From: Corynebacterium zhongnanshanii
Lineage (GTDB): Bacteria; Actinomycetota; Actinomycetes; Mycobacteriales; Mycobacteriaceae
Direction of reading: 5' to 3'
Assembly (NCBI RefSeq): GCF_014490575.1
Contig: NZ_CP061033.1
Span: 2,046,001-2,110,000, forward strand
Length of the DNA stretch: 64,000 nt
Shown: piece after piece, positions 1-64,000 of the stretch
Layout: every line of letters begins with the position of its first letter
Position numbering within the stretch: the stretch's first letter is position 1
The notes under the pieces: generated by a model
What the model was told of the DNA's origin: nothing
Databases searched by the model: none
What the model saw: the letters and a program-made list of their open reading frames with translations, nothing else
Position numbers and translations under genes: made by a program

Positions 1-3
1 TGT

Positions 4-1488
4 GTGACTTATTCCCGTCCGCATCGCAGCTCTTCCATTTCTGGACCCCGGGACCCCTACACGGGGATTGACTACAACCTGGGTTTCCACGTCCTGCATT
101 ACTCCCTGGACCTGGATTACAACGTGGGCCCCAACCACCTCCAGGCCACCGCTGTGCTGACGGTCGAGAACTACCGGGCGCTCACCACGCTCAGCCTGGA
201 CTTAGCAAGCACGCTGAAGGTATCCAAGGTCAGCCTCCGTGTCTACGGAGGCGGACCGCGGGCGTCGGTTAAACGTTTCCGCCACAGCAACAACAAGCTA
301 CACATCACGATGGACGCGGAACTACCGGAGGACACGAGTTTCGACCTCAGCATCCGCTACAGCGGCACCCCTCGCCCCCTGCCCTCCCAGTGGGGCGACG
401 TGGGCTGGGAGGAAACCACCCACGGCGCGCTGGTCGCCGGCCAACCCACCGGCGCCGCCTCCTGGTTCCCCTGCGATGACACCCCGGATGAGAAAGCGAC
501 CTACCGGATCGCGATCACGGCCAGCCGGGACACCACCGCCCTTGCCACGGGCCAGCTCAGCAGCGAACGCTCCCGGGGCGCGTCCACCACGCGCGTGTTC
601 GAGGTGAACTACCCCATGTCCACCTACCTCGCCGCCGTGTACGTGGGCCCCTTCCAGCGCCACGAACTGCCCGCCGCGACGATCGGCCGCAAGACCGTGC
701 CGGTGTACGCGTGGCTTCCCGCCGGCACGCCGGAAGCCCGGGAGATCCGGGAGAAGGTTCAGAAGGACTTCGCCCAGCAGACCGCCATGGTGGAGGCCTT
801 CAGCCAGATGTTCGGCCCCTACCCCTTCCCAGAGTACGGGGTGGTCATCGCGGACGAGGAGCTGGAGATCCCCCTGGAGGCCCAGGCGCTGAGCATGTTC
901 GGCTGCAACCACGCGGATGGTCAGGGCACGTACGAGCGCCTCATCGCCCACGAGCTGGCGCACCAGTGGTTCGGCAATTCCGTGGGTCTGGTGGAGTGGT
1001 CAGATATTTGGCTCAACGAGGGCTTCGCGTGCTACTCGGAGTGGCTGTGGTTCGAGCATTCCCGCGGTATCCCCGCTGCTCATCACGCGTGGGCTCACTA
1101 CCAGGGACTGCGGGCCAAGCCGCAGGATATGGTGCTGGTGGATCCCGGCGCGCAGGACATGTTCGATGATCGCGTGTACAAGCGAGGTGCGTTGGCGGTG
1201 CATGCTGTGCGTGTGCTGCTGGGCGACGAGGCCTTTTTCGATCTGCTGACACAGTGGACCCGCGACCACCGCACGGGACTGGTGGAGACCAGCGATTGGG
1301 AGAACATGGTGCGCCGCACGATCGCTGGCTTGCGCGGCGTGTCGGGTGAGGCTGCCGATATGATATTCGACGCCTGGCTTCACTCCCCCCAGCTTCCCGC
1401 CTTCCCAGAGTCCCCGGATCATCCACGCCCTGAGCTGGATGAGCAGGCGTTGCGTGATTTGCCGGCGGGAGAGTCCTGCAGCCTATGA
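4..1488 (+). CDS. M1-family zinc metallopeptidase (aminopeptidase N-like)
   Basis: This is a short M1-family peptidase of about 494 residues, predicted to remove N-terminal residues from peptides. It carries the zinc site HExxH followed by a distal glutamate: HELAH begins at about residue 316, followed by NEGFA with the second Glu. The segment LEAQALSMF upstream occupies the place of the exopeptidase GAMEN-type motif. The protein is about half the length of classical PepN and matches the short actinobacterial subfamily that lacks the large C-terminal helical domain. No signal peptide is obvious. A GTG at base 4 is the first usable start, but the frame is open to the window edge, so the true start may lie upstream. 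Its TGA overlaps the next ATG by 4 bp, so the two genes are probably translationally coupled. Confidence 0.85.
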   Translation: MTYSRPHRSSSISGPRDPYTGIDYNLGFHVLHYSLDLDYNVGPNHLQATAVLTVENYRALTTLSLDLASTLKVSKVSLRVYGGGPRASVKRFRHSNNKLHITMDAELPEDTSFDLSIRYSGTPRPLPSQWGDVGWEETTHGALVAGQPTGAASWFPCDDTPDEKATYRIAITASRDTTALATGQLSSERSRGASTTRVFEVNYPMSTYLAAVYVGPFQRHELPAATIGRKTVPVYAWLPAGTPEAREIREKVQKDFAQQTAMVEAFSQMFGPYPFPEYGVVIADEELEIPLEAQALSMFGCNHADGQGTYERLIAHELAHQWFGNSVGLVEWSDIWLNEGFACYSEWLWFEHSRGIPAAHHAWAHYQGLRAKPQDMVLVDPGAQDMFDDRVYKRGALAVHAVRVLLGDEAFFDLLTQWTRDHRTGLVETSDWENMVRRTIAGLRGVSGEAADMIFDAWLHSPQLPAFPESPDHPRPELDEQALRDLPAGESCSL

Positions 1489-2855
1489 AAGCGATGACGC
1501 TCGCCACGGTGTTCGTGGCACTTGCCGGCTATGCCGTGCTGACAGTTGCTGGCCGCGCGATGGATACCGCGGGCTACGAGGCCTTTATGGTCTATTGGAG
1601 CCTCTTCTTCGCGCTGACTGGTGTGCTGGACGGGTTGATGCAGGAGACCACGCGCGCGGTGACTGCGGCGCAGGATGCGCAGGGTCGCGGCGCGCAGGGC
1701 CAGTCCACACAAGAGCGCAACGCGCAGGGGAAGTTCGCACAAGAGCGCAGCGCGCAGGCCTCCCCCACTGCGCGCCCGCTCGTGGTGACGGCCATCATTG
1801 CTGGCGTGACGGGACTCTTGGCGTTGGCCACGGGGCCGTTGTGGGCGTCGGATATTAGTCCCCACCTGGAAGGATGGGGAGTGGGCCTGCTGACGCTCGG
1901 CCTGCTCAGCTATGCCTTCCAGGCCACGGTCTGCGGCCTGCTGTCCGCAGCCCAGGCCTGGACAGCCTTCGCGGTGCTCATCAGCGTGGATTCCGGCATC
2001 CGCTTGGCGTTGGCGGCCGTGGCCTGGTGGATGGGGTGGGATCTGCTGGCGTTCCTCATCGTCACGGTACTGGGCGCGGCGACGTGGCTCGCTGTCCTTG
2101 CGCTGTCCCCTGCCACGCGCGCCTTGCTGCCGCGCAGGGCCGACGTGAGTTTCCGCCCCTTCCTCAGCCGCGTGCTGCAAGCCATGGTCGCCTCCGGTGC
2201 CAACGCGGTCATGATCACCGGATTCAGCGTGTTGTTGAAGTTCACCACGGATGCCTCCGTGGCCGGCGGCGCACTGGCCGCCACCATCACCGCCGTCACA
2301 CTAACTCGCGCCCCGATCCTGGTCCCGCTCCAACGCTTCCAGCCGGCACTGATTGTGCACTTCACGAAGAATCGCTACACCATCCTCTCGGCAGCTGTGA
2401 AGCCCATCGCCGCAGTACTTCTGCTGGGTGGTGTGGGCAGCGTGGCCGCCTACTTTTTGGCCCAGCCGATCATGCGTCTGTTCTTCCGGGAGGAGCTGAT
2501 CTCTGATCAGTGGGTCCTGGCCGCCCTCACACTGGCCTCCGCGTCCACCGCAGTGCTGATGATCACGGGCAGCGCCGCCCTCGCCGCGGATAAGCACGCG
2601 CTCTACTCCCTGGGCTGGATCATCTCCACCGTCGCTGCCATCGTGGTGCTGAGCTGGGACGGCACACCAGAATGGCGCTCCATCCTGGCACTCGGCGTGG
2701 CCCCGCTGATCGGAGTGATCGTTCACCTGACGGTGCTCACGCTCTCAGCGCGGCGCGCAGCAGCACACGCCACAGCACCCACCCACGGCGCAACCACGCC
2801 TGCAGCAGCACCCGCACCCACCCCCACGACCACCCAGGACCTCACACAACCATGA
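1485..2855 (+). CDS. Polytopic membrane protein, polysaccharide flippase-like (Wzx/MATE-type)
   Basis: A 456-residue integral membrane protein with about 12 hydrophobic segments, beginning MKAMTLATVFVALAGYAVL. The overall pattern resembles polysaccharide-export flippases of the MOP superfamily. I infer transport of a lipid-linked glycan because the next three genes are two family-2 glycosyltransferases and a DUF2304 protein in an ATGA-coupled run. Residues about 62-90 form an unusual polar insert rich in Ala, Gln, Gly, Glu and Arg between membrane segments, encoded by imperfect direct repeats. The C-terminus is an Ala/Thr/Pro-rich tail. No residue identifies a substrate, and another membrane transporter role is possible. 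Confidence 0.6.
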   Translation: MKAMTLATVFVALAGYAVLTVAGRAMDTAGYEAFMVYWSLFFALTGVLDGLMQETTRAVTAAQDAQGRGAQGQSTQERNAQGKFAQERSAQASPTARPLVVTAIIAGVTGLLALATGPLWASDISPHLEGWGVGLLTLGLLSYAFQATVCGLLSAAQAWTAFAVLISVDSGIRLALAAVAWWMGWDLLAFLIVTVLGAATWLAVLALSPATRALLPRRADVSFRPFLSRVLQAMVASGANAVMITGFSVLLKFTTDASVAGGALAATITAVTLTRAPILVPLQRFQPALIVHFTKNRYTILSAAVKPIAAVLLLGGVGSVAAYFLAQPIMRLFFREELISDQWVLAALTLASASTAVLMITGSAALAADKHALYSLGWIISTVAAIVVLSWDGTPEWRSILALGVAPLIGVIVHLTVLTLSARRAAAHATAPTHGATTPAAAPAPTPTTTQDLTQP

Positions 2856-3742
2856 CCACCCTCGCCCCCGTCTCCGTTCTCCTCACCACCTACCACCGCA
2901 CCCGCCCCGAAGACCTCACCTGGGCCTTGCGCAGCCTGAAGGAACAAACGCTGCCCGCCGCCCAGGTAGTCATCGTCGCAGACGGCCCCATCGGAGAGGA
3001 CCTGCGCCACATCATCGAGGACTTCATCACCACCTACTCCGCCACCGGCGGCACCGTCCACAGCGTGTTCACCCCTCACAACCAGGGCAGCGCCGCCGCT
3101 TCCAACGAAGGCTTACCCCACTGCACCGAAGAGTTCATCGCGCGCCTGGACTCCGACGACCTCGCCGCCCCCACCCGCTTCGAGAAGCAAGTCCAGTTCC
3201 TGCGCAGCAACCCCACCATCGATGTCCTGGGAACATCGGTGGCTGAGTTCGATGACGCGATGTGGGCGTCGTGGATAAAAAATAAAGACGCACACACCGC
3301 AATCCACACGATCACGCAGATGGGCACCACGTCCCGCGTCCTGCCGGAAACGCACCGGCAGATCGTGCGCTACGCCCGGATCAACTCGCCGCTGAACCAC
3401 CCCTCGGTGATAATGCGGCGCGAGGCGCTGGAGGAGGTCGGCGGCTACCAGCCCGTCCACCTGATGGAGGATTACGACCTGTGGGCCCGCATGATCGCCG
3501 CCGGGAAAACCCTGCACAACCAGCCTGAGCCGCTGACGTACTTCCGGGCGTCGGAGGCCATGTTCGACCGCCGCACCGGCAAGGATATGTTCGCGGCAGA
3601 ACGCGTCATGCAAGCCAACCTGCGTCGCTACGGACTCATCACCCGGCCACGGGCTATATTGAACCTACTTGCCAGAAGCCTGTACCGCGCGCTCCCCAGA
3701 ACAACACTGACACGCGTGTACAGCATCCTCTTCCACCGCTGA
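2852..3742 (+). CDS. Family 2 glycosyltransferase
   Basis: A 296-residue GT-A fold glycosyltransferase that should transfer a nucleotide-activated sugar onto a growing glycan at the inner face of the membrane. The N-terminus has the nucleotide-binding start VSVLLTTYHRTRPEDL. A DSDD acidic motif, the metal-binding DxD equivalent, lies at about residue 98, and a later MEDYDLWARM segment matches the catalytic-base region of GT2 enzymes. The frame is open 180 bp further upstream, but I choose the ATG at 2852 because it overlaps the preceding stop as ATGA, as at the previous junction. The gene belongs to a putative envelope polysaccharide operon. The sugar and acceptor cannot be read from sequence. 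Confidence 0.8.
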   Translation: MTTLAPVSVLLTTYHRTRPEDLTWALRSLKEQTLPAAQVVIVADGPIGEDLRHIIEDFITTYSATGGTVHSVFTPHNQGSAAASNEGLPHCTEEFIARLDSDDLAAPTRFEKQVQFLRSNPTIDVLGTSVAEFDDAMWASWIKNKDAHTAIHTITQMGTTSRVLPETHRQIVRYARINSPLNHPSVIMRREALEEVGGYQPVHLMEDYDLWARMIAAGKTLHNQPEPLTYFRASEAMFDRRTGKDMFAAERVMQANLRRYGLITRPRAILNLLARSLYRALPRTTLTRVYSILFHR

Positions 3743-3745
3743 AAC

Positions 3746-4477
3746 ATGACACACACTGACACACACACCCATGAGCAGCCCGCCGCGGGGCGCGACAACC
3801 GCGACGTGTGGCTGATCATTCCCTGCTACAACGAAGCAACCGTGATCGGCGACGTCATCCGCAACGCCCTGCCCACCTTCCCCAACATCGTGGCCGTCAA
3901 CGACGGATCCGCCGACCACTCCGCCACAGAGATTCACCGCGCCGGCGCCCACCTCACCAACCACCCCGTGAACCTCGGCCAGGGCGCAGCGATCCAAACC
4001 GGTGTGGAATACGCGCGAAATCAACCGGGTGCGCGTTACTTCGTCACCTTCGACGCCGACGGCCAGCACCAAGTGAAAGACGTCGTCCGTATGCTGGAAC
4101 GCCTGCGCACCGAAGAGGTAGACATCATCACCGGCACGCGTTTTGGCGGGCAAGACAACTCCCAAGTGCCGCTGCTGAAGCGGATCGTGCTGAAGACCGT
4201 GGTGCTGCTGTCCCCCACCACGCGCAAGCTGGGACTCTCCGATGCTCACAACGGGCTGCGCGTGTTCAACAAGCGCGTGGCGGACGACCTGAACCTGCGC
4301 ATGAACGGCATGAGCCACGCCTCCGAATTCGTCACGGCGATGGTGGACAATCAGTGGCGGGTCTCTGAGGAGCCGGTCGATATTCTGTACACGGAATACT
4401 CCATGTCCAAGGGGCAAAGCCTCCTCAACGGTGTGAACATCGTGGCCGATGGGTTTATCGCAAGAAAGTTGCCGTGA
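3746..4477 (+). CDS. Family 2 glycosyltransferase, dolichyl-phosphate mannosyltransferase-like
   Basis: A 243-residue GT2 enzyme of the polyprenyl-phosphate glycosyltransferase type. It shows IIPCYNEATVIGDVI near the N-terminus, the nucleotide-binding VNDGSADHS, the metal-binding DADGQH, and the downstream GTRFGGQ segment. Such enzymes usually load a sugar onto a polyprenyl phosphate carrier. There is no C-terminal membrane domain, so the DUF2304 membrane protein encoded immediately downstream may act as its membrane partner, a pairing seen in many bacteria. It starts 3 bp after the previous stop. The sugar donor is unknown. Confidence 0.82.
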   Translation: MTHTDTHTHEQPAAGRDNRDVWLIIPCYNEATVIGDVIRNALPTFPNIVAVNDGSADHSATEIHRAGAHLTNHPVNLGQGAAIQTGVEYARNQPGARYFVTFDADGQHQVKDVVRMLERLRTEEVDIITGTRFGGQDNSQVPLLKRIVLKTVVLLSPTTRKLGLSDAHNGLRVFNKRVADDLNLRMNGMSHASEFVTAMVDNQWRVSEEPVDILYTEYSMSKGQSLLNGVNIVADGFIARKLP

Positions 4478-4490
4478 TCGAGAAAAAGCT

Positions 4491-4919
4491 ATGAGCATTG
4501 GAACAACCCTCATTCAGCTGATCCTGCTGGTGGCCGTGATCGGCCTGGTCCTGTACTTCCTCCAAAACCGACGAAAGGCGCGCGCCAAGGCAGGCGTGAA
4601 GATTGGCTTTGTGCTGTTTCTTCTGGCCAGCGTGTGGGCTATCATCCGTCCCGACGACCTGACCGTGGTGGCGCGCTGGATGGGTGTGTCCCGCGGGACG
4701 GATCTGCTGCTCTACGGGCTGATTGTGGCGTTCATGTTCGTCACGATGTCCACGTACATTCGCTTGCGCGAGCAGGAGCTGCGCTACGCGCGACTTGCGC
4801 GCTCCATCGCGCTGCAGAACGCCATTCCGCCGGAGGCTGGCGCGGTCAGCGCTGTCGCGCCTGAGGCTGGCGCTACTGGGAATCCTGAGGATTCTCCGGC
4901 AGGAACTTCTTCGAATTAG
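4491..4919 (+). CDS. DUF2304 family membrane protein
   Basis: A 142-residue protein with three hydrophobic segments: residues about 4-24, 35-55 and 72-92. A charged LREQEL region and a low-complexity tail containing two PEAGA units follow. DUF2304 proteins typically sit beside DPM1-like glycosyltransferases, and I infer that this one anchors or assists the preceding enzyme. I choose the ATG at 4491 over an upstream start because the longer version would overlap the previous gene and lack its own membrane start. The last 47 bp overlap tail-to-tail with the convergent MFS transporter gene. Confidence 0.72.
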   Translation: MSIGTTLIQLILLVAVIGLVLYFLQNRRKARAKAGVKIGFVLFLLASVWAIIRPDDLTVVARWMGVSRGTDLLLYGLIVAFMFVTMSTYIRLREQELRYARLARSIALQNAIPPEAGAVSAVAPEAGATGNPEDSPAGTSSN

Positions 4920-6195
4920 CCGTCACTACCACGAAGAACAGGGCGGCCATCACGGCGCCGAAGCCCAGCATCATCGGGTAGGTGAACCAGTCGTTCAGGC
5001 GGCGCAGGATCATCGGGAAGAAGAAGCCGATGTAGGTCACCGTGTAGAAAATAGCTGTCAGTCCACCCAGGTCATCTGGGCCGGCGAGGCGCTGAACCTC
5101 ACCCAGGCCGGAGATCAGGCAGATACCGTAGGCCAGTCCCAGGATGATAGCCACGGCCAGCACACCCCAGCTGGTGACATTCTCGGACACATAGGCCGCC
5201 AGGGCCATGCCGATAAAGGCCAGCACCAGTCCGAGCTGTGGGCCGCGGGCATCCCGCGGGCTGGTGTAAAGGTGCACGAACTGCTGCACGATAAAACCGG
5301 TGGCCAGGGACAGTGCCGTCACCAGAGCAGAGAAGGCGATGGGGTACTCCACACCCTTCTGGGCCAGGGACGGCATGATGGCGTAGGCCACGCCGGCGGA
5401 ACCGAACACCCATGGGGCGATGGGCAGAACCACCAGCAGGAAGCGAGGGTGACGGGCAGTGGGCACCAGCAGGTCGGACCACAGGGAGCCCTTGACCTTC
5501 AGGTGCGCGCTCTGCCTGGTTTCTGGCACGGACAGCAAACCGAACATCGCCACGGCGGCAAGAATGGCGTGGATGACGTAGGTGGTCTGGCCCGGCGCAG
5601 GTCCCCATTCCGCCAGGGATCCTGCCAACGCCGCGCCCAGGGCGAAGCCACCGGTCAGGGACATGGTGGCGCGCTTAGCGCCGGAGTTGGGGCGTGCGGA
5701 GGGATCCAGCCGGGGGTTGGACAGCTCCTTGATCCACGAGCCACCGGCGGTCATGGCCGAACCGATGGCAATACCGGACAGCACGCGGCCGGTGAAGATC
5801 AACGGCTCATTAACCTCACCGACGGCGATCAGCAGGCTGGCGACCAGTGCGATAAGCGGCGCTGGCAGCATCACGATCTTGCGGCCGAAGCGGTCCGAGA
5901 GCGGACCGGACAGCAGCAGGGAAATCGCAATTCCGGCTGCGTAGCACGCCAGGAGGGACTCCACGAACACGGCTCCGAAGACATGTTCCTGGCGGTAAAA
6001 CACCATCATGGGTGTGAATTCGTTGCCTCCCCAGGCCACAATGAAGACCGCGAAGGCCACCAAGATCCAGTAATTCTTGGGGCGCCGCTGCTGCTTCGCA
6101 GTGGTCGTGTGCTGGCTCGCATTCTGGGGCGTGTCATGTGCCGCAGCATTGTTGTTTCTGCTGCTGTTGTCACTCTGTTCGTGGTGTTGTGTCAT
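4873..6195 (-). CDS. Major facilitator superfamily transporter
   Basis: A transporter of about 440 residues with 12 predicted membrane helices after a hydrophilic, Asn/Gln/His-rich N-terminus of about 45 residues. The SGPLSDRFGRKIVMLP segment is the conserved MFS loop 2-3 motif (GxxxDRxGRR-like). A TTG 24 bp upstream is in frame, but the ATG at 6195 has a GGGAG ribosome-binding site about 10 bases before it. The substrate is unknown. It is transcribed convergently to the glycan operon and divergently from the acyl-CoA oxidase gene. Its promoter region contains a sequence only loosely like a DtxR box (13 of 19), so iron regulation is not supported. Confidence 0.82.
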   Translation of the reverse strand: MTQHHEQSDNSSRNNNAAAHDTPQNASQHTTTAKQQRRPKNYWILVAFAVFIVAWGGNEFTPMMVFYRQEHVFGAVFVESLLACYAAGIAISLLLSGPLSDRFGRKIVMLPAPLIALVASLLIAVGEVNEPLIFTGRVLSGIAIGSAMTAGGSWIKELSNPRLDPSARPNSGAKRATMSLTGGFALGAALAGSLAEWGPAPGQTTYVIHAILAAVAMFGLLSVPETRQSAHLKVKGSLWSDLLVPTARHPRFLLVVLPIAPWVFGSAGVAYAIMPSLAQKGVEYPIAFSALVTALSLATGFIVQQFVHLYTSPRDARGPQLGLVLAFIGMALAAYVSENVTSWGVLAVAIILGLAYGICLISGLGEVQRLAGPDDLGGLTAIFYTVTYIGFFFPMILRRLNDWFTYPMMLGFGAVMAALFFVVVTANSKKFLPENPQDSQ

Positions 6196-6273
6196 AAATC
6201 TTTGCTCCCACCTCGTCAACTAAATTTTAGTCAGGCCTTCCTCACTGTAGTGTTTCGCATGTAACCTTGTGCC

Positions 6274-8412
6274 ATGACTCACAATAATAATGTCACTAGT
6301 TCTTCACCACAGACCCCTTTGGGGGAGAAAAGCACTAGCGCCTCCACCCGCGGCAACCAGTCGAAGGGCTCTGTGCGTCGCTCCCAGAAGGCTCCCGCCA
6401 AGCTGAACGTCCAGGAGGATCCGCAACTGCTGGCGCAGGTCACCCAGGACCTGCAGACCGTCTTGGACGGCAGCTTCCCCGAAGCCCGCGCGATCATGCG
6501 TGACACTCTCAGTGATCCAGACATGCTGCCCCGCGTGGACCTGAACCTGGAAGACTCCCGTGCCTACATCACGGACAAGCTGCCGGCAATCTTGGAGTCC
6601 GGCCTTCCGCAGGATTCCTTCCGCAAGGACCAGGGCGGCACGGGCGAGACCGGCCGCTGCCTGACCTCCATCGAGATGCTGGGGCACGTGGATCTGTCTC
6701 TGATGGTGAAGTCTGGTGTGCAGTGGGGCCTGTGGGGCGGCGCCGTGGGCAACTTGGGCACGGAGCGCCACAAGCAGCTCGTGGAGGATCTGATCAATCT
6801 GAAGGCGTTGGGTTGCTTCGCGATGACGGAGCGCGGCCACGGTTCGGATGTGCAGTCGCTGGAAACCACGGCGCACTATGACCCGGACACTCAGGAGTTC
6901 ATCATCAACTCCCCCACCTGGTCCGCGGAGAAGGCCTACATCGGTAACGCTGCCCGCGATGGCCGTTTCGCTGCGGTGTTCTGCCAGCTGTTCACCCCGG
7001 GTGTGGAGGAGTCCCACGGCGTGCACTGCATCGTGGTGCGTATCCGCGAGGATGACGGCTCCGCCGTGGAGGGCGTGCGTATTGGCGACCATGGCTACAA
7101 GGGTGGCCTGAAGGGCGTGGATAATGGCACGTTGTTCTTCGAGAATGTGCGTGTGCCTCGTGAGAATCTGCTGAACCGTTTCGGTGATGTGGATGAGCAG
7201 GGTAACTATTCTTCCCCGATCGAGAACCCGAATCGTCGTTTCTTTACGATGTTGGGCGCGTTGGTGCGTGGACGTGTGACCGTGGGTGCTGCTGCGGGTG
7301 CTGCTGCCCGTTCCGCGTTGGCGATTGGTGTGACCTATGCAAACCGACGCCGACAGTTCGCTCCCGATGACAGCCTCCCAGAAACGCGACTGATTGAATA
7401 CCGCCAGCATCGCCTGCGTCTGATTCCACGCGTGGCGCGCGCCTATGCGCTGCAGTTGGCGACGAATCACTTGATTGCGCGTATACACGAGCTGGAACAG
7501 TTGGGGCTGGATCCCGCGACGGCCGATAAGGAGCAGCAGAGCAACCAGCGCGAGGTGGAAGCACACGCAGCGGCGTTGAAGGTGGCGAACACGGCGCACG
7601 CCACAGACACCATTCAGGAGATGCGTGAGGCGTGTGGTGGTGCCGGCTACATGGCGGAGAACCTTCTGACTACGTTTAAGGCGGACTCGGATGTGTTCAC
7701 CACCTTCGAGGGCGACAATGTGGTGATGCTTCAGCTGGCCGCGAAGGAGCTGATGACGGGCTTCGCCAAGGAGCTGAGCTCCATGTCCAACCTGGAGATG
7801 GTGCGCTTCGGCTTGGATAACTTCAGCTCGTTGCTACGCCGCCGCACGGCTGCGGACAAGATTGTGCAGAACTTGATGGATACGTTCTCCGATTCGGAGG
7901 AGACGTCCCTGTTTGACCCGGCGACGCAGGTCAAGCTGCTCACCGAGCGTGAGGACCGCTTGATGCTCTCGCTGGCGCGCCGTCTGCGTGCGGCGAAGAA
8001 GGCACCAGTGGACGAGGCGGCGAAGATTGTGGACCGCGCCCAGGATCACCTGTTGACGGTAGCTCAGGCGCACATCGACCGCATCTTGTTCGAGGCACTG
8101 CTGGAGGCGGAGTCCAACCTGGACACGGAGGAAGCCACCGAGGTGTTCGAGCAGGTTCGTGACGTGTACTTCATGGATCTTGTGGTGAGGAATGCCGCCT
8201 GGTATTTGGAGCAGGGCATGTTGTCGGCTCAGCGCACGAAGCAGGCTCGCGCGTCCCTGAACGATCTGGTGGATTCTTTGGGACCGTGGTCTCAGGTGTT
8301 GGTGGACGCGTTTGGTGTTCCCGCTCCTGTGCTGGATCTGAACCTGCAGCAGACCGATGAGAACGCCGTTCCGCGATGGAAGTCCCACCCGGCTCAGGGC
8401 CAGGAGCAGTAG
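6274..8412 (+). CDS. Acyl-CoA oxidase/dehydrogenase-family protein
   Basis: A 712-residue flavoprotein of the long acyl-CoA oxidase type, expected to introduce the alpha-beta double bond into acyl-CoA in fatty-acid beta-oxidation. CFAMTERGHGSDVQSLETTA at about residues 185-205 is the flavin/substrate segment typical of acyl-CoA oxidases. TFEGDNVVMLQL near residue 475 contains the expected catalytic glutamate. The length fits acyl-CoA oxidases (about 650-700) rather than ordinary dehydrogenases (about 380-400). The N-terminal 45 residues are Ser/Thr/Lys-rich and variable. It is monocistronic, with a GC-rich hairpin downstream. Whether electrons pass to oxygen or to an electron-transfer flavoprotein cannot be told. 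Confidence 0.85.
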   Translation: MTHNNNVTSSSPQTPLGEKSTSASTRGNQSKGSVRRSQKAPAKLNVQEDPQLLAQVTQDLQTVLDGSFPEARAIMRDTLSDPDMLPRVDLNLEDSRAYITDKLPAILESGLPQDSFRKDQGGTGETGRCLTSIEMLGHVDLSLMVKSGVQWGLWGGAVGNLGTERHKQLVEDLINLKALGCFAMTERGHGSDVQSLETTAHYDPDTQEFIINSPTWSAEKAYIGNAARDGRFAAVFCQLFTPGVEESHGVHCIVVRIREDDGSAVEGVRIGDHGYKGGLKGVDNGTLFFENVRVPRENLLNRFGDVDEQGNYSSPIENPNRRFFTMLGALVRGRVTVGAAAGAAARSALAIGVTYANRRRQFAPDDSLPETRLIEYRQHRLRLIPRVARAYALQLATNHLIARIHELEQLGLDPATADKEQQSNQREVEAHAAALKVANTAHATDTIQEMREACGGAGYMAENLLTTFKADSDVFTTFEGDNVVMLQLAAKELMTGFAKELSSMSNLEMVRFGLDNFSSLLRRRTAADKIVQNLMDTFSDSEETSLFDPATQVKLLTEREDRLMLSLARRLRAAKKAPVDEAAKIVDRAQDHLLTVAQAHIDRILFEALLEAESNLDTEEATEVFEQVRDVYFMDLVVRNAAWYLEQGMLSAQRTKQARASLNDLVDSLGPWSQVLVDAFGVPAPVLDLNLQQTDENAVPRWKSHPAQGQEQ

Positions 8413-8479
8413 CGCGCTGAGCGCCGCCGAGCCAGCACACCGCGGACTCTGCGCAGCCAGCACAGCGACGCGGCAGCGC

Positions 8480-8511
8480 AGCGCGGGGCGTGTGTCTGCC
8501 GCCCCCGCGCT
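8480..8511 (+). terminator. GC-rich hairpin after acyl-CoA oxidase gene
   Basis: AGCGCGGGG (8480-8488) pairs with CCCCGCGCT (8503-8511) around a 14-base loop. There is no good T-run, so this is a possible intrinsic or factor-assisted terminator only. Confidence 0.4.
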
Positions 8512-8536
8512 GTTCCAGCAGGTAGATTAAAGCGCG

Positions 8537-9655
8537 ATGACCGCGAAAGATTCCGATGTAAGCTCCTTCATCCTGCCGGCCGAGGGCGGCTCCACCATTG
8601 CCACGCTGTCGCCTCAGGAGTATTACCGGCAGGTCAGCAAGCCTCAGCGTCGGCTTCAATGGAAAGCCTGGCCGCTGATCACCCGCAGATTATTCGTGGA
8701 GACCTTCTTTAACGGTCTGATGGACCGCGGTGCCACGCTGAGCTTCTTCACACTGCTGACCACCGTGCCCACCCTGACGGCGTTTTATTCCATCGTCACC
8801 CTGGTGCTCTCCCACAATAAGGAGCAGGTCACGGACATCACGAACGACTTCATCAGCACCAACGTGCCGGACAATTTCGAGGACAATGCCCACCGCGCCA
8901 TTTCCTTGATTATCGGATCCACGCAGCAATCACTCATTGCGCTGGTTGTATCCGTGCTCTTCGCGCTGTTTTCCTCTTCGGCCTACGTGCGCGCGTTTTC
9001 CCGCAATGCCAATGGCCTCTATGGGCGGGCCGAGGGGCGCAGCATTGTCCGGACGTGGCTGACCATGTGGGGACTGACCATTGCCCTGGTGATCGGACTG
9101 GTGATGATCGCCATCGCGTTTTTCTTCAGTCAAGATATTCTGCAGCCGCTGCTAGGAAGGTTCTCCGAGCCATTGCATATTGAAAGCGCCAGCGCCTTCA
9201 TCCTTGATACGTTCCTGCCGGTATGGGTGTATGTGCGCTGGCCTGTGATTTTCGGCGCCTCGATTATCTTGATCGCCCTGCTGTACCACTTCGCACCCAA
9301 TGTCCGTTACGGGCGCGTGCGTTGGCTGACCAGCGGTTCTGTGTTCGCGTTGGTGTCCATCACCGCAGTGGGTCTGCTGGTGCGGGTGTACTGGCAGAAC
9401 TTTTATAACGTGGGGTCCTATGGAGCGCTGGGTGGTCTTATTGCCGGCTTCATCGGCCTGGTGATCGCGAACACGCTCCTTCTCCTGGGATTGAAGCTGG
9501 ATGCGGAGATCACCCGGGCCCGGGAGCTTCAGGCGGGGTTGGACTCCTCGGTCATGATCGTGGCGCCGCCGCGGTCCGAGGCGGCGCTGCAGGACCTGGT
9601 GAAACTCGAAGAGTCTTTGAAGGAGTCCGCCGAGACGTTCCAGAAGGAGCTGTGA
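8537..9655 (+). CDS. YihY/BrkB family integral membrane protein
   Basis: A 372-residue membrane protein with about six hydrophobic segments. It has the family hallmarks: an early DRGATLSFFTLLTTVPTLTAF segment in the first helix, then FALFSSSAYVRAFSRNANGLYG, and a later YWQNFYNVGSYGALGGLIA segment. Family members are often misnamed ribonuclease BN, but they are membrane proteins of unclear function, possibly transport or envelope maintenance. The C-terminal 50 residues are soluble and charged. The ATG at 8537 follows a 124-bp gap. There is no functional clue from the neighbours. Confidence 0.8.
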   Translation: MTAKDSDVSSFILPAEGGSTIATLSPQEYYRQVSKPQRRLQWKAWPLITRRLFVETFFNGLMDRGATLSFFTLLTTVPTLTAFYSIVTLVLSHNKEQVTDITNDFISTNVPDNFEDNAHRAISLIIGSTQQSLIALVVSVLFALFSSSAYVRAFSRNANGLYGRAEGRSIVRTWLTMWGLTIALVIGLVMIAIAFFFSQDILQPLLGRFSEPLHIESASAFILDTFLPVWVYVRWPVIFGASIILIALLYHFAPNVRYGRVRWLTSGSVFALVSITAVGLLVRVYWQNFYNVGSYGALGGLIAGFIGLVIANTLLLLGLKLDAEITRARELQAGLDSSVMIVAPPRSEAALQDLVKLEESLKESAETFQKEL

Positions 9656-9674
9656 CGCGCGAAGCCTCGGCCGC

Positions 9675-10430
9675 CTAGCCCATGTCCGTGGCGACGGGGC
9701 ACACCACGGGTGTACCTTCATCATCAAGCACGCGGGCCCGCAGGCCATAGACCTGTTCTAGCAGGTCGGCCCGCAGGACTTGGGCAGGAGTGCCGTGCTC
9801 AACCACCTGGCCATCGGCAAGCACAAGCAATTGGTCGCAGTACCGCGCAGCCAGGTTGAGGTCGTGCAAGACCACCAGGGCCACGGCGTCACGCTTGCGG
9901 ACTTCCTGGCGGGTGAGCTGCAGCAGCTCAACCTGGTGGCGCAGGTCCAGGGCGGAGGTGGGCTCATCCAGCAGCAGCACGTGGGGGCGTCGCACCAACA
10001 TCTGGGCCACGGCCACGAGCTGGCGCTGTCCACCGGAGAGCTCACGCACACTGCGCTGCGCCAGGCCGGCTATGCCCAGCCGTTCCAGGGCCTCGGCACT
10101 GGCGGTCAAGGGGTCCTCGACGGCACCGCGGGCAGAAATGACCACGGACTCAAAAACCGTAAGGCTCGCGCTGGAAAGCACATCCTGGGGCACATAGCCC
10201 AGCGCGCGTTGGCGAGCCCGGCCCTTCAAAACAGTGCCGTCGAGCTCCACCTGGGCCTGGCCTGAGGCAATGGGACACACCCCTGCAATCGCTTTAACCA
10301 GGGTGGACTTGCCGGCAGCGTTGGGCCCCACAAGGCCGGTGACCGTCCCGGGCTCACCACAGCCAGCGCTGATCCCGCGGAGAACTTGGCGTCGACCATA
10401 AGAGACATGCAGATCTGTAATGGTTAACAT
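9675..10430 (-). CDS. Iron-siderophore ABC transporter ATP-binding protein (FecE/FepC-like)
   Basis: A 251-residue ATPase that should power uptake of a ferric siderophore or heme-like chelate. Walker A is GPNAAGKST (about residue 36), the ABC signature is ELSGGQRQL, and Walker B is HVLLLDEPTSALDLRH, followed by the switch histidine in VVLHDLNLA. It is the last gene of a three-gene operon: lipoprotein, permease, ATPase. The permease stop and this start lie only about 3 bp apart. The DtxR-like box ahead of the lipoprotein gene predicts iron repression of the whole unit. Confidence 0.9.
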   Translation of the reverse strand: MLTITDLHVSYGRRQVLRGISAGCGEPGTVTGLVGPNAAGKSTLVKAIAGVCPIASGQAQVELDGTVLKGRARQRALGYVPQDVLSSASLTVFESVVISARGAVEDPLTASAEALERLGIAGLAQRSVRELSGGQRQLVAVAQMLVRRPHVLLLDEPTSALDLRHQVELLQLTRQEVRKRDAVALVVLHDLNLAARYCDQLLVLADGQVVEHGTPAQVLRADLLEQVYGLRARVLDDEGTPVVCPVATDMG

Positions 10431-10433
10431 CGA

Positions 10434-11492
10434 CTACCCCCAGGCTCCGCGCTTGCGGAAGAGCACCAGCCCCACGAAGAAAGGCACACCCACCAGGGCG
10501 GTAATAATGCCAATCGGGATCGCAATGCCTGGAACCATGCTGATAGACACCGCGTGCGCCCCGGCCAACAATATGGCGCCACTAGCCATGGCAGCTGGGG
10601 CAAAGTAGCGCTGGTCCTCACCCACCAACATGCGGGCAACATGCGGGCCGACCAGACCCACAAAGCCGATGATGCCGGCAAAGGCCACCGCGCTGGCTGC
10701 CAGCAGGGAGGCCACCACCAGCGTGGATACTCGCAGGCGGGTGACATTAACTCCCAGTGCCGCGGCGCGAGCATCACCCAGACGCAGCGCGGTGAGCTTC
10801 CAGCCGTTGACCACCGTGAACGGGATGGCCAGGGCTAGGGATACCGCAATAATCCCATTGGCCGCCCAGTTCGCGCGCTGCAGCGACCCCATGGTCCAAA
10901 ACACAATTTGTTGCAGTGCCTCGGTGGTGGCGCGGTATTGCAGCAACGAGAGCATAGCTTGGAACAGGAAGACCAGAGCGATGCCCAGCAGGATCATCGA
11001 CTCTGCACTAGCGGACTTCCACACCGCCGCACCTGCCACGATGGCCACAGCCAGCAGGGCCGATGCCCACGCCACTGCCGCCAAATTAAACTGCGGGTGC
11101 GACACTAAGGACCACCCCAGCACGATGGAGGCAGCGCCTCCGAAGGCTGCGGCCGCCGAGATGCCAAGGGTAAATGGCTCTGCCAGCGGGTTGTCCAAAA
11201 TAGTTTGCATGTGGGCGCCGGATAGTGACAGCGATGCCCCAATGAGTACCGCCATGGCCGATGCCGGTAGTCGTAAAGTCCACAGCACCGTACGGGTGGT
11301 GCTATCCACGCTATCCGGACGGAAGATGCCCTGAGCGACATCACGCACGCTTAAATCCACTGGGCCAATGATCGTAGCCACCACAAAGGCCACCACTGCT
11401 CCCAGAGTCAGCGTCACAATGATGGCCACCTTGCGGGCACTGGCTCGTCGATACTGCGCAATAATCGCGTCTTGATTAAGCGTCTGAGTCAT
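10434..11492 (-). CDS. FecCD-family iron-siderophore ABC transporter permease
   Basis: A 352-residue permease with about ten hydrophobic helices of the FecCD/BtuC type. Hallmarks include SGAHMQTILDNPLAEPFTLG (substrate-pathway and helix region) and the C-terminal GFVGLVGPHVARMLVGEDQR coupling segment that contacts the ATPase. An upstream in-frame start exists 42 bp earlier, but the ATG at 11492 has a near-perfect AAAGGAGG ribosome-binding site and is preferred. A single gene probably forms a homodimeric channel, since no second permease is present. Confidence 0.9.
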   Translation of the reverse strand: MTQTLNQDAIIAQYRRASARKVAIIVTLTLGAVVAFVVATIIGPVDLSVRDVAQGIFRPDSVDSTTRTVLWTLRLPASAMAVLIGASLSLSGAHMQTILDNPLAEPFTLGISAAAAFGGAASIVLGWSLVSHPQFNLAAVAWASALLAVAIVAGAAVWKSASAESMILLGIALVFLFQAMLSLLQYRATTEALQQIVFWTMGSLQRANWAANGIIAVSLALAIPFTVVNGWKLTALRLGDARAAALGVNVTRLRVSTLVVASLLAASAVAFAGIIGFVGLVGPHVARMLVGEDQRYFAPAAMASGAILLAGAHAVSISMVPGIAIPIGIITALVGVPFFVGLVLFRKRGAWG

Positions 11493-11533
11493 TGCTGCCT
11501 CCTTTTGTGCAGGCCAGTGAGCAGGCCTGCGCA

Positions 11534-12745
11534 TTAGCTGTGGGAGCCGTTCAGGGTGGCAAAGAAGGTGCCGGAGAGCTCAAATGGCAGCCACTGCTTG
11601 TGGAAGGCGGCAAAGTCCGCCTCCGGGTCCAGGTCCTTAAACTCCTCCGGGTGCAGCCACACGGCAAATTGTTCCAGGGCAAAGACGTTGAACGGGGAGT
11701 CATAGAACTGGTGGTAGACCGCGTGCAGGTCGCCTTCCTTCGGTGCGCGCAGCTCGTTAAAGCCAGGGGTAGCCAGCAGGCCCTTCAGGGTCTTAGTGGC
11801 CGTCTCTGGGGAAGCGCCGTAACCGAGTTCCACGTGTGGCAGGACCTCTGGCTTATCCGGATCCTTGGCCCAGGATCCACCGGTAGCAATGATGTGCTCA
11901 GGATTTTGCTCAACAACCTTCTCTGGGGTGAGGTCACCGGATTCGGTGTCCAAGAGAGAATCGGCAAGGTTGGTGCCACCTGCAGCCACCACCAGGTCGC
12001 CGAGGTTGGATTCCTTGACCGTGGCACAGCAGTCCTTCAGGCCAGCAGCACGCCACAGGAAGGTGGTGGGCTTGTCCTTGAGCTTCGCCGCACGCTGGGA
12101 AATCTCTTCGACCTTCTTTGTGTAAAACTCCGTGTACTCCGCGGCCTTGTCCTCGCGGTCAAAGAGCTTGCCGTAGACCTCAATGGACTTCGGAGTGTTC
12201 TCCAGGGGCTTTTGCCTAAAGTCCGTGAACACGTACTTCAGGCCTGCCTGGTCCATCTTGTCCAAAAAGCCGTTGGATTCTGCGGCCTTCTTGTGGTCGA
12301 GGGTCATCACCACTACGTCCGGCTTGAAGGACAGCAGGTTTTCGACCGTGACATCACCCTTGGCGATGTGACCCACCCGCGGCAGGTCCTTGTAACCGGC
12401 GTTTTCTTCCGCAAACTTGGCCTCGTAGCTCGGTGCGGCACTGTGGAAGTCATTACCCACCGCAACCACGTTGTGCAGCGGCTCTTCCTTATTCAGCAGC
12501 GAGGTGGCAAAGAGTCCGCGGCCTTCTGCCAGCAAGATACGCTCTGGGCGCTTCTCAAAAGCCACGTCGCGCCCGGCCACGTCCGTGACGTGGAAGCCTG
12601 CCTTGGTGTCACTTCCGGACATGGCCTCACTGCTTGCAGGGTCCGAACCCGTCCCACCTGAGCAAGCGGCCAGGGACACCGCAAACAACAACGAACACAA
12701 TGCTGCAGTCCATCGCCGCGGACTGCTTACTAAACGCAAAGACAT
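11534..12745 (-). CDS. Siderophore-binding lipoprotein (FecB/FepB-type solute-binding protein)
   Basis: A lipoprotein of about 403 residues that captures a ferric siderophore outside the membrane and delivers it to the adjacent FecCD permease. The N-terminus has a signal peptide ending in the lipobox LAAC, with the Cys at about residue 28, followed by a Gly/Ser/Thr-rich linker. The body has the periplasmic-binding-protein motif of this class, including PERILLAEGRG and LLSFKPDVVVM. I choose the ATG at 12745 because GGAG lies about 9 bases ahead; two upstream in-frame starts are less well placed. It is the first gene of the iron-uptake operon, with a DtxR-like box about 70-90 bp upstream. Confidence 0.87.
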   Translation of the reverse strand: MSLRLVSSPRRWTAALCSLLFAVSLAACSGGTGSDPASSEAMSGSDTKAGFHVTDVAGRDVAFEKRPERILLAEGRGLFATSLLNKEEPLHNVVAVGNDFHSAAPSYEAKFAEENAGYKDLPRVGHIAKGDVTVENLLSFKPDVVVMTLDHKKAAESNGFLDKMDQAGLKYVFTDFRQKPLENTPKSIEVYGKLFDREDKAAEYTEFYTKKVEEISQRAAKLKDKPTTFLWRAAGLKDCCATVKESNLGDLVVAAGGTNLADSLLDTESGDLTPEKVVEQNPEHIIATGGSWAKDPDKPEVLPHVELGYGASPETATKTLKGLLATPGFNELRAPKEGDLHAVYHQFYDSPFNVFALEQFAVWLHPEEFKDLDPEADFAAFHKQWLPFELSGTFFATLNGSHS

Positions 12746-12813
12746 ACGTGTGTACTCCATCCTGTGTGCTAAGGCATGACCCATCAACAGGCCAGGCCAA
12801 GACAAACGTCAAT

Positions 12814-12832
12814 TTAGGGCAGGGTTAGCTTA
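12814..12832 (-). promoter_or_regulatory. DtxR-like iron box upstream of siderophore uptake operon
   Basis: TTAGGGCAGGGTTAGCTTA (plus-strand reading) matches the DtxR/IdeR consensus TWAGGTWAGSCTWACCTWA at 15 of 19 positions. It lies upstream of the siderophore-binding lipoprotein gene, where an iron-repressor site is expected. The match was counted by eye. Confidence 0.6.
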
Positions 12833-13047
12833 CAGAACAGAGCGCGCGGTGGGAATAGGCACCAAAATTTGGGGGTAATCCATCGTGAAGGTTATGAACA
12901 AGGTTTCATTTGCAATAGGAATTATCCTTATACGGAGACATCCTTTTCCGCCCTGCGACTACTGGACCGCGTCACTGACGCAATTTTTTCAAAGAATCGC
13001 TCAGTGAGCGCCGCCGGAATCGATGCACATCAAGGGACGGCTACTTA
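12833..13047. other. Non-coding gap upstream of the iron-uptake operon
   Basis: About 215 bases run between the iron box and the small minus-strand gene, so with the promoter region the gap exceeds 300 bases. An ORF of 71 codons exists at 12869-13084, but it has no family resemblance or convincing ribosome-binding site and overlaps the real minus-strand gene. I see nothing else definable here. Confidence 0.4.
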
Positions 13048-13245
13048 TTATTTGTTTGGCGCGCTACGTCGAGGAGGCATGTGAAGAAGAAAAACAAACA
13101 AAAATCCCGCCACGGAAGCAGAAATGCCACCACTAACTCCGTCTTGAACCCCTAACAAATGAAGGCACAAATAGACAACAAACGACAGGGCTACAGAAAT
13201 CGCTAGTTTTGTAAAAAATTGTGTCGGTGTGTTATCTTTTATCAT
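13048..13245 (-). CDS. Small hypothetical membrane protein (65 aa)
   Basis: Not recognised. The 65-residue product has two hydrophobic segments (about residues 11-30 and 40-56) separated by a short polar turn, and ends in a basic RRSAPNK tail. The ATG at 13245 has GGAG about 8 bases upstream, which supports translation. The local sequence is visibly more AT-rich than neighbouring genes, which suggests recent acquisition or relaxed selection. It stands alone between the iron-uptake operon and the insertion sequence at tRNA-Thr. A sequence 125-143 bp upstream (13370-13388) matches the DtxR consensus at 14 of 19, but AT-richness makes chance likely. Confidence 0.45.
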   Translation of the reverse strand: MIKDNTPTQFFTKLAISVALSFVVYLCLHLLGVQDGVSGGISASVAGFLFVFLLHMPPRRSAPNK

Positions 13246-13630
13246 TCTGAAACTCCTTGGTTTACACTCTCAACGACCGCCATAATCACACTCATACCTG
13301 CTCCATCATGCTTTCACATACAAAGTGCACGCTTTTAGAACTTGATACTAATACCCTAAAGAAGTCGCATAAATTAAGTGTACCCTAAGCTAGCCGCCCC
13401 AACAACCAAAGGATGGTAGTGGCCTCTCGTTAGTAGAGCACCAGAACATCAAGTTTGATCGCTACAGACTTTAGGTGTTCTCCCGACCGTGGTCTTCAGC
13501 GATGGCACTACGCCACCGGAGGACGCTTCATCATCACCGGCTGGGACGTTCTCAGCCGAACCGGCAGTAAGCACGCTGACACAACCCCATAACCCGCATA
13601 ACCCACCCGAGATGCATGCGCCACATGCAC
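13246..13630. other. Intergenic region with no recognisable gene
   Basis: The AT-rich left part probably contains the promoter of the small minus-strand membrane protein. The GC-richer right part (about 13480-13625) has a short open frame, but nothing I recognise. It leads into the perfect palindrome beside the left copy of the tRNA-Thr end. Confidence 0.4.
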
Positions 13631-13658
13631 GAAGGCCACGTCCTTGGACGTGGCCTTC
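13631..13658 (-). terminator. Perfect 13-bp stem hairpin, likely original terminator of tRNA-Thr
   Basis: Bases 13631-13643 and 13646-13658 are exact reverse complements around a 2-base centre. On the minus strand the hairpin lies just past the duplicated tRNA-Thr 3' end at 13661-13675. Before the IS481 element inserted, it would have sat directly after the tRNA gene. It has no T-run. Confidence 0.45.
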
Positions 13659-13660
13659 AA

Positions 13661-13675
13661 CGGAGCCGCTTGCGA
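13661..13675. repeat. Left target-site duplication of IS481 element (copy of tRNA-Thr 3' end)
   Basis: CGGAGCCGCTTGCGA is identical to bases 15121-15135, which form the 3' end of tRNA-Thr plus three bases. The two copies directly flank the insertion sequence, as expected of a 15-bp target duplication. Confidence 0.8.
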
Positions 13676-15120
13676 TGTTGTCCGTCAGGACATAGTTGAC
13701 ACATTCTTCCTGCGGTTTTCTCAGTGATAGTTGACAGATCAGTCAGGACATACTTGACACCCTGGCCCCCTGACCCGGCGGGCATGATAGTTGACAGCTC
13801 AGTCGAGACATCGTTGACACAACTCACCGATAATGAGCCATGAGCTACAACAACCCCAACCTGGCAATCGTCACAGCAATCCGCAAACAACACATGACAG
13901 TCAGCCAAGCCGCCAAAAAATTCAAACGCTCACGCCAATGGATCTACACACTGCTCGACCGCTACGACCACGGCGGCCCGGACGCAGTCCAACCCCGATC
14001 AAAAGCACCCAAAACATCCCCCACCAAAATCCCAGACACCCTCGCTGATGAGATCGTCGCCATCCGCAAAGAACTCACCAGTAAAGGCGCCGACAACGGA
14101 CCCGAATCCATAGCCTGGGTACTCCAACAACGCGGACTCCGCAGCCCCGCAGAATCAACCATCAGACGAATCCTCACCACCCGAAACCTCATCACACCCC
14201 AACCCCATAAACGCCCCAAAGCCTCACTACGCCGATTCGCAGCCACACTGCCCAACGAATGCTGGCAAGCCGACGTCACCTACGTCAGGCTACGCGACGG
14301 ACGCACCATCGAAGTCCTCGACTTCCTCGACGACCACTCCCGCTACCTGCTCTACCTCACCGCCTTCTACCGCGTCCACGGCCCCACCGTCGTCACAGCC
14401 ATCGAAGAAGTCACAGCCACCTACGGACTTCCCCAATCCACCCTCACCGACAACGGACTTATCTTCACCGCACGCCTAGCAGGCGCCAGAGGCGGGAAAA
14501 CAGGCTTCGAAAAATTCCTCGAAACCCACTCCATCAAACAGAAAAATGGTCGACCAGCTCACCCACAAACCCAAGGAAAAATTGAACGCTTCCACCAAAC
14601 ACTCAAAAAATGGCTCAAAGCCCGACCGCCTGCAGAAACACTCCCGCAACTGCAAGCACTCCTCGACGAATTCCGCACCTGGTACAACAACGACCGCCCT
14701 CACCGCGCCCTAGGACGAAACACCCCACACCAGGCATACAACGCCCTGCCCAAAGCCAGCCCACAACCACTAGTAACCGAAGACAACCGAGTTCGACACG
14801 ACAAAGTCGACACATCAGGCCGCATCACCCTACGCTTCGCCGGAAAACTACGCTACCTAGGAATCGGCCGATCCTACGCAGGAACCCCAACACTAACCGT
14901 CATCACCGGCAACACAGCCACCACAACCAACGCCACCACAGGAGAACTCATCGCCGAACACATCATAGACACCCAGCGCCAATACCAACCCAAACTCCCC
15001 AAGAACACCCAGCACTAAAAACAAATACCGCCCCAGGGAAAGAACAACGTCCCAACCCTAGAGCGGTATCTGTCAACCATGTCGCGACTGACAGTGTCAA
15101 CTATGTCCCGACTGATCACA
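13676..15120 (+). mobile_element. Complete IS481-family insertion sequence (1445 bp)
   Basis: The element is bounded by 27-bp terminal inverted repeats at 13676-13702 and 15094-15120. They start TGT and agree at 23 of 27 positions. A 15-bp direct repeat flanks it, and it holds one intact transposase gene. Inside the ends are further copies of a motif resembling GACATNGTTGACA (near 13690, 13746 and 13808 on the left, and inverted at about 15070-15107 on the right). These are probably transposase-binding or promoter repeats. Intact ends, gene and target duplication suggest a recent insertion. Confidence 0.88.
13840..15018 (+). CDS. IS481-family transposase
   Basis: A 392-residue DDE transposase that cuts and joins the ends of the surrounding element. 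The N-terminal helix-turn-helix covers about residues 10-45 (MTVSQAAKKFKRSRQWIYTL). The integrase core has the first Asp in WQADVTYVRL (about residue 147), the second in TDNGLIFT (about 207), and the Glu in HPQTQGKIERFHQTLK (about 245). A C-terminal domain with VTEDNRVRHDKVDTSGRI, common in this family, follows. The frame is uninterrupted. TTGACA-like hexamers in the subterminal repeats upstream may provide its promoter. Confidence 0.92.
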   Translation: MSYNNPNLAIVTAIRKQHMTVSQAAKKFKRSRQWIYTLLDRYDHGGPDAVQPRSKAPKTSPTKIPDTLADEIVAIRKELTSKGADNGPESIAWVLQQRGLRSPAESTIRRILTTRNLITPQPHKRPKASLRRFAATLPNECWQADVTYVRLRDGRTIEVLDFLDDHSRYLLYLTAFYRVHGPTVVTAIEEVTATYGLPQSTLTDNGLIFTARLAGARGGKTGFEKFLETHSIKQKNGRPAHPQTQGKIERFHQTLKKWLKARPPAETLPQLQALLDEFRTWYNNDRPHRALGRNTPHQAYNALPKASPQPLVTEDNRVRHDKVDTSGRITLRFAGKLRYLGIGRSYAGTPTLTVITGNTATTTNATTGELIAEHIIDTQRQYQPKLPKNTQH

Positions 15121-15135
15121 CGGAGCCGCTTGCGA
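15121..15135. repeat. Right target-site duplication of IS481 element
   Basis: CGGAGCCGCTTGCGA is identical to 13661-13675. It covers the last 12 bases of tRNA-Thr plus three flanking bases, so the tRNA gene is intact despite the insertion. Confidence 0.8.
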
Positions 15136-15196
15136 GAATCGAACTCGCGACCTTTTCATTACGAGTGAAACGCTCTGCCGACTGAGCTAAAGCGGC
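15124..15196 (-). tRNA. tRNA-Thr (anticodon CGU)
   Basis: On the minus strand a full cloverleaf can be folded. The acceptor stem is GCCGCTT/AAGCGGC, the D-stem GCTC/GAGC, and the anticodon stem TTTCA/TGAAA with loop CTCGTAA (anticodon CGT). The T-arm is GCGAG-TTCGATT-CTCGC and the discriminator base is T. The length is 73 nt and CCA is not encoded. The 3' end was regenerated by the IS481 target duplication. Confidence 0.9.
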
Positions 15197-15296
15197 GTGC
15201 CAGCATAGTCTAGCCGAAACACTCCCCTACGTACAAAACCACCCGTCACCAGCCAGGGCACGTACGCCCACAGCCACAGAAACGCCTGGTAGAAAC

Positions 15297-16565
15297 CTAC
15301 AAAGAACAGCACTCACGCAGACGCCCCGCCAGCGCATTCAGCGCCACCACGGCGGGAACGTTCACGCCGGAGTTCAGCGTCTCCCGGCATTCCATCACCG
15401 CATCAATACAGTGCAGCAACGCCTCCGGGGAGTTCCGGCGCGCCAGCTCCCTCGAGGTGCCTTCCATATCCGGGTGTTGGAAACCACCCACGGGCTGCAC
15501 CCTTCCGTCCTGTGCAGCACCGCCAGCGCTGGAAGCGTCCGCTCCGCCGTCTGGCGCCGCACCGTCAGCGTCAGCGCCGACAACCGCCCCCACCGCCAAC
15601 ATCATCGCGTCCCGATACAACCCCGCCACATCAATCAGCGCCAGATCCAAGAAGTCCGCCGTCTGCCGCGCACGCCGCCGCTTATGCTCCCGCTCCAGCT
15701 CATCGAACTGCCCCTTCGACCCACGCATCAGCTTCGCAGCCCCGCGCCCCTTCGTGCCCACACCCAGGGACGCCTCCAGCGACGCGACCTCCCGCGCCTC
15801 CACAGCAGCCAAGGAGCTCACGGCTTCTTCCTCCGCTCGCTTCACCAGCTCCGCCGTGAACGCGTACGCCCCCGCCGGCTCATAGATCATTCCCGGCAGT
15901 TTCAGCGCAGCGGCCCGTTTCGCCCGTGCCTTCTCCTCCCGCACCAGGTGCCGCGCGCGCCCAATATGGCCCCCAGCCACGGAGGCCGCCCAGTGGGCTT
16001 GTTCCTCTGTGAGGGTGAGCTGGGCGTCGGATAAAAGGACGGATTTCACGGCCTCCATCGACGGGGTGGGGACGTACACGTGGCGGCAGCGTGACCGCAG
16101 CGTAATGGCAATATCGTGCCGATCCGTGGACGGCGCGCACAGGATGAACACCGTGTGCTCGCTGGGCTCCTCCACGGACTTCAGCAACGCATTCGCCGCC
16201 TGCTCGTTCAGCCGGTCCGCGTCCTCCACAATGATGACCCGACGCCGTGCCACCGATGGCAACGTCGCCGCCTGCCGAACTACCTCGCGGATCTGTGCCA
16301 CGGGGATGATCGACCCCTCGGTGCACACCCAGACGATATCCGGGTGGGAGCCGGCGTGAGCGCTCCGGCACTGCTCACAGGTGCCGCATCCGCCCTGGGG
16401 ACACACCAACGCCGTGGCGAAAATCTTCGCTGCGACAGTGCGCCCGGAACCAGGTGGCCCCGTGAACAGCCACGAATGCGTCATCGCCCGCGGGTCGGCA
16501 ACGGCACGCTCCACGACCTCCCGCACGCTGGGGGAAGTGATGCCGTTGAATACAGTGTCAGTCAC
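15297..16565 (-). CDS. holB: DNA polymerase III delta' subunit-like clamp-loader protein
   Basis: A 422-residue AAA+ protein of the clamp-loader complex, which loads the sliding clamp during replication. It shows Walker A GPPGSGRT (about residue 36) and the four-cysteine zinc module CPQGGCGTCEQC (about 54-65). VIIVEDADRLNEQAANALLKSVEEP provides Walker B and sensor regions, and ITLRSRC contains the SRC arginine-finger motif. It begins at a GTG. A charged, Ala/Gly-rich linker of variable composition (about residues 325-375) precedes the C-terminal helices. The divergent adenylate cyclase gene starts 50 bp away, an arrangement also seen in mycobacteria. Confidence 0.85.
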   Translation of the reverse strand: MTDTVFNGITSPSVREVVERAVADPRAMTHSWLFTGPPGSGRTVAAKIFATALVCPQGGCGTCEQCRSAHAGSHPDIVWVCTEGSIIPVAQIREVVRQAATLPSVARRRVIIVEDADRLNEQAANALLKSVEEPSEHTVFILCAPSTDRHDIAITLRSRCRHVYVPTPSMEAVKSVLLSDAQLTLTEEQAHWAASVAGGHIGRARHLVREEKARAKRAAALKLPGMIYEPAGAYAFTAELVKRAEEEAVSSLAAVEAREVASLEASLGVGTKGRGAAKLMRGSKGQFDELEREHKRRRARQTADFLDLALIDVAGLYRDAMMLAVGAVVGADADGAAPDGGADASSAGGAAQDGRVQPVGGFQHPDMEGTSRELARRNSPEALLHCIDAVMECRETLNSGVNVPAVVALNALAGRLRECCSL

Positions 16566-16615
16566 ACTCGACAGTCTAGTCTTGGTCTCCTACATCGTCA
16601 GCTAGGCTTAGGAAC

Positions 16616-18160
16616 ATGAGTCAATTCGTCCAGTACCTGAAATGGTCCATGAAGACCGCATGGCCCCTGTACGCATTGACGATTCTGTTCACCAACGGCC
16701 TGGGAGCCATGGGCGTGGCCACGTTCCTGCGCTTCCTCATGCCGCTGCCCAGCGCGCAGCTAGTGACGGACATCAACACCACCACCGCCACGCTCTACGC
16801 GGCGTATTTCGCGTTCGCGTTGGTGGCCGGGGTGATCACCACACTCATTTTCTTTGCGCCGGTGCTGCGCTGGCAGCGCAACCCCAGCGCCTACGACCCG
16901 AACATGATGCGGGACCTGGTGCTGCGCATCCCAACCCTGCAGACCGTGACTGGTGCGGTGCTGTGGGGCATCGGCGTGGCGATGTTTACCGTGGTGGCCG
17001 CGCATCAGACCACTCAGTGGGCTATCGCCGTGGCGATCACGGGTGTGCTCGGCGGCCTGATGGTGCAGCTGATGACGTACATGGAGGCGCAGCGCCTGGT
17101 GCGTCCCGTGGCTGCCCGGGCCCTCATGGCCGGCGCGCCGGATCACTCCAAGATCCTGCCGGTGGGCCGCCGGCTCATGCTCACGTGGGCGTTGACCACT
17201 GCCGTGCCCGTGGTAGGCATGCTGCTGGTCCTATGGGGTGATGACAGCGGATTCTTCGCCTCCGCCGCCCCCGGTTGGAGCCCCAACGTGCGCCCGGCGT
17301 TGATCGCCCTGGCGGGCACCACGCTCATCAGCGGCATGTTCGGCACGTACCTGTTCGGTATGTCCATCGCGGACCCTATCCGGGAGCTCCAATACGCCAT
17401 CAACAACGTGCGCCGCGGCTCCGTGGACACGGTGGTGCGGATTTATGACTCCTCGGAGGTCGGCGTGCTCCAGGCTGGCTTCAACGAGATGATGCGCGGG
17501 CTGCGCGAACGCCAGCGCGTCTCTGACCTCTTCGGGCGCTACGTGGGCACCGAGGTGGCTAAGCGTGCCCTGGAGGAAAAGCCAGAGCTGGGAGGCGAAA
17601 CGCGGCACGCAGCTGTGTTATTCGTGGACGTTGTGGGATCCACCAGCTATGCGAAGGAGAACACACCAGAGCACGTGGTGAAGGCGTTGAATGAGTTCTT
17701 CGACCGCGTGGTGGACGTGGTGCACCGCAACAAAGGAATCATCAATAAGTTCGAAGGGGACGCCGCCTTGGCGATGTTCGGCGCGCCACTCCCCCTCGAC
17801 GACGTGGCGGGGCACGCGATGGCCGCCGCCCGTGAGCTGCGGGCGGAGCTGAAGGACTTGGAGTTCGAAGCGGGCATCGGCGTGGCCGCGGGCACCGTGG
17901 TGGCCGGGCACATTGGCGCGAAGGACCGCTTTGAGTACACGGTCATCGGCGACGCGGTGAACACTGCAGCCCGCATCACGGACCTGGCTAAGGACACCCC
18001 GGGTCGCTGCCTCACCACCGCAGCCACTCTTCGGGAGGCGAACGAGGCGGAGCAGGCGCGCTGGACCCTGCTGAAGTCCGTGGAGCTGCGCGGGCGCCGG
18101 GAGATGACCCAGCTGGCCCGCCCGATCCGCCCGACCCTGGCGGATCGGGACGGCGAGTAA
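16616..18160 (+). CDS. cyaB: Membrane-bound class III adenylate cyclase with HAMP domain
   Basis: A 514-residue cyclase making cAMP from ATP at the inner membrane. The first 250 residues contain six hydrophobic segments, followed by a HAMP linker (IADPIRELQYAINNVRRG, about 245-262). The C-terminal cyclase homology domain has metal-binding Asp residues in LFVDVVGST and the second site in FEGDAALAMFG. ATP-recognition and transition-state residues appear in KDRFEYTVIGDAVNTAARI. The corynebacterial orthologue is the CyaB-type enzyme that feeds the cAMP-dependent regulator GlxR, which is encoded at 57.2 kb in this window. A short hairpin follows the gene. Confidence 0.88.
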   Translation: MSQFVQYLKWSMKTAWPLYALTILFTNGLGAMGVATFLRFLMPLPSAQLVTDINTTTATLYAAYFAFALVAGVITTLIFFAPVLRWQRNPSAYDPNMMRDLVLRIPTLQTVTGAVLWGIGVAMFTVVAAHQTTQWAIAVAITGVLGGLMVQLMTYMEAQRLVRPVAARALMAGAPDHSKILPVGRRLMLTWALTTAVPVVGMLLVLWGDDSGFFASAAPGWSPNVRPALIALAGTTLISGMFGTYLFGMSIADPIRELQYAINNVRRGSVDTVVRIYDSSEVGVLQAGFNEMMRGLRERQRVSDLFGRYVGTEVAKRALEEKPELGGETRHAAVLFVDVVGSTSYAKENTPEHVVKALNEFFDRVVDVVHRNKGIINKFEGDAALAMFGAPLPLDDVAGHAMAAARELRAELKDLEFEAGIGVAAGTVVAGHIGAKDRFEYTVIGDAVNTAARITDLAKDTPGRCLTTAATLREANEAEQARWTLLKSVELRGRREMTQLARPIRPTLADRDGE

Positions 18161-18175
18161 GCCGCAGCGAGTGAC

Positions 18176-18195
18176 CTGGCAGGGCTCGCTGCCAG
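18176..18195. terminator. Hairpin between convergent cyclase and acyl-CoA dehydrogenase genes
   Basis: CTGGCAG (18176-18182) pairs perfectly with CTGCCAG (18189-18195) in the 56-bp gap between two converging genes. It may act on both strands, although no T-run is present. Confidence 0.4.
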
Positions 18196-18216
18196 CCGCA
18201 GCGAGTACGCAGCCGC

Positions 18217-19374
18217 TTACAGCGACCGCGCAATCAACTCCTTCATGATTTCATTCGTGCCACCGTAAATGCGCTGCACGCGCGCATCCGCGTAGGCGCG
18301 GGCAATGGGGTACTCATTCATGAAGCCGTAGCCGCCGTGCAGCTGCAGGCAGCGGTCGATAATCACGGCCTGCTTGTCCGAAGCAATCAGCTTCGCCATG
18401 GACGCACGCGCGGGATCCAGGGTGCCCGCAATCAGCTCAGAGATACACAGGTCCACCAGGGTGCGCACGGCCATGGCCTCGGCCACGCACTCGGCCAGCT
18501 CAAACTTGGTGTTCTGGAAGTCGAAGATGGACCTACCGAACGCCGTGCGTTCCTTGGTGTAGGCGATGGTCTCGCGCAGGGAGGCCTCGATGGCTCCCAT
18601 GCATCCCACGGCGATGCCCAGGCGCTCCTGCCCCAGCTGCTGCATCAGCTGGTAGAAGCCTTGACCTTCCTCGCCGCCGAGCAGGTTCTCCTTTGGTACG
18701 CGGACGTTGTCGTAGAACAGCTCCGCAGTATCCTGCCCGCGCAGTCCCAGCTTGTCGAGCACGCGGCCGCGGGAGTATCCTTCGCGATCTGCTTCCACGA
18801 GCATCAGGGAGATGCCCTTGGCTCCGGAGCCTTCGTCGCCCGTGCGCACCACGGTCAGGATCACGTCGGCCTGCGCGCCGTTGGTGATGAAGGTCTTGGA
18901 TCCGTTGATGACGTATTCGTCGCCGTCCAGCCGGGCGGTGGTCTTGATGCCCTGCAGGTCCGATCCGGCGCCGGGTTCTGTCATGGCGATGGCGAATACG
19001 GTCTCGCCGGTGGCTGCCTTGGGCAGGAACTTCTTCTTCTGTTCTTCGGTGCCGTAGTGGACGATGTAGGGGGCGGTGATGGCCGAGTGGATGGTGTTGC
19101 CCCAGCAGGTGTCGAAGATGCGGGCTTGTTCCTCGATCACCACGGCTTCGTGGCCGTAGTGGCCGCCGCCTCCACCGTATTCTTCGGGAATGGACAGGCA
19201 CAGCAGGCCTGCTTCGCCGGCTTTGTTCCAGAATTCGCGGTCAACATGCTTTTGCTGGATCCAGCGTTCCTGGTGTGGGGCGGCTTCGCGCGCGAAGAAC
19301 TCGTGCGCCAGTTCGCGGAGGCTGTCGAGTTCCTCGTTCATCCAGGGGCTGCGGTGGTCATCGAGTGCGGACAT
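18217..19374 (-). CDS. Acyl-CoA dehydrogenase
   Basis: A 385-residue FAD enzyme of normal family length that oxidises acyl-CoA to trans-2-enoyl-CoA. AMTEPGAGSDLQGIKTTA at about residue 130 is the first family signature. The C-terminal LHGGYGFMNEYPIARAYAD and RIYGGTNEIMKELI contain the second signature and the usual active-site glutamate. The ATG at 19374 has GGAG about 9 bases upstream. It is probably co-transcribed with the upstream CoA-transferase/racemase gene (45-bp gap). That pairing suggests catabolism of branched, aromatic or methyl-branched acyl groups, but chain-length preference cannot be read here. Confidence 0.88.
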   Translation of the reverse strand: MSALDDHRSPWMNEELDSLRELAHEFFAREAAPHQERWIQQKHVDREFWNKAGEAGLLCLSIPEEYGGGGGHYGHEAVVIEEQARIFDTCWGNTIHSAITAPYIVHYGTEEQKKKFLPKAATGETVFAIAMTEPGAGSDLQGIKTTARLDGDEYVINGSKTFITNGAQADVILTVVRTGDEGSGAKGISLMLVEADREGYSRGRVLDKLGLRGQDTAELFYDNVRVPKENLLGGEEGQGFYQLMQQLGQERLGIAVGCMGAIEASLRETIAYTKERTAFGRSIFDFQNTKFELAECVAEAMAVRTLVDLCISELIAGTLDPARASMAKLIASDKQAVIIDRCLQLHGGYGFMNEYPIARAYADARVQRIYGGTNEIMKELIARSL

Positions 19375-19419
19375 GTGTTGTCTCCTTGCTGTTGGGGATG
19401 TGTTGATGGGGTGACGCGG

Positions 19420-20340
19420 CTAGTTCGTGGGCTGCGTGTGCTGCCGAACTGCCGCGATGGGGATATTTTTCTCCGACGCCACAGTGTCCCATTCCGCCGC
19501 CGTCCTCTGCGCGATGGCGTGCTGGTAGTGACGGTGCTGGAGGCCGAACGTGGGGCCTGCGTCCATGGAAGGCTGGGCGTCGCCAAAGTCCATAACCTCG
19601 GCGCAGGCGGCGAGGAAATGGGGTTCGAGTGCGGCGACGGCCACCCACTGGCCGTCTTTGGCCTGGTAGAGGTTGTATTGGGGAAGCGCGCCGCCGAGGA
19701 AGGTGCCGGGTCCGGACAGTCCCCAGCGGGCGACGTCCGAGAACTCTTCGGCCATGTCAGCTAGGCCCACTTCGTGGTAGGACCCCACTCCTGTGTTGGT
19801 GGCGGTCCAGAGGCCCGCCAGGCCTTCGGAAACTGCTCGTTCGGCTCCGGCAAGGTCGGCGAGGGGAACCGGCGGCATGACCGGAGTGTTGTCGGGGCCC
19901 ACGGGCAGGGTTCCTGCGTGGGCTTCGTAGGTCAGGTCGTGGCCGGCTTGATTGACGTGTTCGCCACTGTGTCCCACGATCGCGACCTGCACCAGGTGGG
20001 GATAGCGTTCGTGGAGCTCGTCCCAGCCGAGCCCGAGGCGGGCGAGGGAGGCGGGGCGGGAGCTGGTGAGGAGAAGGTGGGCGTCTGCCAGAAGCTCGTG
20101 GAGGCCTTGGATCCCGTGGGGGTCCTTGAGATTTAGCTCCACGACCTTCTGGCCTGCCGTGAGGTGTTTGTAGTAGGCGGGCGCTTGGGCTTTCATGGGG
20201 TCAGCAGCGGGCCCTGGGCCTTCCACTTTGGTGACGTGGGCGCCCAGGTGGGCAAAGCGTTTTGCTGCGATGGGTCCTGGCAGGTTGGGGGCCAGGGTGA
20301 CCACGTTGAAGGCTGGCACCGCGTTCGGCACATCAGTCAT
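19420..20340 (-). CDS. Family III CoA-transferase / alpha-methylacyl-CoA racemase-like protein
   Basis: A 306-residue CaiB/BaiF-family protein. It has PNLPGPIAAKRFAHLGAHVTK near the N-terminus, the family's CoA-binding start. LNLKDPHGIQGLHELLADA, the TSSRPASLARLGLGWDEL segment and a GHSGEHVNQAGHD substrate region follow, and YHEVGLADMAEEFS supplies the conserved acidic region. It is somewhat shorter than typical racemases (about 360). The activity could be CoA transfer or 2-methylacyl-CoA epimerisation. The downstream acyl-CoA dehydrogenase supports a role in branched-chain fatty acyl-CoA breakdown. Confidence 0.75.
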   Translation of the reverse strand: MTDVPNAVPAFNVVTLAPNLPGPIAAKRFAHLGAHVTKVEGPGPAADPMKAQAPAYYKHLTAGQKVVELNLKDPHGIQGLHELLADAHLLLTSSRPASLARLGLGWDELHERYPHLVQVAIVGHSGEHVNQAGHDLTYEAHAGTLPVGPDNTPVMPPVPLADLAGAERAVSEGLAGLWTATNTGVGSYHEVGLADMAEEFSDVARWGLSGPGTFLGGALPQYNLYQAKDGQWVAVAALEPHFLAACAEVMDFGDAQPSMDAGPTFGLQHRHYQHAIAQRTAAEWDTVASEKNIPIAAVRQHTQPTN

Positions 20341-20469
20341 AGGTTGACGGTAGCAATGTGCCGGCAGCTGAGGTGGGGAAATCAGAAAATTTCCTTTTCC
20401 TCAGCTTTGCAACCAGATGCCCCGCGAGCCGCCGGCGGTCTGCACGCGAGCCGCGGCGTTAACCAGCTG

Positions 20470-23400
20470 CTAGTGCGAGCGCGAGATGGTCCGCTTCGTC
20501 AGCGTGGGCGCGCCAGACTTCGTGGCGGACTTCTTCGCCGTTTTCTTGGCAGCCTTCTTCGCGGTCTTCTTCGCGGTTTTCTTCGCAGCCTTTTTCGTTG
20601 CCTTCTTCGCCGTCTTCTTGGCCGCCTTCTTCGTGCCCTTCCGGGAGGACTTCGTGGTCTTCCCCGCGGCCTCATCGGCGGCTTCCTTAGCCCGTCGCTC
20701 GGACAGCAGCTCGTTGGCGCGAGCATCCGTCATCGTCTCCGGGGTATCGCCCTTGCGCAGGGAGGCGTTGGTCTCTCCATCCGTGACGTAGGCGCCGAAG
20801 CGGCCGTCCTTCACGCTCATGGGCTTGCCGGAGACGTCATTGTCACCCAGCTGCTTCAGTGGCGGCTGGGCGGCAGCACGGCCGCGTCGCTTCGGCTCCG
20901 CGTAAATGCGGCGCGCCTGATCCAGCGTGATGGTGAACAATTCCTCTTCGCTGCCCAGCGAGCGGGAATCGTTGCCCTTCTTCAGGTACGGGCCATAGCG
21001 GCCGTTCTGCGCGGTGATGACCTCGCCGTCGGATGGGTCCGTGCCCACTTCGCGCGGCAGGCTCAGCAGTTTCAGTGCCTCTTCCAACGTCACCGTGGCG
21101 GGTTCCATCGTCTGGAACAGGGACGCGGTTTTTGGCTTCAGCGTCTCCTCCACGATCTCCTTGACCCGCTTGGCCTTCTGGTTCTGCGCGGTTTTCGTCT
21201 CGCGGCTGAGCGGCTTCTTGCCTTCGGCGGCGCGCTCGGCGTCCTGCTGGTCGCGTTCCGCCTCCCACGTCTTTTCCGCCTCCGCGGCGACCGTCGCCTC
21301 TTCATCCTCGCCGAGGATTTCAGTGACGTACGGGCCGTAGCGCCCCTCGCGCGCCACGATCTTTCGACCCGACGCCGGGTTCACGCCCAACTCGCGACCC
21401 CCCTGAGGAGTGGCGAACAATCGCTCGGCTTCTTCCAGCGTGAGCTCGTCCGGCGTCATGGACTCCGGCAGGTTCGCGCGCTGCACGGTCGGCTCCGCCC
21501 CCTCCTCGGAGGAGGCGGCGGGGATGATCCGCTCCAGGTACGCACCATAGCGACCCACGCGCACCACGATCGGCACACCGTTATCGTCGTTGAACAGGTG
21601 GAGGGAATTGACCGCGCGGGCGTCGATACTCTCCAGGCGGTCCCCCACGATCTGCTGCAGCCCGCCCTGGCGAGGAATCGCGGCGGTCGGGCCCTCCGGG
21701 CGGTCCTTATCGCCGAAGTAGAACGCCTTCAGCCAGGCCTCGCGATTCTCATCACCGGTGGCGATGGCGTCCAGTTCGTCCTCCATGGCGGAGGTGAAGT
21801 CGTAGTCCACCAGTGCCCCGAAGTTCTGCTCCATCAGGCCAATCACCGCGAACGCGGTCCAGGATGGCACCAGCGCATTGCCGCGCGGCAACACATACCC
21901 ACGGTCCTGGATGGTGCGGATGATCGAGGCGTACGTGGAGGGGCGGCCGATGCCCAGCTCCTCCATTCGGCGCACCAGTGAGGCCTCCGTGTACCGAGCC
22001 GGCGGGTTCGTGGAGTGGCCATCCGCAGTGATGGTGCGCGCCACCAGGTCGTCCCCGGCTGCCATGACGGGCAGACGCTTTTCCGCGTTATCGGCCACGT
22101 CCCGGCCCTCAGCATTCTGGGACACCTCCACGTAGGCCTTCAAGAAGCCCGGGAAGGTCAGGGTGCGGCCCGTTGCGGAAAACTCGCAGGCATCCCCACC
22201 GGCGCTGTTGCCGCCGATGGTCACCTTCATGGAGGTGCCGCGGGCGTCGGCCATCTGGGAGGCAACGGTGCGCTGCCAGATCAGCTCATAGAGCTTGAAC
22301 TCCTCGGCATCCAGCTGGGAGGACAGCTGACCCGGCGTGGAGAAAGTCTCGCCGGCAGGGCGGATTGCCTCGTGCGCCTCCTGGGAGTTCTTGACCTTAC
22401 GGGAGTACTGGCGTGGCGCATCTGCCACGAACTTCGCACCGTAGAGCTCCTTGGCTTGGGCGCGCGCGGCGTCGATACCCGCCTGGGACAGCGTGGTGGA
22501 GTCCGTACGCATATAGGTGATGTGACCGTTTTCGTACAGGCGCTGGGCGATGCGCATCGTGCGTTCCGACGTGAAGCGCAGCTTCCGCCCGGCCTCCTGC
22601 TGCAGCGTGGAGGTCATAAAGGGTGGGTATGGGCGGCGCGTGTAGGGCTTCTCCTCCACCGACAGCACGGCCATCGGCTGGTCCTTCAGGCCCTCCGCCA
22701 GCTCATGGGCCCGGGCTTCGTTCAGCACCACGGCGTCCGTCTTCAGAGCGCCGTCGTCACCGAAATCGCGGCCCTGGGCAACGCGCTTGCCATCCACGCT
22801 CACCAGCTTGGCTTCAAAGGAGCGCGGATCCTGCGTGTGGTCACTCTCCTGGCCGACGCGGAGCGCGTCCGCACCCAGCGCCAATTCCGCAGACAGGTCC
22901 CAGTAGTTCGCGGAGACGAAGGCCATGCGCTCCCGCTCACGCTGCACGATCACACGCGTGGCCACGGACTGAACACGTCCCGCAGACAGGCGCGGCATGA
23001 CCTTCTTCCACAGCACCGGGGAGACCTCGTAGCCATACAGACGGTCCAGCACGCGGCGGGCCTCCTGGGCATCCACCAGGTCATAATCCAGCTCGCGGGT
23101 ATTCTCCGCAGCCTCCAGAATCGCGCTCTTGGTGATCTCGTGGAAGACCATGCGGCGGACGGGAACCTTCGGCTTGAGCACCTCCAGCAGGTGCCAGGCG
23201 ATGGCCTCGCCCTCACGGTCGGGGTCTGTTGCCAGGTAGAGTTCGTCGACCTGCTTGAGCTTGGCTTTCAGGTCGCTGACCTTCTTCTTTTTGTCAGCGC
23301 TGACCACGTACAGGGCCTCGAAGCCCTTGTCCACGTTCACGCCCAGGCGCGCCCAGGGTTCCTTCTTGTACTTGGCGGGCACGTCGGCGGCGCCGCGCGG

Positions 23401-23511
23401 CAGGTCGCGAATGTGGCCCACAGAGGCCTCAACGATGTAGTCATCGCCCAAATAAGGCTGAATCTTGCGGGCCTTCGTTGCAGACTCGACAATTACTAGT
23501 CGCTTCACCAT
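20470..23511 (-). CDS. topA: DNA topoisomerase I
   Basis: A 1013-residue type IA topoisomerase that relaxes negative supercoils. The N-terminal TOPRIM domain starts VKRLVIVESATKARKI and contains DPDREGEAIAWHL. The active-site Tyr lies in GHITYMRTDSTTLS. Four C-terminal repeats (each with GRYGPY or GRFGAY) form the actinobacterial DNA-binding tail without zinc fingers. The last 70 residues are a Lys/Ala repeat tract (KKAAKKTAKK-like) that probably increases processivity on DNA. The length and layout match other actinobacterial TopA. It lies just after cspA on the same strand, as in mycobacteria. Confidence 0.95.
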   Translation of the reverse strand: MVKRLVIVESATKARKIQPYLGDDYIVEASVGHIRDLPRGAADVPAKYKKEPWARLGVNVDKGFEALYVVSADKKKKVSDLKAKLKQVDELYLATDPDREGEAIAWHLLEVLKPKVPVRRMVFHEITKSAILEAAENTRELDYDLVDAQEARRVLDRLYGYEVSPVLWKKVMPRLSAGRVQSVATRVIVQRERERMAFVSANYWDLSAELALGADALRVGQESDHTQDPRSFEAKLVSVDGKRVAQGRDFGDDGALKTDAVVLNEARAHELAEGLKDQPMAVLSVEEKPYTRRPYPPFMTSTLQQEAGRKLRFTSERTMRIAQRLYENGHITYMRTDSTTLSQAGIDAARAQAKELYGAKFVADAPRQYSRKVKNSQEAHEAIRPAGETFSTPGQLSSQLDAEEFKLYELIWQRTVASQMADARGTSMKVTIGGNSAGGDACEFSATGRTLTFPGFLKAYVEVSQNAEGRDVADNAEKRLPVMAAGDDLVARTITADGHSTNPPARYTEASLVRRMEELGIGRPSTYASIIRTIQDRGYVLPRGNALVPSWTAFAVIGLMEQNFGALVDYDFTSAMEDELDAIATGDENREAWLKAFYFGDKDRPEGPTAAIPRQGGLQQIVGDRLESIDARAVNSLHLFNDDNGVPIVVRVGRYGAYLERIIPAASSEEGAEPTVQRANLPESMTPDELTLEEAERLFATPQGGRELGVNPASGRKIVAREGRYGPYVTEILGEDEEATVAAEAEKTWEAERDQQDAERAAEGKKPLSRETKTAQNQKAKRVKEIVEETLKPKTASLFQTMEPATVTLEEALKLLSLPREVGTDPSDGEVITAQNGRYGPYLKKGNDSRSLGSEEELFTITLDQARRIYAEPKRRGRAAAQPPLKQLGDNDVSGKPMSVKDGRFGAYVTDGETNASLRKGDTPETMTDARANELLSERRAKEAADEAAGKTTKSSRKGTKKAAKKTAKKATKKAAKKTAKKTAKKAAKKTAKKSATKSGAPTLTKRTISRSH

Positions 23512-23743
23512 ATGGGTGGCTCACTCTTCCTCACCGTGCGGAACTGAAGGATTTTTCTTCCTTATATATTGCATGCACTTCACACGCACTCTTGGCCGTC
23601 ACAATAACCGAAAATGCTAAGCAATACATTTTCCCTCACCATCGTGTTACCCCGTTCCCCCCTCGACCCCTCCCTCCCATGGTGTCCTGACCTGCTCTTT
23701 TTATGATTTCACGTGGTGGGACACGCGGGGTAGCTGGAGACAT
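23512..23743. other. topA upstream region
   Basis: An AT-rich stretch (about 23555-23660) precedes topA on the minus strand and contains TATATA. This is probably the topA promoter and leader. I see no gene in it. Confidence 0.4.
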
Positions 23744-23787
23744 AGCAACAGGCCACGCCCACCAGGATGGTGGCGTGGCCTGTTGCT
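23744..23787 (-). terminator. Strong hairpin downstream of cspA
   Basis: A long near-perfect inverted repeat runs from AGCAACAGGCCACG at 23744 to CGTGGCCTGTTGCT ending at 23787. The stem is about 19 bp with one bulged base. It lies 28 bp after the cspA stop on the minus strand and separates it from topA. There is no clear T-tract. Confidence 0.6.
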
Positions 23788-23815
23788 CGTGTGTCCTCAC
23801 ACGATGAGCGGGAGA

Positions 23816-24019
23816 CTACAGCGCAGTCACGCTCTGAGCCTGGGGGCCCTTGGAGCCAGCGCCGACTTCAAATTCAACGCGCTGGTCTTCTTCAAGGGAA
23901 CGGAAACCGCCACCCTGAATCTCGGAGTAGTGCACAAAAACGTCATGAGATCCATCGTCTGGTGCGATGAAGCCGAAGCCCTTTTCTGCATTGAACCATT
24001 TCACGGTTCCTTGTGCCAT
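23816..24019 (-). CDS. cspA: Cold-shock protein, CspA family
   Basis: A 67-residue single cold-shock domain that binds single-stranded RNA or DNA and acts as an RNA chaperone. It has both ribonucleoprotein motifs: KGFGFI (about residues 13-18) and VFVHY (about 27-31). It begins [15 protein letters not shown] after MAQ. A longer in-frame version to 24091 exists, but the ATG at 24019 gives exactly the family length. It is followed by a strong hairpin. The divergent helicase gene starts about 110 bp away. Confidence 0.95.
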
Positions 24020-24128
24020 TATGTTCTTACCTAACTGTTGGAGAATCTCCGAAATCCCTTGCGGAGGTGGAGACGTTGTCCATCTTGCCACGTTTGACCG
24101 CGCAACCTCTCAACCACGAAGGACCCAG

Positions 24129-26534
24129 GTGCCAGATTTCAGCCCCGCTAGCCCACCCCGTCAGCCTTCCCACTTTGGCGATGAGCTACTCCAGGAGCTA
24201 CAGGCACACATGAAAAACTCCACGCTCACGCACGTTCGCCACGAACCGGCGCGCCCATCCCAACCCGTCGATTGGCCACAGTGGGCACATCCGGATCTGG
24301 TGGCGTACCTGCAGGAATCCGGGATTGATCGCCCGTGGTCCCATCAAGCGCAGACTGCGGATCTCGCGTTTCATGGCCAGGACGTGATCGTGTCCACAGG
24401 CACGTCCTCCGGGAAGTCTTTGGCCTACCAATTGCCGATTTTGTCCGTCCTGGGGCAGAAAAATAGCACGGCCACAGCGTTATATATCTCACCTACCAAA
24501 GCACTGGCTCAGGACCAACGGGCAAGCATTGCGCGTCTGTGCCGGGGAGCGCACGATGTTACGGAGGCCGTGGGCGTCGGTAAAAAAGGCAACGGAGAGG
24601 CGCAGGAGGCGGACGATCTAGGCAGAATCATGGTCGCTACCTACGACGGCGACACCCCGCAGGACAGCCGGCGCGTGATCCGCGAGCAAGCGCGCATCAT
24701 CGTGACGAACCCGGACATGCTGCACGCGTCCATTGTGGGGCGGCCGCAGGCGTGGACCCGCCTGCTGAAGACCGTGCGGTTCATTGTGATTGATGAGTGT
24801 CACGTCTATCGCGGTGTGTTCGGCGCGCACGTCTCCATGGTTCTTCGCCGGTTGTTGCGGCTGGCTCACGCGCAACCCACAGTGATTCTGGCCAGCGCCA
24901 CCAGCGTGGATCCGGCGGCGCACGCGCGCAGGTTAACGGGGCGGACAGCGATCAGCGCTGTGACTGAAGACGGAGCGCCATCCGGTGAACGCACGATCGC
25001 GCTATGGGAGCCAGGGCTGCTCCCGAACAAAAAGGGCGAGCATGGCGCACCGGTACGCCGCGCGGCGAACACGGAATCCGCCGAGATCATGGGCAGGATT
25101 ATCGCGCAGGGTGCGCGTACTTTGTCCTTCGTGCGCTCGCGTCGCGGGGCTGAGCATGTTGCGATGGGGGCGGCGGAGCAGCTCTCCTCGTTGGGCCGAT
25201 CCCAGGACGCGGTGCGGGTGGCGGCCTACCGTGCGGGATACACCCCGGAAGATCGTCGGGATCTAGAACGGCGCTTGGACAACGGCGAGCTGCTCGGCGT
25301 GGCCTCCACCAATGCGCTGGAGTTGGGCATAGATGTGGGCGGGTTGGATGTTGTGGTGACCAGTGGTTTTCCTGGGACAGTCGCGAGCTTCCGGCAGCAA
25401 GCGGGACGCGCGGGGCGCAGAGGCCAGGGAGCCTTAGTAGTGCTGGTAGGGGCAGACGACCCGATGGACACATACCTCGTGCACCACCCAGAGGCGTTGC
25501 TGGATAGGCCCGTGGAGAATACGGTGTTTGATCCGTCGAACCCTTATGTGTTGGCGGACCATCTGGTGTGTGCCGCGGCGGAAAAGCCTTTAGCATGGGA
25601 GGAGATCGAGGCCTGGGGTGCTACTCGAGTGGCCGAGTTTCTCTTGCGAAAAGGACAGCTCCGCCGGCGGCCGCGGGGCATTTTCGCGGACCTGGAGGCC
25701 GCGAAGAGCATCCATGGTTCCGTGAGCATTCGCGGTGGGGCGGCGAAGCAGGTGGCCATCGTCGATAGTTCCACGGGGCGATTGTTGGGGACGGTGGATA
25801 GCACCCGTGCGATCAGTGATGTACACACCGGCGCTGTGTACGTGCATCAGGCAGAAACGTATGTGGTGGAGCAGCTAGACCTGCAGGAGAATGTGGCATG
25901 GGTCAAAGAGTCCATGCCGGAGTACTCCACCAGCGTGAATAAGGAAACGGATATTCGTGTGCTCACCACACGGTCAACGATCAAGCTGGACGAGGGCGTG
26001 TGGTTGGCGGATGTGGATGTGGAGGTATCCCATCAGGTCACGAGCTATCGAAAGCGACTACCCGATGGAGAGGTACTAGATGTAGTACCACTGGATGTGC
26101 CGCCGGAATCCCTGCGTACACGTGCGGTGGCTTACACGATAGATCCGTGTGTGCTTGAGGATCTTGGATTGCCCGAGCCCGTATGGCCGGGAACGTTGCA
26201 TGCCGCAGAGCACGCAGCGATCGGTTTGCTGCCCCTCATGGCCACGTGCGATCGCTGGGACATTGGCGGAGTATCCACTGTGTTGCATGCGGACACGGGA
26301 TTGCCCACAGTGTTTGTGTATGACGGCTACACAGGCGGGGCAGGCTTTGCAGAACAGGGCTTTCGGAAGTTCTCCTCATGGATTCGCGCCACACGTGATG
26401 CAGTGGCCGCGTGTGAATGCGAGTCCGGATGCCCGTCGTGTGTGCAATCGCCCAAGTGCGGAAATGGCAACGATCCCTTGTTCAAGCGCGGCGCGTTAGT
26501 GTTGTTGAGTTATTTGGCGGACGTGGCTGAGTAA
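24129..26534 (+). CDS. DEAD/DEAH-box DNA helicase with C-terminal DUF1998 (MrfA/Hrq1-like)
   Basis: A helicase of about 801 residues. The N-terminal RecA-like domain has TGTSSGKS (motif I), SPTKALAQDQ (Ia), IDECHVYRG (motif II, DECH) and ILASATS (III). The second domain has NALELGIDVGGLDVVV and the motif VI-like QQAGRAGRRGQ. The C-terminal DUF1998 region carries a four-cysteine metal site, CECESGCPSCVQSPKCG. Relatives are the Bacillus MrfA and yeast Hrq1 repair helicases, so a role in crosslink or mitomycin-damage repair is inferred. I choose GTG 24129, with GAAGGA about 7 bases upstream; longer frames would run back into cspA. Confidence 0.82.
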   Translation: MPDFSPASPPRQPSHFGDELLQELQAHMKNSTLTHVRHEPARPSQPVDWPQWAHPDLVAYLQESGIDRPWSHQAQTADLAFHGQDVIVSTGTSSGKSLAYQLPILSVLGQKNSTATALYISPTKALAQDQRASIARLCRGAHDVTEAVGVGKKGNGEAQEADDLGRIMVATYDGDTPQDSRRVIREQARIIVTNPDMLHASIVGRPQAWTRLLKTVRFIVIDECHVYRGVFGAHVSMVLRRLLRLAHAQPTVILASATSVDPAAHARRLTGRTAISAVTEDGAPSGERTIALWEPGLLPNKKGEHGAPVRRAANTESAEIMGRIIAQGARTLSFVRSRRGAEHVAMGAAEQLSSLGRSQDAVRVAAYRAGYTPEDRRDLERRLDNGELLGVASTNALELGIDVGGLDVVVTSGFPGTVASFRQQAGRAGRRGQGALVVLVGADDPMDTYLVHHPEALLDRPVENTVFDPSNPYVLADHLVCAAAEKPLAWEEIEAWGATRVAEFLLRKGQLRRRPRGIFADLEAAKSIHGSVSIRGGAAKQVAIVDSSTGRLLGTVDSTRAISDVHTGAVYVHQAETYVVEQLDLQENVAWVKESMPEYSTSVNKETDIRVLTTRSTIKLDEGVWLADVDVEVSHQVTSYRKRLPDGEVLDVVPLDVPPESLRTRAVAYTIDPCVLEDLGLPEPVWPGTLHAAEHAAIGLLPLMATCDRWDIGGVSTVLHADTGLPTVFVYDGYTGGAGFAEQGFRKFSSWIRATRDAVAACECESGCPSCVQSPKCGNGNDPLFKRGALVLLSYLADVAE

Positions 26535-26704
26535 TTTGGCGGATTGGCTTGCCAGCAATTGTTCTTGCTGTGATTTTCTTGAGATTCCATTCTTGTTAGG
26601 GGTGGCATTATCAGAATCTCTTTCCACTTCAAGCTGAAGCTTCCCAGGTCTTGCTTCGCGTGAGCAGATGGGAAAGGCCCGGACCATGCCGATGAAGATT
26701 GATT

Positions 26705-27521
26705 AAAATGCGGAGGGCAGCCTGGTTCGTCTCGTAGAAGCCCGCATTCTGGCAGAAAATATCTCTCCCCCAGAATAAGGATGCAAGATTATGACACCAA
26801 AGCTGGTCGAGTCGTGACACACTGCCCGGCAGTGAACACAGACAGCACAATGTGATGCGCGGGTAGTTGCACCGCTACCTGAAAACTTCGCCGACGAAAA
26901 CGCCAAGCTACGGCTCAAAAACCGGGATCTGCGGGACACCAACGAGTTATTGAAGGCTGCCTCGGCTTTTTCTCGCCTCAGTTCTCGGCCCACAACGTCG
27001 ACAAGGATCCAGTTCATTGATAAGCATCTGATAAGCATCAGAATCGCTTCACAGCCAGGTTCATTTGCTCGACGCTGAAGAAGCGCCGCCAAGGTGGATT
27101 CTGGCATGCGCTTCGTCGTGAAGGCACCGATATCGGCCGTGAGCAGACTGTCCATCTGATGCACCTAGCACAGCTAAAGGTAGCGCCCCTGTAACCACAC
27201 GTTCGTCTCACGGTTATGATCTGCGCCCTGACCTGATCATGCGTCAGTTCACGGCCGGGAAGCCGAATGCATTTGTGAGTGGCCGACATTACCTATGCTC
27301 GAACACGTCAAGGGATTCGTATACGCCGTTTTTGCCATTGATGTGTACTCCTGTCGAATTTTCGAGTGGGCGGTATCTGATTCGATGTCTACCGAGACGT
27401 TGCCGCTACAAACGCTGAACCATGCCATTGCCTGCGCTAGGGAAACGGCTGGTCTAATTCACCATTGATAACTACGAGCCGCAATACGTCAGCATCATCT
27501 TCAACCAGAGGTTTTCCTAAT
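26705..27521 (+). pseudogene. Degraded IS3-family transposase (OrfA and OrfB remnants)
   Basis: Pieces of an IS3-type OrfA/OrfB pair can be read in several frames. EGSLVRLVEARILAENIS is OrfA-like, and DENAKLRLKNRDLRDTNELL followed by KAASAFF is the OrfA C-terminus. In the OrfB integrase core, VADITYARTRQG is followed by YAVFAIDVYSCRIFEWAVSD and LNHAIACARETAGLIHH. Stops and frameshifts separate every piece, so the element is inactive. It marks the left edge of the island directly after the helicase gene. Confidence 0.75.
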
Positions 27522-27596
27522 ATGAAATTGTTGCCTCCACCGGCGAATTTTGACTGATGGGGCCGTCCACTGGTATTTCAGCACTTTTAATGACGG

Positions 27597-27674
27597 GTTC
27601 TTGGCAAAGTGCGTGCGGCAGCGCTGCCAACTAGGAGCAGGAAGCACTTGCCTAACAGCCGCTAGGATCATGAG
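27597..27674 (-). pseudogene. IS256-family transposase fragment
   Basis: About 26 codons on the minus strand read as an IS256 (mutator) core segment, including AAVRQVLPAPSWQRCRTHFA, which matches the family's conserved SWQRCRTH block. Nothing of the rest of the transposase adjoins it. Confidence 0.6.
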
Positions 27675-27758
27675 TCCAGCATGAATCTTGCACATGAAGC
27701 CCAGGCATGTTATATTCATTTAGTAAACATATTGATTTATTACAGGAACGTTCCTCAC

Positions 27759-28262
27759 TTGTCTAAGTTGCATAAGTTCTCTTTGTCGATTGCTGCCTCT
27801 ATTTTAGGTTTTGCACTACTGGCCCCTGTTGCGATGGCCGATTCTATCGGCCACTTCGAGTAATCTTACAGCAAAGCCGATACCCCCTCTTCCGCTAAGC
27901 AAATCGTTGAGGATGAAATTACTGGCGATGTTAATCACTTCGCAACCCAGACAATAATCCTTAAAAATGGAGTGAAAGCTACGGTAGAAGTTGATGTCGT
28001 AGCAGATTCTATCCGAGTTACGTCGGACAATGGCGAGAATTACCAATTTAAGCTCAGCGAACTAAAAAGTTATGTACAAAGTGCGGGCGCCGCAGAGTGA
28101 GTTGAAGCTTTAAGAAAGAAGCCTAACTCATGCCAGGTGGCAACAGGTACTGCCGATATAGCTCAACCTGCCCTGTGGGGAGCAGCCCTAGGTGGAGCTG
28201 CGGGTTCTGCTGCGGGAGCGGCAGCAAGCGCTTTCTGGTGGGGTGTAGGTTCTCCGTGTTAA
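27759..28262 (+). pseudogene. Decayed Sec-secreted small protein, possibly a bacteriocin precursor
   Basis: One continuous 167-codon frame from a TTG (AGGA about 12 bases upstream) is broken by an in-frame TAA at codon 35 (27861-27863) and a TGA at codon 114 (28098-28100). The reading starts with a clear signal peptide: MSKLHKF, a hydrophobic core, then LLAPVAMA. A polar middle domain of about 80 residues follows. The C-terminal part has one Cys, a Gly/Ala-rich hydrophobic stretch with ALWGAALGGAAG, and the end FWWGVGSPC. Such a signal peptide plus amphipathic glycine-rich tail is typical of secreted peptide toxins. The next gene encodes a small membrane protein, as an immunity gene would. 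I cannot name a family, and sequencing error could explain a stop. Confidence 0.5.
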
Positions 28263-28316
28263 CGGAAAGGTTCCTAGACGACACTAAAAGTCAAATTAAT
28301 TGTGGATTATATACCT

Positions 28317-28598
28317 ATGTCTAAAACAAAAATAAGGCACGTGTTACACCCAATGCTCGGCCTCTGGATCGCCTCCATAGTGCTCTTAATCAGCTCTGGA
28401 TCTCTGAAGTTTGATAATGGAGTGATACCTGCATTACTGATAGCCTCCGGGTCTACCGGCATTCTATCCGCACTATATGTTGATTATCTGGCGGGAAAAC
28501 ACGGTAAGAAAGAAAGCATTAATGCTACCCTCCTGACTATCACCGGAATTGAGGCGGAACCATGCTTCTACGTTTTGATTGGCTCGCTCACCATGTGA
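28317..28598 (+). CDS. Small membrane protein, possible immunity protein (93 aa)
   Basis: Not recognised as a family. It has 93 residues with two or three hydrophobic segments (about residues 13-30, 37-62 and a weaker C-terminal one) and a basic N-terminus. I choose the ATG at 28317 because the upstream alternative adds only five residues. It lies 55 bp after the broken secreted-peptide frame on the same strand, in similar AT-rich sequence. A role protecting the cell from that peptide is inference from position and topology only. The frame is intact, unlike its neighbours. Confidence 0.45.
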   Translation: MSKTKIRHVLHPMLGLWIASIVLLISSGSLKFDNGVIPALLIASGSTGILSALYVDYLAGKHGKKESINATLLTITGIEAEPCFYVLIGSLTM

Positions 28599-28652
28599 GC
28601 GATTGAAATGTGCGGCAACGCTAACTTGCAAGAGTGAAATTTCCCTAATTTA

Positions 28653-28700
28653 GTGGACGCCCGATTAATACGGATTTCCGTGTCCGTGAGAGAGGTTTAG
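28653..28700 (+). repeat. Stranded IS3-family terminal fragment
   Basis: The stretch beginning GTGGACGCCCGATTA is nearly identical to the minus-strand sequence at about 31207-31253, just upstream of the second IS3 OrfA relic. It is therefore an orphan end of the same IS type, cut off by the IS30 relic that follows. Confidence 0.6.
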
Positions 28701-28728
28701 ATTCTGGCGGCCATTGCAACAATGACGA

Positions 28729-30286
28729 CTAGTTGGACTTGATGCTACCTGTTTGTTTTAGCGCTTGGGCCATGACTTTGGCGGGAGTGATCCATCCGAG
28801 TGCTTTGCGCAGTGTGTGGTTGTGAATGTTGGCGATAATCTTAAGGTCTTCTGAACTATATGCCGACAGGTCGGTACTTTCGGGCAGATTGCGTCGTAGC
28901 CTGCCCTTGGTATTTTCGTTGGTTTCGCGCTCCCATGGTGAACCTGGATAGCAGAAGTAGATGGGCATGTCAGTGACCCTGGTAAAAGTGTTATGACCAG
29001 ACATTTCACTTTCTTGACCCCAGGTAATCGATGGCCAAATAGCCCGGTCCATGCGTGCCACTGTTGCTTCTAAAGCTGCCAGCACTTCATCGCTAGTATG
29101 ACGACCAGGAAGATGACCGAGGCCTGCAAACCGGCTGACACGCTCAACAAGAGTGATGACTGCTGAATGGTTGTCCTTACCCACAATCAGGTCACCTTCT
29201 TAGTGCTCTGGCGGGGTACGTTCCTCAACGTCGAGCGGCCGGTCATCGATGAGGACCATAGCGTCAACGAAACTCTGCTGAGCTGGATCGTTACTGCATG
29301 GTTCGCGCCTCTTCCGCTTTACCTGTCTGATGGCAGTGTCAGACCAAATTCCTTCAGCCACCCTTTGGAGTGCAGCTAGAAAGCGCCATAGATAGTTTCG
29401 TGTCTAATACTCATGTCCTTCTCATCTGAGTAATCGATCAGGAGCCGATGTGAGAATTGCTCCGATGACCATTGTGCTCGTAAACCATCGATGACATAAG
29501 TTTGTAACCGGTGGTTGGATACAAGCTTGGCTAGTTCGGGACACAACCGTCGGACGTATGCTTTCAACCGGACAGTTTCAGCCCGGTAGGGGCCGTCAGC
29601 ACTGTGATTGCGGGCCACTTCGCGTTGGATGAACGAGGCACTGTGCCCCAGGATCCACCCGATGTGATGAGACGAGGCGTTGTCGCGTAGCATCTCTGCG
29701 ATCACCACGAGCTCTTCAAAGCTGAGGTACCAGCGACTGATCGGCTTATACGGGTCTACGCCCCGGGGCAACGCTGGTGGCAGTAGGCGTCCAGGCTCGA
29801 TGACTTCAGTTCGTTCACGCAGGGCAGTCATCAGTCTGTTATACGTTGCTGCGTCACTACCCTGGGCAATGAATTCACGTCTCGAACCGCCCACCATCTT
29901 TACTCCCCGTTCGAAATCAGAAACAGCACCAGGGTCAAGACAAGCACCAGCTGCTCTAAACGCCTCCTGTGGGGACAGGCTTGCAAGCCGCAGCTGCAGA
30001 TAGTCCACTCGCCACTGGGTTTGCCGAACTCTGCGTTCATAGTGCTGAGTGTGACGTGGTCTTCAGCATCGCAGGCAATGGCGTAAGCCGCTGTGGGATT
30101 CAATCCACTTATTCCTGCTGTCCGGAAGACAGGCATACCTGCGGACACAAGCTTCACAAAGTCCCGAGCAGGCTGACTGCAACGGTCGACCGGCGGGTTG
30201 CGACGATATCGGACAACGCCACGGGCATGGCAGCAATTCAGCACGTGGTGATGGTTGCACCCCAACTGGCGTGCCGATGATCGCAC
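28729..30286 (-). pseudogene. Degraded IS30-family transposase
   Basis: Three minus-strand segments line up as one IS30 transposase. The N-terminal region (to about 29900) includes SARQLGCNHHHVL, and the middle region has ARNHSADGPYRAETVRLKAY and ends HETIYGAF. The C-terminal catalytic part (28729-29184) has GKDNHSAVITLVERVSRFAG and HNHTLRKALGWITPAKV. Between the last two, other frames still read VLIDDRPLDVEERTP and EGDLIVGKDNH. Frameshifts and in-frame stops make it non-functional. Confidence 0.8.
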
Positions 30287-30373
30287 ACTACGCCCACAAG
30301 CAAGTAAGGCAAGCAGCTACTGCTCGGCCTTTGACAAGGAATGAAACGGACCACGATTCTCAGACACCCCCTC

Positions 30374-30735
30374 TCCGGGTTAGTGCTGCAACGACCCTCT
30401 GAACCCAAGAGAAACCGGGAAATACACCGGCGCACCGATGTTGTGACCACCGTCCCTAACCGGGATGCTGTCGTCCGGCTGATTGGCGCTGTGCTGGCAG
30501 AACAGCAAGATGACTGGGTTCAGCACAAGCGCTACATGTCGCTGACCAGCCCGGCACACACCAGGGACACCAACATCACTGGCGTCATCGACAACCGACG
30601 TCCCAACGGGAAGTAGTCCGCAGCATGATCGCAGCCCACCATCGGGCCCGGTCCGGACCCTGACTCCATCCCTGATACTGTCCCGGATTCAGAAAGGACA
30701 GATACACCACTACCCCGGACTTGACCGATCTGCTG
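30374..30735 (+). pseudogene. IS256-family transposase C-terminal remnant with element end
   Basis: The plus strand reads NREIHRRTDVVTTVPNRDAV and RLIGAVLAEQQDDWVQHKRY, the conserved C-terminal block of IS256 transposases. It is followed by about 65 bp (30670-30735) that match the sequence at 32885-32942 after the larger IS256 relic, so the right element end is retained. The N-terminal 300 or more codons are gone. Confidence 0.75.
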
Positions 30736-31253
30736 ATCAAGCCCCTGGAGAAAACTGTGGCGCTTATCCTCACCTGCGTGCTTGGCTACTTGTTCTGCAG
30801 CCGACTTGTAGTACCCAGATCGGGACACTCCCAAAAGCCGTGCCATTGCCTTGATGCTGTAGATCGCCTTCTCCTGGAAGCATCAGTTCGAACTTTTCCG
30901 CTCACGTTGCTTCGCAGCGAAGAAGGCGGCTGCTTTTGACAAAAACTCATTATCCAGCTGAGACTCAGCCAATTCCCGGAGCGGCCTGGCGTTTTCCGCA
31001 CGCAGATCAGCAAGACTCCTATCACCATCAGAGCCCAGGCGTTCTCGCTCGTTTTTGACCTTTCTGCACACTGCACAGCAGCCCGGCAGACACGCCGATC
31101 TCTTCAACAACCCGGGTGATCGGCCTTTCAGACTCGATGACCAGCCGAGCTGCCTCCCGCCGGACCTCGGGAGTGTACTCCTTCCTCTGCTGCTTACTCA
31201 CAATGAACACCCTCTCCTACGGACACAAAAATCCGTACTAATCGGGCGTCCAC
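30725..31253 (-). pseudogene. Degraded IS3-family OrfA/OrfB
   Basis: On the minus strand, OrfA starts MFIVSKQQRKEYTPEVRREA with the helix-turn-helix segment ITRVVEEIGVSAGLL. It then shifts frame and continues as LRELAESQLDNEFLSKAAAF. OrfB starts at about 30846 with MARLLGVSRSGYYKSAAEQV and is truncated where it meets the IS256 remnant end. The element end at 31207-31253 has a second copy at 28653-28700. Confidence 0.75.
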
Positions 31254-31325
31254 CAAACGCGGGTGAACTCAATTTGCTTGGGAAGAGAATGAACAGGGAA
31301 AGGAACTACGGAACTTTGTTGTCTG

Positions 31326-31517
31326 CTAGGACTGCTTACCTTGCTTATAGAGGAAGTAAGATTGCACAACCATGAGAGCGAAAATGGCCCACAGGAGGCC
31401 AGTACTGTTACCTCCTACAGGAAACCAAGGGATTGCGCCGACCAGGGCGACAATGGCGAGGACAACTGAGAGGGCCAGCCAGAGGATGCGGAGCTTATTA
31501 TTTTGAAATTGGAACAT
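31326..31517 (-). CDS. Small hypothetical membrane protein (63 aa)
   Basis: Not recognised. A 63-residue product with two hydrophobic segments (about residues 9-28 and 37-55) and the end LYKQGKQS. I prefer the ATG at 31517 over a TTG 15 bp upstream; neither has a strong ribosome-binding site. A promoter-like pair (TTGACA, 16 bp, TAATGT) lies upstream on the same strand. It is one of the few intact frames in the IS-relic zone. The role is unknown. Confidence 0.4.
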   Translation of the reverse strand: MFQFQNNKLRILWLALSVVLAIVALVGAIPWFPVGGNSTGLLWAIFALMVVQSYFLYKQGKQS

Positions 31518-31640
31518 AGTAGTCGAGAACAATTCTTTTCGGGGGTACAGAATACGGGGACCGTACGTCGAGGCTACGCGTGTGCGAGGTACAGCCCCAC
31601 TGGTGATTTGAGAAATGCTCAGTAGTTATTTCACTTCTGA

Positions 31641-31668
31641 ACATTATCAGAGGAATGGGCTGTGTCAA
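31641..31668 (-). promoter_or_regulatory. Putative sigma-70-type promoter
   Basis: The minus strand reads TTGACA (31663-31668), a 16-bp spacer, then TAATGT (31641-31646). It points at the small membrane protein gene about 125 bp downstream. Confidence 0.35.
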
Positions 31669-31886
31669 GTCTTGTTGACAATGAACCTCTGATATTCGTT
31701 GGTGGAGCCTCGCTGTGCGGCGGAGGCAGAGCATGGCTGCAAGAAGTGGTTAATGGCACCCTTGGGGGCGAGACCGGTGTCCAGAGTTCTTGGATCTGCG
31801 CTACTCAGCGGGTTGCGTCCGCTAACGTGGTGCATCTGTATCCCATGGTAAGCCGCCCTCCGGCGTTCACAGGCGACCATCATAGG

Positions 31887-32942
31887 ATCCCACCGCCTAT
31901 CTCGAAGAGTTGCTCACCCAAGCCCCCGTCCTGATGTGCCAGATGCTTCGAGACTTCATCAACTAGGTCCTGTCGACCCAAGCCGACAGCATCTGTGGCG
32001 CTAACTACGCCACCGTCTCCCCTTAAGCGGCCCAACAGGTGCAACGGCTACCGAACCCGCTCGCTAGATTCCGGCCCGTACTATTACCTGTCTTGTGATG
32101 CGTTGACTACGAAAGTGCGTGAAGGTGGTCGTGTGGTGAACACCAGCGTGCGTGTTGCTACCGGCGTTAACAATGATGGCTACCGCGAACTTTTGGGTAT
32201 GCAGGTAGCCACATCAGGATCCGTGGAATCCTGGACAGGGTTCTTCTAAGACCTGAAAGCCCGTTGCCTGGGCAATGTGCACCTGGTGACCAGTGATGCC
32301 TACCTATGGATCCAAACTACTGTTGGGCACGTGCTTCTCACTGCTAGCTGGCAGCTCTGCCGCGCGCATGTCGCCAAGGACCTGTCATCAACAGCGTCGA
32401 AATGCTAGTGGACAACCCTGTCAGGAATGTTTCACTCCATCGTCCTCACTAAGCCAACGTGCAGGCTACCTGAGATTAGGCCAGGTAGGTCGTTGAATGC
32501 TTGTAACGACCGTTTCCCGGAGGTAGCAGACTCTCTGGAGGCGTCATTGGATGAGATCCTCGCATTCACACATGCGCCGAAAGTTGTGTAGGCAAAAATG
32601 TTGTCGAATAACCCCACAGAACGGCTGAACAGGAATATTCGCCGACGCGCTGACGTTGTGGGCATTTTCCCTCATCGGGATGCTGTTGTCCGGCTGGTTA
32701 GTGCCGTGGGGGCAGAACAGCATGATGACTATGCTCGACACAAGCGTTACGTGTCACTAGCTAGCTTGGAACACATCCGAAATCTCATAGCCTCCAACAC
32801 CATCAATACCAGCAAGACTGACGTCATCGAGGAAGTCACCTCATAAACTACAACCCCGCCCGGGGCGGACCCTAACCCCAGCCTTAACACTGTCCCGGAT
32901 TCAGGAAGGGCAGGAACACCACGCCCCGGACTTGCCCCATCT
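31887..32942 (+). pseudogene. IS256-family transposase with internal deletion, stops and frameshifts
   Basis: The N-terminal part reads DPTAYLEELLTQAPVLMCQM and later STQADSICGANYATVSP with in-frame stops. NGYRTRSLD is then joined directly to SGPYYYLSCDALTTKVREGG, which means roughly 100 codons between them are missing compared with the family. VATGVNNDGYRELLGMQVAT, a shifted LTASWQLCRAHVAKDL, and [20 protein letters not shown] follow, ending near 32846. The right element end (32885-32942) matches that of the remnant at 30.7 kb. It ends about 57 bp before the first lantibiotic precursor gene. Confidence 0.82.
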
Positions 32943-32948
32943 AATAAG

Positions 32949-32967
32949 TGAGGGTAGCCTTAGATTA
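32949..32967 (+). promoter_or_regulatory. DtxR-like iron box in the lantibiotic promoter region
   Basis: TGAGGGTAGCCTTAGATTA matches the DtxR/IdeR consensus TWAGGTWAGSCTWACCTWA at 15 of 19 positions, including an intact TAGCCTTA core. It lies 32-50 bp before the alpha precursor ATG, where a bound repressor would block transcription. The match was counted by eye. Confidence 0.5.
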
Positions 32968-32998
32968 CCTTTTACGTTTGAGTTCAGAGAGGATACCA

Positions 32999-33181
32999 AT
33001 GGTTAAAAACGCTGGAATTTTTGAAGAGATTTCCGACCAGTACGTACCTGAGGCTAACGCCGCTGGCCAAGGCTGGGGAACCCTAGTCACCTCGCTCAAC
33101 TGCTATGGCGCAAGCTGGGCGCTCGGCAACGAGGGCAACTTCTGCACCGGCACCATTGAGTGCCAGAAGACCTGCCAGTAA
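32999..33181 (+). CDS. lanA1: Two-peptide lantibiotic alpha precursor (LanA1)
   Basis: A 60-residue precursor. Residues 1-23 form an acidic leader ending in NAAG, and the predicted 37-residue core starts QGWGTLVTSL. The core ends CTGTIECQKTCQ, which contains the CTxTxEC lipid II-binding pattern of alpha peptides such as haloduracin alpha and lacticin 3147 A1. S39-W-A-L-G-N-E-G-N-F-C49 matches the spacing of the 11-residue ring in haloduracin alpha. Predicted rings are S39-C49, T50-C55 and T52-C59, plus an N-terminal ring from T31 or S32 to C35. AGAGAGGA precedes the ATG. The mature peptide should bind lipid II and block cell-wall synthesis together with the beta peptide. Ring assignments rest on analogy. 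Confidence 0.88.
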   Translation: MVKNAGIFEEISDQYVPEANAAGQGWGTLVTSLNCYGASWALGNEGNFCTGTIECQKTCQ

Positions 33182-33231
33182 AAACCGGCAAAGACCACCA
33201 AATCCACAATCGCAAGGGAAAGGCTTCCACC

Positions 33232-33432
33232 ATGCATAACTACTCCGCATCCAACGGCTTCATCTCTGACGAGGCTATGCTCCAGATCATCGACGCCAAC
33301 GATGCGTCCCTGTCCAACCAGGTTGCCGCTGGCACAACCTCCCCACTGTGTGTCGTCGGTGGCGCAGTCAGTGCTGCATCTGCGTACCTGGATGATGCAT
33401 GCCCAACCAGCGGCTGCACCCATTCCTGCTAA
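33232..33432 (+). CDS. lanA2: Two-peptide lantibiotic beta precursor (LanA2)
   Basis: A 66-residue precursor. The 34-residue leader contains FISDEAMLQIIDAND and ends QVAAG, and the predicted 32-residue core begins TTSPLC. The C-terminus CPTSGCTHSC matches the CPTTKCTxxC tail of beta peptides (haloduracin beta, lacticin 3147 A2), giving likely rings T59-C62 and T63-C66. C57 lacks a Ser/Thr four residues before it; S50, seven before, is the nearest candidate. C40 may close a ring with T35, T36 or S37. The ATG at 33232 has AAGGGAAAGG upstream. It lies 50 bp after lanA1. Beta peptides make pores after binding the alpha-lipid II complex. Confidence 0.88.
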   Translation: MHNYSASNGFISDEAMLQIIDANDASLSNQVAAGTTSPLCVVGGAVSAASAYLDDACPTSGCTHSC

Positions 33433-33499
33433 AGCAGTAGCCCAATTCCCCGCGGCAGTGCTCACACACGGCAGTGGGGCTTTCCTCATTTATATACCG
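33433..33499 (+). other. Possible attenuator between precursor and modification genes
   Basis: The 67-bp gap contains an imperfect inverted repeat (AGCCC near 33444 and GGGCT near 33477) followed by TTTCCTCATTT. A partial terminator here would make more precursor than enzyme, as is usual in lantibiotic operons. The structure is weak. Confidence 0.3.
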
Positions 33500-36472
33500 A
33501 TGACATTCCTTAAAAAAAGTATTTCTGTCGCCTCTAAACGCTTTATTAGCCAGTTGACCGATGATCACGCAGGTGAATTTCATGGGCTTTTCCCCCATTA
33601 TTTGCGACCTTTCCTTGAACAGGGAGCTTATTCCCTCGAGGCTTACGCTCGCGACACCGGACGTGAACTGGGCGAGAATATCATCTGCAATGCGCTACGC
33701 TTACTAGCACGCCGCCACAAGGACCTTGCGATCCGCAGTCTCATTACCCATTTCCAGTATCTGCGGGAAACTTCTACACAGAACGACAGCGCGTTCTCTA
33801 CCTCTTCGCAAGATGGAATTCCGTGGGACTATGCGGTGTACAACATAGACATTGAGCAGGGCTCGGCCCGCGACGACCTCTTTAGCCACGTACCTCTTCT
33901 AGATTCCCTGACCGCTACGTGCCAACAGCATTGGTTTGAGTATATCGTTCGCGTCCTAGACTCTGTGCATGCGGACTACTCGGAGCTACAGAAACATTTC
34001 CACGTCGGCGGAAAGCTACACGCCATCGAATTCGGCTTGGGTGATCCTCACCGTGGTGGCATATCCGTCGCGATCTGCCAGTGGGAAATTGGCGACAAGG
34101 TAGTGCTAAAGTTCACCGAACATACCCCGGCCGGTCTTGTGAGAGAGCTGCTTCAATCGCTCGACCCACATCAAGAGTTCTTTGGTCCCGTCCTCCCCTT
34201 TCAATGGAGCCCACCGGAGCGAGAACGCCAGTGGCAGCGCTATGTTGAGCAGGAGCAGTTCACTGCAGACCAGGCACGTGAGTACTTTCGCCGTTACGGT
34301 CGCTGCTCGGCTCTCATTCTCGCACTGGGCGGCAATGACTTTCATCGAGAAAACGTCATCAGCACAGTAGCTGGGCCAACATTCGTCGATACAGAAACGC
34401 TGACGAGTTTACCCTCGGCAACCTCGGAAACATCTGACAATATCTACGAAAAGACTGCCGCATACGAGTCCTACAGCGTTCTACGTACTCTGCTTTTCCC
34501 AGTGCAATTCGCAGGTTCCCCTGTGGCGGAGGAGCTTTCCGCTATTGGGGTCCCCACTAGAGCCGCTCGTTCGATTCAATCCATCACGATCTGTTCCCGC
34601 GGAACTAACGATATTCGGTTTGATGAGTCCGCGGTCACCGTGAAACCAACCAACAACACTGTGTGTGACGGTGCGGGCAATCAGTTCGATCCACGAGCTT
34701 TTCTCCCCAGCATCGTCGAAGGTTTCGCGGAGGCGTTCCTCCATCTGCAGCAGCATCGGGATGTTTTGCCGCAAACGCTCCGCAGCTGCCCTCCTTTTGG
34801 GATCCGCCATGTCCCTCGCCCCACCTGGATATATGCCAAGCTACTCGGAACTTCCACTCACCCCTCCCGTCTGGGCCATGAGGATGCGCGACAGCACACT
34901 CTTGAGCTGTTGCCGAATGTTGATCCCCAGCGCATGGGCGAAGATCTTTCCCGCACCATGCGTTGTGAAGAGATCGCTGCCCTGACACAACTAGATATTC
35001 CGTATTTCTGGATCGCTGCGGAGGGAACGGTATTCGGTCGTGATTCTGCTCGTCCTTTGGGCAGCTTTCCCAAAACCCCGGCCCAGTGTCTACAGCACTG
35101 GTGGGATAAGGTGCTGAATTCTGACGTGAGAATTCACATTCGCCGCATAAAGCTGTCTTTGTCTGCGGTGGGCAATGACCCGTATGAAAAAGCAGATATT
35201 GTCTACCGTCACGAGGATGTGTCTGTTCCTACTCCTTTGCCCGAGCATGTAACGGGTATTCAAAACGGTCAGACGAGCATCAGCTGGCTTACCACACATC
35301 AGATCAGTGGGAAAGTCCAGCTCAACCTCATTTCTCCATCCCTCTATGAGGGCGGGGGCGTACTGTTGAGCTTCTTAAGCGATCGACGCCAACTCGTCGA
35401 CACCACTACGAAATCTCATGTGGTGATGGACGCGCTCCGTGGAGCAATCCTGCATGATATGCCGGAGGCACCAGGTGATCTTCACGACATGCTCTATTCT
35501 GCCTTCGGAGGTATTCCGGGCGAGCTAGCAACGGAGATGGAACTTGCCGCAATTGGGATGACGGGCACCGAAAAGGGCGATCTGCGTTACCCGGAGGAAA
35601 TGCAGGTGCTGCTCACGCAGCTCCCTGATCTCCTAGAACGTTATGAGAACCCAGGATCGCAAGATTATCTCAATGGTCTCAGCGGAACCTTTACTGCAAT
35701 GAATCAATTCCGCGATCTGCTCAACCTCCAGAGTGTAGGAAAGCAATGGGCTGAGCGAACAGGAGAGATCCACACGCACCTCGAAAACGCTCTCTGCTCC
35801 ATGGAAAGCATGAGAGATGAGGCTTTGGGACTCGCGCATGGCCGCAGTGGTCAGGTTCTCGGGATTGTCGAGCTACTGGACCTACTCATGCGGGCAGGCG
35901 TAGAGATCCCCGAAAACTTCTTGAACCGAGCACTGGCGTTGAGCACGAGCCTCCCAGATAGGCTAGCCGAAGATAAGGCCATGATAGATCTATCTGCTGC
36001 CCACTCGTGGTGCAAGGGACGCGCCGGCATGGTGATGGCGCTCAGCCGAGTGATGAGTATTGCGTCGGAATGGGAAAAGAAAACCGCCATCGCAGGACTA
36101 AAAATATCTGGAGGATGGATCGATGACTGGGCAGAGCACAATGCTCGGTTCCTACTGCCGACCGCACAACAATTCTGCCGTAGCGGTGACATTTCTTTCT
36201 GCCATGGAGCTGCGGGGGGAGTGTTGAACTGGCACATCATCGGCGCAGCGACGGGCAGCCAAGCGTCCACGGAACTCGCAGAAACGTACTACACGGAGTT
36301 TCAGAAAGTGGCCGCAACTAACGGTTGGCGTACAGGACTGTACTCTTCGCCCCATGCCGAAGGTTTCTTTGTCGGGAGAGCAGGATGGGACCTAGCCACC
36401 GCAGCATTCGAAGGCCACGCCACCTTTATTCCGCGAATGATCAGTCTCAGCGTAGGAAGGCGGTGCGCATGA
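33500..36472 (+). CDS. lanM: Class II lanthipeptide synthetase LanM (first copy)
   Basis: A 990-residue bifunctional enzyme that phosphorylates and eliminates Ser/Thr in a precursor core, then adds Cys thiols to form lanthionine rings. The N-terminal dehydratase domain has HFHVGGKLHAIEFGLGDPHR and the kinase-like catalytic GGNDFHRENVIS (about residue 276), followed by FVDTETL. The C-terminal LanC-like cyclase domain has zinc ligands in HSWCKGRAG (about 835) and SFCHGAAGG (about 900). The frame is open upstream through lanA2, but the ATG at 33500 gives normal LanM length; its ribosome-binding site is weak. Its TGA overlaps the lanT ATG. Which precursor it modifies cannot be decided from sequence. 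Confidence 0.92.
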   Translation: MTFLKKSISVASKRFISQLTDDHAGEFHGLFPHYLRPFLEQGAYSLEAYARDTGRELGENIICNALRLLARRHKDLAIRSLITHFQYLRETSTQNDSAFSTSSQDGIPWDYAVYNIDIEQGSARDDLFSHVPLLDSLTATCQQHWFEYIVRVLDSVHADYSELQKHFHVGGKLHAIEFGLGDPHRGGISVAICQWEIGDKVVLKFTEHTPAGLVRELLQSLDPHQEFFGPVLPFQWSPPERERQWQRYVEQEQFTADQAREYFRRYGRCSALILALGGNDFHRENVISTVAGPTFVDTETLTSLPSATSETSDNIYEKTAAYESYSVLRTLLFPVQFAGSPVAEELSAIGVPTRAARSIQSITICSRGTNDIRFDESAVTVKPTNNTVCDGAGNQFDPRAFLPSIVEGFAEAFLHLQQHRDVLPQTLRSCPPFGIRHVPRPTWIYAKLLGTSTHPSRLGHEDARQHTLELLPNVDPQRMGEDLSRTMRCEEIAALTQLDIPYFWIAAEGTVFGRDSARPLGSFPKTPAQCLQHWWDKVLNSDVRIHIRRIKLSLSAVGNDPYEKADIVYRHEDVSVPTPLPEHVTGIQNGQTSISWLTTHQISGKVQLNLISPSLYEGGGVLLSFLSDRRQLVDTTTKSHVVMDALRGAILHDMPEAPGDLHDMLYSAFGGIPGELATEMELAAIGMTGTEKGDLRYPEEMQVLLTQLPDLLERYENPGSQDYLNGLSGTFTAMNQFRDLLNLQSVGKQWAERTGEIHTHLENALCSMESMRDEALGLAHGRSGQVLGIVELLDLLMRAGVEIPENFLNRALALSTSLPDRLAEDKAMIDLSAAHSWCKGRAGMVMALSRVMSIASEWEKKTAIAGLKISGGWIDDWAEHNARFLLPTAQQFCRSGDISFCHGAAGGVLNWHIIGAATGSQASTELAETYYTEFQKVAATNGWRTGLYSSPHAEGFFVGRAGWDLATAAFEGHATFIPRMISLSVGRRCA

Positions 36473-38670
36473 CACACGCACCCCAGAGCACTTCAACGTT
36501 CAAGCCGGCACGGCGGAAGCCTCCAGTGATCCTACAGCTCGCGCAAAGCGAATGTGGACTGTGCTCTGCCGCGATGATCCTTGAATATTGGGGTTATCGT
36601 GGCGCCATCTACGAAATGCGACGCAACACCGATCCAGGAAGAGACGGGTTGGGTCTCAAGGATGTTGCATCAATGCTAACTGAGCGCGGCATCAACGTGA
36701 ACTTCGTGCAGGCTAACTTCCAGGGACTGCAACGCGTAAATGAGCCATTCATCGCTTTTTGGAAGGGCTATCACCTAGTGCTGGTGGAGAAGCTCAACGA
36801 ACAGCGAGCGATCATCCTAGACCCAGCTTCTGGCAGGGCGCGGATTTCCGCCGAAGAATTCGAGGAAAGCTTCTCCGGGCACGCCCTGCTCTGCACACCG
36901 ACGAAGCACTTTGCGCCTCAGCGGGAAAGGGGCTACTCCATTCGCACCATCTGGCGTGAGCTAACGACTCGCTCCTATATGGGAAGTGGTGCGAAAATTC
37001 TACTGCTGTCTCTATTGCTGTATGTCTTCACATTGGGAATCCCCATCGTGACCAAGGAATTGGTCGACCGGAAGAATGAGTTGATTGACGGTTACTCAAC
37101 CGTAGCGATCGCATTAGTACTCATATTGCCTTTCGTTATCTATTCGCTCTTCGGGATCCTCCGCACGCGAATCCTGGCGACGATGATTGCGCATGTCGGT
37201 GAAGACCTTATGGGCGGTGTGTTCAAAAAGTTGTTGAGCCTGCCTTATCGATTTTTTGCCTCGCGGCCCAACGGTGAGCTTATGATGCGCCTGAGCAGTG
37301 TCAATCAGTTGCGCGACCTGGTTTCCAACCAAATCACCGCGGTGTTGCTTGACGTCGGCGTAGTGATATTCATCGTGGGATACTTGGTGTTCGCCATTCC
37401 GTGCCTCTCCATCGTCGCTATTGGCCTCAGCGCGATCATGGTGCTACTCACCGTGGGGACGTGGTCACAGGTTCAACGTGTAACTGATGAGGAAATCCGT
37501 GCATTGGGCAAGTCCACGGGTACGCAGATGGAGGCCATTACGGCCATCAGCTCTGTGAAAACCACGGGGATGGCACCGAGTTTCTACACCAGATGGCGCA
37601 AGGATTATCAGGGTGCACTGCACTCCGGGCGGCGCCGCATGCTGGTCCAAGGCACCGTAGCCACGATCATCGGGGCAATCCAGATGTTCGGCCCATTCCT
37701 TGTGCTGGCTGTAGGCATCAAGCTGCTCTTGAAGGGCACGGGAACCTTGGGTGAAGTCGTTGCCGCACAGTCCTTGGCCACGATGCTGCTGGCTTCCGTC
37801 AGCTCACTCAGTTTGGCCATCAGTCAGTTTGTAAAGGCCCAGGTGCAGATCGCACGGCTCATCGACGTCATGACGCACGAGTCCGATAACACTTGGGGAA
37901 GCGAAGTGTGCGAACTGTCCGGCCAGATGACAGTGGACCAGCTGTCCTTTACTTACCCCGGAGCGCAGCTGCCTGCCCTCAGCAATATTAACTTCTCCGT
38001 GAGCCCTGGGGAGAAGGTGGCCGTCGTGGGCAGGACAGGCTCTGGGAAATCCACCCTGGCCAAGGTGCTCGTGGGGCTGTTTCCCCCCTCGACGGGCTCC
38101 ATCACGCTGGATGGTCGACACAGCTCCGAATTGTCAGAAGAATCCTTTCGCAAGGCTGTGGCGTACGTGCCTCAGGACATCCAACTGAGTAATCGGCAGA
38201 TTGCGGAAAACATTGACTTCACCGGGGGTACCCCGGATCTGGAGTTGGTGCGTACCGCCGCTCAGATCGCTCAGATCTCTGGAACGATCGAGTCCATGCC
38301 TTTGGGGTATCACACAGAAATTCAGGAGATGGGCGCGAATATCTCTGGTGGTCAGCGGCAACGCATCGCAATTGCCCGTGCGATCGCTAGGCAACCAAAA
38401 ATGATTGTCCTCGATGAAGCAACCTCTGCTTTGGACAACATGACAGAGAGGAACGTGGCACAATCCCTCGCAGAGCTTAACTCGGCACAGATAGTGATCG
38501 CACACCGGACGTCCACGATCCGATCGGCGGACAGAATCCTGGTTCTCAGGGAAGGTCACCTGGTTCAGGAGGGCACATTCAGCGAATTGATGGCCGAGGA
38601 CGGTGAATTCAGAGAACTGATGAGCAGCACGAAAGATCTCAATGCGACTCGTCAAGAGATGCAACGATGA
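36469..38670 (+). CDS. lanT: Lantibiotic exporter with C39 leader peptidase (LanT)
   Basis: A 733-residue ABC exporter that cuts the leader and exports the mature peptide. The N-terminal C39 papain-like domain has the catalytic Cys in QLAQSECGLCSAAMI (about residues 23-37), His in GYHLVLVEK (about 104) and Asp in ILDPASGR. Six membrane helices follow (about 165-430). The ATPase domain has Walker A GRTGSGKST (about 520), signature SGGQRQRIA and Walker B MIVLDEATSALD. Both precursor leaders end AAG, an acceptable variant of the double-glycine site. The start overlaps the LanM stop, and the stop overlaps a 29-codon ORF. Confidence 0.94.
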   Translation: MTHAPQSTSTFKPARRKPPVILQLAQSECGLCSAAMILEYWGYRGAIYEMRRNTDPGRDGLGLKDVASMLTERGINVNFVQANFQGLQRVNEPFIAFWKGYHLVLVEKLNEQRAIILDPASGRARISAEEFEESFSGHALLCTPTKHFAPQRERGYSIRTIWRELTTRSYMGSGAKILLLSLLLYVFTLGIPIVTKELVDRKNELIDGYSTVAIALVLILPFVIYSLFGILRTRILATMIAHVGEDLMGGVFKKLLSLPYRFFASRPNGELMMRLSSVNQLRDLVSNQITAVLLDVGVVIFIVGYLVFAIPCLSIVAIGLSAIMVLLTVGTWSQVQRVTDEEIRALGKSTGTQMEAITAISSVKTTGMAPSFYTRWRKDYQGALHSGRRRMLVQGTVATIIGAIQMFGPFLVLAVGIKLLLKGTGTLGEVVAAQSLATMLLASVSSLSLAISQFVKAQVQIARLIDVMTHESDNTWGSEVCELSGQMTVDQLSFTYPGAQLPALSNINFSVSPGEKVAVVGRTGSGKSTLAKVLVGLFPPSTGSITLDGRHSSELSEESFRKAVAYVPQDIQLSNRQIAENIDFTGGTPDLELVRTAAQIAQISGTIESMPLGYHTEIQEMGANISGGQRQRIAIARAIARQPKMIVLDEATSALDNMTERNVAQSLAELNSAQIVIAHRTSTIRSADRILVLREGHLVQEGTFSELMAEDGEFRELMSSTKDLNATRQEMQR

Positions 38671-38756
38671 CAGAAAAAGCATGGGGTAGCCGACGTCCCC
38701 ACAAGCTATTAATCACAGTCAACGACACAAAGTATAGAGAAAACGACAGAAAATGA
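38667..38756 (+). CDS. 29-residue ORF coupled to both lanT and lanF
   Basis: Not recognised. The frame starts at an ATG that overlaps the lanT stop as ATGA, and its TGA overlaps the lanF ATG in the same way, so ribosomes could move from lanT through this ORF into lanF. The product starts MTEKAWGSRRPHKLLI and ends NDTKYRENDRK. It is basic, with no membrane segment and no Cys. It could be a real small protein, a translational relay for lanF, or the vestige of a gene lost by deletion. Confidence 0.5.
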   Translation: MTEKAWGSRRPHKLLITVNDTKYRENDRK

Positions 38757-39487
38757 TTGAAGTAAAAAACTTAGAAAAGACCCTCGGTAAGGAGAAGATT
38801 CTGCGAGGAGTGTCCTTTAGCGCTCCCGCAGGTAAAATCACCGGCTTCCTGGGCCCCAACGGATCAGGCAAGACCACCACATTCAAGGTCATGCTCAACC
38901 TCATGAGGCCGGACAACGCTGACGCAACCGTCACATTCGCTGGTGAAAAACTCAGCAGCTTCCCCCTGTCCCTCACTCATGTGGGAACATCCATGGACAT
39001 CAACGCCATGGACAAGCACCGCAAGGGGATCGATCACCTCCGTTCTCTCGCACCGCTTGCCCAATGCTCTGAGGCTCGGGTTAATGAACTCATGGAAGAG
39101 TTCGGCCTAGGACACGCGAAAAACAAACGTTCCGGTTCATATTCCATGGGCATGAAGCAGCGCCTTTCACTAGCCACTGCCCTGCTGGGTGACCCAGATT
39201 TCCTCGTTCTCGACGAACCCACCAATGGTCTAGATCCCGAGGGCATCGCGTGGATTCGCAATTACCTTCGCGCGCTCGCTGGCCACGGCAAGACAGTGGT
39301 GATCTCCTCGCACCTGCTCAACGAGGCGCAAAAGTTCATCGACTATGTAGTAATCATTAAACAGGGAAGAATCGCTTATGAGGGAGACATCTCGCAGTTG
39401 CATGCACTCTGCGAACAGCGCACCGGCAGAAAAGTGACTGACTTGGAAGAAGCTTACCGGGTCGTCACGGCTAAGGAGGAGAACTAA
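38753..39487 (+). CDS. lanF: Lantibiotic immunity ABC transporter ATPase (LanF)
   Basis: A 244-residue ATPase expected to power removal of the lantibiotic from the producer membrane. Walker A is GPNGSGKTTT (about residue 33), the signature region is SYSMGMKQRLSLA, and Walker B is FLVLDEPTNGLDPEG, followed by the switch His in ISSHLL. The order ATPase then a single six-helix permease matches LanFE-type immunity pumps. It is coupled upstream through the 29-codon ORF and followed 3 bp later by the permease gene. Confidence 0.85.
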   Translation: MIEVKNLEKTLGKEKILRGVSFSAPAGKITGFLGPNGSGKTTTFKVMLNLMRPDNADATVTFAGEKLSSFPLSLTHVGTSMDINAMDKHRKGIDHLRSLAPLAQCSEARVNELMEEFGLGHAKNKRSGSYSMGMKQRLSLATALLGDPDFLVLDEPTNGLDPEGIAWIRNYLRALAGHGKTVVISSHLLNEAQKFIDYVVIIKQGRIAYEGDISQLHALCEQRTGRKVTDLEEAYRVVTAKEEN

Positions 39488-39489
39488 AC

Positions 39490-40263
39490 GTGTTGGGACC
39501 ACAACTGATATCCGAGTGGAAGAAGGCCACAACCAGCATCACATGGTGGGCCGTAGGCGCTCTCATTGTCACGGCTAACGTCCTGGTCACGAGCTTCTTC
39601 ACCTTTGTGGGGCTTAACGTGGAGCGCTCACCCATCGATGCGACCGCCCCAGATTCCGTGCGTATGTTTCTCACGGTTGGCGTAGCATTTACCTTCATTT
39701 TGCCTCTCATTTTGGGTATGCTCATTGTCAATCTCGAGTTTTATAACAACACCATCATTTATTCCTTCCTGGGGAATCAACGCCGCGGTAGTCTCTATCT
39801 AGCCAAGCTCGTGACCTGCGCGGTGTCGGCCATGTTGTTCTCTGTCCTATTTGCCCTAATGTCCTTGGCAGTTGTTGCAGGGCTGCTGTCCAGTTCATCG
39901 AAACCTGCAACCGTCTTCACAGGGCAAACGTGGGGTACGCTGCTGAGCATCGTGGTGATCAGCACCCTTTTAGGGGTCATTGGAGGTGCCTTAGGCGCCT
40001 TGGTAACTAAGCCGATGTTGGCTATTGTTCTCATTATTTTGTGGAGCCAGGTTATTGAGCCAATTCTTCGGATCGCCTCCCCTACCAAGGCACAGGGGTA
40101 TCTTCCTTCCTCCTTAATCGACGCTAGCCTAGGCGGTGGTTTCCTAGGACAGATGTTCAACAGTGAGCAATTATCACAGCCACTAGCGTTAGGTATTCTT
40201 GCCGCGGTGACCGTGGTTCTCGGCATTCTCGGTGGTGTGAAGTATGCGCACCAAGAGGTATAA
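39490..40263 (+). CDS. lanE: Lantibiotic immunity ABC transporter permease (LanE/G-like)
   Basis: A 257-residue membrane protein with six hydrophobic segments: about residues 17-40, 57-80, 103-130, 147-170, 173-192 and 230-250. It is probably the partner of the preceding ATPase. The GTG at 39490 has AAGGAGGAG upstream. The fold pattern is that of ABC-2/LanE-type permeases. Only one permease gene is present, so the pump would be LanF2E2. It lies between the ATPase gene and the second LanM gene, with 5 bp to the next start. Confidence 0.8.
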   Translation: MLGPQLISEWKKATTSITWWAVGALIVTANVLVTSFFTFVGLNVERSPIDATAPDSVRMFLTVGVAFTFILPLILGMLIVNLEFYNNTIIYSFLGNQRRGSLYLAKLVTCAVSAMLFSVLFALMSLAVVAGLLSSSSKPATVFTGQTWGTLLSIVVISTLLGVIGGALGALVTKPMLAIVLIILWSQVIEPILRIASPTKAQGYLPSSLIDASLGGGFLGQMFNSEQLSQPLALGILAAVTVVLGILGGVKYAHQEV

Positions 40264-40268
40264 GTCCG

Positions 40269-43200
40269 GTGCAGAAGCAAAAGGAGCCGATCGACACCGC
40301 CATTGCCACGTTTCTGCCAGAGCTGCAGAACGAAACGAAGCGACAAACTGTGCGGGAGCTTATTGAGGAATTTGCTGAGTGTACGCCGTGGTACCGCTAC
40401 CAGTACACGCAATCGACTAACGCTACGTCACTTGAGCAGGATCGCAGAGATCCTCAAGTACAGCCGTCATTAGCGGATTTGATGCGCGCCATCCGCAACA
40501 TGAACATTTCTGAGCATCCCTCGCAGGACGATCCTCGCTTTATCGAGTGGTTCTTAGAGCTGACGCGGTCGTGGACAGCGCTCCTCAATAGCCCTTGGCA
40601 AGCGGCACTGCGATTTCCCCCTTCCCAGCGGTTGACGCACAGCATTGAAATGGACTTGCTACAGGTCATCGAGACTCAGCTCTTTCGCTGCGTGGCGGAT
40701 AGTCTTGAGAAGCGCCGGATGGCCGGAGACCTATCCGGCGTGTCCAGCGCCGAGCGTTTTGATGATTTCTATCGGTGGTTGAGCTCCGCCGAGGGATGCG
40801 AACACTTTGAGGAAAATTACGGTGGTCAGGTTGTTCAAGCTTTCCATCAACTGCGATTCCGCTGTGATGCTTGGTGTGAACTGCTTGTTCGTCTGAATAT
40901 AGATCTCGACCAAATAAATGCGCACTTTTTCGCTGGCGTGGACCTTCGTTCGTTATTACCACAGCTACAGGTTCAGATGGGCGCCGGAGATTCACACTGT
41001 CGTGGCCGAGCCGTTGCGATCGTGAACCTCGGCGATCATCGTTTTGTGTATAAGCCGCGTGATTTGAGTGTTGACCAGTCACTCAAGTTCTTTTTTGATG
41101 AACTGCGCGAGTGGACAGGCATCCAGGTATCGGTTCCTTCGGTTATCGTCGCGCGGGGTTACGGCTGGGCGGAATTTGTTACTGGCGCTAGTGGAGATGT
41201 GGATTTTCAGCACTATGGGCGGGCTCTAGGTTTCCTCGCGAGCATAGAGTTTCTCGCCGGGGGCATTGATTTCCACTACGAGAACGTTGTGGGCACCGCT
41301 GACTCTGGAGTATCTATTATTGACGCAGAAACTTGCGTCGGTGCCAGCCCGGTGAATAAAAAAACCTATGCCTCAGGATCGGGCTCCATGGTGGGAGCAC
41401 AGAAAGTCTTCCATTCTGTCATCAGCACCGGATTGCTGCCACTTCCCCAGGTTGTTCCGGGCCGTATCGGCATCATTGATGTTGGCGCAACAGGTATCAC
41501 GGAGGGGGAGACCACGTCTCCCTTTAAGTCTTTGCTTGCCAAGAACCCTGGCTCCGATCTGATGCATATCGCTTTTGAGAATCTCCCGTATCGTTCAGAG
41601 AACAGCAATCCTCAGCCACGGACCACGGTGGCGGGTGTCGTGGAATTCCGTGACCAGATCGTCGGAGGAGTGCGGGAAGGACTAGAGTTCGCAAAGGCTA
41701 ATAAGGAAGAACTCTGTGGCTTGTTCGAGCGCGCATTTTCGGGACAGAGTTTCCGCTTCATCAACACCCCCACGCAGACCTACAGCCAACTTTTGCGGAT
41801 GGTTACCAGTCCTGGGGTGGTAAATGATCCAGTGGCGCATGTTGCAGTCCTGAGCCGCTGCGAGATGTTTAGTGACCGAGAAAAATCCGCCGCAGCCTTC
41901 GAGGTTGAACAGATGCTCGACGGGGACGTCCCATATTTTCAGATCTCCTTTGGAGATAATTGCCTCTACGGGATGGAAGGAGAGCCCCTCATCGACGGCT
42001 TTTTCGAAGGCTCTCCCAAGGAAACCATCTTTCGCCGTATTCACGAGCTAGATGACGAATCGATCAACGAGCAAGTGGATCTATGCATGGCTGCTTTCGC
42101 TCGATCCCTGCCAGTTGGGGCAGAAGGAACTCCCGCGTTGGGCGAGGCTCCAGAGTGTTCCGTGGATGTGGACGTCGCTTTACAAACAGGAGCCGAGCTT
42201 ATTCTCGCCCGTGGCTGCCGCTCTGACAACGACCGCCAACCCAGCACATTCTGGGGTCCACAGATCTCCGTGGAGGATTCCACTCAGTGGACACTGGGAA
42301 CGGCAGGATACGACCTCTACGGAGGAAGTCCCGGGGTTGCCCTCGCACTTTCGGCGTCTGAGCGTCGATTGCGCACCGGAAAATATGGTGAGTTTGCAGA
42401 GACAGTCTTTGGCCCTATCTCTCATCAAATCCTTGATGACCTTATCAACGATGGAACCTATGGCATCGGTGGTTACATGGGAGTTGCCGGAACTCTGTGG
42501 GCAGCCGTCTGGGACAGGCGCCTGCGAGGCCTTAATTACGGCGATATTGCCGTAGAGAGCCTGAATAAACTCAGCCAGAATATAGAGGGAAAGACTTCTG
42601 CCGATTTCGTGGTGGGTCAATCTGGTGCCCTCGCCGTCGCAGTAAATCTCGCACGGATGTGCTCAGATATTGGCATTGATGTCTCCGGAATCATGGAGAC
42701 AATCGTTTCCTACAGTCTGCCGGTCTTGGAAAAAGACTTCCGAGAAGGTTGGATAGGAACGAGTGAGTCCACTCCCTACTCAGGATTCGCCCACGGCCTC
42801 GCGGGCAGCATGGCCAGTATCGCCGCCGCCACAACAGTTCTTTCTCCTCAGTCCTCACTGAAGGCACAAGCAGAGAAAGTCGTTCAGGAAATGATCGATG
42901 CCCTGGAGGGTGTGGTAGACAACACGGGGGCAGTTACGCGTTCGAAGACCGATCAAAGAAAAGACGCGGCATGGTGCCACGGTTCCCCTGGAGTCCTTCT
43001 AGGCTTCACGATCGCTTGGGAAAATGGATTTCGAACAGACCCGGAGGTTCTCCACAATCTAGCCCAATATGTCCGTCGGCGTGGCGTCGGTAATAATTCA
43101 ACGGTATGCCATGGAGACCTAGGGTCACTGCGTGTTCTGAAGCGGTACGCAGAGTTAGTGGACGATGAGGCACTGGCGGCGTCGATACACAAAGAGATCG

Positions 43201-43361
43201 TGAACCGCTCAAAATACATCGCAGTAAGGAAAAGGACTGATTACCAGGACAAATATTCCTCCACGGACTCCCTCATGCTCGGACGAGCGGGGGCCATCCT
43301 CACGCTACTCCACGAGCTCGATCCACGAGAATACCCGGACGTCACAAGCCTAGGAATATAA
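40269..43361 (+). CDS. lanM: Class II lanthipeptide synthetase LanM (second copy)
   Basis: A 1030-residue LanM from a GTG start. The dehydratase domain has the activation and catalytic segments [18 protein letters not shown] and [12 protein letters not shown] (about residue 331), followed by IIDAETCVG. The cyclase domain has the zinc ligands in AAWCHGSPG (about 901) and TVCHGDLGS (about 946), and [15 protein letters not shown] is also typical. By eye it differs clearly from the first LanM, with only motif-level similarity. That fits the rule that each two-peptide lantibiotic precursor has its own LanM. It is the last gene of the operon. Confidence 0.92.
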
Positions 43362-43619
43362 AGACAAACGCCTTGCATCACATTGCGATTCACGCAGGCG
43401 GCGAAGTTGCGAAGCAATTATCGTCAGAACCAACAAGGGAGCCGCCGTCATCATCACGGCAAACAACAATGACCCACTCAATACCCGCATCTTCGACCCA
43501 GTGACTCGTGAGCTTCGCGAGAAGAAGTTCGTGAAGATCCGCGTCCCCGGGGGTGCTTCTGCAACCATAAGGAGCGAATACCACCGGTCAACACGCGAAA
43601 GATTCACCTCTAAAATCAT
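43350..43619 (-). CDS. Doubtful small membrane protein (89 aa)
   Basis: Not recognised. A minus-strand frame with one good hydrophobic segment (about residues 48-68) followed by basic [15 protein letters not shown] lies just upstream of an ATG at 43619 and a GTG at 43622. The opposite strand also has an open frame with natural-looking composition but no start codon, so the coding strand is uncertain. It overlaps the end of the second LanM gene by 12 bp. Confidence 0.25.
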
Positions 43620-43653
43620 CACACTTCCCCACCGTTGACGTTATAGTCGCCGT

Positions 43654-45015
43654 ATGATGATCTCCTTTTCTCTTCGACGCCGAGGTTCACGTATCGCCAC
43701 CTCCCTCGCCGCTGCATCAGTATTGTTCACGGGAGTTGCTGTGCCTGGCGTGGTGAGCCCTCCCAGCGCCCAGGCTCAGTCTTCCGAGTTTTTCGGTTCC
43801 ATTGCCGACATCACGCCAGGTAGTCTGGTCAAGTCCACGCCTGCGATGGCGGATGTGCGCCCTTATTCCAAGCCCACGGCCGATTCCGGTTTGCGTATCC
43901 CGAATGCATCCGAAGCGCAGGGTCGCACGGGTGTGCCGTTGGGTGAGGTGGACTTGGATCCGATGGTGGGCCTGGCGCAGGCGGCTGTTCAGAAGCGCTT
44001 CGTGTATTCCACAACAAATCAGCATGGTGAGGTTGCAACCAGCACGGGAACGGTGTTCCTCCCGGCTGGACCTGCTCCTGAGGGCGGCTGGCCTGTGTTG
44101 GCGTGGGCTCACGGCACCGTGGGCTTGGGCGACCAGTGTGCGCCATCGATCAACCAGCGAAGCCCTCGGGATGCAGAGTATCTGAATCACTGGCTGTCCC
44201 AGGGTTATGCCATTGTTGCGACTGACTATGCTGGCCAGGGCACTCCTGGGCTGATGAGTTACTTAAACGGACAGGCCGAGGCGGACAGCGTGGTGGATTC
44301 CGTGATCGCGGCGCGCGCCTTGGGCAGCATGGCCAAGGACGGCTCCTCGTTGCTGTCGCATCGCTGGGCAGTCATCGGACAGTCGCAGGGCGGCGGTGCC
44401 GCATTGCAGGTGGCGCGTTTGGCAACGCAACGCAGCACCCCTGCGGGTCTTGATTTCCGCGGAACCGTTGCCACGGGCGCACCCGCATATGTGGAGGAGA
44501 TTGTCGCTGCGGGAGGCCCTACATTCCCGCCGGTGACGCTTCCCACTGGGCTGAATGTGTACGCGCTGTACATCCTTGCTGCCCTGCGGGAGGCGCGTCC
44601 CGATATTGATGTGAACTCCGCACTGAACGAGCAGGGTCGGCGCATGGTGGACGCCGCCGAAACCGCTTGTTTGGGCGAGCTATCCGAGGCTATGAAGGGC
44701 GTGAATATCGCCCATGGGTTCTCCAAGCCGTTGCGTTCTGTGCCAGGTCTTGTGGACGCGGCACGGTCCATGATGGCCACCCCGGCGTATGGTTATGACC
44801 GTCCCGTGTTTGTGGGCCATGGGCTGAAGGACATGGATGTTCCCACACCCATCGGACTGTTGCTGAACACCGATATGTGGTTCCAGCAGTTCAACCTGGA
44901 TGCCCATGCCCGCAACACGCGCGTGGAGGTGCGCTGGTATCCCACGAATCACGGGGACACGGTCTTTGCCTCAGTTCCTGATTCCACTCCTTTCCTCCGC
45001 TCGATTTTCAACTAG
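43654..45015 (+). CDS. Secreted lipase (LIP/secretory lipase family)
   Basis: A 453-residue exported alpha/beta hydrolase. The N-terminus is a signal peptide: basic RRRGSR, a hydrophobic stretch, then a likely cut after AQA at about residue 42. The nucleophile elbow is IGQSQGGGA, with the catalytic Ser at about residue 248. A C-terminal HGLKDMDVPTPIGL segment and NHGDTVF provide the expected acid and His regions. Relatives hydrolyse triacylglycerols, which suits a lipid-using skin bacterium. ATG codons at 43654 and 43657 are both possible starts. It converges with the Tad locus and overlaps the TadE-like gene by 4 bp. Confidence 0.82.
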   Translation: MMISFSLRRRGSRIATSLAAASVLFTGVAVPGVVSPPSAQAQSSEFFGSIADITPGSLVKSTPAMADVRPYSKPTADSGLRIPNASEAQGRTGVPLGEVDLDPMVGLAQAAVQKRFVYSTTNQHGEVATSTGTVFLPAGPAPEGGWPVLAWAHGTVGLGDQCAPSINQRSPRDAEYLNHWLSQGYAIVATDYAGQGTPGLMSYLNGQAEADSVVDSVIAARALGSMAKDGSSLLSHRWAVIGQSQGGGAALQVARLATQRSTPAGLDFRGTVATGAPAYVEEIVAAGGPTFPPVTLPTGLNVYALYILAALREARPDIDVNSALNEQGRRMVDAAETACLGELSEAMKGVNIAHGFSKPLRSVPGLVDAARSMMATPAYGYDRPVFVGHGLKDMDVPTPIGLLLNTDMWFQQFNLDAHARNTRVEVRWYPTNHGDTVFASVPDSTPFLRSIFN

Positions 45016-45401
45016 CGTGCTGGGGCATCCGGCACGATAGAGCCCGGTTCACCGGGGCCACCCGGCGCGCTGGGGTCACTTGGCTCGCTAGGGTCACTTG
45101 GCTCGCTAGGTCCGGCAACAGCGCTCGCTGTACGGCCCCACCGGGAGACCTCCACACGGACATCCTCACCGATGACCTCACATGCTTCTAAGGTCGCATG
45201 GTTCTGGTCAGCGAAGGCGGATGCCGTGGCGCAGGGGTCTTCGGTGTCTCCAGTGGCCAGCGCTGTTGCGGCAGCGATGGCGGTCATATCTGCGGCAAGC
45301 TGTGTCTCCTGGGCGGCGGACAGCAGCTTCACGCCAGAGATAATTCCTATGCTCAGTGCGATGAGCCCAAGGATGATGCTGGCTCCATATGTTGTGCTCA
45401 T
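45012..45401 (-). CDS. TadE-like secretion-neighbourhood protein (Rv3654c-like)
   Basis: A 129-residue protein with one N-terminal membrane helix (about residues 6-28), followed by QLAADMTAIAAATALATG. This is the pattern of pseudopilin-like TadE/TadG proteins found at the end of actinobacterial Tad loci. The C-terminal 35 residues are a Pro/Ser/Gly/Glu repeat (GPSEPSDPSEPSDPSAPG). Its start overlaps the stop of the upstream TadE-family gene by 4 bp. It is probably a minor pilin or assembly factor. Confidence 0.7.
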   Translation of the reverse strand: MSTTYGASIILGLIALSIGIISGVKLLSAAQETQLAADMTAIAAATALATGDTEDPCATASAFADQNHATLEACEVIGEDVRVEVSRWGRTASAVAGPSEPSDPSEPSDPSAPGGPGEPGSIVPDAPAR

Positions 45402-45751
45402 CGCGCTGGCCCTTCTAGCTCGCGCGGTAGATCCCCGTCGGGTTCTGCCGCGCGGGGCTCTGTAATGGTCACGGCTTCGCCATGCACATCGAACAGCGCT
45501 GCGTGCCGAGTCACCTGGACCCGCACTGCCTCGAGGTCCCCCACTGTGGTTGCGGAGACTGTGACCCGCGCATCCGGACTGCGTGCGGCAACTACTGCCG
45601 ATCCGTTGTGACCCAGCGCTTCGGCGCGGGCAGCATCCCGAGCCAGGCTGGTCACCGCAGCGTGTTGTGCCAGGGTGATGAAGCCTCCTACCAGCGTGCC
45701 CGCGGTCAGGGTTAGGGCGCTCAACACCACAGCGCCTTCGATTGTGTTCAT
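45398..45751 (-). CDS. TadE-family protein
   Basis: A 117-residue protein starting MNTIEGAVVLSALTLTAGTL: a short N-terminus, a Glu at position 5, then one hydrophobic helix, as in TadE pseudopilins. The conserved early Glu is expected for prepilin-peptidase processing and assembly. It is second-last in the Tad operon, overlaps the next gene by 4 bp, and lies 20 bp after the DUF4244 pilin-like gene. Confidence 0.72.
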   Translation of the reverse strand: MNTIEGAVVLSALTLTAGTLVGGFITLAQHAAVTSLARDAARAEALGHNGSAVVAARSPDARVTVSATTVGDLEAVRVQVTRHAALFDVHGEAVTITEPRAAEPDGDLPRELEGPAR

Positions 45752-45771
45752 GGTGCCGTTGTCACTTCCTG

Positions 45772-46152
45772 CTACTTGCCACCCTCGTTAAGGGCTCGTT
45801 CGAAGATTCCGCGCAGTGCATCTTCCACGGCTCCAGAAGTGACGACCGTATAGAGCAGCGCTCCCAGTGCAGCTGCTGCCACACAGCCCAGGGCGTACTC
45901 AATGGTGGACATGCCGCCTTCGTCGTCGATGTGATCCCGGCAGGCTTTCAGAGCACGTGCCCACATCCGAACGATGAGGTTGGGATGGAAGAGAGCTGGG
46001 TCCACATAGTGGTTCTCGTCGGGCGTGGGCTCTGCCGAAATCGGCTCAGCCAGTGCGGTCTTGCTCACAACCGGCTCTGCCAGAGCAGGCTGCCCCAGAG
46101 CAGGCTTAGTCATGACGTCTTCGGTCGTCACGGGGTCAATCGTGATAGACAT
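45772..46152 (-). CDS. DUF4244 protein, Flp pilin-like
   Basis: A 126-residue protein. The N-terminal 80 residues are a low-complexity Pro/Ala/Glu/Thr region with repeats (KPALGQPALAEP, TALAEPISAEP). The C-terminal 55 residues hold DDEGGMSTIEYALGCVAAAA, a pilin-like cleavage and helix motif in which Gly is followed by MSTIE. Classical Flp pilins have a leader under 30 residues, so the long pre-region is unusual. The ATG at 46152 has AAGGAAGG upstream. It is probably the major subunit of the Tad-type apparatus. Confidence 0.75.
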   Translation of the reverse strand: MSITIDPVTTEDVMTKPALGQPALAEPVVSKTALAEPISAEPTPDENHYVDPALFHPNLIVRMWARALKACRDHIDDEGGMSTIEYALGCVAAAALGALLYTVVTSGAVEDALRGIFERALNEGGK

Positions 46153-46273
46153 GGTGTCCTTCCTTTCAGTGTGTGTGGTTGATATGTAAAAGAGGTCAGA
46201 GGCTGCGGCCATGCACGGCATGCGTGCGCCATGGATGCGTCACGGATGCACCATGGATAGATCCACGGCTAGG

Positions 46274-47374
46274 TCACAGCCCTGCGAGTCCAAGCGCCAA
46301 GGGAATAAGTCCCGTCACCACAAAGGCCGGAAGGAAGCAGAGAGTCAGTGGTGCTGCAAGAACCACCAACATCTTTTCTGCCGCCTCGGTTGCCTTATCC
46401 AGGGATAGTTTCCGCAGATATTCCGCATGGTGTGCCATAGCATCCGCCAGCATGGCCCCTGAGGTGGACTGTTGCGCGGCCATCCGCGCGATCGGCCCGT
46501 AGAAGGGGTCTTCTGCCAACTGTTCCCATGCGCTCGCCCCTGCACCGAGGTGAAGAAGCGCGGGAATTGCCCGGACTGTCGAGTGGGACCCGTCCTCCTC
46601 CGGCACGAAAGCGCTGGTGCTGACGGCAAGCTCCCAGGCGTGGACAAGCGGGGCGCCTGCACGCAGTGCTGCGGCAACGAGGTCCAGCACGCGTGCTGCG
46701 CCAGTGGGATCATGGGGCCCGGCGCGCCGCCCCACTCCACCGAGCACGGTGGCTGTGAGCGCCTCGGCCCACAGGACCCCGGCACAGGCCAAGAGTGTTC
46801 CCACTAGGCCGAAAAGGCTTCCCAGGATGGACTGCGTATAGAAGCTGACCGTCCCCAACCCTAGGGACTGCCCGAGAATCACAGCACCCGGCGGCAGGCT
46901 CAGCAGCACCACGACCGTCAGGCGGGCGCCACCCATAGCGCTATGGGTTTTCGAATGATGCGCTAGTCGCGCCTCCAGATCGCGACAGAACGTATCCAGC
47001 AGATCGCCCAGGCCTATTCCGTGTTCGGCGGCAAGAGCCCACAACACCAGGAAGCGTTGTTCGGCCTCTCCCCCGCCATCGGCAGGGTCGATGGCACCTC
47101 CCATCTCGTGGATACACGCAGTCGTGCGCATCCTGTGGGCAAGTTCCTGTCCGCGTTCCTGCGCACGCTCGCTGGACTGCATCGTGCTGCAGGCCGCATG
47201 GACTGCGGTGGGGATGCGCGCACCCGCGTGGCAATCCCTGGCCACCAGGCGTGCGAACTCGAGGAGCATGTCGATCCCCTGCCGCACGCCACGATCGTCG
47301 ACTATTCTGCGACCTACTTTCCATCCCACGTACCCCCACAGGCTTGCGCAGAACATCCATATCAGCACAGTCAT
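46274..47374 (-). CDS. Tad secretion inner-membrane platform protein (TadB/TadC-like fusion)
   Basis: A 366-residue protein with an N-terminal helix, a soluble four-helix region with EHGIGLGDLLDTFCRDLEAR, and two membrane helices (about residues 160-225). A second soluble T2SF-type region with AALRAGAPLVHAWELAVSTS and MAAQQSTSGAMLADAMAHHA follows, then a final membrane region (about 335-362). Two T2SF-like halves in one chain suggest that TadB and TadC, usually separate genes, are fused or that one has been absorbed. It should form the pilus assembly platform above the TadA ATPase. It overlaps tadA by 4 bp. Confidence 0.7.
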   Translation of the reverse strand: MTVLIWMFCASLWGYVGWKVGRRIVDDRGVRQGIDMLLEFARLVARDCHAGARIPTAVHAACSTMQSSERAQERGQELAHRMRTTACIHEMGGAIDPADGGGEAEQRFLVLWALAAEHGIGLGDLLDTFCRDLEARLAHHSKTHSAMGGARLTVVVLLSLPPGAVILGQSLGLGTVSFYTQSILGSLFGLVGTLLACAGVLWAEALTATVLGGVGRRAGPHDPTGAARVLDLVAAALRAGAPLVHAWELAVSTSAFVPEEDGSHSTVRAIPALLHLGAGASAWEQLAEDPFYGPIARMAAQQSTSGAMLADAMAHHAEYLRKLSLDKATEAAEKMLVVLAAPLTLCFLPAFVVTGLIPLALGLAGL

Positions 47375-48582
47375 GGGGCACTCCTCTCGCTATCGCACTG
47401 AGCTCGCTGCCGCTGGATTCGTCCCACAACATCGTCGGCATCCATAGATGACTGATGGATGCTCCACACCGGTTCCACCACGAGAACAGGTGCACCATTC
47501 CGACTGTGAGAGGCATGCAGCGTGGAGATGTCCGTGAGCTTTCGGCCTTGCGGGGTGCGTTCCACGTGCAACAGCACGTCGATGCCGTCGAGGCTTTGCC
47601 GCACCAGGGAGCGCGGAGGCATGTCAGCCATCGCCCCCAAGGCTTCAAGCCTTCCTGGTACTGCCTGGGGGTCATTAGCATGCAGCGTCCCAGCGCTTCC
47701 TGGATGCCCGGTGTTCAGCGCAACCAATAGGTCTGCTATTTCCGCGCCACGGATTTCCCCCACGATGATCCGGTCTGGTCTCATGCGCAGGCACTGTGTC
47801 ACCAGGCGCCCCATGGGAATGTCGCCAGCTCCTTCGGCATTAGCCCGGCGCGCGGTCATGGCCAGACAGTGCGGATGCTCGGCAATGATCTCTGGGGTGT
47901 CTTCCACCAGGATCATGCGTTGATTGCCAGGAACCTCCCCCAGCAGCGCTGTGAGTAGTGTGGTTTTCCCCGCCCCGGTTCCTCCACTGATGAGGATGTT
48001 CATCCGCTGCCGAACGATCTGTCGCAGCACCATCCCTAGTGCAGGTGACATCATGCCGTCGCGGACGAGGTCTTCAACATGGCTATGCCCTCGGTGCAGT
48101 GCTCGCAGGCTGATGCTTGCCCCACCGTCCATGGGTGGCGCGAGGGCCGCGTGGACACGCAGGCGTCGAGCAGGGATCCCCTCCGGCAGGCCTGTGAGCA
48201 CTCCGTCGGCAAAGGGCATTGCATTGTCCAGCCGAGCACCACACCGAGCTGCCAGCCGCACCGCCAATTCCCGAGCCTGCCCTGGCGGCACAGGGGGCAT
48301 CTCCGCTGGCTCTAACCCCTCACCGCGGTCAATCCAGATACGCCCATCGGGATTGACCAGCACATCGGTGACGTCGGGATCCATGAACAGCTCCGTCAGG
48401 ATCCCCAGGCCGGAAAACTCGCGATGGAGCGTCCGCAGAAATTCGACGCCCCCAGCGCCGCCCTCACCTCCGCCGTCCTGCTGGGCGTGCCCGCCGAACT
48501 CAACCAGGTCCTCGGGGCCTACGTGACTAATTCCGCGCTCAGCTAGGGCTCGGCGTACGGCGTCGATGCTCATGGTGGTCAT
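47371..48582 (-). CDS. tadA: TadA/CpaF-type secretion ATPase
   Basis: A 403-residue hexameric ATPase powering pilus assembly. Walker A is ISGGTGAGKTTLL (about residue 193), the Asp box is MILVEDTPEI, and the Walker B region is MRPDRIIVGEIRGAE, followed by the His box with GHPGSAGTLHAND. The N-terminal domain contains DVTDVLVNPDGRIWIDRGEG, typical of CpaF/TadA. It overlaps both neighbours by 4 bp, which indicates tight coupling. Confidence 0.9.
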   Translation of the reverse strand: MTTMSIDAVRRALAERGISHVGPEDLVEFGGHAQQDGGGEGGAGGVEFLRTLHREFSGLGILTELFMDPDVTDVLVNPDGRIWIDRGEGLEPAEMPPVPPGQARELAVRLAARCGARLDNAMPFADGVLTGLPEGIPARRLRVHAALAPPMDGGASISLRALHRGHSHVEDLVRDGMMSPALGMVLRQIVRQRMNILISGGTGAGKTTLLTALLGEVPGNQRMILVEDTPEIIAEHPHCLAMTARRANAEGAGDIPMGRLVTQCLRMRPDRIIVGEIRGAEIADLLVALNTGHPGSAGTLHANDPQAVPGRLEALGAMADMPPRSLVRQSLDGIDVLLHVERTPQGRKLTDISTLHASHSRNGAPVLVVEPVWSIHQSSMDADDVVGRIQRQRAQCDSERSAP

Positions 48583-49832
48583 GCCGCACCACCCTCGTCG
48601 GTAGCGCGGGCCACATCATCGTCTCGGAACGCATCGTCACCGCGGAGCGCGTCGTCACCGCGCGGCACGTCTGCTCCGAGCAGCTCCTTCACGAGCAGCG
48701 TGTGGTCCTTCTTCCATTCCTGGACCAGACTGTCTGCCGACCTCACCAAGGAATGCCCGTCATGGAGGAAGTGCTCCGGCTCCCCCTTGTTCAGCGCTCG
48801 GGCCACCGCGGCATCCGAGCGCACTGTGCGCATGCGGTAGCGCTGCAGAATCACCGGCATGAGCGAGTGCGGAACGTCCGATCCGGCGAAATCTCGCACC
48901 ACTACCAGGGGATCCACGCCCCAGTGATCGGCCAGGCGGTCACACAGCCTCTTCGCGTACATCAGACCTGGGACGGTGGCTATGGTGACGACGACGTGGG
49001 CGTCGGGCACCATGACTGAGGGATTGCCCCTGGAGTTGCCGCTTGCTTCGCCAAAAATTGTCAGAAAATCATCGCTGCCTGGCCTCAGAGTCCCACAGTC
49101 GGCGACACACGCGGCGCTGCCCAACAGTGCTGGCTGCTGCCACTGTGTCCCGGCCTGGCTAATAATGGGTATCTTCCCGATCCTCGGAGCACGAGACAGC
49201 AACTGTATGTAGTTGCACTCCAGCAACGTACGCACCCCCAACTCCGACACACTATGCTCCTTGCCCAGGGCGATATCGACGCCGAGGGAATGCGGGCTGG
49301 CGTCGAGTACTACGGAGGGATAATCACCACTCAGCGCATGGGCAAAGCACACGCTGAACACCGTGGTGCCCGCGCCACCCACGGCACCATAAACAGCAAT
49401 CAGGGGCAGATCATGCATCCCCACCAGGCGAGCAAGATCCAGCACACCACCCTGGGACAACGTGCGTGACACCTGCGTAGAATCAGGAGCTATGTCGATC
49501 GCGCGGATCCGCGGATGGTTCTGCAGCGGATTCGGACGGTCGTGGATCAGAATGGCTGCAGCACCCCCGGCTCTGCGGCGAGCGCCGCTGCTCCGCACAT
49601 CATCCAGGCCTTCGAGGGCTGCATGGATCCGCTCCACGGCTTGCGGCGTTGCGGCGGAGAGAAGCGTCCGGCCCGTAGCCGCCGCGATCATCTGCGCTTC
49701 TTCCAACCATTGCGCATCCTGCACATCCACGATGACCGGACGTGCGTCCGCTGCGCGCGTCTTCGTTGTGCGTATCTCCGCTGCGCGCGGGCCACGCTCC
49801 TGCACCTGTGGTGTTGCGGCATGACGTGCCAT
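48579..49832 (-). CDS. ssd: Ssd/CpaE-like P-loop protein of the Tad locus
   Basis: A 417-residue MinD/ParA-superfamily protein, orthologous by position and layout to M. tuberculosis Ssd (Rv3660c), a septum-site regulator also described as CpaE-like. The deviant Walker A region lies in LIAVYGAVGGAGTTVF (about residues 142-157), followed by PSVVLDASPHSLGVDIALG. The C-terminal repeats of Arg/Asp (RGDDALRGDDAFRDDD) are low-complexity. The ATG at 49832 has GGGGGA upstream; a GTG 3 bp earlier is possible. It is the first gene of the Tad operon, and its upstream region has two DnaA boxes. Confidence 0.82.
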   Translation of the reverse strand: MARHAATPQVQERGPRAAEIRTTKTRAADARPVIVDVQDAQWLEEAQMIAAATGRTLLSAATPQAVERIHAALEGLDDVRSSGARRRAGGAAAILIHDRPNPLQNHPRIRAIDIAPDSTQVSRTLSQGGVLDLARLVGMHDLPLIAVYGAVGGAGTTVFSVCFAHALSGDYPSVVLDASPHSLGVDIALGKEHSVSELGVRTLLECNYIQLLSRAPRIGKIPIISQAGTQWQQPALLGSAACVADCGTLRPGSDDFLTIFGEASGNSRGNPSVMVPDAHVVVTIATVPGLMYAKRLCDRLADHWGVDPLVVVRDFAGSDVPHSLMPVILQRYRMRTVRSDAAVARALNKGEPEHFLHDGHSLVRSADSLVQEWKKDHTLLVKELLGADVPRGDDALRGDDAFRDDDVARATDEGGAA

Positions 49833-50119
49833 CACGTTCCCCCAAACGTTGGTCGATCGTTACTGTCCCGCTGCCATCCCCTTATGCGGCAGCGAGCCTT
49901 ATGAACTTGAGTGACAGGTTCCAGTCTTGCCCATCGTCAAGTAACTACGGAAGGGGTACGTGGAAATCTGTGGATAACTCGTCATAGCGCCCCTTTTTGA
50001 GCCAGTTGACTGTGGATAACACATGTGCAGCACCACCAGTCCATCACGCACGCATCACCCGCGCGTTACGCAAGTGGCAGCAATGGCGCATGTGACTGAT
50101 GTGACATAGAATACGAATC
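49833..50119. promoter_or_regulatory. Divergent regulatory region with DnaA boxes and a GlxR-like site
   Basis: This 287-bp region separates the Tad/ssd operon from the HAD phosphatase gene. It contains two perfect DnaA boxes in the same orientation (TGTGGATAA at 49969-49977 and 50011-50019) and TGTGACTGATGTGACA at 50091-50106. The latter is one mismatch from the GlxR/Crp consensus TGTGANNNNNNTCACA. No gene is visible within it. Confidence 0.6.
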
Positions 50120-50977
50120 GTGCACCCAAAAAATGTCACCACCACACACCCCACGAAGGTGCTGGCGATTTTCGACCTCGACAAGACGATCATCAACACC
50201 AGCGCCTCCCTGGCCTACGGACGTCCCCTGGCCGAACGCGGGCTCATCACCACCACCGAAGTCATCCGCATGATCGCCATCCGCAGCAGCTTCATGCTCA
50301 CCACCCACGACCAGGAAGACCTCAACGCCACCAAAGAAGCGCTAGCCTCCATGATCAAGGGCCGCGAAGCCGAACCCCTCAAGACCGTGGCGCGCGAAGC
50401 TCTTCACGACGTCATCATTCCTTATATCTACGCCGAAGCCCACGAGCTGCTGGAATGGCACCGAGAGCAGGGCCACACCATCGCCATCGTCACGGCTTCA
50501 CCATCCGTGGTGGTGGAACCCATCGCCGAAGAATTAGGCGCAGACATCCTCATCGCCTCCGAGCTGGAGGTGGAAGACGGCCTCTTCACCGGCAACGTCA
50601 CCCTGTTCAACAAGGGCGTGACGAAGGTGCATCACATCCAGGACATCGCCGGGGAACACGGCTTTGACCTCTCGCAGTCCTATGCTTATTCGGACTCCGG
50701 CACCGACGTACCCATGCTGGAGCTCGTCGGCCACCCCACCGCCGTGAACCCCGACCGCGCCCTGAAGAAAGTCGCCGCCGAACGCGAGTGGCCCATCGTG
50801 AACTTCCGACGCCCTGAGCCGATCACCCAGAGCAACGTGGCCGTCCTCGCCGGCGCCGGTGCCACCCTCGCCATCCTGGGCGCGGTGGCCACAAGCGTGA
50901 CCCTCTGGCTGTTCAATCGGGATTCCTCGTCCAGCGATGGCTCAGGCCAGGCGGACGTGACCCCGGACGCAGCCTAG
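50120..50977 (+). CDS. HAD-superfamily IB hydrolase (SerB-like phosphatase) with C-terminal membrane anchor
   Basis: A 285-residue phosphatase. The catalytic motif I is FDLDKTIIN (about residues 16-24, with Asp nucleophile and general acid). Motif II is IVTASPS, and motifs III/IV lie in KVHHIQDI and YAYSDSGTDVPML. A single hydrophobic segment (about 244-266) near the C-terminus probably anchors it in the membrane, facing inward. It corresponds by position to M. tuberculosis Rv3661, next to Ssd. The substrate is unknown; phosphoserine-like or phospholipid substrates are both possible. It starts at a GTG 14 bp after a GlxR-like site. Confidence 0.78.
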   Translation: MHPKNVTTTHPTKVLAIFDLDKTIINTSASLAYGRPLAERGLITTTEVIRMIAIRSSFMLTTHDQEDLNATKEALASMIKGREAEPLKTVAREALHDVIIPYIYAEAHELLEWHREQGHTIAIVTASPSVVVEPIAEELGADILIASELEVEDGLFTGNVTLFNKGVTKVHHIQDIAGEHGFDLSQSYAYSDSGTDVPMLELVGHPTAVNPDRALKKVAAEREWPIVNFRRPEPITQSNVAVLAGAGATLAILGAVATSVTLWLFNRDSSSSDGSGQADVTPDAA

Positions 50978-50997
50978 CGCTACACACACGCGCTAGG
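50973..50997 (+). terminator. Hairpin between convergent HAD hydrolase and Fic-like genes
   Basis: CCTAGCG (50973-50979) pairs with CGCTAGG (50991-50997), starting at the last codons of the HAD gene. The sequence CGCTAGGCCTTCGCA is also repeated directly within this gap. Confidence 0.4.
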
Positions 50998-51011
50998 CCT
51001 TCGCACAATCG

Positions 51012-51815
51012 CTAGGCCTTCGCATCCGCGATGGACTTAGCCTCCAGCGTTCCCTCGGCAAGTCCCTCGGCGTGGAACACGATCCACTCGGCCACGCCCT
51101 CAGCCGTGCCAGACGCAAATCCCTTCGCTTTGGCCTCATACTCATCCCGATGGCGGTTCCACCACACCTCCGGCACGCCCAAACCGCGCGGATCCAGCCC
51201 GGTGGAAATCGTCGCCAAACGCGAACACGCGCGCGCCGTCACGCCGTTGGCATCCGCAAAAGGCTGCAGTGCCAGCAACTCCCCGTGAATCACCGCCGTC
51301 AGCACCACGGCATTCACCTTCGTGCCGCCAGTGATGAAGGACCCCAGCAACTGCAGGCGCCCGTCCGCGTCCCTCCGCGGGCGCCCCGGCACCAAAAACT
51401 CGGCGGATTGCGCTGCCTTTTTGCGGAAATCCTCGTCGCTCATCTGCGGGCTCGCCACGGAATTGATTTTCGCAATGACCTGCAGCGGTGCGCGTCGAAA
51501 TGTTGTCTGCGTCTCCGTGATCCCATCCGGCGCCAGCAGCTCCGCCGCGCGCAACGCACCCGCCAGGATGGGGTCGTTGACCTGCCCATCCTCTGGCAAC
51601 CAGGGGGTTCCGCCGTCAATTTGAGCCGACGCCCTAGCTCCCCTCAAGACAGCCTCCGACCCCGTCACATCCCAGCCACGCAGGTTCGCCTTGTGGCGAT
51701 GGACGCGGGAAATATAGTCCACGGCTTTGTCCACGGCCTCGGGCACGCCCGGTAGCTCTGCCAGAGGTGCCAGTGGGTCGGGAGCGGACGCTGTAGGTGA
51801 GTTTTTTTGGCTCAT
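51012..51815 (-). CDS. Fic-domain-like protein with degenerate catalytic motif
   Basis: A 267-residue protein. LQPFADANGVTARACSRL (about residues 190-207) lines up with the Fic active site HPFxxGNGRxxR, but His is replaced by Gln, one Gly by Ala and the first Arg by Val, so AMP transfer is unlikely. An N-terminal ARASAQIDG resembles the Fic self-inhibition helix SxxxEG. I choose the ATG at 51815 over an upstream TTG. It converges on the HAD gene and corresponds by position to M. tuberculosis Rv3662c. The function is unknown; a structural or binding role is plausible. Confidence 0.6.
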   Translation of the reverse strand: MSQKNSPTASAPDPLAPLAELPGVPEAVDKAVDYISRVHRHKANLRGWDVTGSEAVLRGARASAQIDGGTPWLPEDGQVNDPILAGALRAAELLAPDGITETQTTFRRAPLQVIAKINSVASPQMSDEDFRKKAAQSAEFLVPGRPRRDADGRLQLLGSFITGGTKVNAVVLTAVIHGELLALQPFADANGVTARACSRLATISTGLDPRGLGVPEVWWNRHRDEYEAKAKGFASGTAEGVAEWIVFHAEGLAEGTLEAKSIADAKA

Positions 51816-51903
51816 GCACCGCAAGTTTAGTCAACCAATAAGGCAAAACCTCCGCAGGTCTGGCAAAATGGGTGAGGTTAGCTGAAATTACAGGAGAGAC
51901 TAA

Positions 51904-52428
51904 GTGAGCAACAACGACCAGAACGGCATGTTCACCGACCGCGATAGCTTCAACCCAACCGTGAATAGCATTCCGCTGTCCGACGTTGATACCCGCGCAA
52001 AGGGCCAGGGCAGCATCGGTGATCTGGTGAAGGACGCTTCCTCCCAGATCTCCTCCTTGGTGCGCTCTGAGATTGAGCTTGCCAAGACTGAGGTTGCTAC
52101 CTCCGCCAAGAAGGCTGGCATTGGCGTAGGCCTCTTCGCCGCAGCCGGCATCATCTTGGCCTACAGCTCCTTCTTCTTGTTCTTCACCATCGCCGAGGGC
52201 CTGGATAACTTCATGCCACGCTGGCTGGCATTCCTGATCGTGTTCCTCTTCATGATCGTTCTCGTGGCGATCCTGGCTCTGGTGGGACTCAAGCAGGTGA
52301 AGCAGGTGAAGGCGCCGGAGAAGACCATTGATTCCGTCGGCGAATTGAAGACTGTGGTTCCTAGCCGTGGTGGTAACTCCGCAGCCGCTCGCGCGGCCGA
52401 CCACCGCGATCCTGGCATGTACAGCTAG
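51904..52428 (+). CDS. Phage-holin-superfamily (DUF1469-type) membrane protein
   Basis: A 174-residue protein with a polar N-terminus and a charged amphipathic stretch LVRSEIELAKTEVATSAKKA. Two membrane helices (about residues 74-96 and 106-129) and a basic, Ala-rich tail follow. This is the pattern of the Phage_holin_3_6 family, widespread in actinobacterial chromosomes and not evidence of a phage. The GTG at 51904 has AGGAGAG upstream. The next gene, an alpha/beta hydrolase, starts 26 bp downstream. Confidence 0.75.
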   Translation: MSNNDQNGMFTDRDSFNPTVNSIPLSDVDTRAKGQGSIGDLVKDASSQISSLVRSEIELAKTEVATSAKKAGIGVGLFAAAGIILAYSSFFLFFTIAEGLDNFMPRWLAFLIVFLFMIVLVAILALVGLKQVKQVKAPEKTIDSVGELKTVVPSRGGNSAAARAADHRDPGMYS

Positions 52429-52454
52429 GTCAACCAGGAACTCTCACTATCACA

Positions 52455-53408
52455 GTGCCTACCAGCACCTTTATTCACTCTCGGGGCGTGCGGCTTCGGG
52501 TCCAGGTTCAGGGCCCGCGCAACGCCCCTTTAGTGTTGCTGATTCACGGCTTCGGAGGGGGATGCTTCGACTGGGAGCTGGTCATGGACGAACTCGCCCA
52601 TGCGGAGACCAGCGGTGTGAGCAACGCCAGTGGCGCCAGCAGCACCAGCGTAGTGGAACCTCGCGTGGCGGCAGTGGACTTACGTGGATATGGGGAATCG
52701 GATAAAACCCCTCGCGGCTACGACCTCACCACTGCAGCCAGCGACATGGCCGGCGTGATCCGCGGCCTGGGCTACTCCAAGGCCATTGTTGTGGGCCACG
52801 GCTTCGGTGGCATGGTCGCCTGGACGTTGGCCGCGCATGAGCCAGAGCGTGTCGCCGCGGTGGTGACGGTGGCGTCGGCGCACCCGCTGGTGCAATTCCG
52901 CTCCTTACTTGTGCAGCCGCACAAGCAATGGCGGCGCATGAGGCGCACTCTTGCGGCTCAGGTGCCGCGCTACCCGGAGACCCAGATTGTGAAGGACAAC
53001 GCCGCCAAGGCGGAGCGCATCTTCCGCAGCGGCGTAGCCCCGGGTTTCCGCGATACAGAAATCTACAACAGGTTCGCAGGCCAACGCCGCGAGGCGATGC
53101 TTGTGGACAAGGTGGCTCATCTGTCTGCCGAGTATCAGCGCTGGCCTTTCCGCTCGCGTTTGCGGCCCGAAGGTGGCGTGTTCGAACGCTCCTTCCCTGC
53201 GCGCACCGCCGCCCCCGTGCTCGCTATCGAAGGCAGCATGGATCCGGACTATTCACCTCAGGTGGCCGAACGCTCCGTGGCTCGCAGTAGTAACGGGCGC
53301 GTAGAACTGATCTACGGGGTGGGCCACTATCCGCACATCGAGGATGCACCCACGGTCAGCGACTTGATTCTGCAGCACACACAGCAGCACTGGGATCACC
53401 CCTACTGA
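52455..53408 (+). CDS. Alpha/beta-fold hydrolase
   Basis: A 317-residue alpha/beta hydrolase. The oxyanion HGFGGGCFDWE lies near residue 32, and the nucleophile elbow is VVGHGFGGM, where the usual Ser is Gly (GHGFGG in place of GxSxG). The Asp and His regions are MDPDYSPQVAE and GHYPHIEDAP. The missing nucleophilic Ser suggests an epoxide hydrolase-like relative with another nucleophile, or an inactive form. By position it resembles M. tuberculosis Rv3670 (EphE). The GTG start follows the holin-like gene by 26 bp. Confidence 0.72.
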   Translation: MPTSTFIHSRGVRLRVQVQGPRNAPLVLLIHGFGGGCFDWELVMDELAHAETSGVSNASGASSTSVVEPRVAAVDLRGYGESDKTPRGYDLTTAASDMAGVIRGLGYSKAIVVGHGFGGMVAWTLAAHEPERVAAVVTVASAHPLVQFRSLLVQPHKQWRRMRRTLAAQVPRYPETQIVKDNAAKAERIFRSGVAPGFRDTEIYNRFAGQRREAMLVDKVAHLSAEYQRWPFRSRLRPEGGVFERSFPARTAAPVLAIEGSMDPDYSPQVAERSVARSSNGRVELIYGVGHYPHIEDAPTVSDLILQHTQQHWDHPY

Positions 53409-53454
53409 TCCCACTCAGCCCAGCGCTGCCCAGCTCCCAGCTAGCCAGCCCCAC

Positions 53455-54699
53455 CTAATTCAGCACACACGCCTGGGTATCCACCGGCGCCGTCCACGCG
53501 CCCAGGTCTCCCACCTGCTTCATGACCTCGTTCTTCGTCAACGCGTAGCCCGTGTCCGCTTCATTCAGGTCCGCCCCGAACACCAACCCCAGCACGTGCC
53601 CATCGGTGTCCACCAACGGGCCACCGGAGTTACCCTGCACCACGTCGCCACGCAGAGAATAGGCCTCTCGCTCCACGCGCTGGTTCGCGTAGATGTTCGG
53701 ACCAGAGACCACGAAGCTATCGCGGATGCGTGCCGGGGTAGCTGTGTAGTCACCGGCTTGAGGGTAGCCCAGAACCACCACGTCATCACCGTGCTGGGCA
53801 GGCGTCTCCGCCCACGGCAACACAGGCGCATCCAAGCCGTCCGCAGTGAGCAGCGCAATATCGGCGGAAGGGTTGTAGTACGTGACGGCGGCGTCGATGG
53901 TCCCAGCGGCAGTAAGCAGCGTCACCGTATCCGTTCCCGCAACCACATGAGCATTAGTCATGATGGTTCCGGGGGCCACCACAAACCCGGTTCCCTGCAG
54001 CAGGCGCTGGCACTGACGGGCCTCACCCACCACCTTGACCACCGACGGCTGAAGCCGCTTGACCATCGGCGAGGCTTTCAGCTGAGGATCGGGGGAGGCC
54101 ACCTCCGTCTTAGGAAGCCGCTCCAGCGGGTCCGTGATGACAGGGAAACCGGAGGAGTTCACTAGCGCCGCAGTCTGCGCGGGCAGTCCCTTCACCCACC
54201 CCGGCATGATGTGGTTGAGGATCTTCAGGCCGTGCGACCCCGCCAGCGATTGCCCCAGCTCTCCCTTGTTATTGGACGCCGCCGGCACAAAGATCATCCA
54301 CACCACAATCATGGCCGTGACTACCTGGACCACAGCGCCGGCCACGGAGTCGACCTTCATGAGCGAGCGAGTGGGGATCCGGTCGCGAAGCTTCGCGCCG
54401 ATCCCGGAACCAATGGCGTACCCGATAACCACGGATCCAGCGACAATAATGAGCGCCACGAGAATGCGCACACCCGGGCTGGTGTCCGAGGCGAACTCCT
54501 CTCCGCCTGTTCCGGAGTGTCCCAGCCTGTCCATCACCTTCGGCAGGATTTTCACGCCCAGCGTGCCGCCGAGCAGCACGCCCAGCAGGCTCAGGAATGC
54601 GGATACACCGCCCTGGCGGTAGCCGGTGGTGAGCGACACGATCGCTACCAGAACCAGAATCGCATCAACCATGATGGATCCCGTGCCGACTGAGTCCAT
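53455..54699 (-). CDS. marP: Membrane serine protease, MarP-like (CvpA-type membrane domain plus trypsin-like domain)
   Basis: A 414-residue protease. Four N-terminal membrane helices (about residues 8-180) of the colicin V production type are followed by an external trypsin-like domain. The catalytic triad is His in TNAHVV, Asp in NPSADIALL and Ser in VQGNSGGPL, and two Cys may form a stabilising disulfide. M. tuberculosis MarP (Rv3671c) has the same layout and supports acid and oxidative-stress resistance by activating a cell-wall hydrolase. The ATG at 54699 has GAAGGGA upstream. It is followed on the same strand by Nudix, TlpA and Nth genes lying upstream in transcription order. Confidence 0.85.
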   Translation of the reverse strand: MDSVGTGSIMVDAILVLVAIVSLTTGYRQGGVSAFLSLLGVLLGGTLGVKILPKVMDRLGHSGTGGEEFASDTSPGVRILVALIIVAGSVVIGYAIGSGIGAKLRDRIPTRSLMKVDSVAGAVVQVVTAMIVVWMIFVPAASNNKGELGQSLAGSHGLKILNHIMPGWVKGLPAQTAALVNSSGFPVITDPLERLPKTEVASPDPQLKASPMVKRLQPSVVKVVGEARQCQRLLQGTGFVVAPGTIMTNAHVVAGTDTVTLLTAAGTIDAAVTYYNPSADIALLTADGLDAPVLPWAETPAQHGDDVVVLGYPQAGDYTATPARIRDSFVVSGPNIYANQRVEREAYSLRGDVVQGNSGGPLVDTDGHVLGLVFGADLNEADTGYALTKNEVMKQVGDLGAWTAPVDTQACVLN

Positions 54700-54740
54700 G
54701 TGCTGTCCCTTCAGTGTGTGGTGTGTGGCCGTCCTCGCAG

Positions 54741-55526
54741 CTAGCGGTCTAGTTCGCCGCGGAAGCCCTTGCGCATATCGGCAAGGGCTTCACCGTTGGA
54801 GGATTCAGCCAGCGCGCTGAATAGGTCTACCTTACGCTGTGTGTCCCACGGTTGTGCCCAGCCGGCGCGTTCCAACAGCGCGTCCACCACGCCCCCGGTG
54901 AATCCCCACAGGATCATGTCGTGGACATAGAATGCTGGCCCGTGCCATCCCAGGTATTCCACGCGGAAGCGATTCTCCGGATTCACCAAGTCGGCAATGG
55001 CCACCGTTTCCACCCAGTCGTTTTCCGCCGTGGCGGGATGCACGGGGTGCGGCGCGTGCCAGTACGCCAGCACGGGCACCACGGCAAAGTTCGTGCGATC
55101 AATGTACAGGGGCTGCAGGACCGCTAGCGGCGTGATGGATTCTGGGTCCAGGTCCGTTTCCTCCTGGGCTTCCCGCACGGCTGTGCGGATGGGGTCTGGG
55201 TCTTGTGATTCCCAGCCGCCACCAGGGAAGGCCATTTGCCCGGAGTGTGTGCGCATAGTGGGGGTGCGATGCGTCAGCAGGATCTCTGGCGCTCCGTCCG
55301 ATTCGCCCTCCCCGAGCAGGATCAGCACCGCGGAATAGCGGGGTGGGGTTCCGTTCGGGTCTGCCTCCGGCACTTTCCGTGAGTTGTCGGAGAAGTGCTG
55401 GTGGATGTCCGTTTCTCTGCACACGCGGGCCACGTCCTGGATCCAGGTGGGCATGGCGTCTAGTCCGCCGGGGAGGTCCGGTTGGTGGTCGATCGCGGCG
55501 TACCACTGCTCGAAGGGGTAGTCCAT
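54741..55526 (-). CDS. Nudix hydrolase (CoA pyrophosphatase-like)
   Basis: A 261-residue Nudix protein. The Nudix box reads GGGWESQDPDPIRTAVREAQ followed by EETDL (about residues 104-128), giving the metal-binding REAQEE core. FPGGGWE precedes it, as in CoA diphosphatases. The 45 residues before the domain and 60 after are family extensions. It corresponds to M. tuberculosis Rv3672c. It lies 3 bp after the TlpA-like gene and 41 bp before marP, probably in one operon. Confidence 0.82.
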   Translation of the reverse strand: MDYPFEQWYAAIDHQPDLPGGLDAMPTWIQDVARVCRETDIHQHFSDNSRKVPEADPNGTPPRYSAVLILLGEGESDGAPEILLTHRTPTMRTHSGQMAFPGGGWESQDPDPIRTAVREAQEETDLDPESITPLAVLQPLYIDRTNFAVVPVLAYWHAPHPVHPATAENDWVETVAIADLVNPENRFRVEYLGWHGPAFYVHDMILWGFTGGVVDALLERAGWAQPWDTQRKVDLFSALAESSNGEALADMRKGFRGELDR

Positions 55527-55529
55527 GCG

Positions 55530-56288
55530 TTAGTTCTTCTCGTTGTGTAGTGCGTTGGTGACGGCCGTGACGAGCTGTTCTTCGCTGGTGAATGCTGTGG
55601 TGAACATCCCGGCGCGTGTGCCGTCTTCTCGATAGACCAATGTTATCGGTACTACTTGGGGTATTTTCGTGGCCGTGTCGAACGTGTGACTGGAATCCTG
55701 ATAGCTCGGCAGGTCAGTGGCCCCTGTTGTCTTTAAAAAATCGACGCCGGCCTGCGCCTCTTGGGCCATATGTACCCCTACAACGTTCCATTCTGGGTGG
55801 CTGTGCCGCACCGCGTTCATAATGGGTAGTTCCTCGCGGCAGGGTCCGCACCACCAGGCCCAGACGTTCACCACGGAGACTTTCCCGGCAAGCTGTTGGC
55901 CTAGGGAGTGCTCGGTGGGCTGCCCGCCCGTGGTGAGGCAGGGCAGGGTCACGTCAGCGAGTTCCGAGGAAGGGTCCAGGGGGTGCTGGGCGGCCTCGGG
56001 GCACGCCACGGGCGTGTCCACACTCACGTCTTTAAGCTGTGGGTCCTGGGCGTTGCCAGGGTATGCGCTGTCTGCTGCGGCGCCGGTGCCCTCAGCCGAG
56101 TGCGCGGTTCCGTGAGAAGTGCCCGAGGGGCTGGTCATGCTGGCGATCAGCGGGATGGCCGCCACGATGAGGCCCACGATCACGGTGACAGCCACGATGA
56201 TGATCCGCGTGCGTCGCTCCGCGGACGCGCGCGGCGGCTGCTCTGCGGACGGTTGCTCCACTGGGTTGTTCTGCTCTTCGCTCGCCAC
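55530..56288 (-). CDS. Membrane-anchored thioredoxin-like protein (TlpA family)
   Basis: A 252-residue protein. The N-terminal Pro/Glu-rich cytoplasmic segment is followed by one membrane helix (about residues 29-50) and an extracytoplasmic thioredoxin fold with VNVWAWWCGPCREELP, the redox CxxC. VPITLVYREDGTRAG contains the cis-Pro region. It probably reduces or exchanges disulfides in exported proteins. It starts at a GTG 2 bp after nth and corresponds to M. tuberculosis Rv3673c. Confidence 0.85.
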   Translation of the reverse strand: MASEEQNNPVEQPSAEQPPRASAERRTRIIIVAVTVIVGLIVAAIPLIASMTSPSGTSHGTAHSAEGTGAAADSAYPGNAQDPQLKDVSVDTPVACPEAAQHPLDPSSELADVTLPCLTTGGQPTEHSLGQQLAGKVSVVNVWAWWCGPCREELPIMNAVRHSHPEWNVVGVHMAQEAQAGVDFLKTTGATDLPSYQDSSHTFDTATKIPQVVPITLVYREDGTRAGMFTTAFTSEEQLVTAVTNALHNEKN

Positions 56289-56290
56289 CG

Positions 56291-57124
56291 CTATGCCTCC
56301 TCTCTGCCTTCAGGCTTTCTGTCTGCCGGCTCTCCGTCGGCCGAGAACCCTGCGACAGCCAACAAGTGCTCACGGTCCTCGGACTTCATGAGCGTGATGG
56401 CCTCATGCGGATCCGCGGGCCCCGCGATGCCAAAGCTGGGGCATTGCCGAGCCAACAGGCAGGTTCCGCAGGCGGCTCGACGGGAGTGGCACACTCGCCG
56501 GCCATGGAACACGGTGCGGTGGGAGAACATCGTCCACTCTTTACGCTCAATGAGCTCGGCTATCTCCCGCTCTACGGCGACGGGATCCTCTTCGGTGGTG
56601 AGCCCCCAGCGTCGGACTAAACGGCCGAAGTGCGTGTCCACCGTCAGCCCAGGCACCCCGAACGCATTGCCCAGCACCACGTTCGCGGTCTTCCGGCCCA
56701 CGCCCGGGAGCTCCACCAGGTCCTCCAGACGGCCCGGCACCTCGCCGCCGTGTTTGTCCACCAGCATCGCCCCCAGCCCCATGAGGTTGCGCGCCTTGGA
56801 ATGGTAGAAACCCGTGGGGCGGATGATTTCTTCGAGTTCTTCCTGACGCGCTTGTGCATAGGATTCCGCAGTAGGATACAGTGGAAACAACCGCTTTGTG
56901 ACTATATTCACACGAACATCAGTACACTGAGCGGAGAGCACAGTTGCGACCAACAACTCCAAGGGGTTTGTGAAGTCCAACTCGGCGTGAGCATCTGGAT
57001 AGGCTTCATCAAGCATCCGATTGATTCGACGTGCACGACGCACTCGCCCCAAGCGGGTCTCTTTGCCCTTCGCGGCGATATGACTGCCTGGGGTGGGGAG
57101 TGATGAATGTTTCTTTCCAGACAT
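56291..57124 (-). CDS. nth: Endonuclease III
   Basis: A 277-residue DNA glycosylase/AP lyase that removes oxidised pyrimidines. It has the helix-hairpin-helix [19 protein letters not shown], whose Lys is the Schiff-base residue, and the catalytic Asp in TVDTHFGRL. The iron-sulphur loop is Cys-X6-Cys-X2-Cys-X5-Cys ([17 protein letters not shown]). It has about 30 extra residues at each end relative to E. coli Nth. It is the first gene of the nth-tlpA-nudix-marP run, divergent from glxR, as in mycobacteria. Confidence 0.93.
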
Positions 57125-57238
57125 GCCTACAACAATAGCCTGCGGCTCCTACACGGTAGATGAGACGCAACTAGAACCCTTGACCACACTGTGAAAACGC
57201 AGCCGTAACACCGGCCAGCCTGAAGGAGTAACGCCTCG

Positions 57239-57922
57239 ATGTCAGAAGTATCTGAGATCCTGTCCCGCGCGGGTATTTTCCAAGGAGTTGAGCCAACTGC
57301 CGTGCAGGACCTGATTGCTCAACTGGATACCGTGAAGTACCCACGGGGTACCACGATCTTCGACGAAGGTGAGCCAGGTGATCGTCTCTACATCATCATC
57401 TCTGGCAAGGTGAAGCTGGCCCGGCACTCGGCCGACGGCCGCGAGAATCTGCTCACAGTAATGGGCCCCTCGGACATGTTCGGTGAGCTGTCCATCTTCG
57501 ATCCCGGCCCACGTACCTCCTCGGCAATCTGTGTCACCGAAGTAGTCTGCGCCACGATGGACTCCAACATGCTGCACGAATGGATTGGCCAGCATCCTCA
57601 GATTTCAGAGCAGCTGCTGCGCGTGTTGGCGCGCCGTCTCCGCAGGACGAATAACTCCCTGGCGGATCTTATCTTTACCGACGTCCCTGGCCGCGTGGCG
57701 AAGGCGCTGCTGCAGCTGGCGAACCGTTTCGGAACCCAGGAAGGCAGCGCTCTGCGTGTGAACCACGATCTCACCCAGGAAGAGATCGCCCAGCTGGTCG
57801 GAGCGTCCCGCGAGACGGTGAACAAGGCTCTGGCTGAGTTTGCTCACCGCGGATGGATTCGCCTCGAGGGCAAATCCGTGTTGATCTCCGATACGGAGCG
57901 TCTGGCCAAGCGCGCTCGCTAG
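57239..57922 (+). CDS. glxR: cAMP-responsive global regulator GlxR (Crp/Fnr family)
   Basis: A 227-residue regulator, the same length as corynebacterial GlxR. The N-terminal cyclic-nucleotide domain has the phosphate-binding cassette [16 protein letters not shown] (about residues 81-96). The C-terminal winged helix has [20 protein letters not shown] as the DNA-recognition motif. It controls carbon, respiratory and cell-wall genes in corynebacteria. Candidate sites in this window are at 50091 and 60163. The adenylate cyclase at 16.6 kb is its probable signal source. Confidence 0.94.
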
Positions 57923-57939
57923 GCCTTGGCTGCGCTCAC

Positions 57940-57954
57940 GTGCGCGTAGCGCAC
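57940..57954 (+). terminator. Hairpin after glxR
   Basis: GTGCGC (57940-57945) and GCGCAC (57949-57954) form a perfect stem around a 3-base loop, 18 bp after the glxR stop and ahead of the convergent MBL gene. It has no T-run. Confidence 0.35.
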
Positions 57955-57998
57955 GCGCCAGTGCATGGCGAGCCGCACCGCTCGCCCGCTAGCGCTCG

Positions 57999-58832
57999 CT
58001 AGTTGTCCTGCTCCGCGAGGTAGCGCACGGCCACGCGGGTGGACTGCTCCGCCGCGGAGCGAAGCACTGGGTCTACGTCCGTGTAGATGAAGTCCACCAG
58101 TTCTCCCACCGTGGCATCCTCACCCAGTTCGGCACGGGCCTGCTTGACCTGCTGCAGTCGCTGTTCACGACGCTCCAGGTACTTCGTCGCCAGCTCGGAC
58201 ACGTCCTGATGCTCCGGGCCGTGGCCGGGCAACAGGGTCTTGCCTTCGCCGCGCTTCTGAAGCATGCGCAGAGTCTCGATGTAGGCACCCAGGTCACCAT
58301 CCGTCTCGGAGATCATGGTGGTGTGGCGGCCCGCGATCGTGTCTCCGGTGATGATGCCTTCAACGTCCGAGTCATCGGTTCCACCCTGGGAGTGGATGAA
58401 GAAGCACACGCTGTCCTTGGTGTGACCTGGGGTGGTCACCACCTCGATGGTGGGCGTGAGGCCCTCGATCTTAATGAACTCACCGTTTTCCAGCGGCTGG
58501 ACATCGCCGTAGTTGTGGGTCTTGTCCACCGCGCGGATGGACGTGCCGTTGATCTGGCGGAAGCGGTGAGCTCCCGCGGCGTGGTCGTCATGGCGGTGGG
58601 TCAGCAGGGTCAGTCCAATCTGTCCACCATCCTGGGTGGCCTTGGACGTGACAACGTTGAGGTGGCCTTCATCCGCTGGGCCTGGGTCTACCACCACGCT
58701 CACGCGGTCGTTCTTTCCGCGGATGATCCAGGTGTTGGTCCCCTCCAGAGCGGAGTAGCTAGGGTTCATGGCCAAAACCACTCCAACGTTGTCGGTAACG
58801 GGACGGAGTTGGCTATATGCAGGGTGTTCCAT
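57999..58832 (-). CDS. Metallo-beta-lactamase-fold hydrolase (Rv3677c-like)
   Basis: A 277-residue MBL-fold enzyme. The metal site is THRHDDHAAGA (HxHxDH, about residue 86), with a second His in TPGHTKDS, an Asp in ITGDTI and the late GHG. The C-terminal winged-helix region (about 210-277) places it with the LACTB2/RNase-like hydrolases. An upstream TTG is in frame, but the ATG at 58832 has GGAG just ahead. It is probably co-transcribed after the RidA gene and corresponds to M. tuberculosis Rv3677c. The substrate is unknown. Confidence 0.82.
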   Translation of the reverse strand: MEHPAYSQLRPVTDNVGVVLAMNPSYSALEGTNTWIIRGKNDRVSVVVDPGPADEGHLNVVTSKATQDGGQIGLTLLTHRHDDHAAGAHRFRQINGTSIRAVDKTHNYGDVQPLENGEFIKIEGLTPTIEVVTTPGHTKDSVCFFIHSQGGTDDSDVEGIITGDTIAGRHTTMISETDGDLGAYIETLRMLQKRGEGKTLLPGHGPEHQDVSELATKYLERREQRLQQVKQARAELGEDATVGELVDFIYTDVDPVLRSAAEQSTRVAVRYLAEQDN

Positions 58833-58859
58833 GCACTCCAGCTTAGCGCTCAAAAGGGT

Positions 58860-59345
58860 TTATTCGGCTACCGTGACAACAATTTCTACTTCAACGGGGG
58901 CGTTCAGCGGCAATTCAGCCACTCCCACTGCAGCGCGGGCGTGCACTCCTGCATCGCCGAAGATCTCTCCCAAGACCTCGCTGGCTCCGTTGATCACTGC
59001 TGGTTGGCCGCCAAATCCTCTGGCAGAAGCCACAAAACCGTTGACCTTCACCACCTGGGTAATGTTGTCGATCCCCACCAATGCATCGACCGCAGCGACC
59101 GCGTTGAGCGCGGCGGTGCGAGCAAGATCATAGGCCTGCTCTGGGGTGACGTCAGGGGTGGACTCCCCCTCTGCGTCGCCGACGAGTCCCGTCGCGGGAA
59201 GCTCACCGTTGACGAAGGGGAGCTGTCCGGAGGTGTATACGGTATTGCCGGCCTTCACCGCAGGAACGTATGCCGCAACGGGTGCTGCAACGGCTGGAAG
59301 TTCAATGCCTAGTTCGGTGAGGCGCTCACTAAATGTTTGTGCCAC
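58860..59345 (-). CDS. RidA (YjgF/YER057c/UK114) family protein
   Basis: A 161-residue protein of the RidA family, which hydrolyses reactive enamine/imine intermediates. It has VYTSGQLPFVNGELPATG in the first half and the C-terminal VNGFVASARGFGGQPAVING, with the trimer-interface region RAAVGVAELPLNAPVEVEI. It belongs to the longer Rid subfamily (about 150-160 residues) rather than the 130-residue archetype. The start is a GTG with GGAAAGG about 10 bases upstream. It precedes the MBL-fold gene on the same strand. Confidence 0.85.
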   Translation of the reverse strand: MAQTFSERLTELGIELPAVAAPVAAYVPAVKAGNTVYTSGQLPFVNGELPATGLVGDAEGESTPDVTPEQAYDLARTAALNAVAAVDALVGIDNITQVVKVNGFVASARGFGGQPAVINGASEVLGEIFGDAGVHARAAVGVAELPLNAPVEVEIVVTVAE

Positions 59346-59385
59346 TGTCTACGTGCCTTTCCTTACTATCTTTAGCTGACTATCG

Positions 59386-59544
59386 CTAGCTCTCGAGAGG
59401 GCGCTTCAGGTAAGCGACGTGCTGCTCTCCCGTGGGGCCGGGGAGCACACTCACGAGCTCCCATCCGTCTGATCCCCAATTGTCCAGGATCTGTTTGGTG
59501 GCGTGTGTCAGCAGTGGCACGGTTGCGTATTCCCATGTAGTCAT
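59386..59544 (-). CDS. DUF4177-like small protein (52 aa)
   Basis: A 52-residue gene between ridA and whcB on the minus strand. The product begins MTTWEYATVPLLTHATKQIL and contains DNWGSDGWELVSVLPGP and HVAYLKRP. This is the compact DUF4177 pattern: one strand, one helix, then WELVSVLP and a closing strand with KRP. Small DUF4177 genes occur at the same spot in related actinobacteria. The ATG at 59544 follows the WhiB gene stop by 9 bp, so it is probably in the same transcript. The function is unknown. Confidence 0.75.
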   Translation of the reverse strand: MTTWEYATVPLLTHATKQILDNWGSDGWELVSVLPGPTGEQHVAYLKRPLES

Positions 59545-59553
59545 GGGGCTAGT

Positions 59554-59916
59554 CTAGCCTTTGCGCGCTGCGGCCGCTTCCAGTTGGCCGGCGAAGAAGT
59601 CTGCCCAGGAGGTGATCTCTGGGTGCTTGCGCAGCAGTGCGCGGCGCTGGCGTTCCGTCATGCCACCCCACACGCCGTATTCCACGCGGTTGTCCAGGGC
59701 GTCGGCACGGCACTGCAGGACCACGGGGCAGTGGCGGCAGATGGCCACGGCCTTGCGCTGTGCTGCACCCTTGACGAAGAGCTCCTCAGGGTCAACGTTG
59801 CGGCAGTGCGCCTGGGTGATCCATTCACCGCGGTTGGTGAAGGATTCGCGCGTCGTGAGCGGCTGTGCATCCAGAGGTGCCGTGGCTCCTACTGGTCGTG
59901 CGAGTGATGCCGTCAT
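59554..59916 (-). CDS. whcB: WhiB-family iron-sulphur transcription factor (WhcB / WhiB4-like)
   Basis: A 120-residue WhiB protein. The four cluster ligands are Cys38, Cys60, Cys63 and Cys69 (CRN; CRHCPVVLQC), and the turn motif is GVWGGMTERQRRALL. It acts as a redox-sensing regulator with a 4Fe-4S cluster. Its position beside ponA and ridA matches whcB in C. glutamicum and whiB4 in M. tuberculosis. GAGGAAAG precedes the ATG at 59916. Confidence 0.9.
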   Translation of the reverse strand: MTASLARPVGATAPLDAQPLTTRESFTNRGEWITQAHCRNVDPEELFVKGAAQRKAVAICRHCPVVLQCRADALDNRVEYGVWGGMTERQRRALLRKHPEITSWADFFAGQLEAAAARKG

Positions 59917-60250
59917 AATGTTCTTTCCTCCACAGGATTGGTGATGTCGTTAGCGTGTCGTAGGTAGTGCCGGTGCGTCGCCGCATCGATGTTGTAATAC
60001 TATTCACATTTTTTCACTACTGTCTATTGCGTCACATTGTGGGGGTGATAACCCCTCTCGCGCCTCTTTCGTGGTAGGAAAATCAGCCCACGGTAGTTGA
60101 TCTAACAACTTTCTGTGGACATATCGTCTCTACTGCGAAAAGACTGTGAAAACGCTGTAAAGTGTGGCGAAAATCACGAACTGACCCTTCTAGGGTCAAA
60201 ACACTTTCCCCCACCCCCATACACCACGCGGTGCACTAAGGTAATTGGCC
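59917..60250. promoter_or_regulatory. Divergent whcB-ponA regulatory region
   Basis: A 334-bp gene-free region holds both promoters. The AT-rich part near 59990-60030 should serve whcB. TGTGGCGAAAATCACG at 60163-60178 resembles the GlxR palindrome TGTGANNNNNNTCACA with two mismatches, 73 bp ahead of ponA. No further RNA or coding feature is seen. Confidence 0.45.
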
Positions 60251-62398
60251 ATGAAGGAAAAGCTGACAGCCCTCTCCACGCTCATCGCGGCGATCCTCGT
60301 AGCCGGTGTACTGATGAGCGTTGCGCTCCTCCCCCTGGCGGGCGCAGCTGGCTGGGGCATCAATGCCAGCTCACGAACCATGAACTCGAACCTTCAGGAC
60401 ATTGGCTACAACACCTCTCTCCCTTTGGTATCCACCATGACTGATCGTGAGGGCGAACCCATCGCTTATTTCTACGATCAGTACCGCGTGCCGGTAGCCA
60501 GCGACAAGATCTCCCAAGAGGTGAAGGATTCCATCGTCGCCATCGAGGATCGTCGTTTCTACGAGCACTCCGGCGTGGACTTGCGCGGCACTCTCCGCGC
60601 CATGGTCTCCAATGTCACCAGCGGCGGCGTGGCCGAAGGCGCCTCCACGCTGGACCAACAATATGTGAAGAACTACCTCTATTACATAGCCGCTGATTCC
60701 CACGAGCAGGCCGAGGAAGCCGTGGAAACCTCCATCCCCCGCAAGCTGCGCGAGATGAAGATGGCCAGCGAGGTGGACCAGCGCTTCTCCAAGGACGAGA
60801 TCCTCACGCGCTACCTTAATCTCATCTCCTACGGGCAGGGCGCCTTCGGCATCGAAGCGGCCGCCCGCACCTACTTCGGCGTGCACGCTTCCCACCTCAC
60901 CGTCCCTCAGGCGGCGTTCCTGGCGGGCGTGGTGCAGTCCACGGCCGGCCTTGATCCTTACGCTCATCCGGACGCCGCCCTGCAGCGCCGCAATGCTGTC
61001 CTTCAGGCTCGGGTGGCCACGGGCACGTTGTCGCAGGCGGATGCTGACCGTTATGCCCAGGAGCCGCTGGGGGTGCTCGAGCAGCCGCAGCGGCTCCAAG
61101 GCGGGTGCATTGGCGCTGGTGATAATGGCTTTTTCTGCGATTATGCGCTCCAGTGGTTGGAGGATCATGGACTGTCCCAGGAGGACATTATGCGTGGCGG
61201 CTACACCATCACCACCACGTTGGACGCCACAGCTCAGCAACAGGCCGTCCAGCAAAGCCGCCTCCGCGTGCACCCTCAAGCCGAGGGCGTGGCCTCCGTG
61301 TCCTCCTTCATCACGCCCCGAAGCAGCAGCCGCTCCGGCTCCGCTGCCACCCATGATGTGAGGGCGATGGCCAGCAGCCGCGTGTATGGCCTGGATGCGG
61401 AGAGTAAGCAGACCGTGCTGCCCCTCACCCATTCCTTGCAGGGCAATGGTGCGGGGTCCGTCTTTAAAATATTCGACGCCGCAGTGGCCCTCGAACACGG
61501 CGCCGGACTGGATACCAAGCTGGATGTTCCGAAACGTGTGGAGGTCTCCGGCATGGGCGACGGTGGTGCTGCGGGCTGTCCTCCGGGCATGTACTGCGTG
61601 GAGAATGCCGCCGACTACCGGCCTCAGTTGACTCTTCGAGAGGCGCTGGCCACCAGTCCGAACACTCCTTTCGTGGAGTTGGCGCAGACCGTGGGCATGC
61701 AACGGATCGTGGACCTGTCCGTGGACTTGGGGCTACGCTCCTATGCCACGAAGGGTTCCTTTTCCCAGGGGGTGTCCATCGCGGAGCAGATGAAGAAGGA
61801 TAATAACGCCTCCTATGTTCTGGGCCCCACCCCAATCAATCCGCTGGAGCTGTCCAACGTGGCGGCAACCCTGGCCGATGGTGGCCGCTGGTGCGAACCC
61901 CGACCCGTGGTGAAGGTCACCGACCGCGATGGTGCACCAGTGAAGCTCACCCCCACTCCGTGCCAGCAGGTGCTAGAGCGCCCCGTGGCCGACGCGCTGG
62001 CCAATGCATTGGGCGAGGACACGGTTAAGGGCAGCGCACAGGGGGCAGCCCAGGCAACGGGCTTCGGGTCTCCGATCTCCGCGAAGACGGGCACCACAGA
62101 ATCCAACATGTCCGCGGCGTTTGTGGGTTTCACCCCAACCTGGGCCGGCAGCACCTACATCTTCAACGACGGCAACACCACGCTGCCGCTGTGCACCAGC
62201 CCGGCGCGACAGTGCATGAATGGCGATATGTTTGGAGGTAAGGAAGCCGCGGAAACGTTCCTGGCTACCACGAATAACCTGCTGAGATACGTCGGAGCGC
62301 CGATGCTTCCGCCCTTCGATCCGCGTTTCCTGGCGGGCACGAACCCCCACGGATTCCGGGAGGCCTACGGGCACGTCACGGCGCAGCGCCGCCATTAG
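60251..62398 (+). CDS. ponA: Class A penicillin-binding protein (bifunctional peptidoglycan synthase)
   Basis: A 715-residue membrane enzyme that polymerises and crosslinks peptidoglycan. One N-terminal helix (about residues 8-32) is followed by the GT51 glycosyltransferase domain with the catalytic Glu in AIEDRRFYEHSGVD and a second motif in EGASTLDQQYVKNY. The transpeptidase domain has SVFK (SxxK, about residue 410), SPN (SxN, about 470) and KTGTT (about 617). I choose the ATG at 60251 over a TTG 6 bp upstream. It corresponds to M. tuberculosis PonA2 by position next to whiB4, but there is no obvious C-terminal PASTA domain. Confidence 0.92.
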   Translation: MKEKLTALSTLIAAILVAGVLMSVALLPLAGAAGWGINASSRTMNSNLQDIGYNTSLPLVSTMTDREGEPIAYFYDQYRVPVASDKISQEVKDSIVAIEDRRFYEHSGVDLRGTLRAMVSNVTSGGVAEGASTLDQQYVKNYLYYIAADSHEQAEEAVETSIPRKLREMKMASEVDQRFSKDEILTRYLNLISYGQGAFGIEAAARTYFGVHASHLTVPQAAFLAGVVQSTAGLDPYAHPDAALQRRNAVLQARVATGTLSQADADRYAQEPLGVLEQPQRLQGGCIGAGDNGFFCDYALQWLEDHGLSQEDIMRGGYTITTTLDATAQQQAVQQSRLRVHPQAEGVASVSSFITPRSSSRSGSAATHDVRAMASSRVYGLDAESKQTVLPLTHSLQGNGAGSVFKIFDAAVALEHGAGLDTKLDVPKRVEVSGMGDGGAAGCPPGMYCVENAADYRPQLTLREALATSPNTPFVELAQTVGMQRIVDLSVDLGLRSYATKGSFSQGVSIAEQMKKDNNASYVLGPTPINPLELSNVAATLADGGRWCEPRPVVKVTDRDGAPVKLTPTPCQQVLERPVADALANALGEDTVKGSAQGAAQATGFGSPISAKTGTTESNMSAAFVGFTPTWAGSTYIFNDGNTTLPLCTSPARQCMNGDMFGGKEAAETFLATTNNLLRYVGAPMLPPFDPRFLAGTNPHGFREAYGHVTAQRRH

Positions 62399-62483
62399 CC
62401 AGGCCGCCATTAAGTAGGCCGCCACTAAGCACGCCGCCGGGAGCGCTAGCCTGCCACACGCTCCGAGCCGCTAGACTTGTGAG

Positions 62484-63467
62484 GTGATGAAGTTGCGCAA
62501 CACCGTCAGTTCAAAGCCCACACGCCGCTCCCTCGCCCGCTCCATTTTTCTGGGTGCGGCGGGAGTGGGTGCGCTGGGCGTCGGATCATTAATTCTGGCA
62601 GAGCGCGAAACACACATGTATCGGCTGCACCAGGTCACGGTGCCACTGCTGGAGCCCGGAACGCTGCCGGACGACTGGGACAGCCTGCGGATTCTGCACG
62701 TCAGCGACCTCCACATGCTGGCGCGGCAGAAGGATAAGCAACAATGGGTCGCCGAGCTGGAACAGATGGACCCCGATCTGGTGATTAACACGGGCGACAA
62801 CCTCGGGGAAGCCGAAGGCGTGCCGGGCGTGCTGCGGGCGCTGGATCCGCTGCTCAACCGCCCCGGGGTGTTCGTCTTCGGCTCCAATGACTACTTCGCG
62901 CCGCGCCCCGTCAACCCCTTCATCTATCTCCTGGGCAAGAAACGTAAGCCCAGCACGGAAGAATTGCCGTGGAAGGGGATGCGCGCGGCCTTCATCGAAC
63001 GAGGATGGCACGACGCCACCCACCAGCGCGTGGAATTCGCCATTGACCCGGCGCTCACCGGTTCTGGCACTTACTCGCGCAAGGTGAAGCTGGCGTTGGC
63101 GGGCGTGGATGACCCGCACCACGAGCTGGACGATTATGACAGCATCGCGGGCCACCCGAATCCGGACGCGGACCTGGCGATCGGGCTATCGCACTCCCCG
63201 GAGCCGCACATTCTGGACAAGTTCGCGGCCGACGGATACCAGCTGGCCTTGAGCGGGCACACTCACGGTGGGCAGCTGTGCCTTCCGGGCGGGCGGGCGC
63301 TGGTGACGAACTGTGGTATCGACCGCTCGCGGGTGGCGGGGCTGTCCCGCTGGTCGGATCGGCTGTGGCTGCATGTCACCAACGGTTTGGGTAATTCGAA
63401 GTACGTGCCGTTCCGAACGTTCTGCCGGCCATCGGCCACCCTGATTCATGTGACGGAGAAGGCCTAG
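62484..63467 (+). CDS. Membrane-associated metallophosphoesterase
   Basis: A 327-residue calcineurin-like phosphoesterase with an N-terminal basic then hydrophobic segment ([20 protein letters not shown]), which is a signal anchor or Tat-like signal. The metal motifs are HVSDLHM (DxH), TGDN, GSND (in place of GNHD) and LSGHTHGGQ. It corresponds to M. tuberculosis Rv3683. The GTG at 62484 and the ATG at 62487 are alternative starts. The Ser replacing His-motif Asn neighbours in GSND may alter activity. The substrate is unknown; phospholipid or nucleotide pyrophosphates are family precedents. Confidence 0.82.
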
Positions 63468-63545
63468 AGTACCCTTGAACACGCAACCGCATCGGCTGCT
63501 ACAGTACGTGGACAGTACATGCGGTACTACCTTCGGTATTACCTT

Positions 63546-63622
63546 CGGGATATGGCGCAGTTTGGTAGCGCACCTCGTTCGGGACGAGGGGGTCGCAGGT
63601 TCAAATCCTGTTATCCCGACCA
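63546..63622 (+). tRNA. tRNA-Pro (anticodon CGG)
   Basis: A complete 77-nt cloverleaf with encoded CCA. The acceptor stem is CGGGATA/TATCCCG, the D-stem GCGC/GCGC, the anticodon stem CCTCG/CGAGG with loop TTCGGGA (anticodon CGG), and the T-arm GCAGG-TTCAAAT-CCTGT. An intrinsic terminator follows. Confidence 0.95.
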
Positions 63623-63630
63623 TGTGATCC

Positions 63631-63668
63631 GGGGCTCAGCACACATAGTGGTGCTGGGCCCCGTTTTT
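63631..63668 (+). terminator. Intrinsic terminator after tRNA-Pro
   Basis: GGGGCTCAGCAC (63631-63642) pairs with GTGCTGGGCCCC (63651-63662), with one G-T pair, and TTTTT follows at 63664-63668. Confidence 0.85.
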
Positions 63669-63846
63669 CGTGCGCGTGTTGTGACAGCAGACACGCCCCG
63701 TGGTAGAGCACCATCGCACGAAGCAACGTCACATCAGTATCCCCCAATTGGGTGTAGTACGGGGTGGTTGGTACTATTGAGACTGTTGTGAATTTACTCA
63801 ACGCCCCTCCCCTGTACTCGAACCTTGGTAGGAGTGTTGCATCCTC
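63669..63846. other. Intergenic region before the final gene
   Basis: 178 bp with no recognised gene. The sequence near 63765-63790 (GGTTGGTACTATTGAGAC) may hold the -10 of the next gene, and GGTAGGAG at about 63826-63833 is its probable ribosome-binding region. Confidence 0.35.
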
Positions 63847-64000
63847 GTGAGCTTGGTTGCCATCCCATTAGTTATTAGCGTGGCGCTCATCGCAGTACCT
63901 GTCCTGGTCAAACTCCTTGACCGAAACGCAGGTTGGCCCTTGGGCATCACATTCTTCGGTGTTGCTGGTTACATCATCATGCACGCCGACCCAATACTTG
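63847..64000 (+). CDS. N-terminus of a membrane protein, possibly MrpA/MnhA antiporter subunit (partial)
   Basis: The first 51 codons from a GTG read as a hydrophobic segment (LVAIPLVISVALIAVPVLV), a short basic loop with LDRNAGWPLG, then another hydrophobic segment. This helix-loop-helix with RNAGW resembles the N-terminus of the large subunit of Mrp-type sodium/proton antiporters, but the gene is cut by the window edge, so the assignment is tentative. AGGAG lies about 14 bases upstream, rather far. No other start gives an open frame. Confidence 0.4.
   Translation, partial: MSLVAIPLVISVALIAVPVLVKLLDRNAGWPLGITFFGVAGYIIMHADPIL

Follow-up and report, generated by a model that had tools for sequence, protein, structure and literature searches.

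The window analysed here, a stretch of 64,000 nucleotides from Corynebacterium zhongnanshanii, carries from 32999 to 43361 on the forward strand a 10.4 kb cluster that codes for two precursors, two LanM homologues, an ABC exporter with a C39 peptidase and a two-gene ABC pump (Table 1). All eight frames of the cluster are open and run in a single orientation. Together with the family matches given below, this supports well what the first-pass annotation had proposed, namely an intact two-peptide class II lantibiotic cluster in Corynebacterium. That annotation had also described the junctions as 4-bp overlaps or gaps of a few bases, which holds for the five from lanM-1 through lanM-2 (-4, -4, -4, +2 and +5) but not for lanA1-lanA2 (50 bp) and lanA2-lanM-1 (67 bp).

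Table 1. Features of the lantibiotic cluster and its surroundings (positions in the window).
Feature	Position	Strand	Basis
Low-GC island holding the cluster	26535..43653		GC contrast
Mutator-family transposase, C-terminal fragment directly upstream of the cluster	32598..32846	+	Transposase_mut 47.7 bits, profile 333-377 of 379
lanA1, alpha-type precursor, 60 aa	32999..33181	+	NF000539 match; relatives
lanA2, beta-type precursor, 66 aa	33232..33432	+	NF038161 near-match; relatives
lanM-1, lanthionine synthetase homologue, 990 aa	33500..36472	+	DUF4135, LANC_like, PDB matches, motifs, tree
lanT, exporter with predicted C39 leader peptidase, 733 aa	36469..38670	+	Domains, motifs
orf29, 29-codon frame	38667..38756	+	4-base overlap with lanT and with lanF
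lanF, ABC ATPase of likely self-protection pump	38753..39487	+	ABC_tran; TIGR03740
lanE, membrane subunit of likely self-protection pump	39490..40263	+	Weak Pfam match; 2-base gap after lanF
lanM-2, lanthionine synthetase homologue, 1030 aa	40269..43361	+	TIGR03897, DUF4135, LANC_like, PDB matches, tree

LanA1, whose core is predicted to follow AAG and to read QGWGTLVTSLNCYGASWALGNEGNFCTGTIECQKTCQ, matches the NCBIfam plantaricin C family NF000539 above its cut-off (34 bits, cut-off 29) and Pfam Lantibiotic_a below it (22.6 bits, cut-off 27). Its relatives are 95% and 72% identical, the closer one being likewise 60 aa long. The segment CTGTIEC, which aligns with lacticin A1, corresponds to CTxTxEC, which we take to be the mersacidin-like lipid II motif. 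The predicted rings are T27-C32, T29-C36, S16-C26 and one of T5, T8 or S9 with C12. Across three alpha cores including that of the window (the broken relative P0003 was left out and the last residue of P0002 trimmed), the four cysteines and the Ser/Thr of three predicted rings are invariant, and T35 varies. LanA2, with the predicted core TTSPLCVVGGAVSAASAYLDDACPTSGCTHSC, falls just under the cut-off of the LchA2/BrtA2 family NF038161 (23.5 bits, cut-off 26) and has relatives 82, 76 and 59% identical. Its core ends in CPTSGCTHSC, a CPTxxCTxxC ending common to lacticin A2, and would form the rings T25-C28, T29-C32, S13 or S16 with C23, and one of T1, T2 or S3 with C6; four beta cores, again counting the window's, share the four cysteines and the Ser/Thr of the last two rings, while S26 and S31 vary. 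Thus, the relatives compared keep the Ser, Thr and Cys predicted to form rings and vary in the spare Ser/Thr. AAG precedes the predicted core in both precursors and in their relatives, giving a predicted AG cleavage site, whereas the typical leader cleavage site according to the consulted part of PMC2727956 is G(G/A/S).

Searched against collections and papers, both cores match no described product, in agreement with the earlier suggestion that the product may be new, and our searches found no described corynebacterial two-peptide lantibiotic. The lanA2 search returned only the window's own copy from 242 Corynebacterium genomes and no match from the plasmid collection. In the wider family, a lanA1 search of 301 genomes at E up to 0.1 gave matches in 11, its own included; among the best three of the ten other matches, G297 and G328 hold two-LanM loci, and the third, G375, showed neither such precursors nor two LanMs on re-check.

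Both synthetase homologues match the PDB structures of LicM2 and CylM. LanM-1 reaches 219 bits with DUF4135 and 46.6 bits with LANC_like, and LanM-2 213 and 132 bits, all above the Pfam cut-offs; with the NCBIfam LanM family TIGR03897 (cut-off 304), LanM-2 passes at 414 bits and LanM-1 remains just under at 292.6. Both carry GDxH, the aligned lysine of LicM2/CylM, DFHxEN, DxET, RxxxxPT, WC(K/H)G and CHG, presumably the dehydratase and zinc-site residues, the positions being those of CylM. The motif residues of LanM-1 are kept in seven relatives, 28-85% identical. When the sister loci described below are aligned, the LanM-1 lysine lies two columns off, and the position of the LanM-2 lysine is occupied by Arg in their last-position LanMs. 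A single-protein search of genome contigs with LanM-1 and a search of viral contigs with LanM-2 gave no match.

LanT combines Peptidase_C39 (103 bits, residues 19-146), ABC_membrane (106 bits) and ABC_tran (120 bits) and holds the motifs QSECGLC, Walker A and ISGGQ; no separate LanP protease was found by profile scan among the cluster's proteins. LanF matches ABC_tran (88.7 bits), its best NCBIfam family being the lantibiotic protection ABC ATPase TIGR03740 (175 bits, below the cut-off of 309.75), and LanE matches weakly the ABC-2 permease family ABC2_membrane_4 (20.1 bits, cut-off 27). The small frame orf29 had been counted as a component of the cluster. We judge it unlikely to be a functional part because it is absent from five other corynebacterial loci, in which lanT and lanF either overlap or are separated by 6-18 bases and leave no room for it, and because its counterpart in the genome G173, where lanT is broken, has 19 codons and does not overlap lanF. 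It is likely a spacer or translational-coupling frame.

The island that holds the cluster has a GC content of 0.537, compared with 0.622 to its left and 0.621 to its right, and 53 stretches of equal length outside it range from 0.594 to 0.642. It is flanked by an MrfA-type helicase gene on one side and a secreted-lipase-like gene on the other, and its left part consists of transposase remnants, with frames matching HTH_38, rve and Transposase_mut. Broken transposases adjoining the cluster could be a sign that it is silent or decaying here, its frames open and its genes unexpressed or an enzyme killed by a point change. The same may be read from a scan for sigma-70-like promoters, which found 6 sites in 12 kb (6.9 in shuffles) and none on the forward strand just upstream of lanA1, and from clearly decayed copies in two relatives, namely fragments in C. 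urogenitale and an intact lanF-lanE pair (89% and 81% identical) beside broken genes in G173, a different species. However, the eight open frames, the motif residues retained in both LanMs and the existence of precursor and LanM-1 relatives of similar length in other assemblies make silence or decay of this copy improbable. A candidate transcription attenuator between lanA2 and lanM-1 was rejected: its hairpin is present, with z -0.92, and 36 of 200 shuffles folded equally stably. Nor do omega values support a selective retention of the pump in G173 (0.14 for lanF, 0.27 for lanE); since the broken pieces of lanT and lanM-2 also yield 0.22 and 0.41, only the open frames of the pair are established.

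LanM-1 or LanM-2 had a match in ten other genomes, and the regions of nine of them were retrieved (all but that of G191). The gene order had been thought to set the cluster apart, but A-A-M-T-F-E-M, with E assigned by position, also occurs in one orientation in five more of the 242 Corynebacterium genomes searched: sp. ACRQK, sp. ACRPH, the MAG S30M_Sa_12, C. phocae (G128, whose contig ends inside the last LanM) and one further genome. These sister clusters differ from the window in their cores, mostly of the type LGNxGxxCTxTxECMPSCN / CPTTKC, and in a small membrane-protein frame, among the precursors or before M, that the window does not have. In the tree, their LanMs join the window's LanM of the same position, first with first and last with last; identity is 20% between LanM-1 and one of them and 21-23% for LanM-2. 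Outside the genus and within the family, the clusters of G297 and G328 run A-M-T-M, code for a lacticin-like alpha core and have a LanT 35% identical to that of the window. G297 has a beta core too, so that its two precursors form a genuine alpha-beta pair accompanied by two LanMs, as well as a further enzyme gene after the second LanM; G328 has two LanMs and a place that matches A1. In both, the LanMs are ordered as in lacticin 3147, unlike in the window, and no match to lanF-lanE lies between T and the second LanM.

Which LanM serves which peptide can be approached through these relatives. In an 18-row tree, LanM-1 forms one group with the first-position LanMs of four sister loci, lacticin M2 and, from G297, the second LanM (97/98). 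LanM-2 falls in another (96/98), which also contains the last-position LanMs of three sister loci, lacticin M1 and, from G297, the first LanM. A narrower group made up of LanM-1, lacticin M2 and the G297 second LanM alone is absent from the best tree (p-AU 0.13). Because the tree groups LanM-1 with M2, the last synthetase of lacticin 3147, this enzyme likely serves the beta peptide. The tree including G297 strengthened this reversed pairing from a modest preference to a fairly probable assignment, in which LanM-1 would act on the beta peptide and LanM-2 on the alpha peptide; compared with lacticin 3147, the enzymes seem to have changed places. If pairing followed position instead, the alpha peptide would be modified by the first LanM of an intact cluster and the beta peptide by the last, which is the arrangement of lacticin 3147, whose gene order the window resembles (A1-A2-M-T-...-M). 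Long branches were flagged in each LanM tree and the beta-labelled references of B. velezensis and S. epidermidis do not join the beta group, both of which leave some room for pairing by position. So does the failed control of a profile test of the assignment (3 of 3 beta references), for which the test was discarded; it had assigned the first-position LanMs to the beta side in four of five cases, L040 scoring higher on the alpha profile, and four of four last-position ones to the alpha side. Yet holding LanM-1 with alpha-type LanMs was rejected in three trees (p-AU 0.0011, 0.0015 and, in the 18-row tree, 0.015), holding LanM-2 with beta-type LanMs in two (0.0018 and, in the 18-row tree, 0.009), and in G297, which is arranged A-A-M-T-M, the first LanM is closer to the window's last and the second to its first, so that we regard positional pairing as unlikely. 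The two later trees omit L041, the partial M2 of L044, L046 and L047, which were present in an earlier one; L045 was in no LanM tree, and the LanMs of G328 stood outside the tree.

We conclude, with a probability of about 0.88, that the cluster would make, export and protect against a two-peptide class II lantibiotic, a product predicted from sequence. One LanM would dehydrate and cyclise the alpha precursor and the other the beta precursor; cleavage at the AAG site and export by the C39 transporter would follow, and the LanF-LanE pump would clear the peptides from the membrane of the producing cell. We infer the catalytic, export, antibiotic and immunity steps alike, and the mode of action of two-peptide lantibiotics is taken from the portions consulted of PMC2727956, PMC4949975 and PMC7268733. 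That the peptides are instead two independent lanthipeptides or signals without synergy is very improbable: certain class II systems, such as mersacidin according to the consulted part of PMC2727956, do have alpha-like peptides that work by themselves, but alpha and beta precursors adjoin two LanMs in the window, the five corynebacterial loci, G297 and lacticin 3147 alike.

Corynebacteria are common on skin, in the nose and on animal mucosa. It is conceivable, though we hold this only tentatively, that they harbour a branch of two-peptide lantibiotics of their own with a reversed synthetase order, the window's cores being undescribed and lanF-lanE having been kept alone, in a relative without the antibiotic genes it once had, to shield it from neighbours that produce such peptides. 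With its complete gene set and new cores, the cluster offers a definite product that could be made. Together with the lacticin-ordered clusters of the neighbouring genus and the decayed copies, the five sister loci form a small natural series in which to study the movement and loss of synthetase pairing, of antibiotic genes and of immunity genes.

Among actinobacteria, the consulted parts of PMC7268733 and PMC10676316 describe two-component lantibiotics from Streptomyces, roseocin and birimositide, the latter with a lacticin-like alpha peptide. Roseocin relies on a single LanM for both precursors according to the part consulted of PMC10027976, unlike the two LanMs of the window, and birimositide is set apart, by description, by a luciferase-like monooxygenase. 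The sole match to the alpha precursor in the plasmid collection is the two-LanM cluster of the Staphylococcus epidermidis plasmid SAP106A, where the record origin separates the beta gene and one LanM, ahead of it, from the alpha gene and the second LanM, behind it; 17 of the last 30 alpha residues are identical (CYGxSxALGNxGxxCTxTxECQxxC), against 10 of 32 in the beta core. Lichenicidin and thusin have alpha and beta peptides, two LanMs, a transporter and ABC immunity genes in the parts consulted of PMC2727956 and PMC4949975. By description, this gene set is like that of the window; haloduracin is a system of the same kind. Lacticin 3147, from Lactococcus lactis pMRC01, shares with the window two dissimilar precursors, two LanMs, a C39 exporter and a LanF-LanE pump, the order A1-A2-M-T-M, a beta peptide that starts with TT and has the same ending, and the alpha end GNxGxxCTxTxEC. 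Over the C-terminal part that could be aligned, 13 of 28 alpha and 13 of 29 beta residues are identical. In lacticin 3147, lanF-lanE lie in a divergent operon, and pMRC01 has a dehydrogenase gene after M2; in the window they lie between lanT and the last LanM, and among the eight proteins scanned, including that of the secreted-lipase-like gene downstream of lanM-2, no LanJ-type dehydrogenase, regulator or LanI was recognised. Judged from these sequences, the cluster belongs to the known type of lacticin 3147, haloduracin and lichenicidin and is a new, corynebacterial member of it, with predicted cores of its own.

Our family searches support the first-pass identification of a two-peptide lantibiotic cluster, with matches covering its precursors, LanM synthetases, exporter and pump. 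The cluster is real, intact and probably functional. The alpha-type precursor A1 scores above the cut-off of the plantaricin C lantibiotic family (34 bits, cut-off 29) and below that of Pfam Lantibiotic_a (22.6 bits, cut-off 27), and the beta-type precursor A2 falls slightly under that of the LchA2/BrtA2 family (23.5 bits, cut-off 26). For each of the two LanM domains, the synthetases M1 and M2 both score above the Pfam cut-off; against the NCBIfam LanM model (cut-off 304), M2 passes at 414 and M1 is narrowly under at 292.6. In the exporter T, the two ABC exporter domains are accompanied by a C39 peptidase. In the pump, the best NCBIfam family for F is a lantibiotic protection ATPase, with a score below cut-off, and E has a weak ABC-2 permease match. 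The window covers bases 2046001-2110000 of a genome made up of one contig of 2,206,897 bases, which its relatives place in Corynebacterium, C. urogenitale and C. phocae being among the genomes of that genus. Across this genome, LANC_like gave two matches at E <=0.001, both inside the cluster.

With catalytic residues assigned after the CylM structure, M1 and M2 have the dehydratase motifs and all three zinc ligands, and the motif residues are all kept in seven aligned M1 relatives (85, 81, 78, 58, 46, 31 and 28% identical). At E <=0.001, each LanM matches just two solved structures, LicM2 (6st5) and CylM (5dzt), with whose lysine the M1 and M2 lysine aligns. In the alignment with sister loci (the term used here for two-LanM clusters of other Corynebacterium, present in five genomes), the M1 lysine is displaced by two columns, and Arg stands at the position of the M2 lysine in the last LanMs of the sister loci.

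The junctions, from A1 to M2, measure +50, +67, -4, -4, -4, +2 and +5 bases. The earlier description, in which all junctions are either overlaps of 4 bp or very short gaps, thus holds for five of the seven and fails for the other two (+50 and +67). The short frame orf29, between T and F, has no counterpart in the five sister loci, because T and F there overlap by 4 bases (three loci) or sit 6 and 18 bases apart (the other two). In G173, a comparison genome with a decayed copy of the cluster, orf29 has 19 codons and stops short of F.

Coordinates of the cluster genes and of related features (L numbers denote regions read from comparison genomes)
Feature	Region	Coordinates	Strand	Description
A1	window	32999-33181		alpha-type precursor
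A2	window	33232-33432		beta-type precursor
M1	window	33500-36472		first LanM
T	window	36469-38670		exporter
orf29	window	38667-38756		
F	window	38753-39487		pump
E	window	39490-40263		pump
M2	window	40269-43361		last LanM
Adjoining A1, M1 and M2 fragments, C. urogenitale DSM 108747	L038	8330-9206	minus	remnant of same cluster
53-62 aa membrane-protein frame	L040	4458-4646		candidate immunity protein
53-62 aa membrane-protein frame	L041 (oriented)	4455-4616		candidate immunity protein
53-62 aa membrane-protein frame	L042 (oriented)	4506-4685		candidate immunity protein
53-62 aa membrane-protein frame	L043	4695-4862		candidate immunity protein
53-62 aa membrane-protein frame	L044	4750-4917		candidate immunity protein

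Relatives of A1 are 95% and 72% identical, apart from a broken copy in C. urogenitale, and those of A2 are 82, 76 and 59% identical. All Cys are invariant across three alpha and four beta cores, the window's own counted. Ser/Thr residues are common to all cores at alpha positions 5, 8, 9, 16, 27 and 29 and beta positions 1, 2, 3, 13, 16, 25 and 29, and are missing from some at alpha 4, 6, 11 and 35 and beta 26 and 31. This conservation pattern fits the predicted ring sets, which would comprise S16-C26, T27-C32, T29-C36 and one N-terminal ring in the alpha peptide, and T25-C28, T29-C32 and two further rings in the beta peptide. In haloduracin a Ser in the C-terminal ring stays undehydrated (PMC2727956); alpha T35 lies inside the predicted C-terminal ring here. 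Cut after AAG, the unmodified alpha and beta cores would have monoisotopic masses of 3939.73 and 3043.30 Da; with the predicted maximum of 7 dehydrations for alpha and 9 for beta, these would fall to 3813.66 and 2881.21 Da. In the plasmid collection, A2 had no match, and the sole alpha match to A1 was the S. epidermidis SAP106A peptide, identical at 17 of the last 30 residues. The SAP106A plasmid, described in the excerpted text of PMC3951391 as having one precursor and one LanM, also carries a beta-type precursor and a second LanM across the record origin (L060 8235-11553, L058 2120-5658).

The cluster lies in what looks like an acquired island (26535-43653), given its low GC (0.537, versus 0.62 on either side and 0.594-0.642 in 53 cluster-length stretches outside it) and the transposase remnants upstream of the cluster. 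The window also holds a 47-base inverted repeat (28649-28695 and 31211-31257, 87% complementary, 2.5 kb apart), probably the two termini of an old IS element within the island. The 20 kb read from C. urogenitale DSM 108747 retain only pieces of the cluster: the A1 start, 85 M1 residues and the last 176 M2 residues. In G173, T and M2 are broken pieces and a genome-wide search found no match to M1; the frames of F and E, by contrast, stay open for 244 codons (89% identical) and 257 codons (81%), respectively (L039 10204-11711), a predicted immunity pair stranded without antibiotic genes. The idea that F-E was kept there to act as a shield is no more than a suggestion, because the omega of both genes is indistinct from that of the broken T pieces.

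Among the matches listed in the open-access literature, we found no described corynebacterial two-peptide lantibiotic. Excerpted passages count six lanthipeptide clusters in respiratory Corynebacterium without describing them (PMC12188740), place the genus among known specialized-metabolite producers without naming a lantibiotic from it (PMC8549736), and, from a lanC gene screen, point to C. lipophiloflavum as potentially carrying a lantibiotic cluster (PMC3091789). Corynaridin of C. lactis is a linaridin (PMC9927463), and Corynebacterium serves as an indicator in PMC7248182. Elsewhere, two-component clusters are predicted in Streptomyces (PMC3951391), and vagococcin T is another two-peptide lantibiotic (PMC9431498). 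Some Actinobacteria have lichenicidin-type alpha precursors with their own beta family (PMC7268733, in whose main text the word Corynebacterium is absent), a kind to which the five sister loci may belong. Judged by these searches, the precursor cores are new; the cluster type itself is already known.

Gene order, which had been proposed as a distinguishing mark, does not single the cluster out. Among 242 Corynebacterium genomes, the window's own included each time, M1 has relatives in 9 and M2 in 11. In the regions read from nine of the ten other matching genomes (all but G191), the order A-A-M-T-F-E-M recurs in a single orientation in five (G175, G177, G198, G109 and G128, the contig of the last ending within its last LanM), which include Corynebacterium sp. 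ACRQK, sp. ACRPH, MAG S30M_Sa_12 and C. phocae CCUG 38205T. E in these loci is assigned by position, as the frame that follows F and precedes the last LanM; it matches the window's E only in G109, and weakly. M1 is 20% identical to one sister first LanM and no more than 19% identical to each row in the first tree, and M2 is 21-23% identical to four sister last LanMs. In five corynebacterial clusters a membrane-protein frame of 53-62 aa, a candidate immunity protein, sits within the group of precursors or behind it; the window lacks one at that place. C. phocae apparently has two beta-type precursors flanking the alpha gene (L044 4566-4733 and 5178-5333). The G198 MAG contains an extra LanM with T and F on a separate contig (L047), and a Rothia MAG (L055) encodes a LanM 26% identical to a corynebacterial first-position LanM.

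Lacticin 3147 has the order A1-A2-M-T-M followed by a dehydrogenase, with its F-E in a divergent operon; the window has the same order with F-E inserted ahead of the last LanM. Family-wide A1 matches led to G297 and G328, both from a different genus of the family, with clusters in the lacticin order A-M-T-M (L089 1400-11413 and L090), the beta gene being read out in G297 only. In G297 the next gene encodes an enzyme resembling a luciferase-type monooxygenase, a kind also present in birimositide. The G297 alpha core, CTTNTFTLSDFLGNDGGWCTLTKESQNNCQ, is lacticin-like. The first LanM of G297 scores 218 bits against the window's last and 80 against the window's first, and its second 127 bits against the window's first and 83-88 against the window's last.

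The first three trees leaned, without settling the matter, toward a swap of the two LanMs. In an 18-row tree, with references labeled after the adjoining precursor, except for lacticin, where we took M1 as alpha and M2 as beta, the window's first LanM groups with lacticin M2, the second LanM of G297 and the first LanMs of four sister loci (97/98), and its last LanM with lacticin M1, the first LanM of G297 and the last LanMs of three sister loci (96/98). Against the swap, the beta-labeled references from B. velezensis and S. epidermidis sit outside the beta group, and the tree has flagged long branches. Constraints uniting M1 with lacticin M1 and G297's first LanM (p-AU 0.015), or M2 with lacticin M2 and G297's second (p-AU 0.009), were rejected. 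A swap of LanM positions relative to lacticin is well supported at the level of sequence, and a swap of substrates, with the first LanM acting on the beta peptide and the last on the alpha peptide, is likely. Gene order by itself is not distinctive, but compared with lacticin 3147 the synthetases appear swapped.
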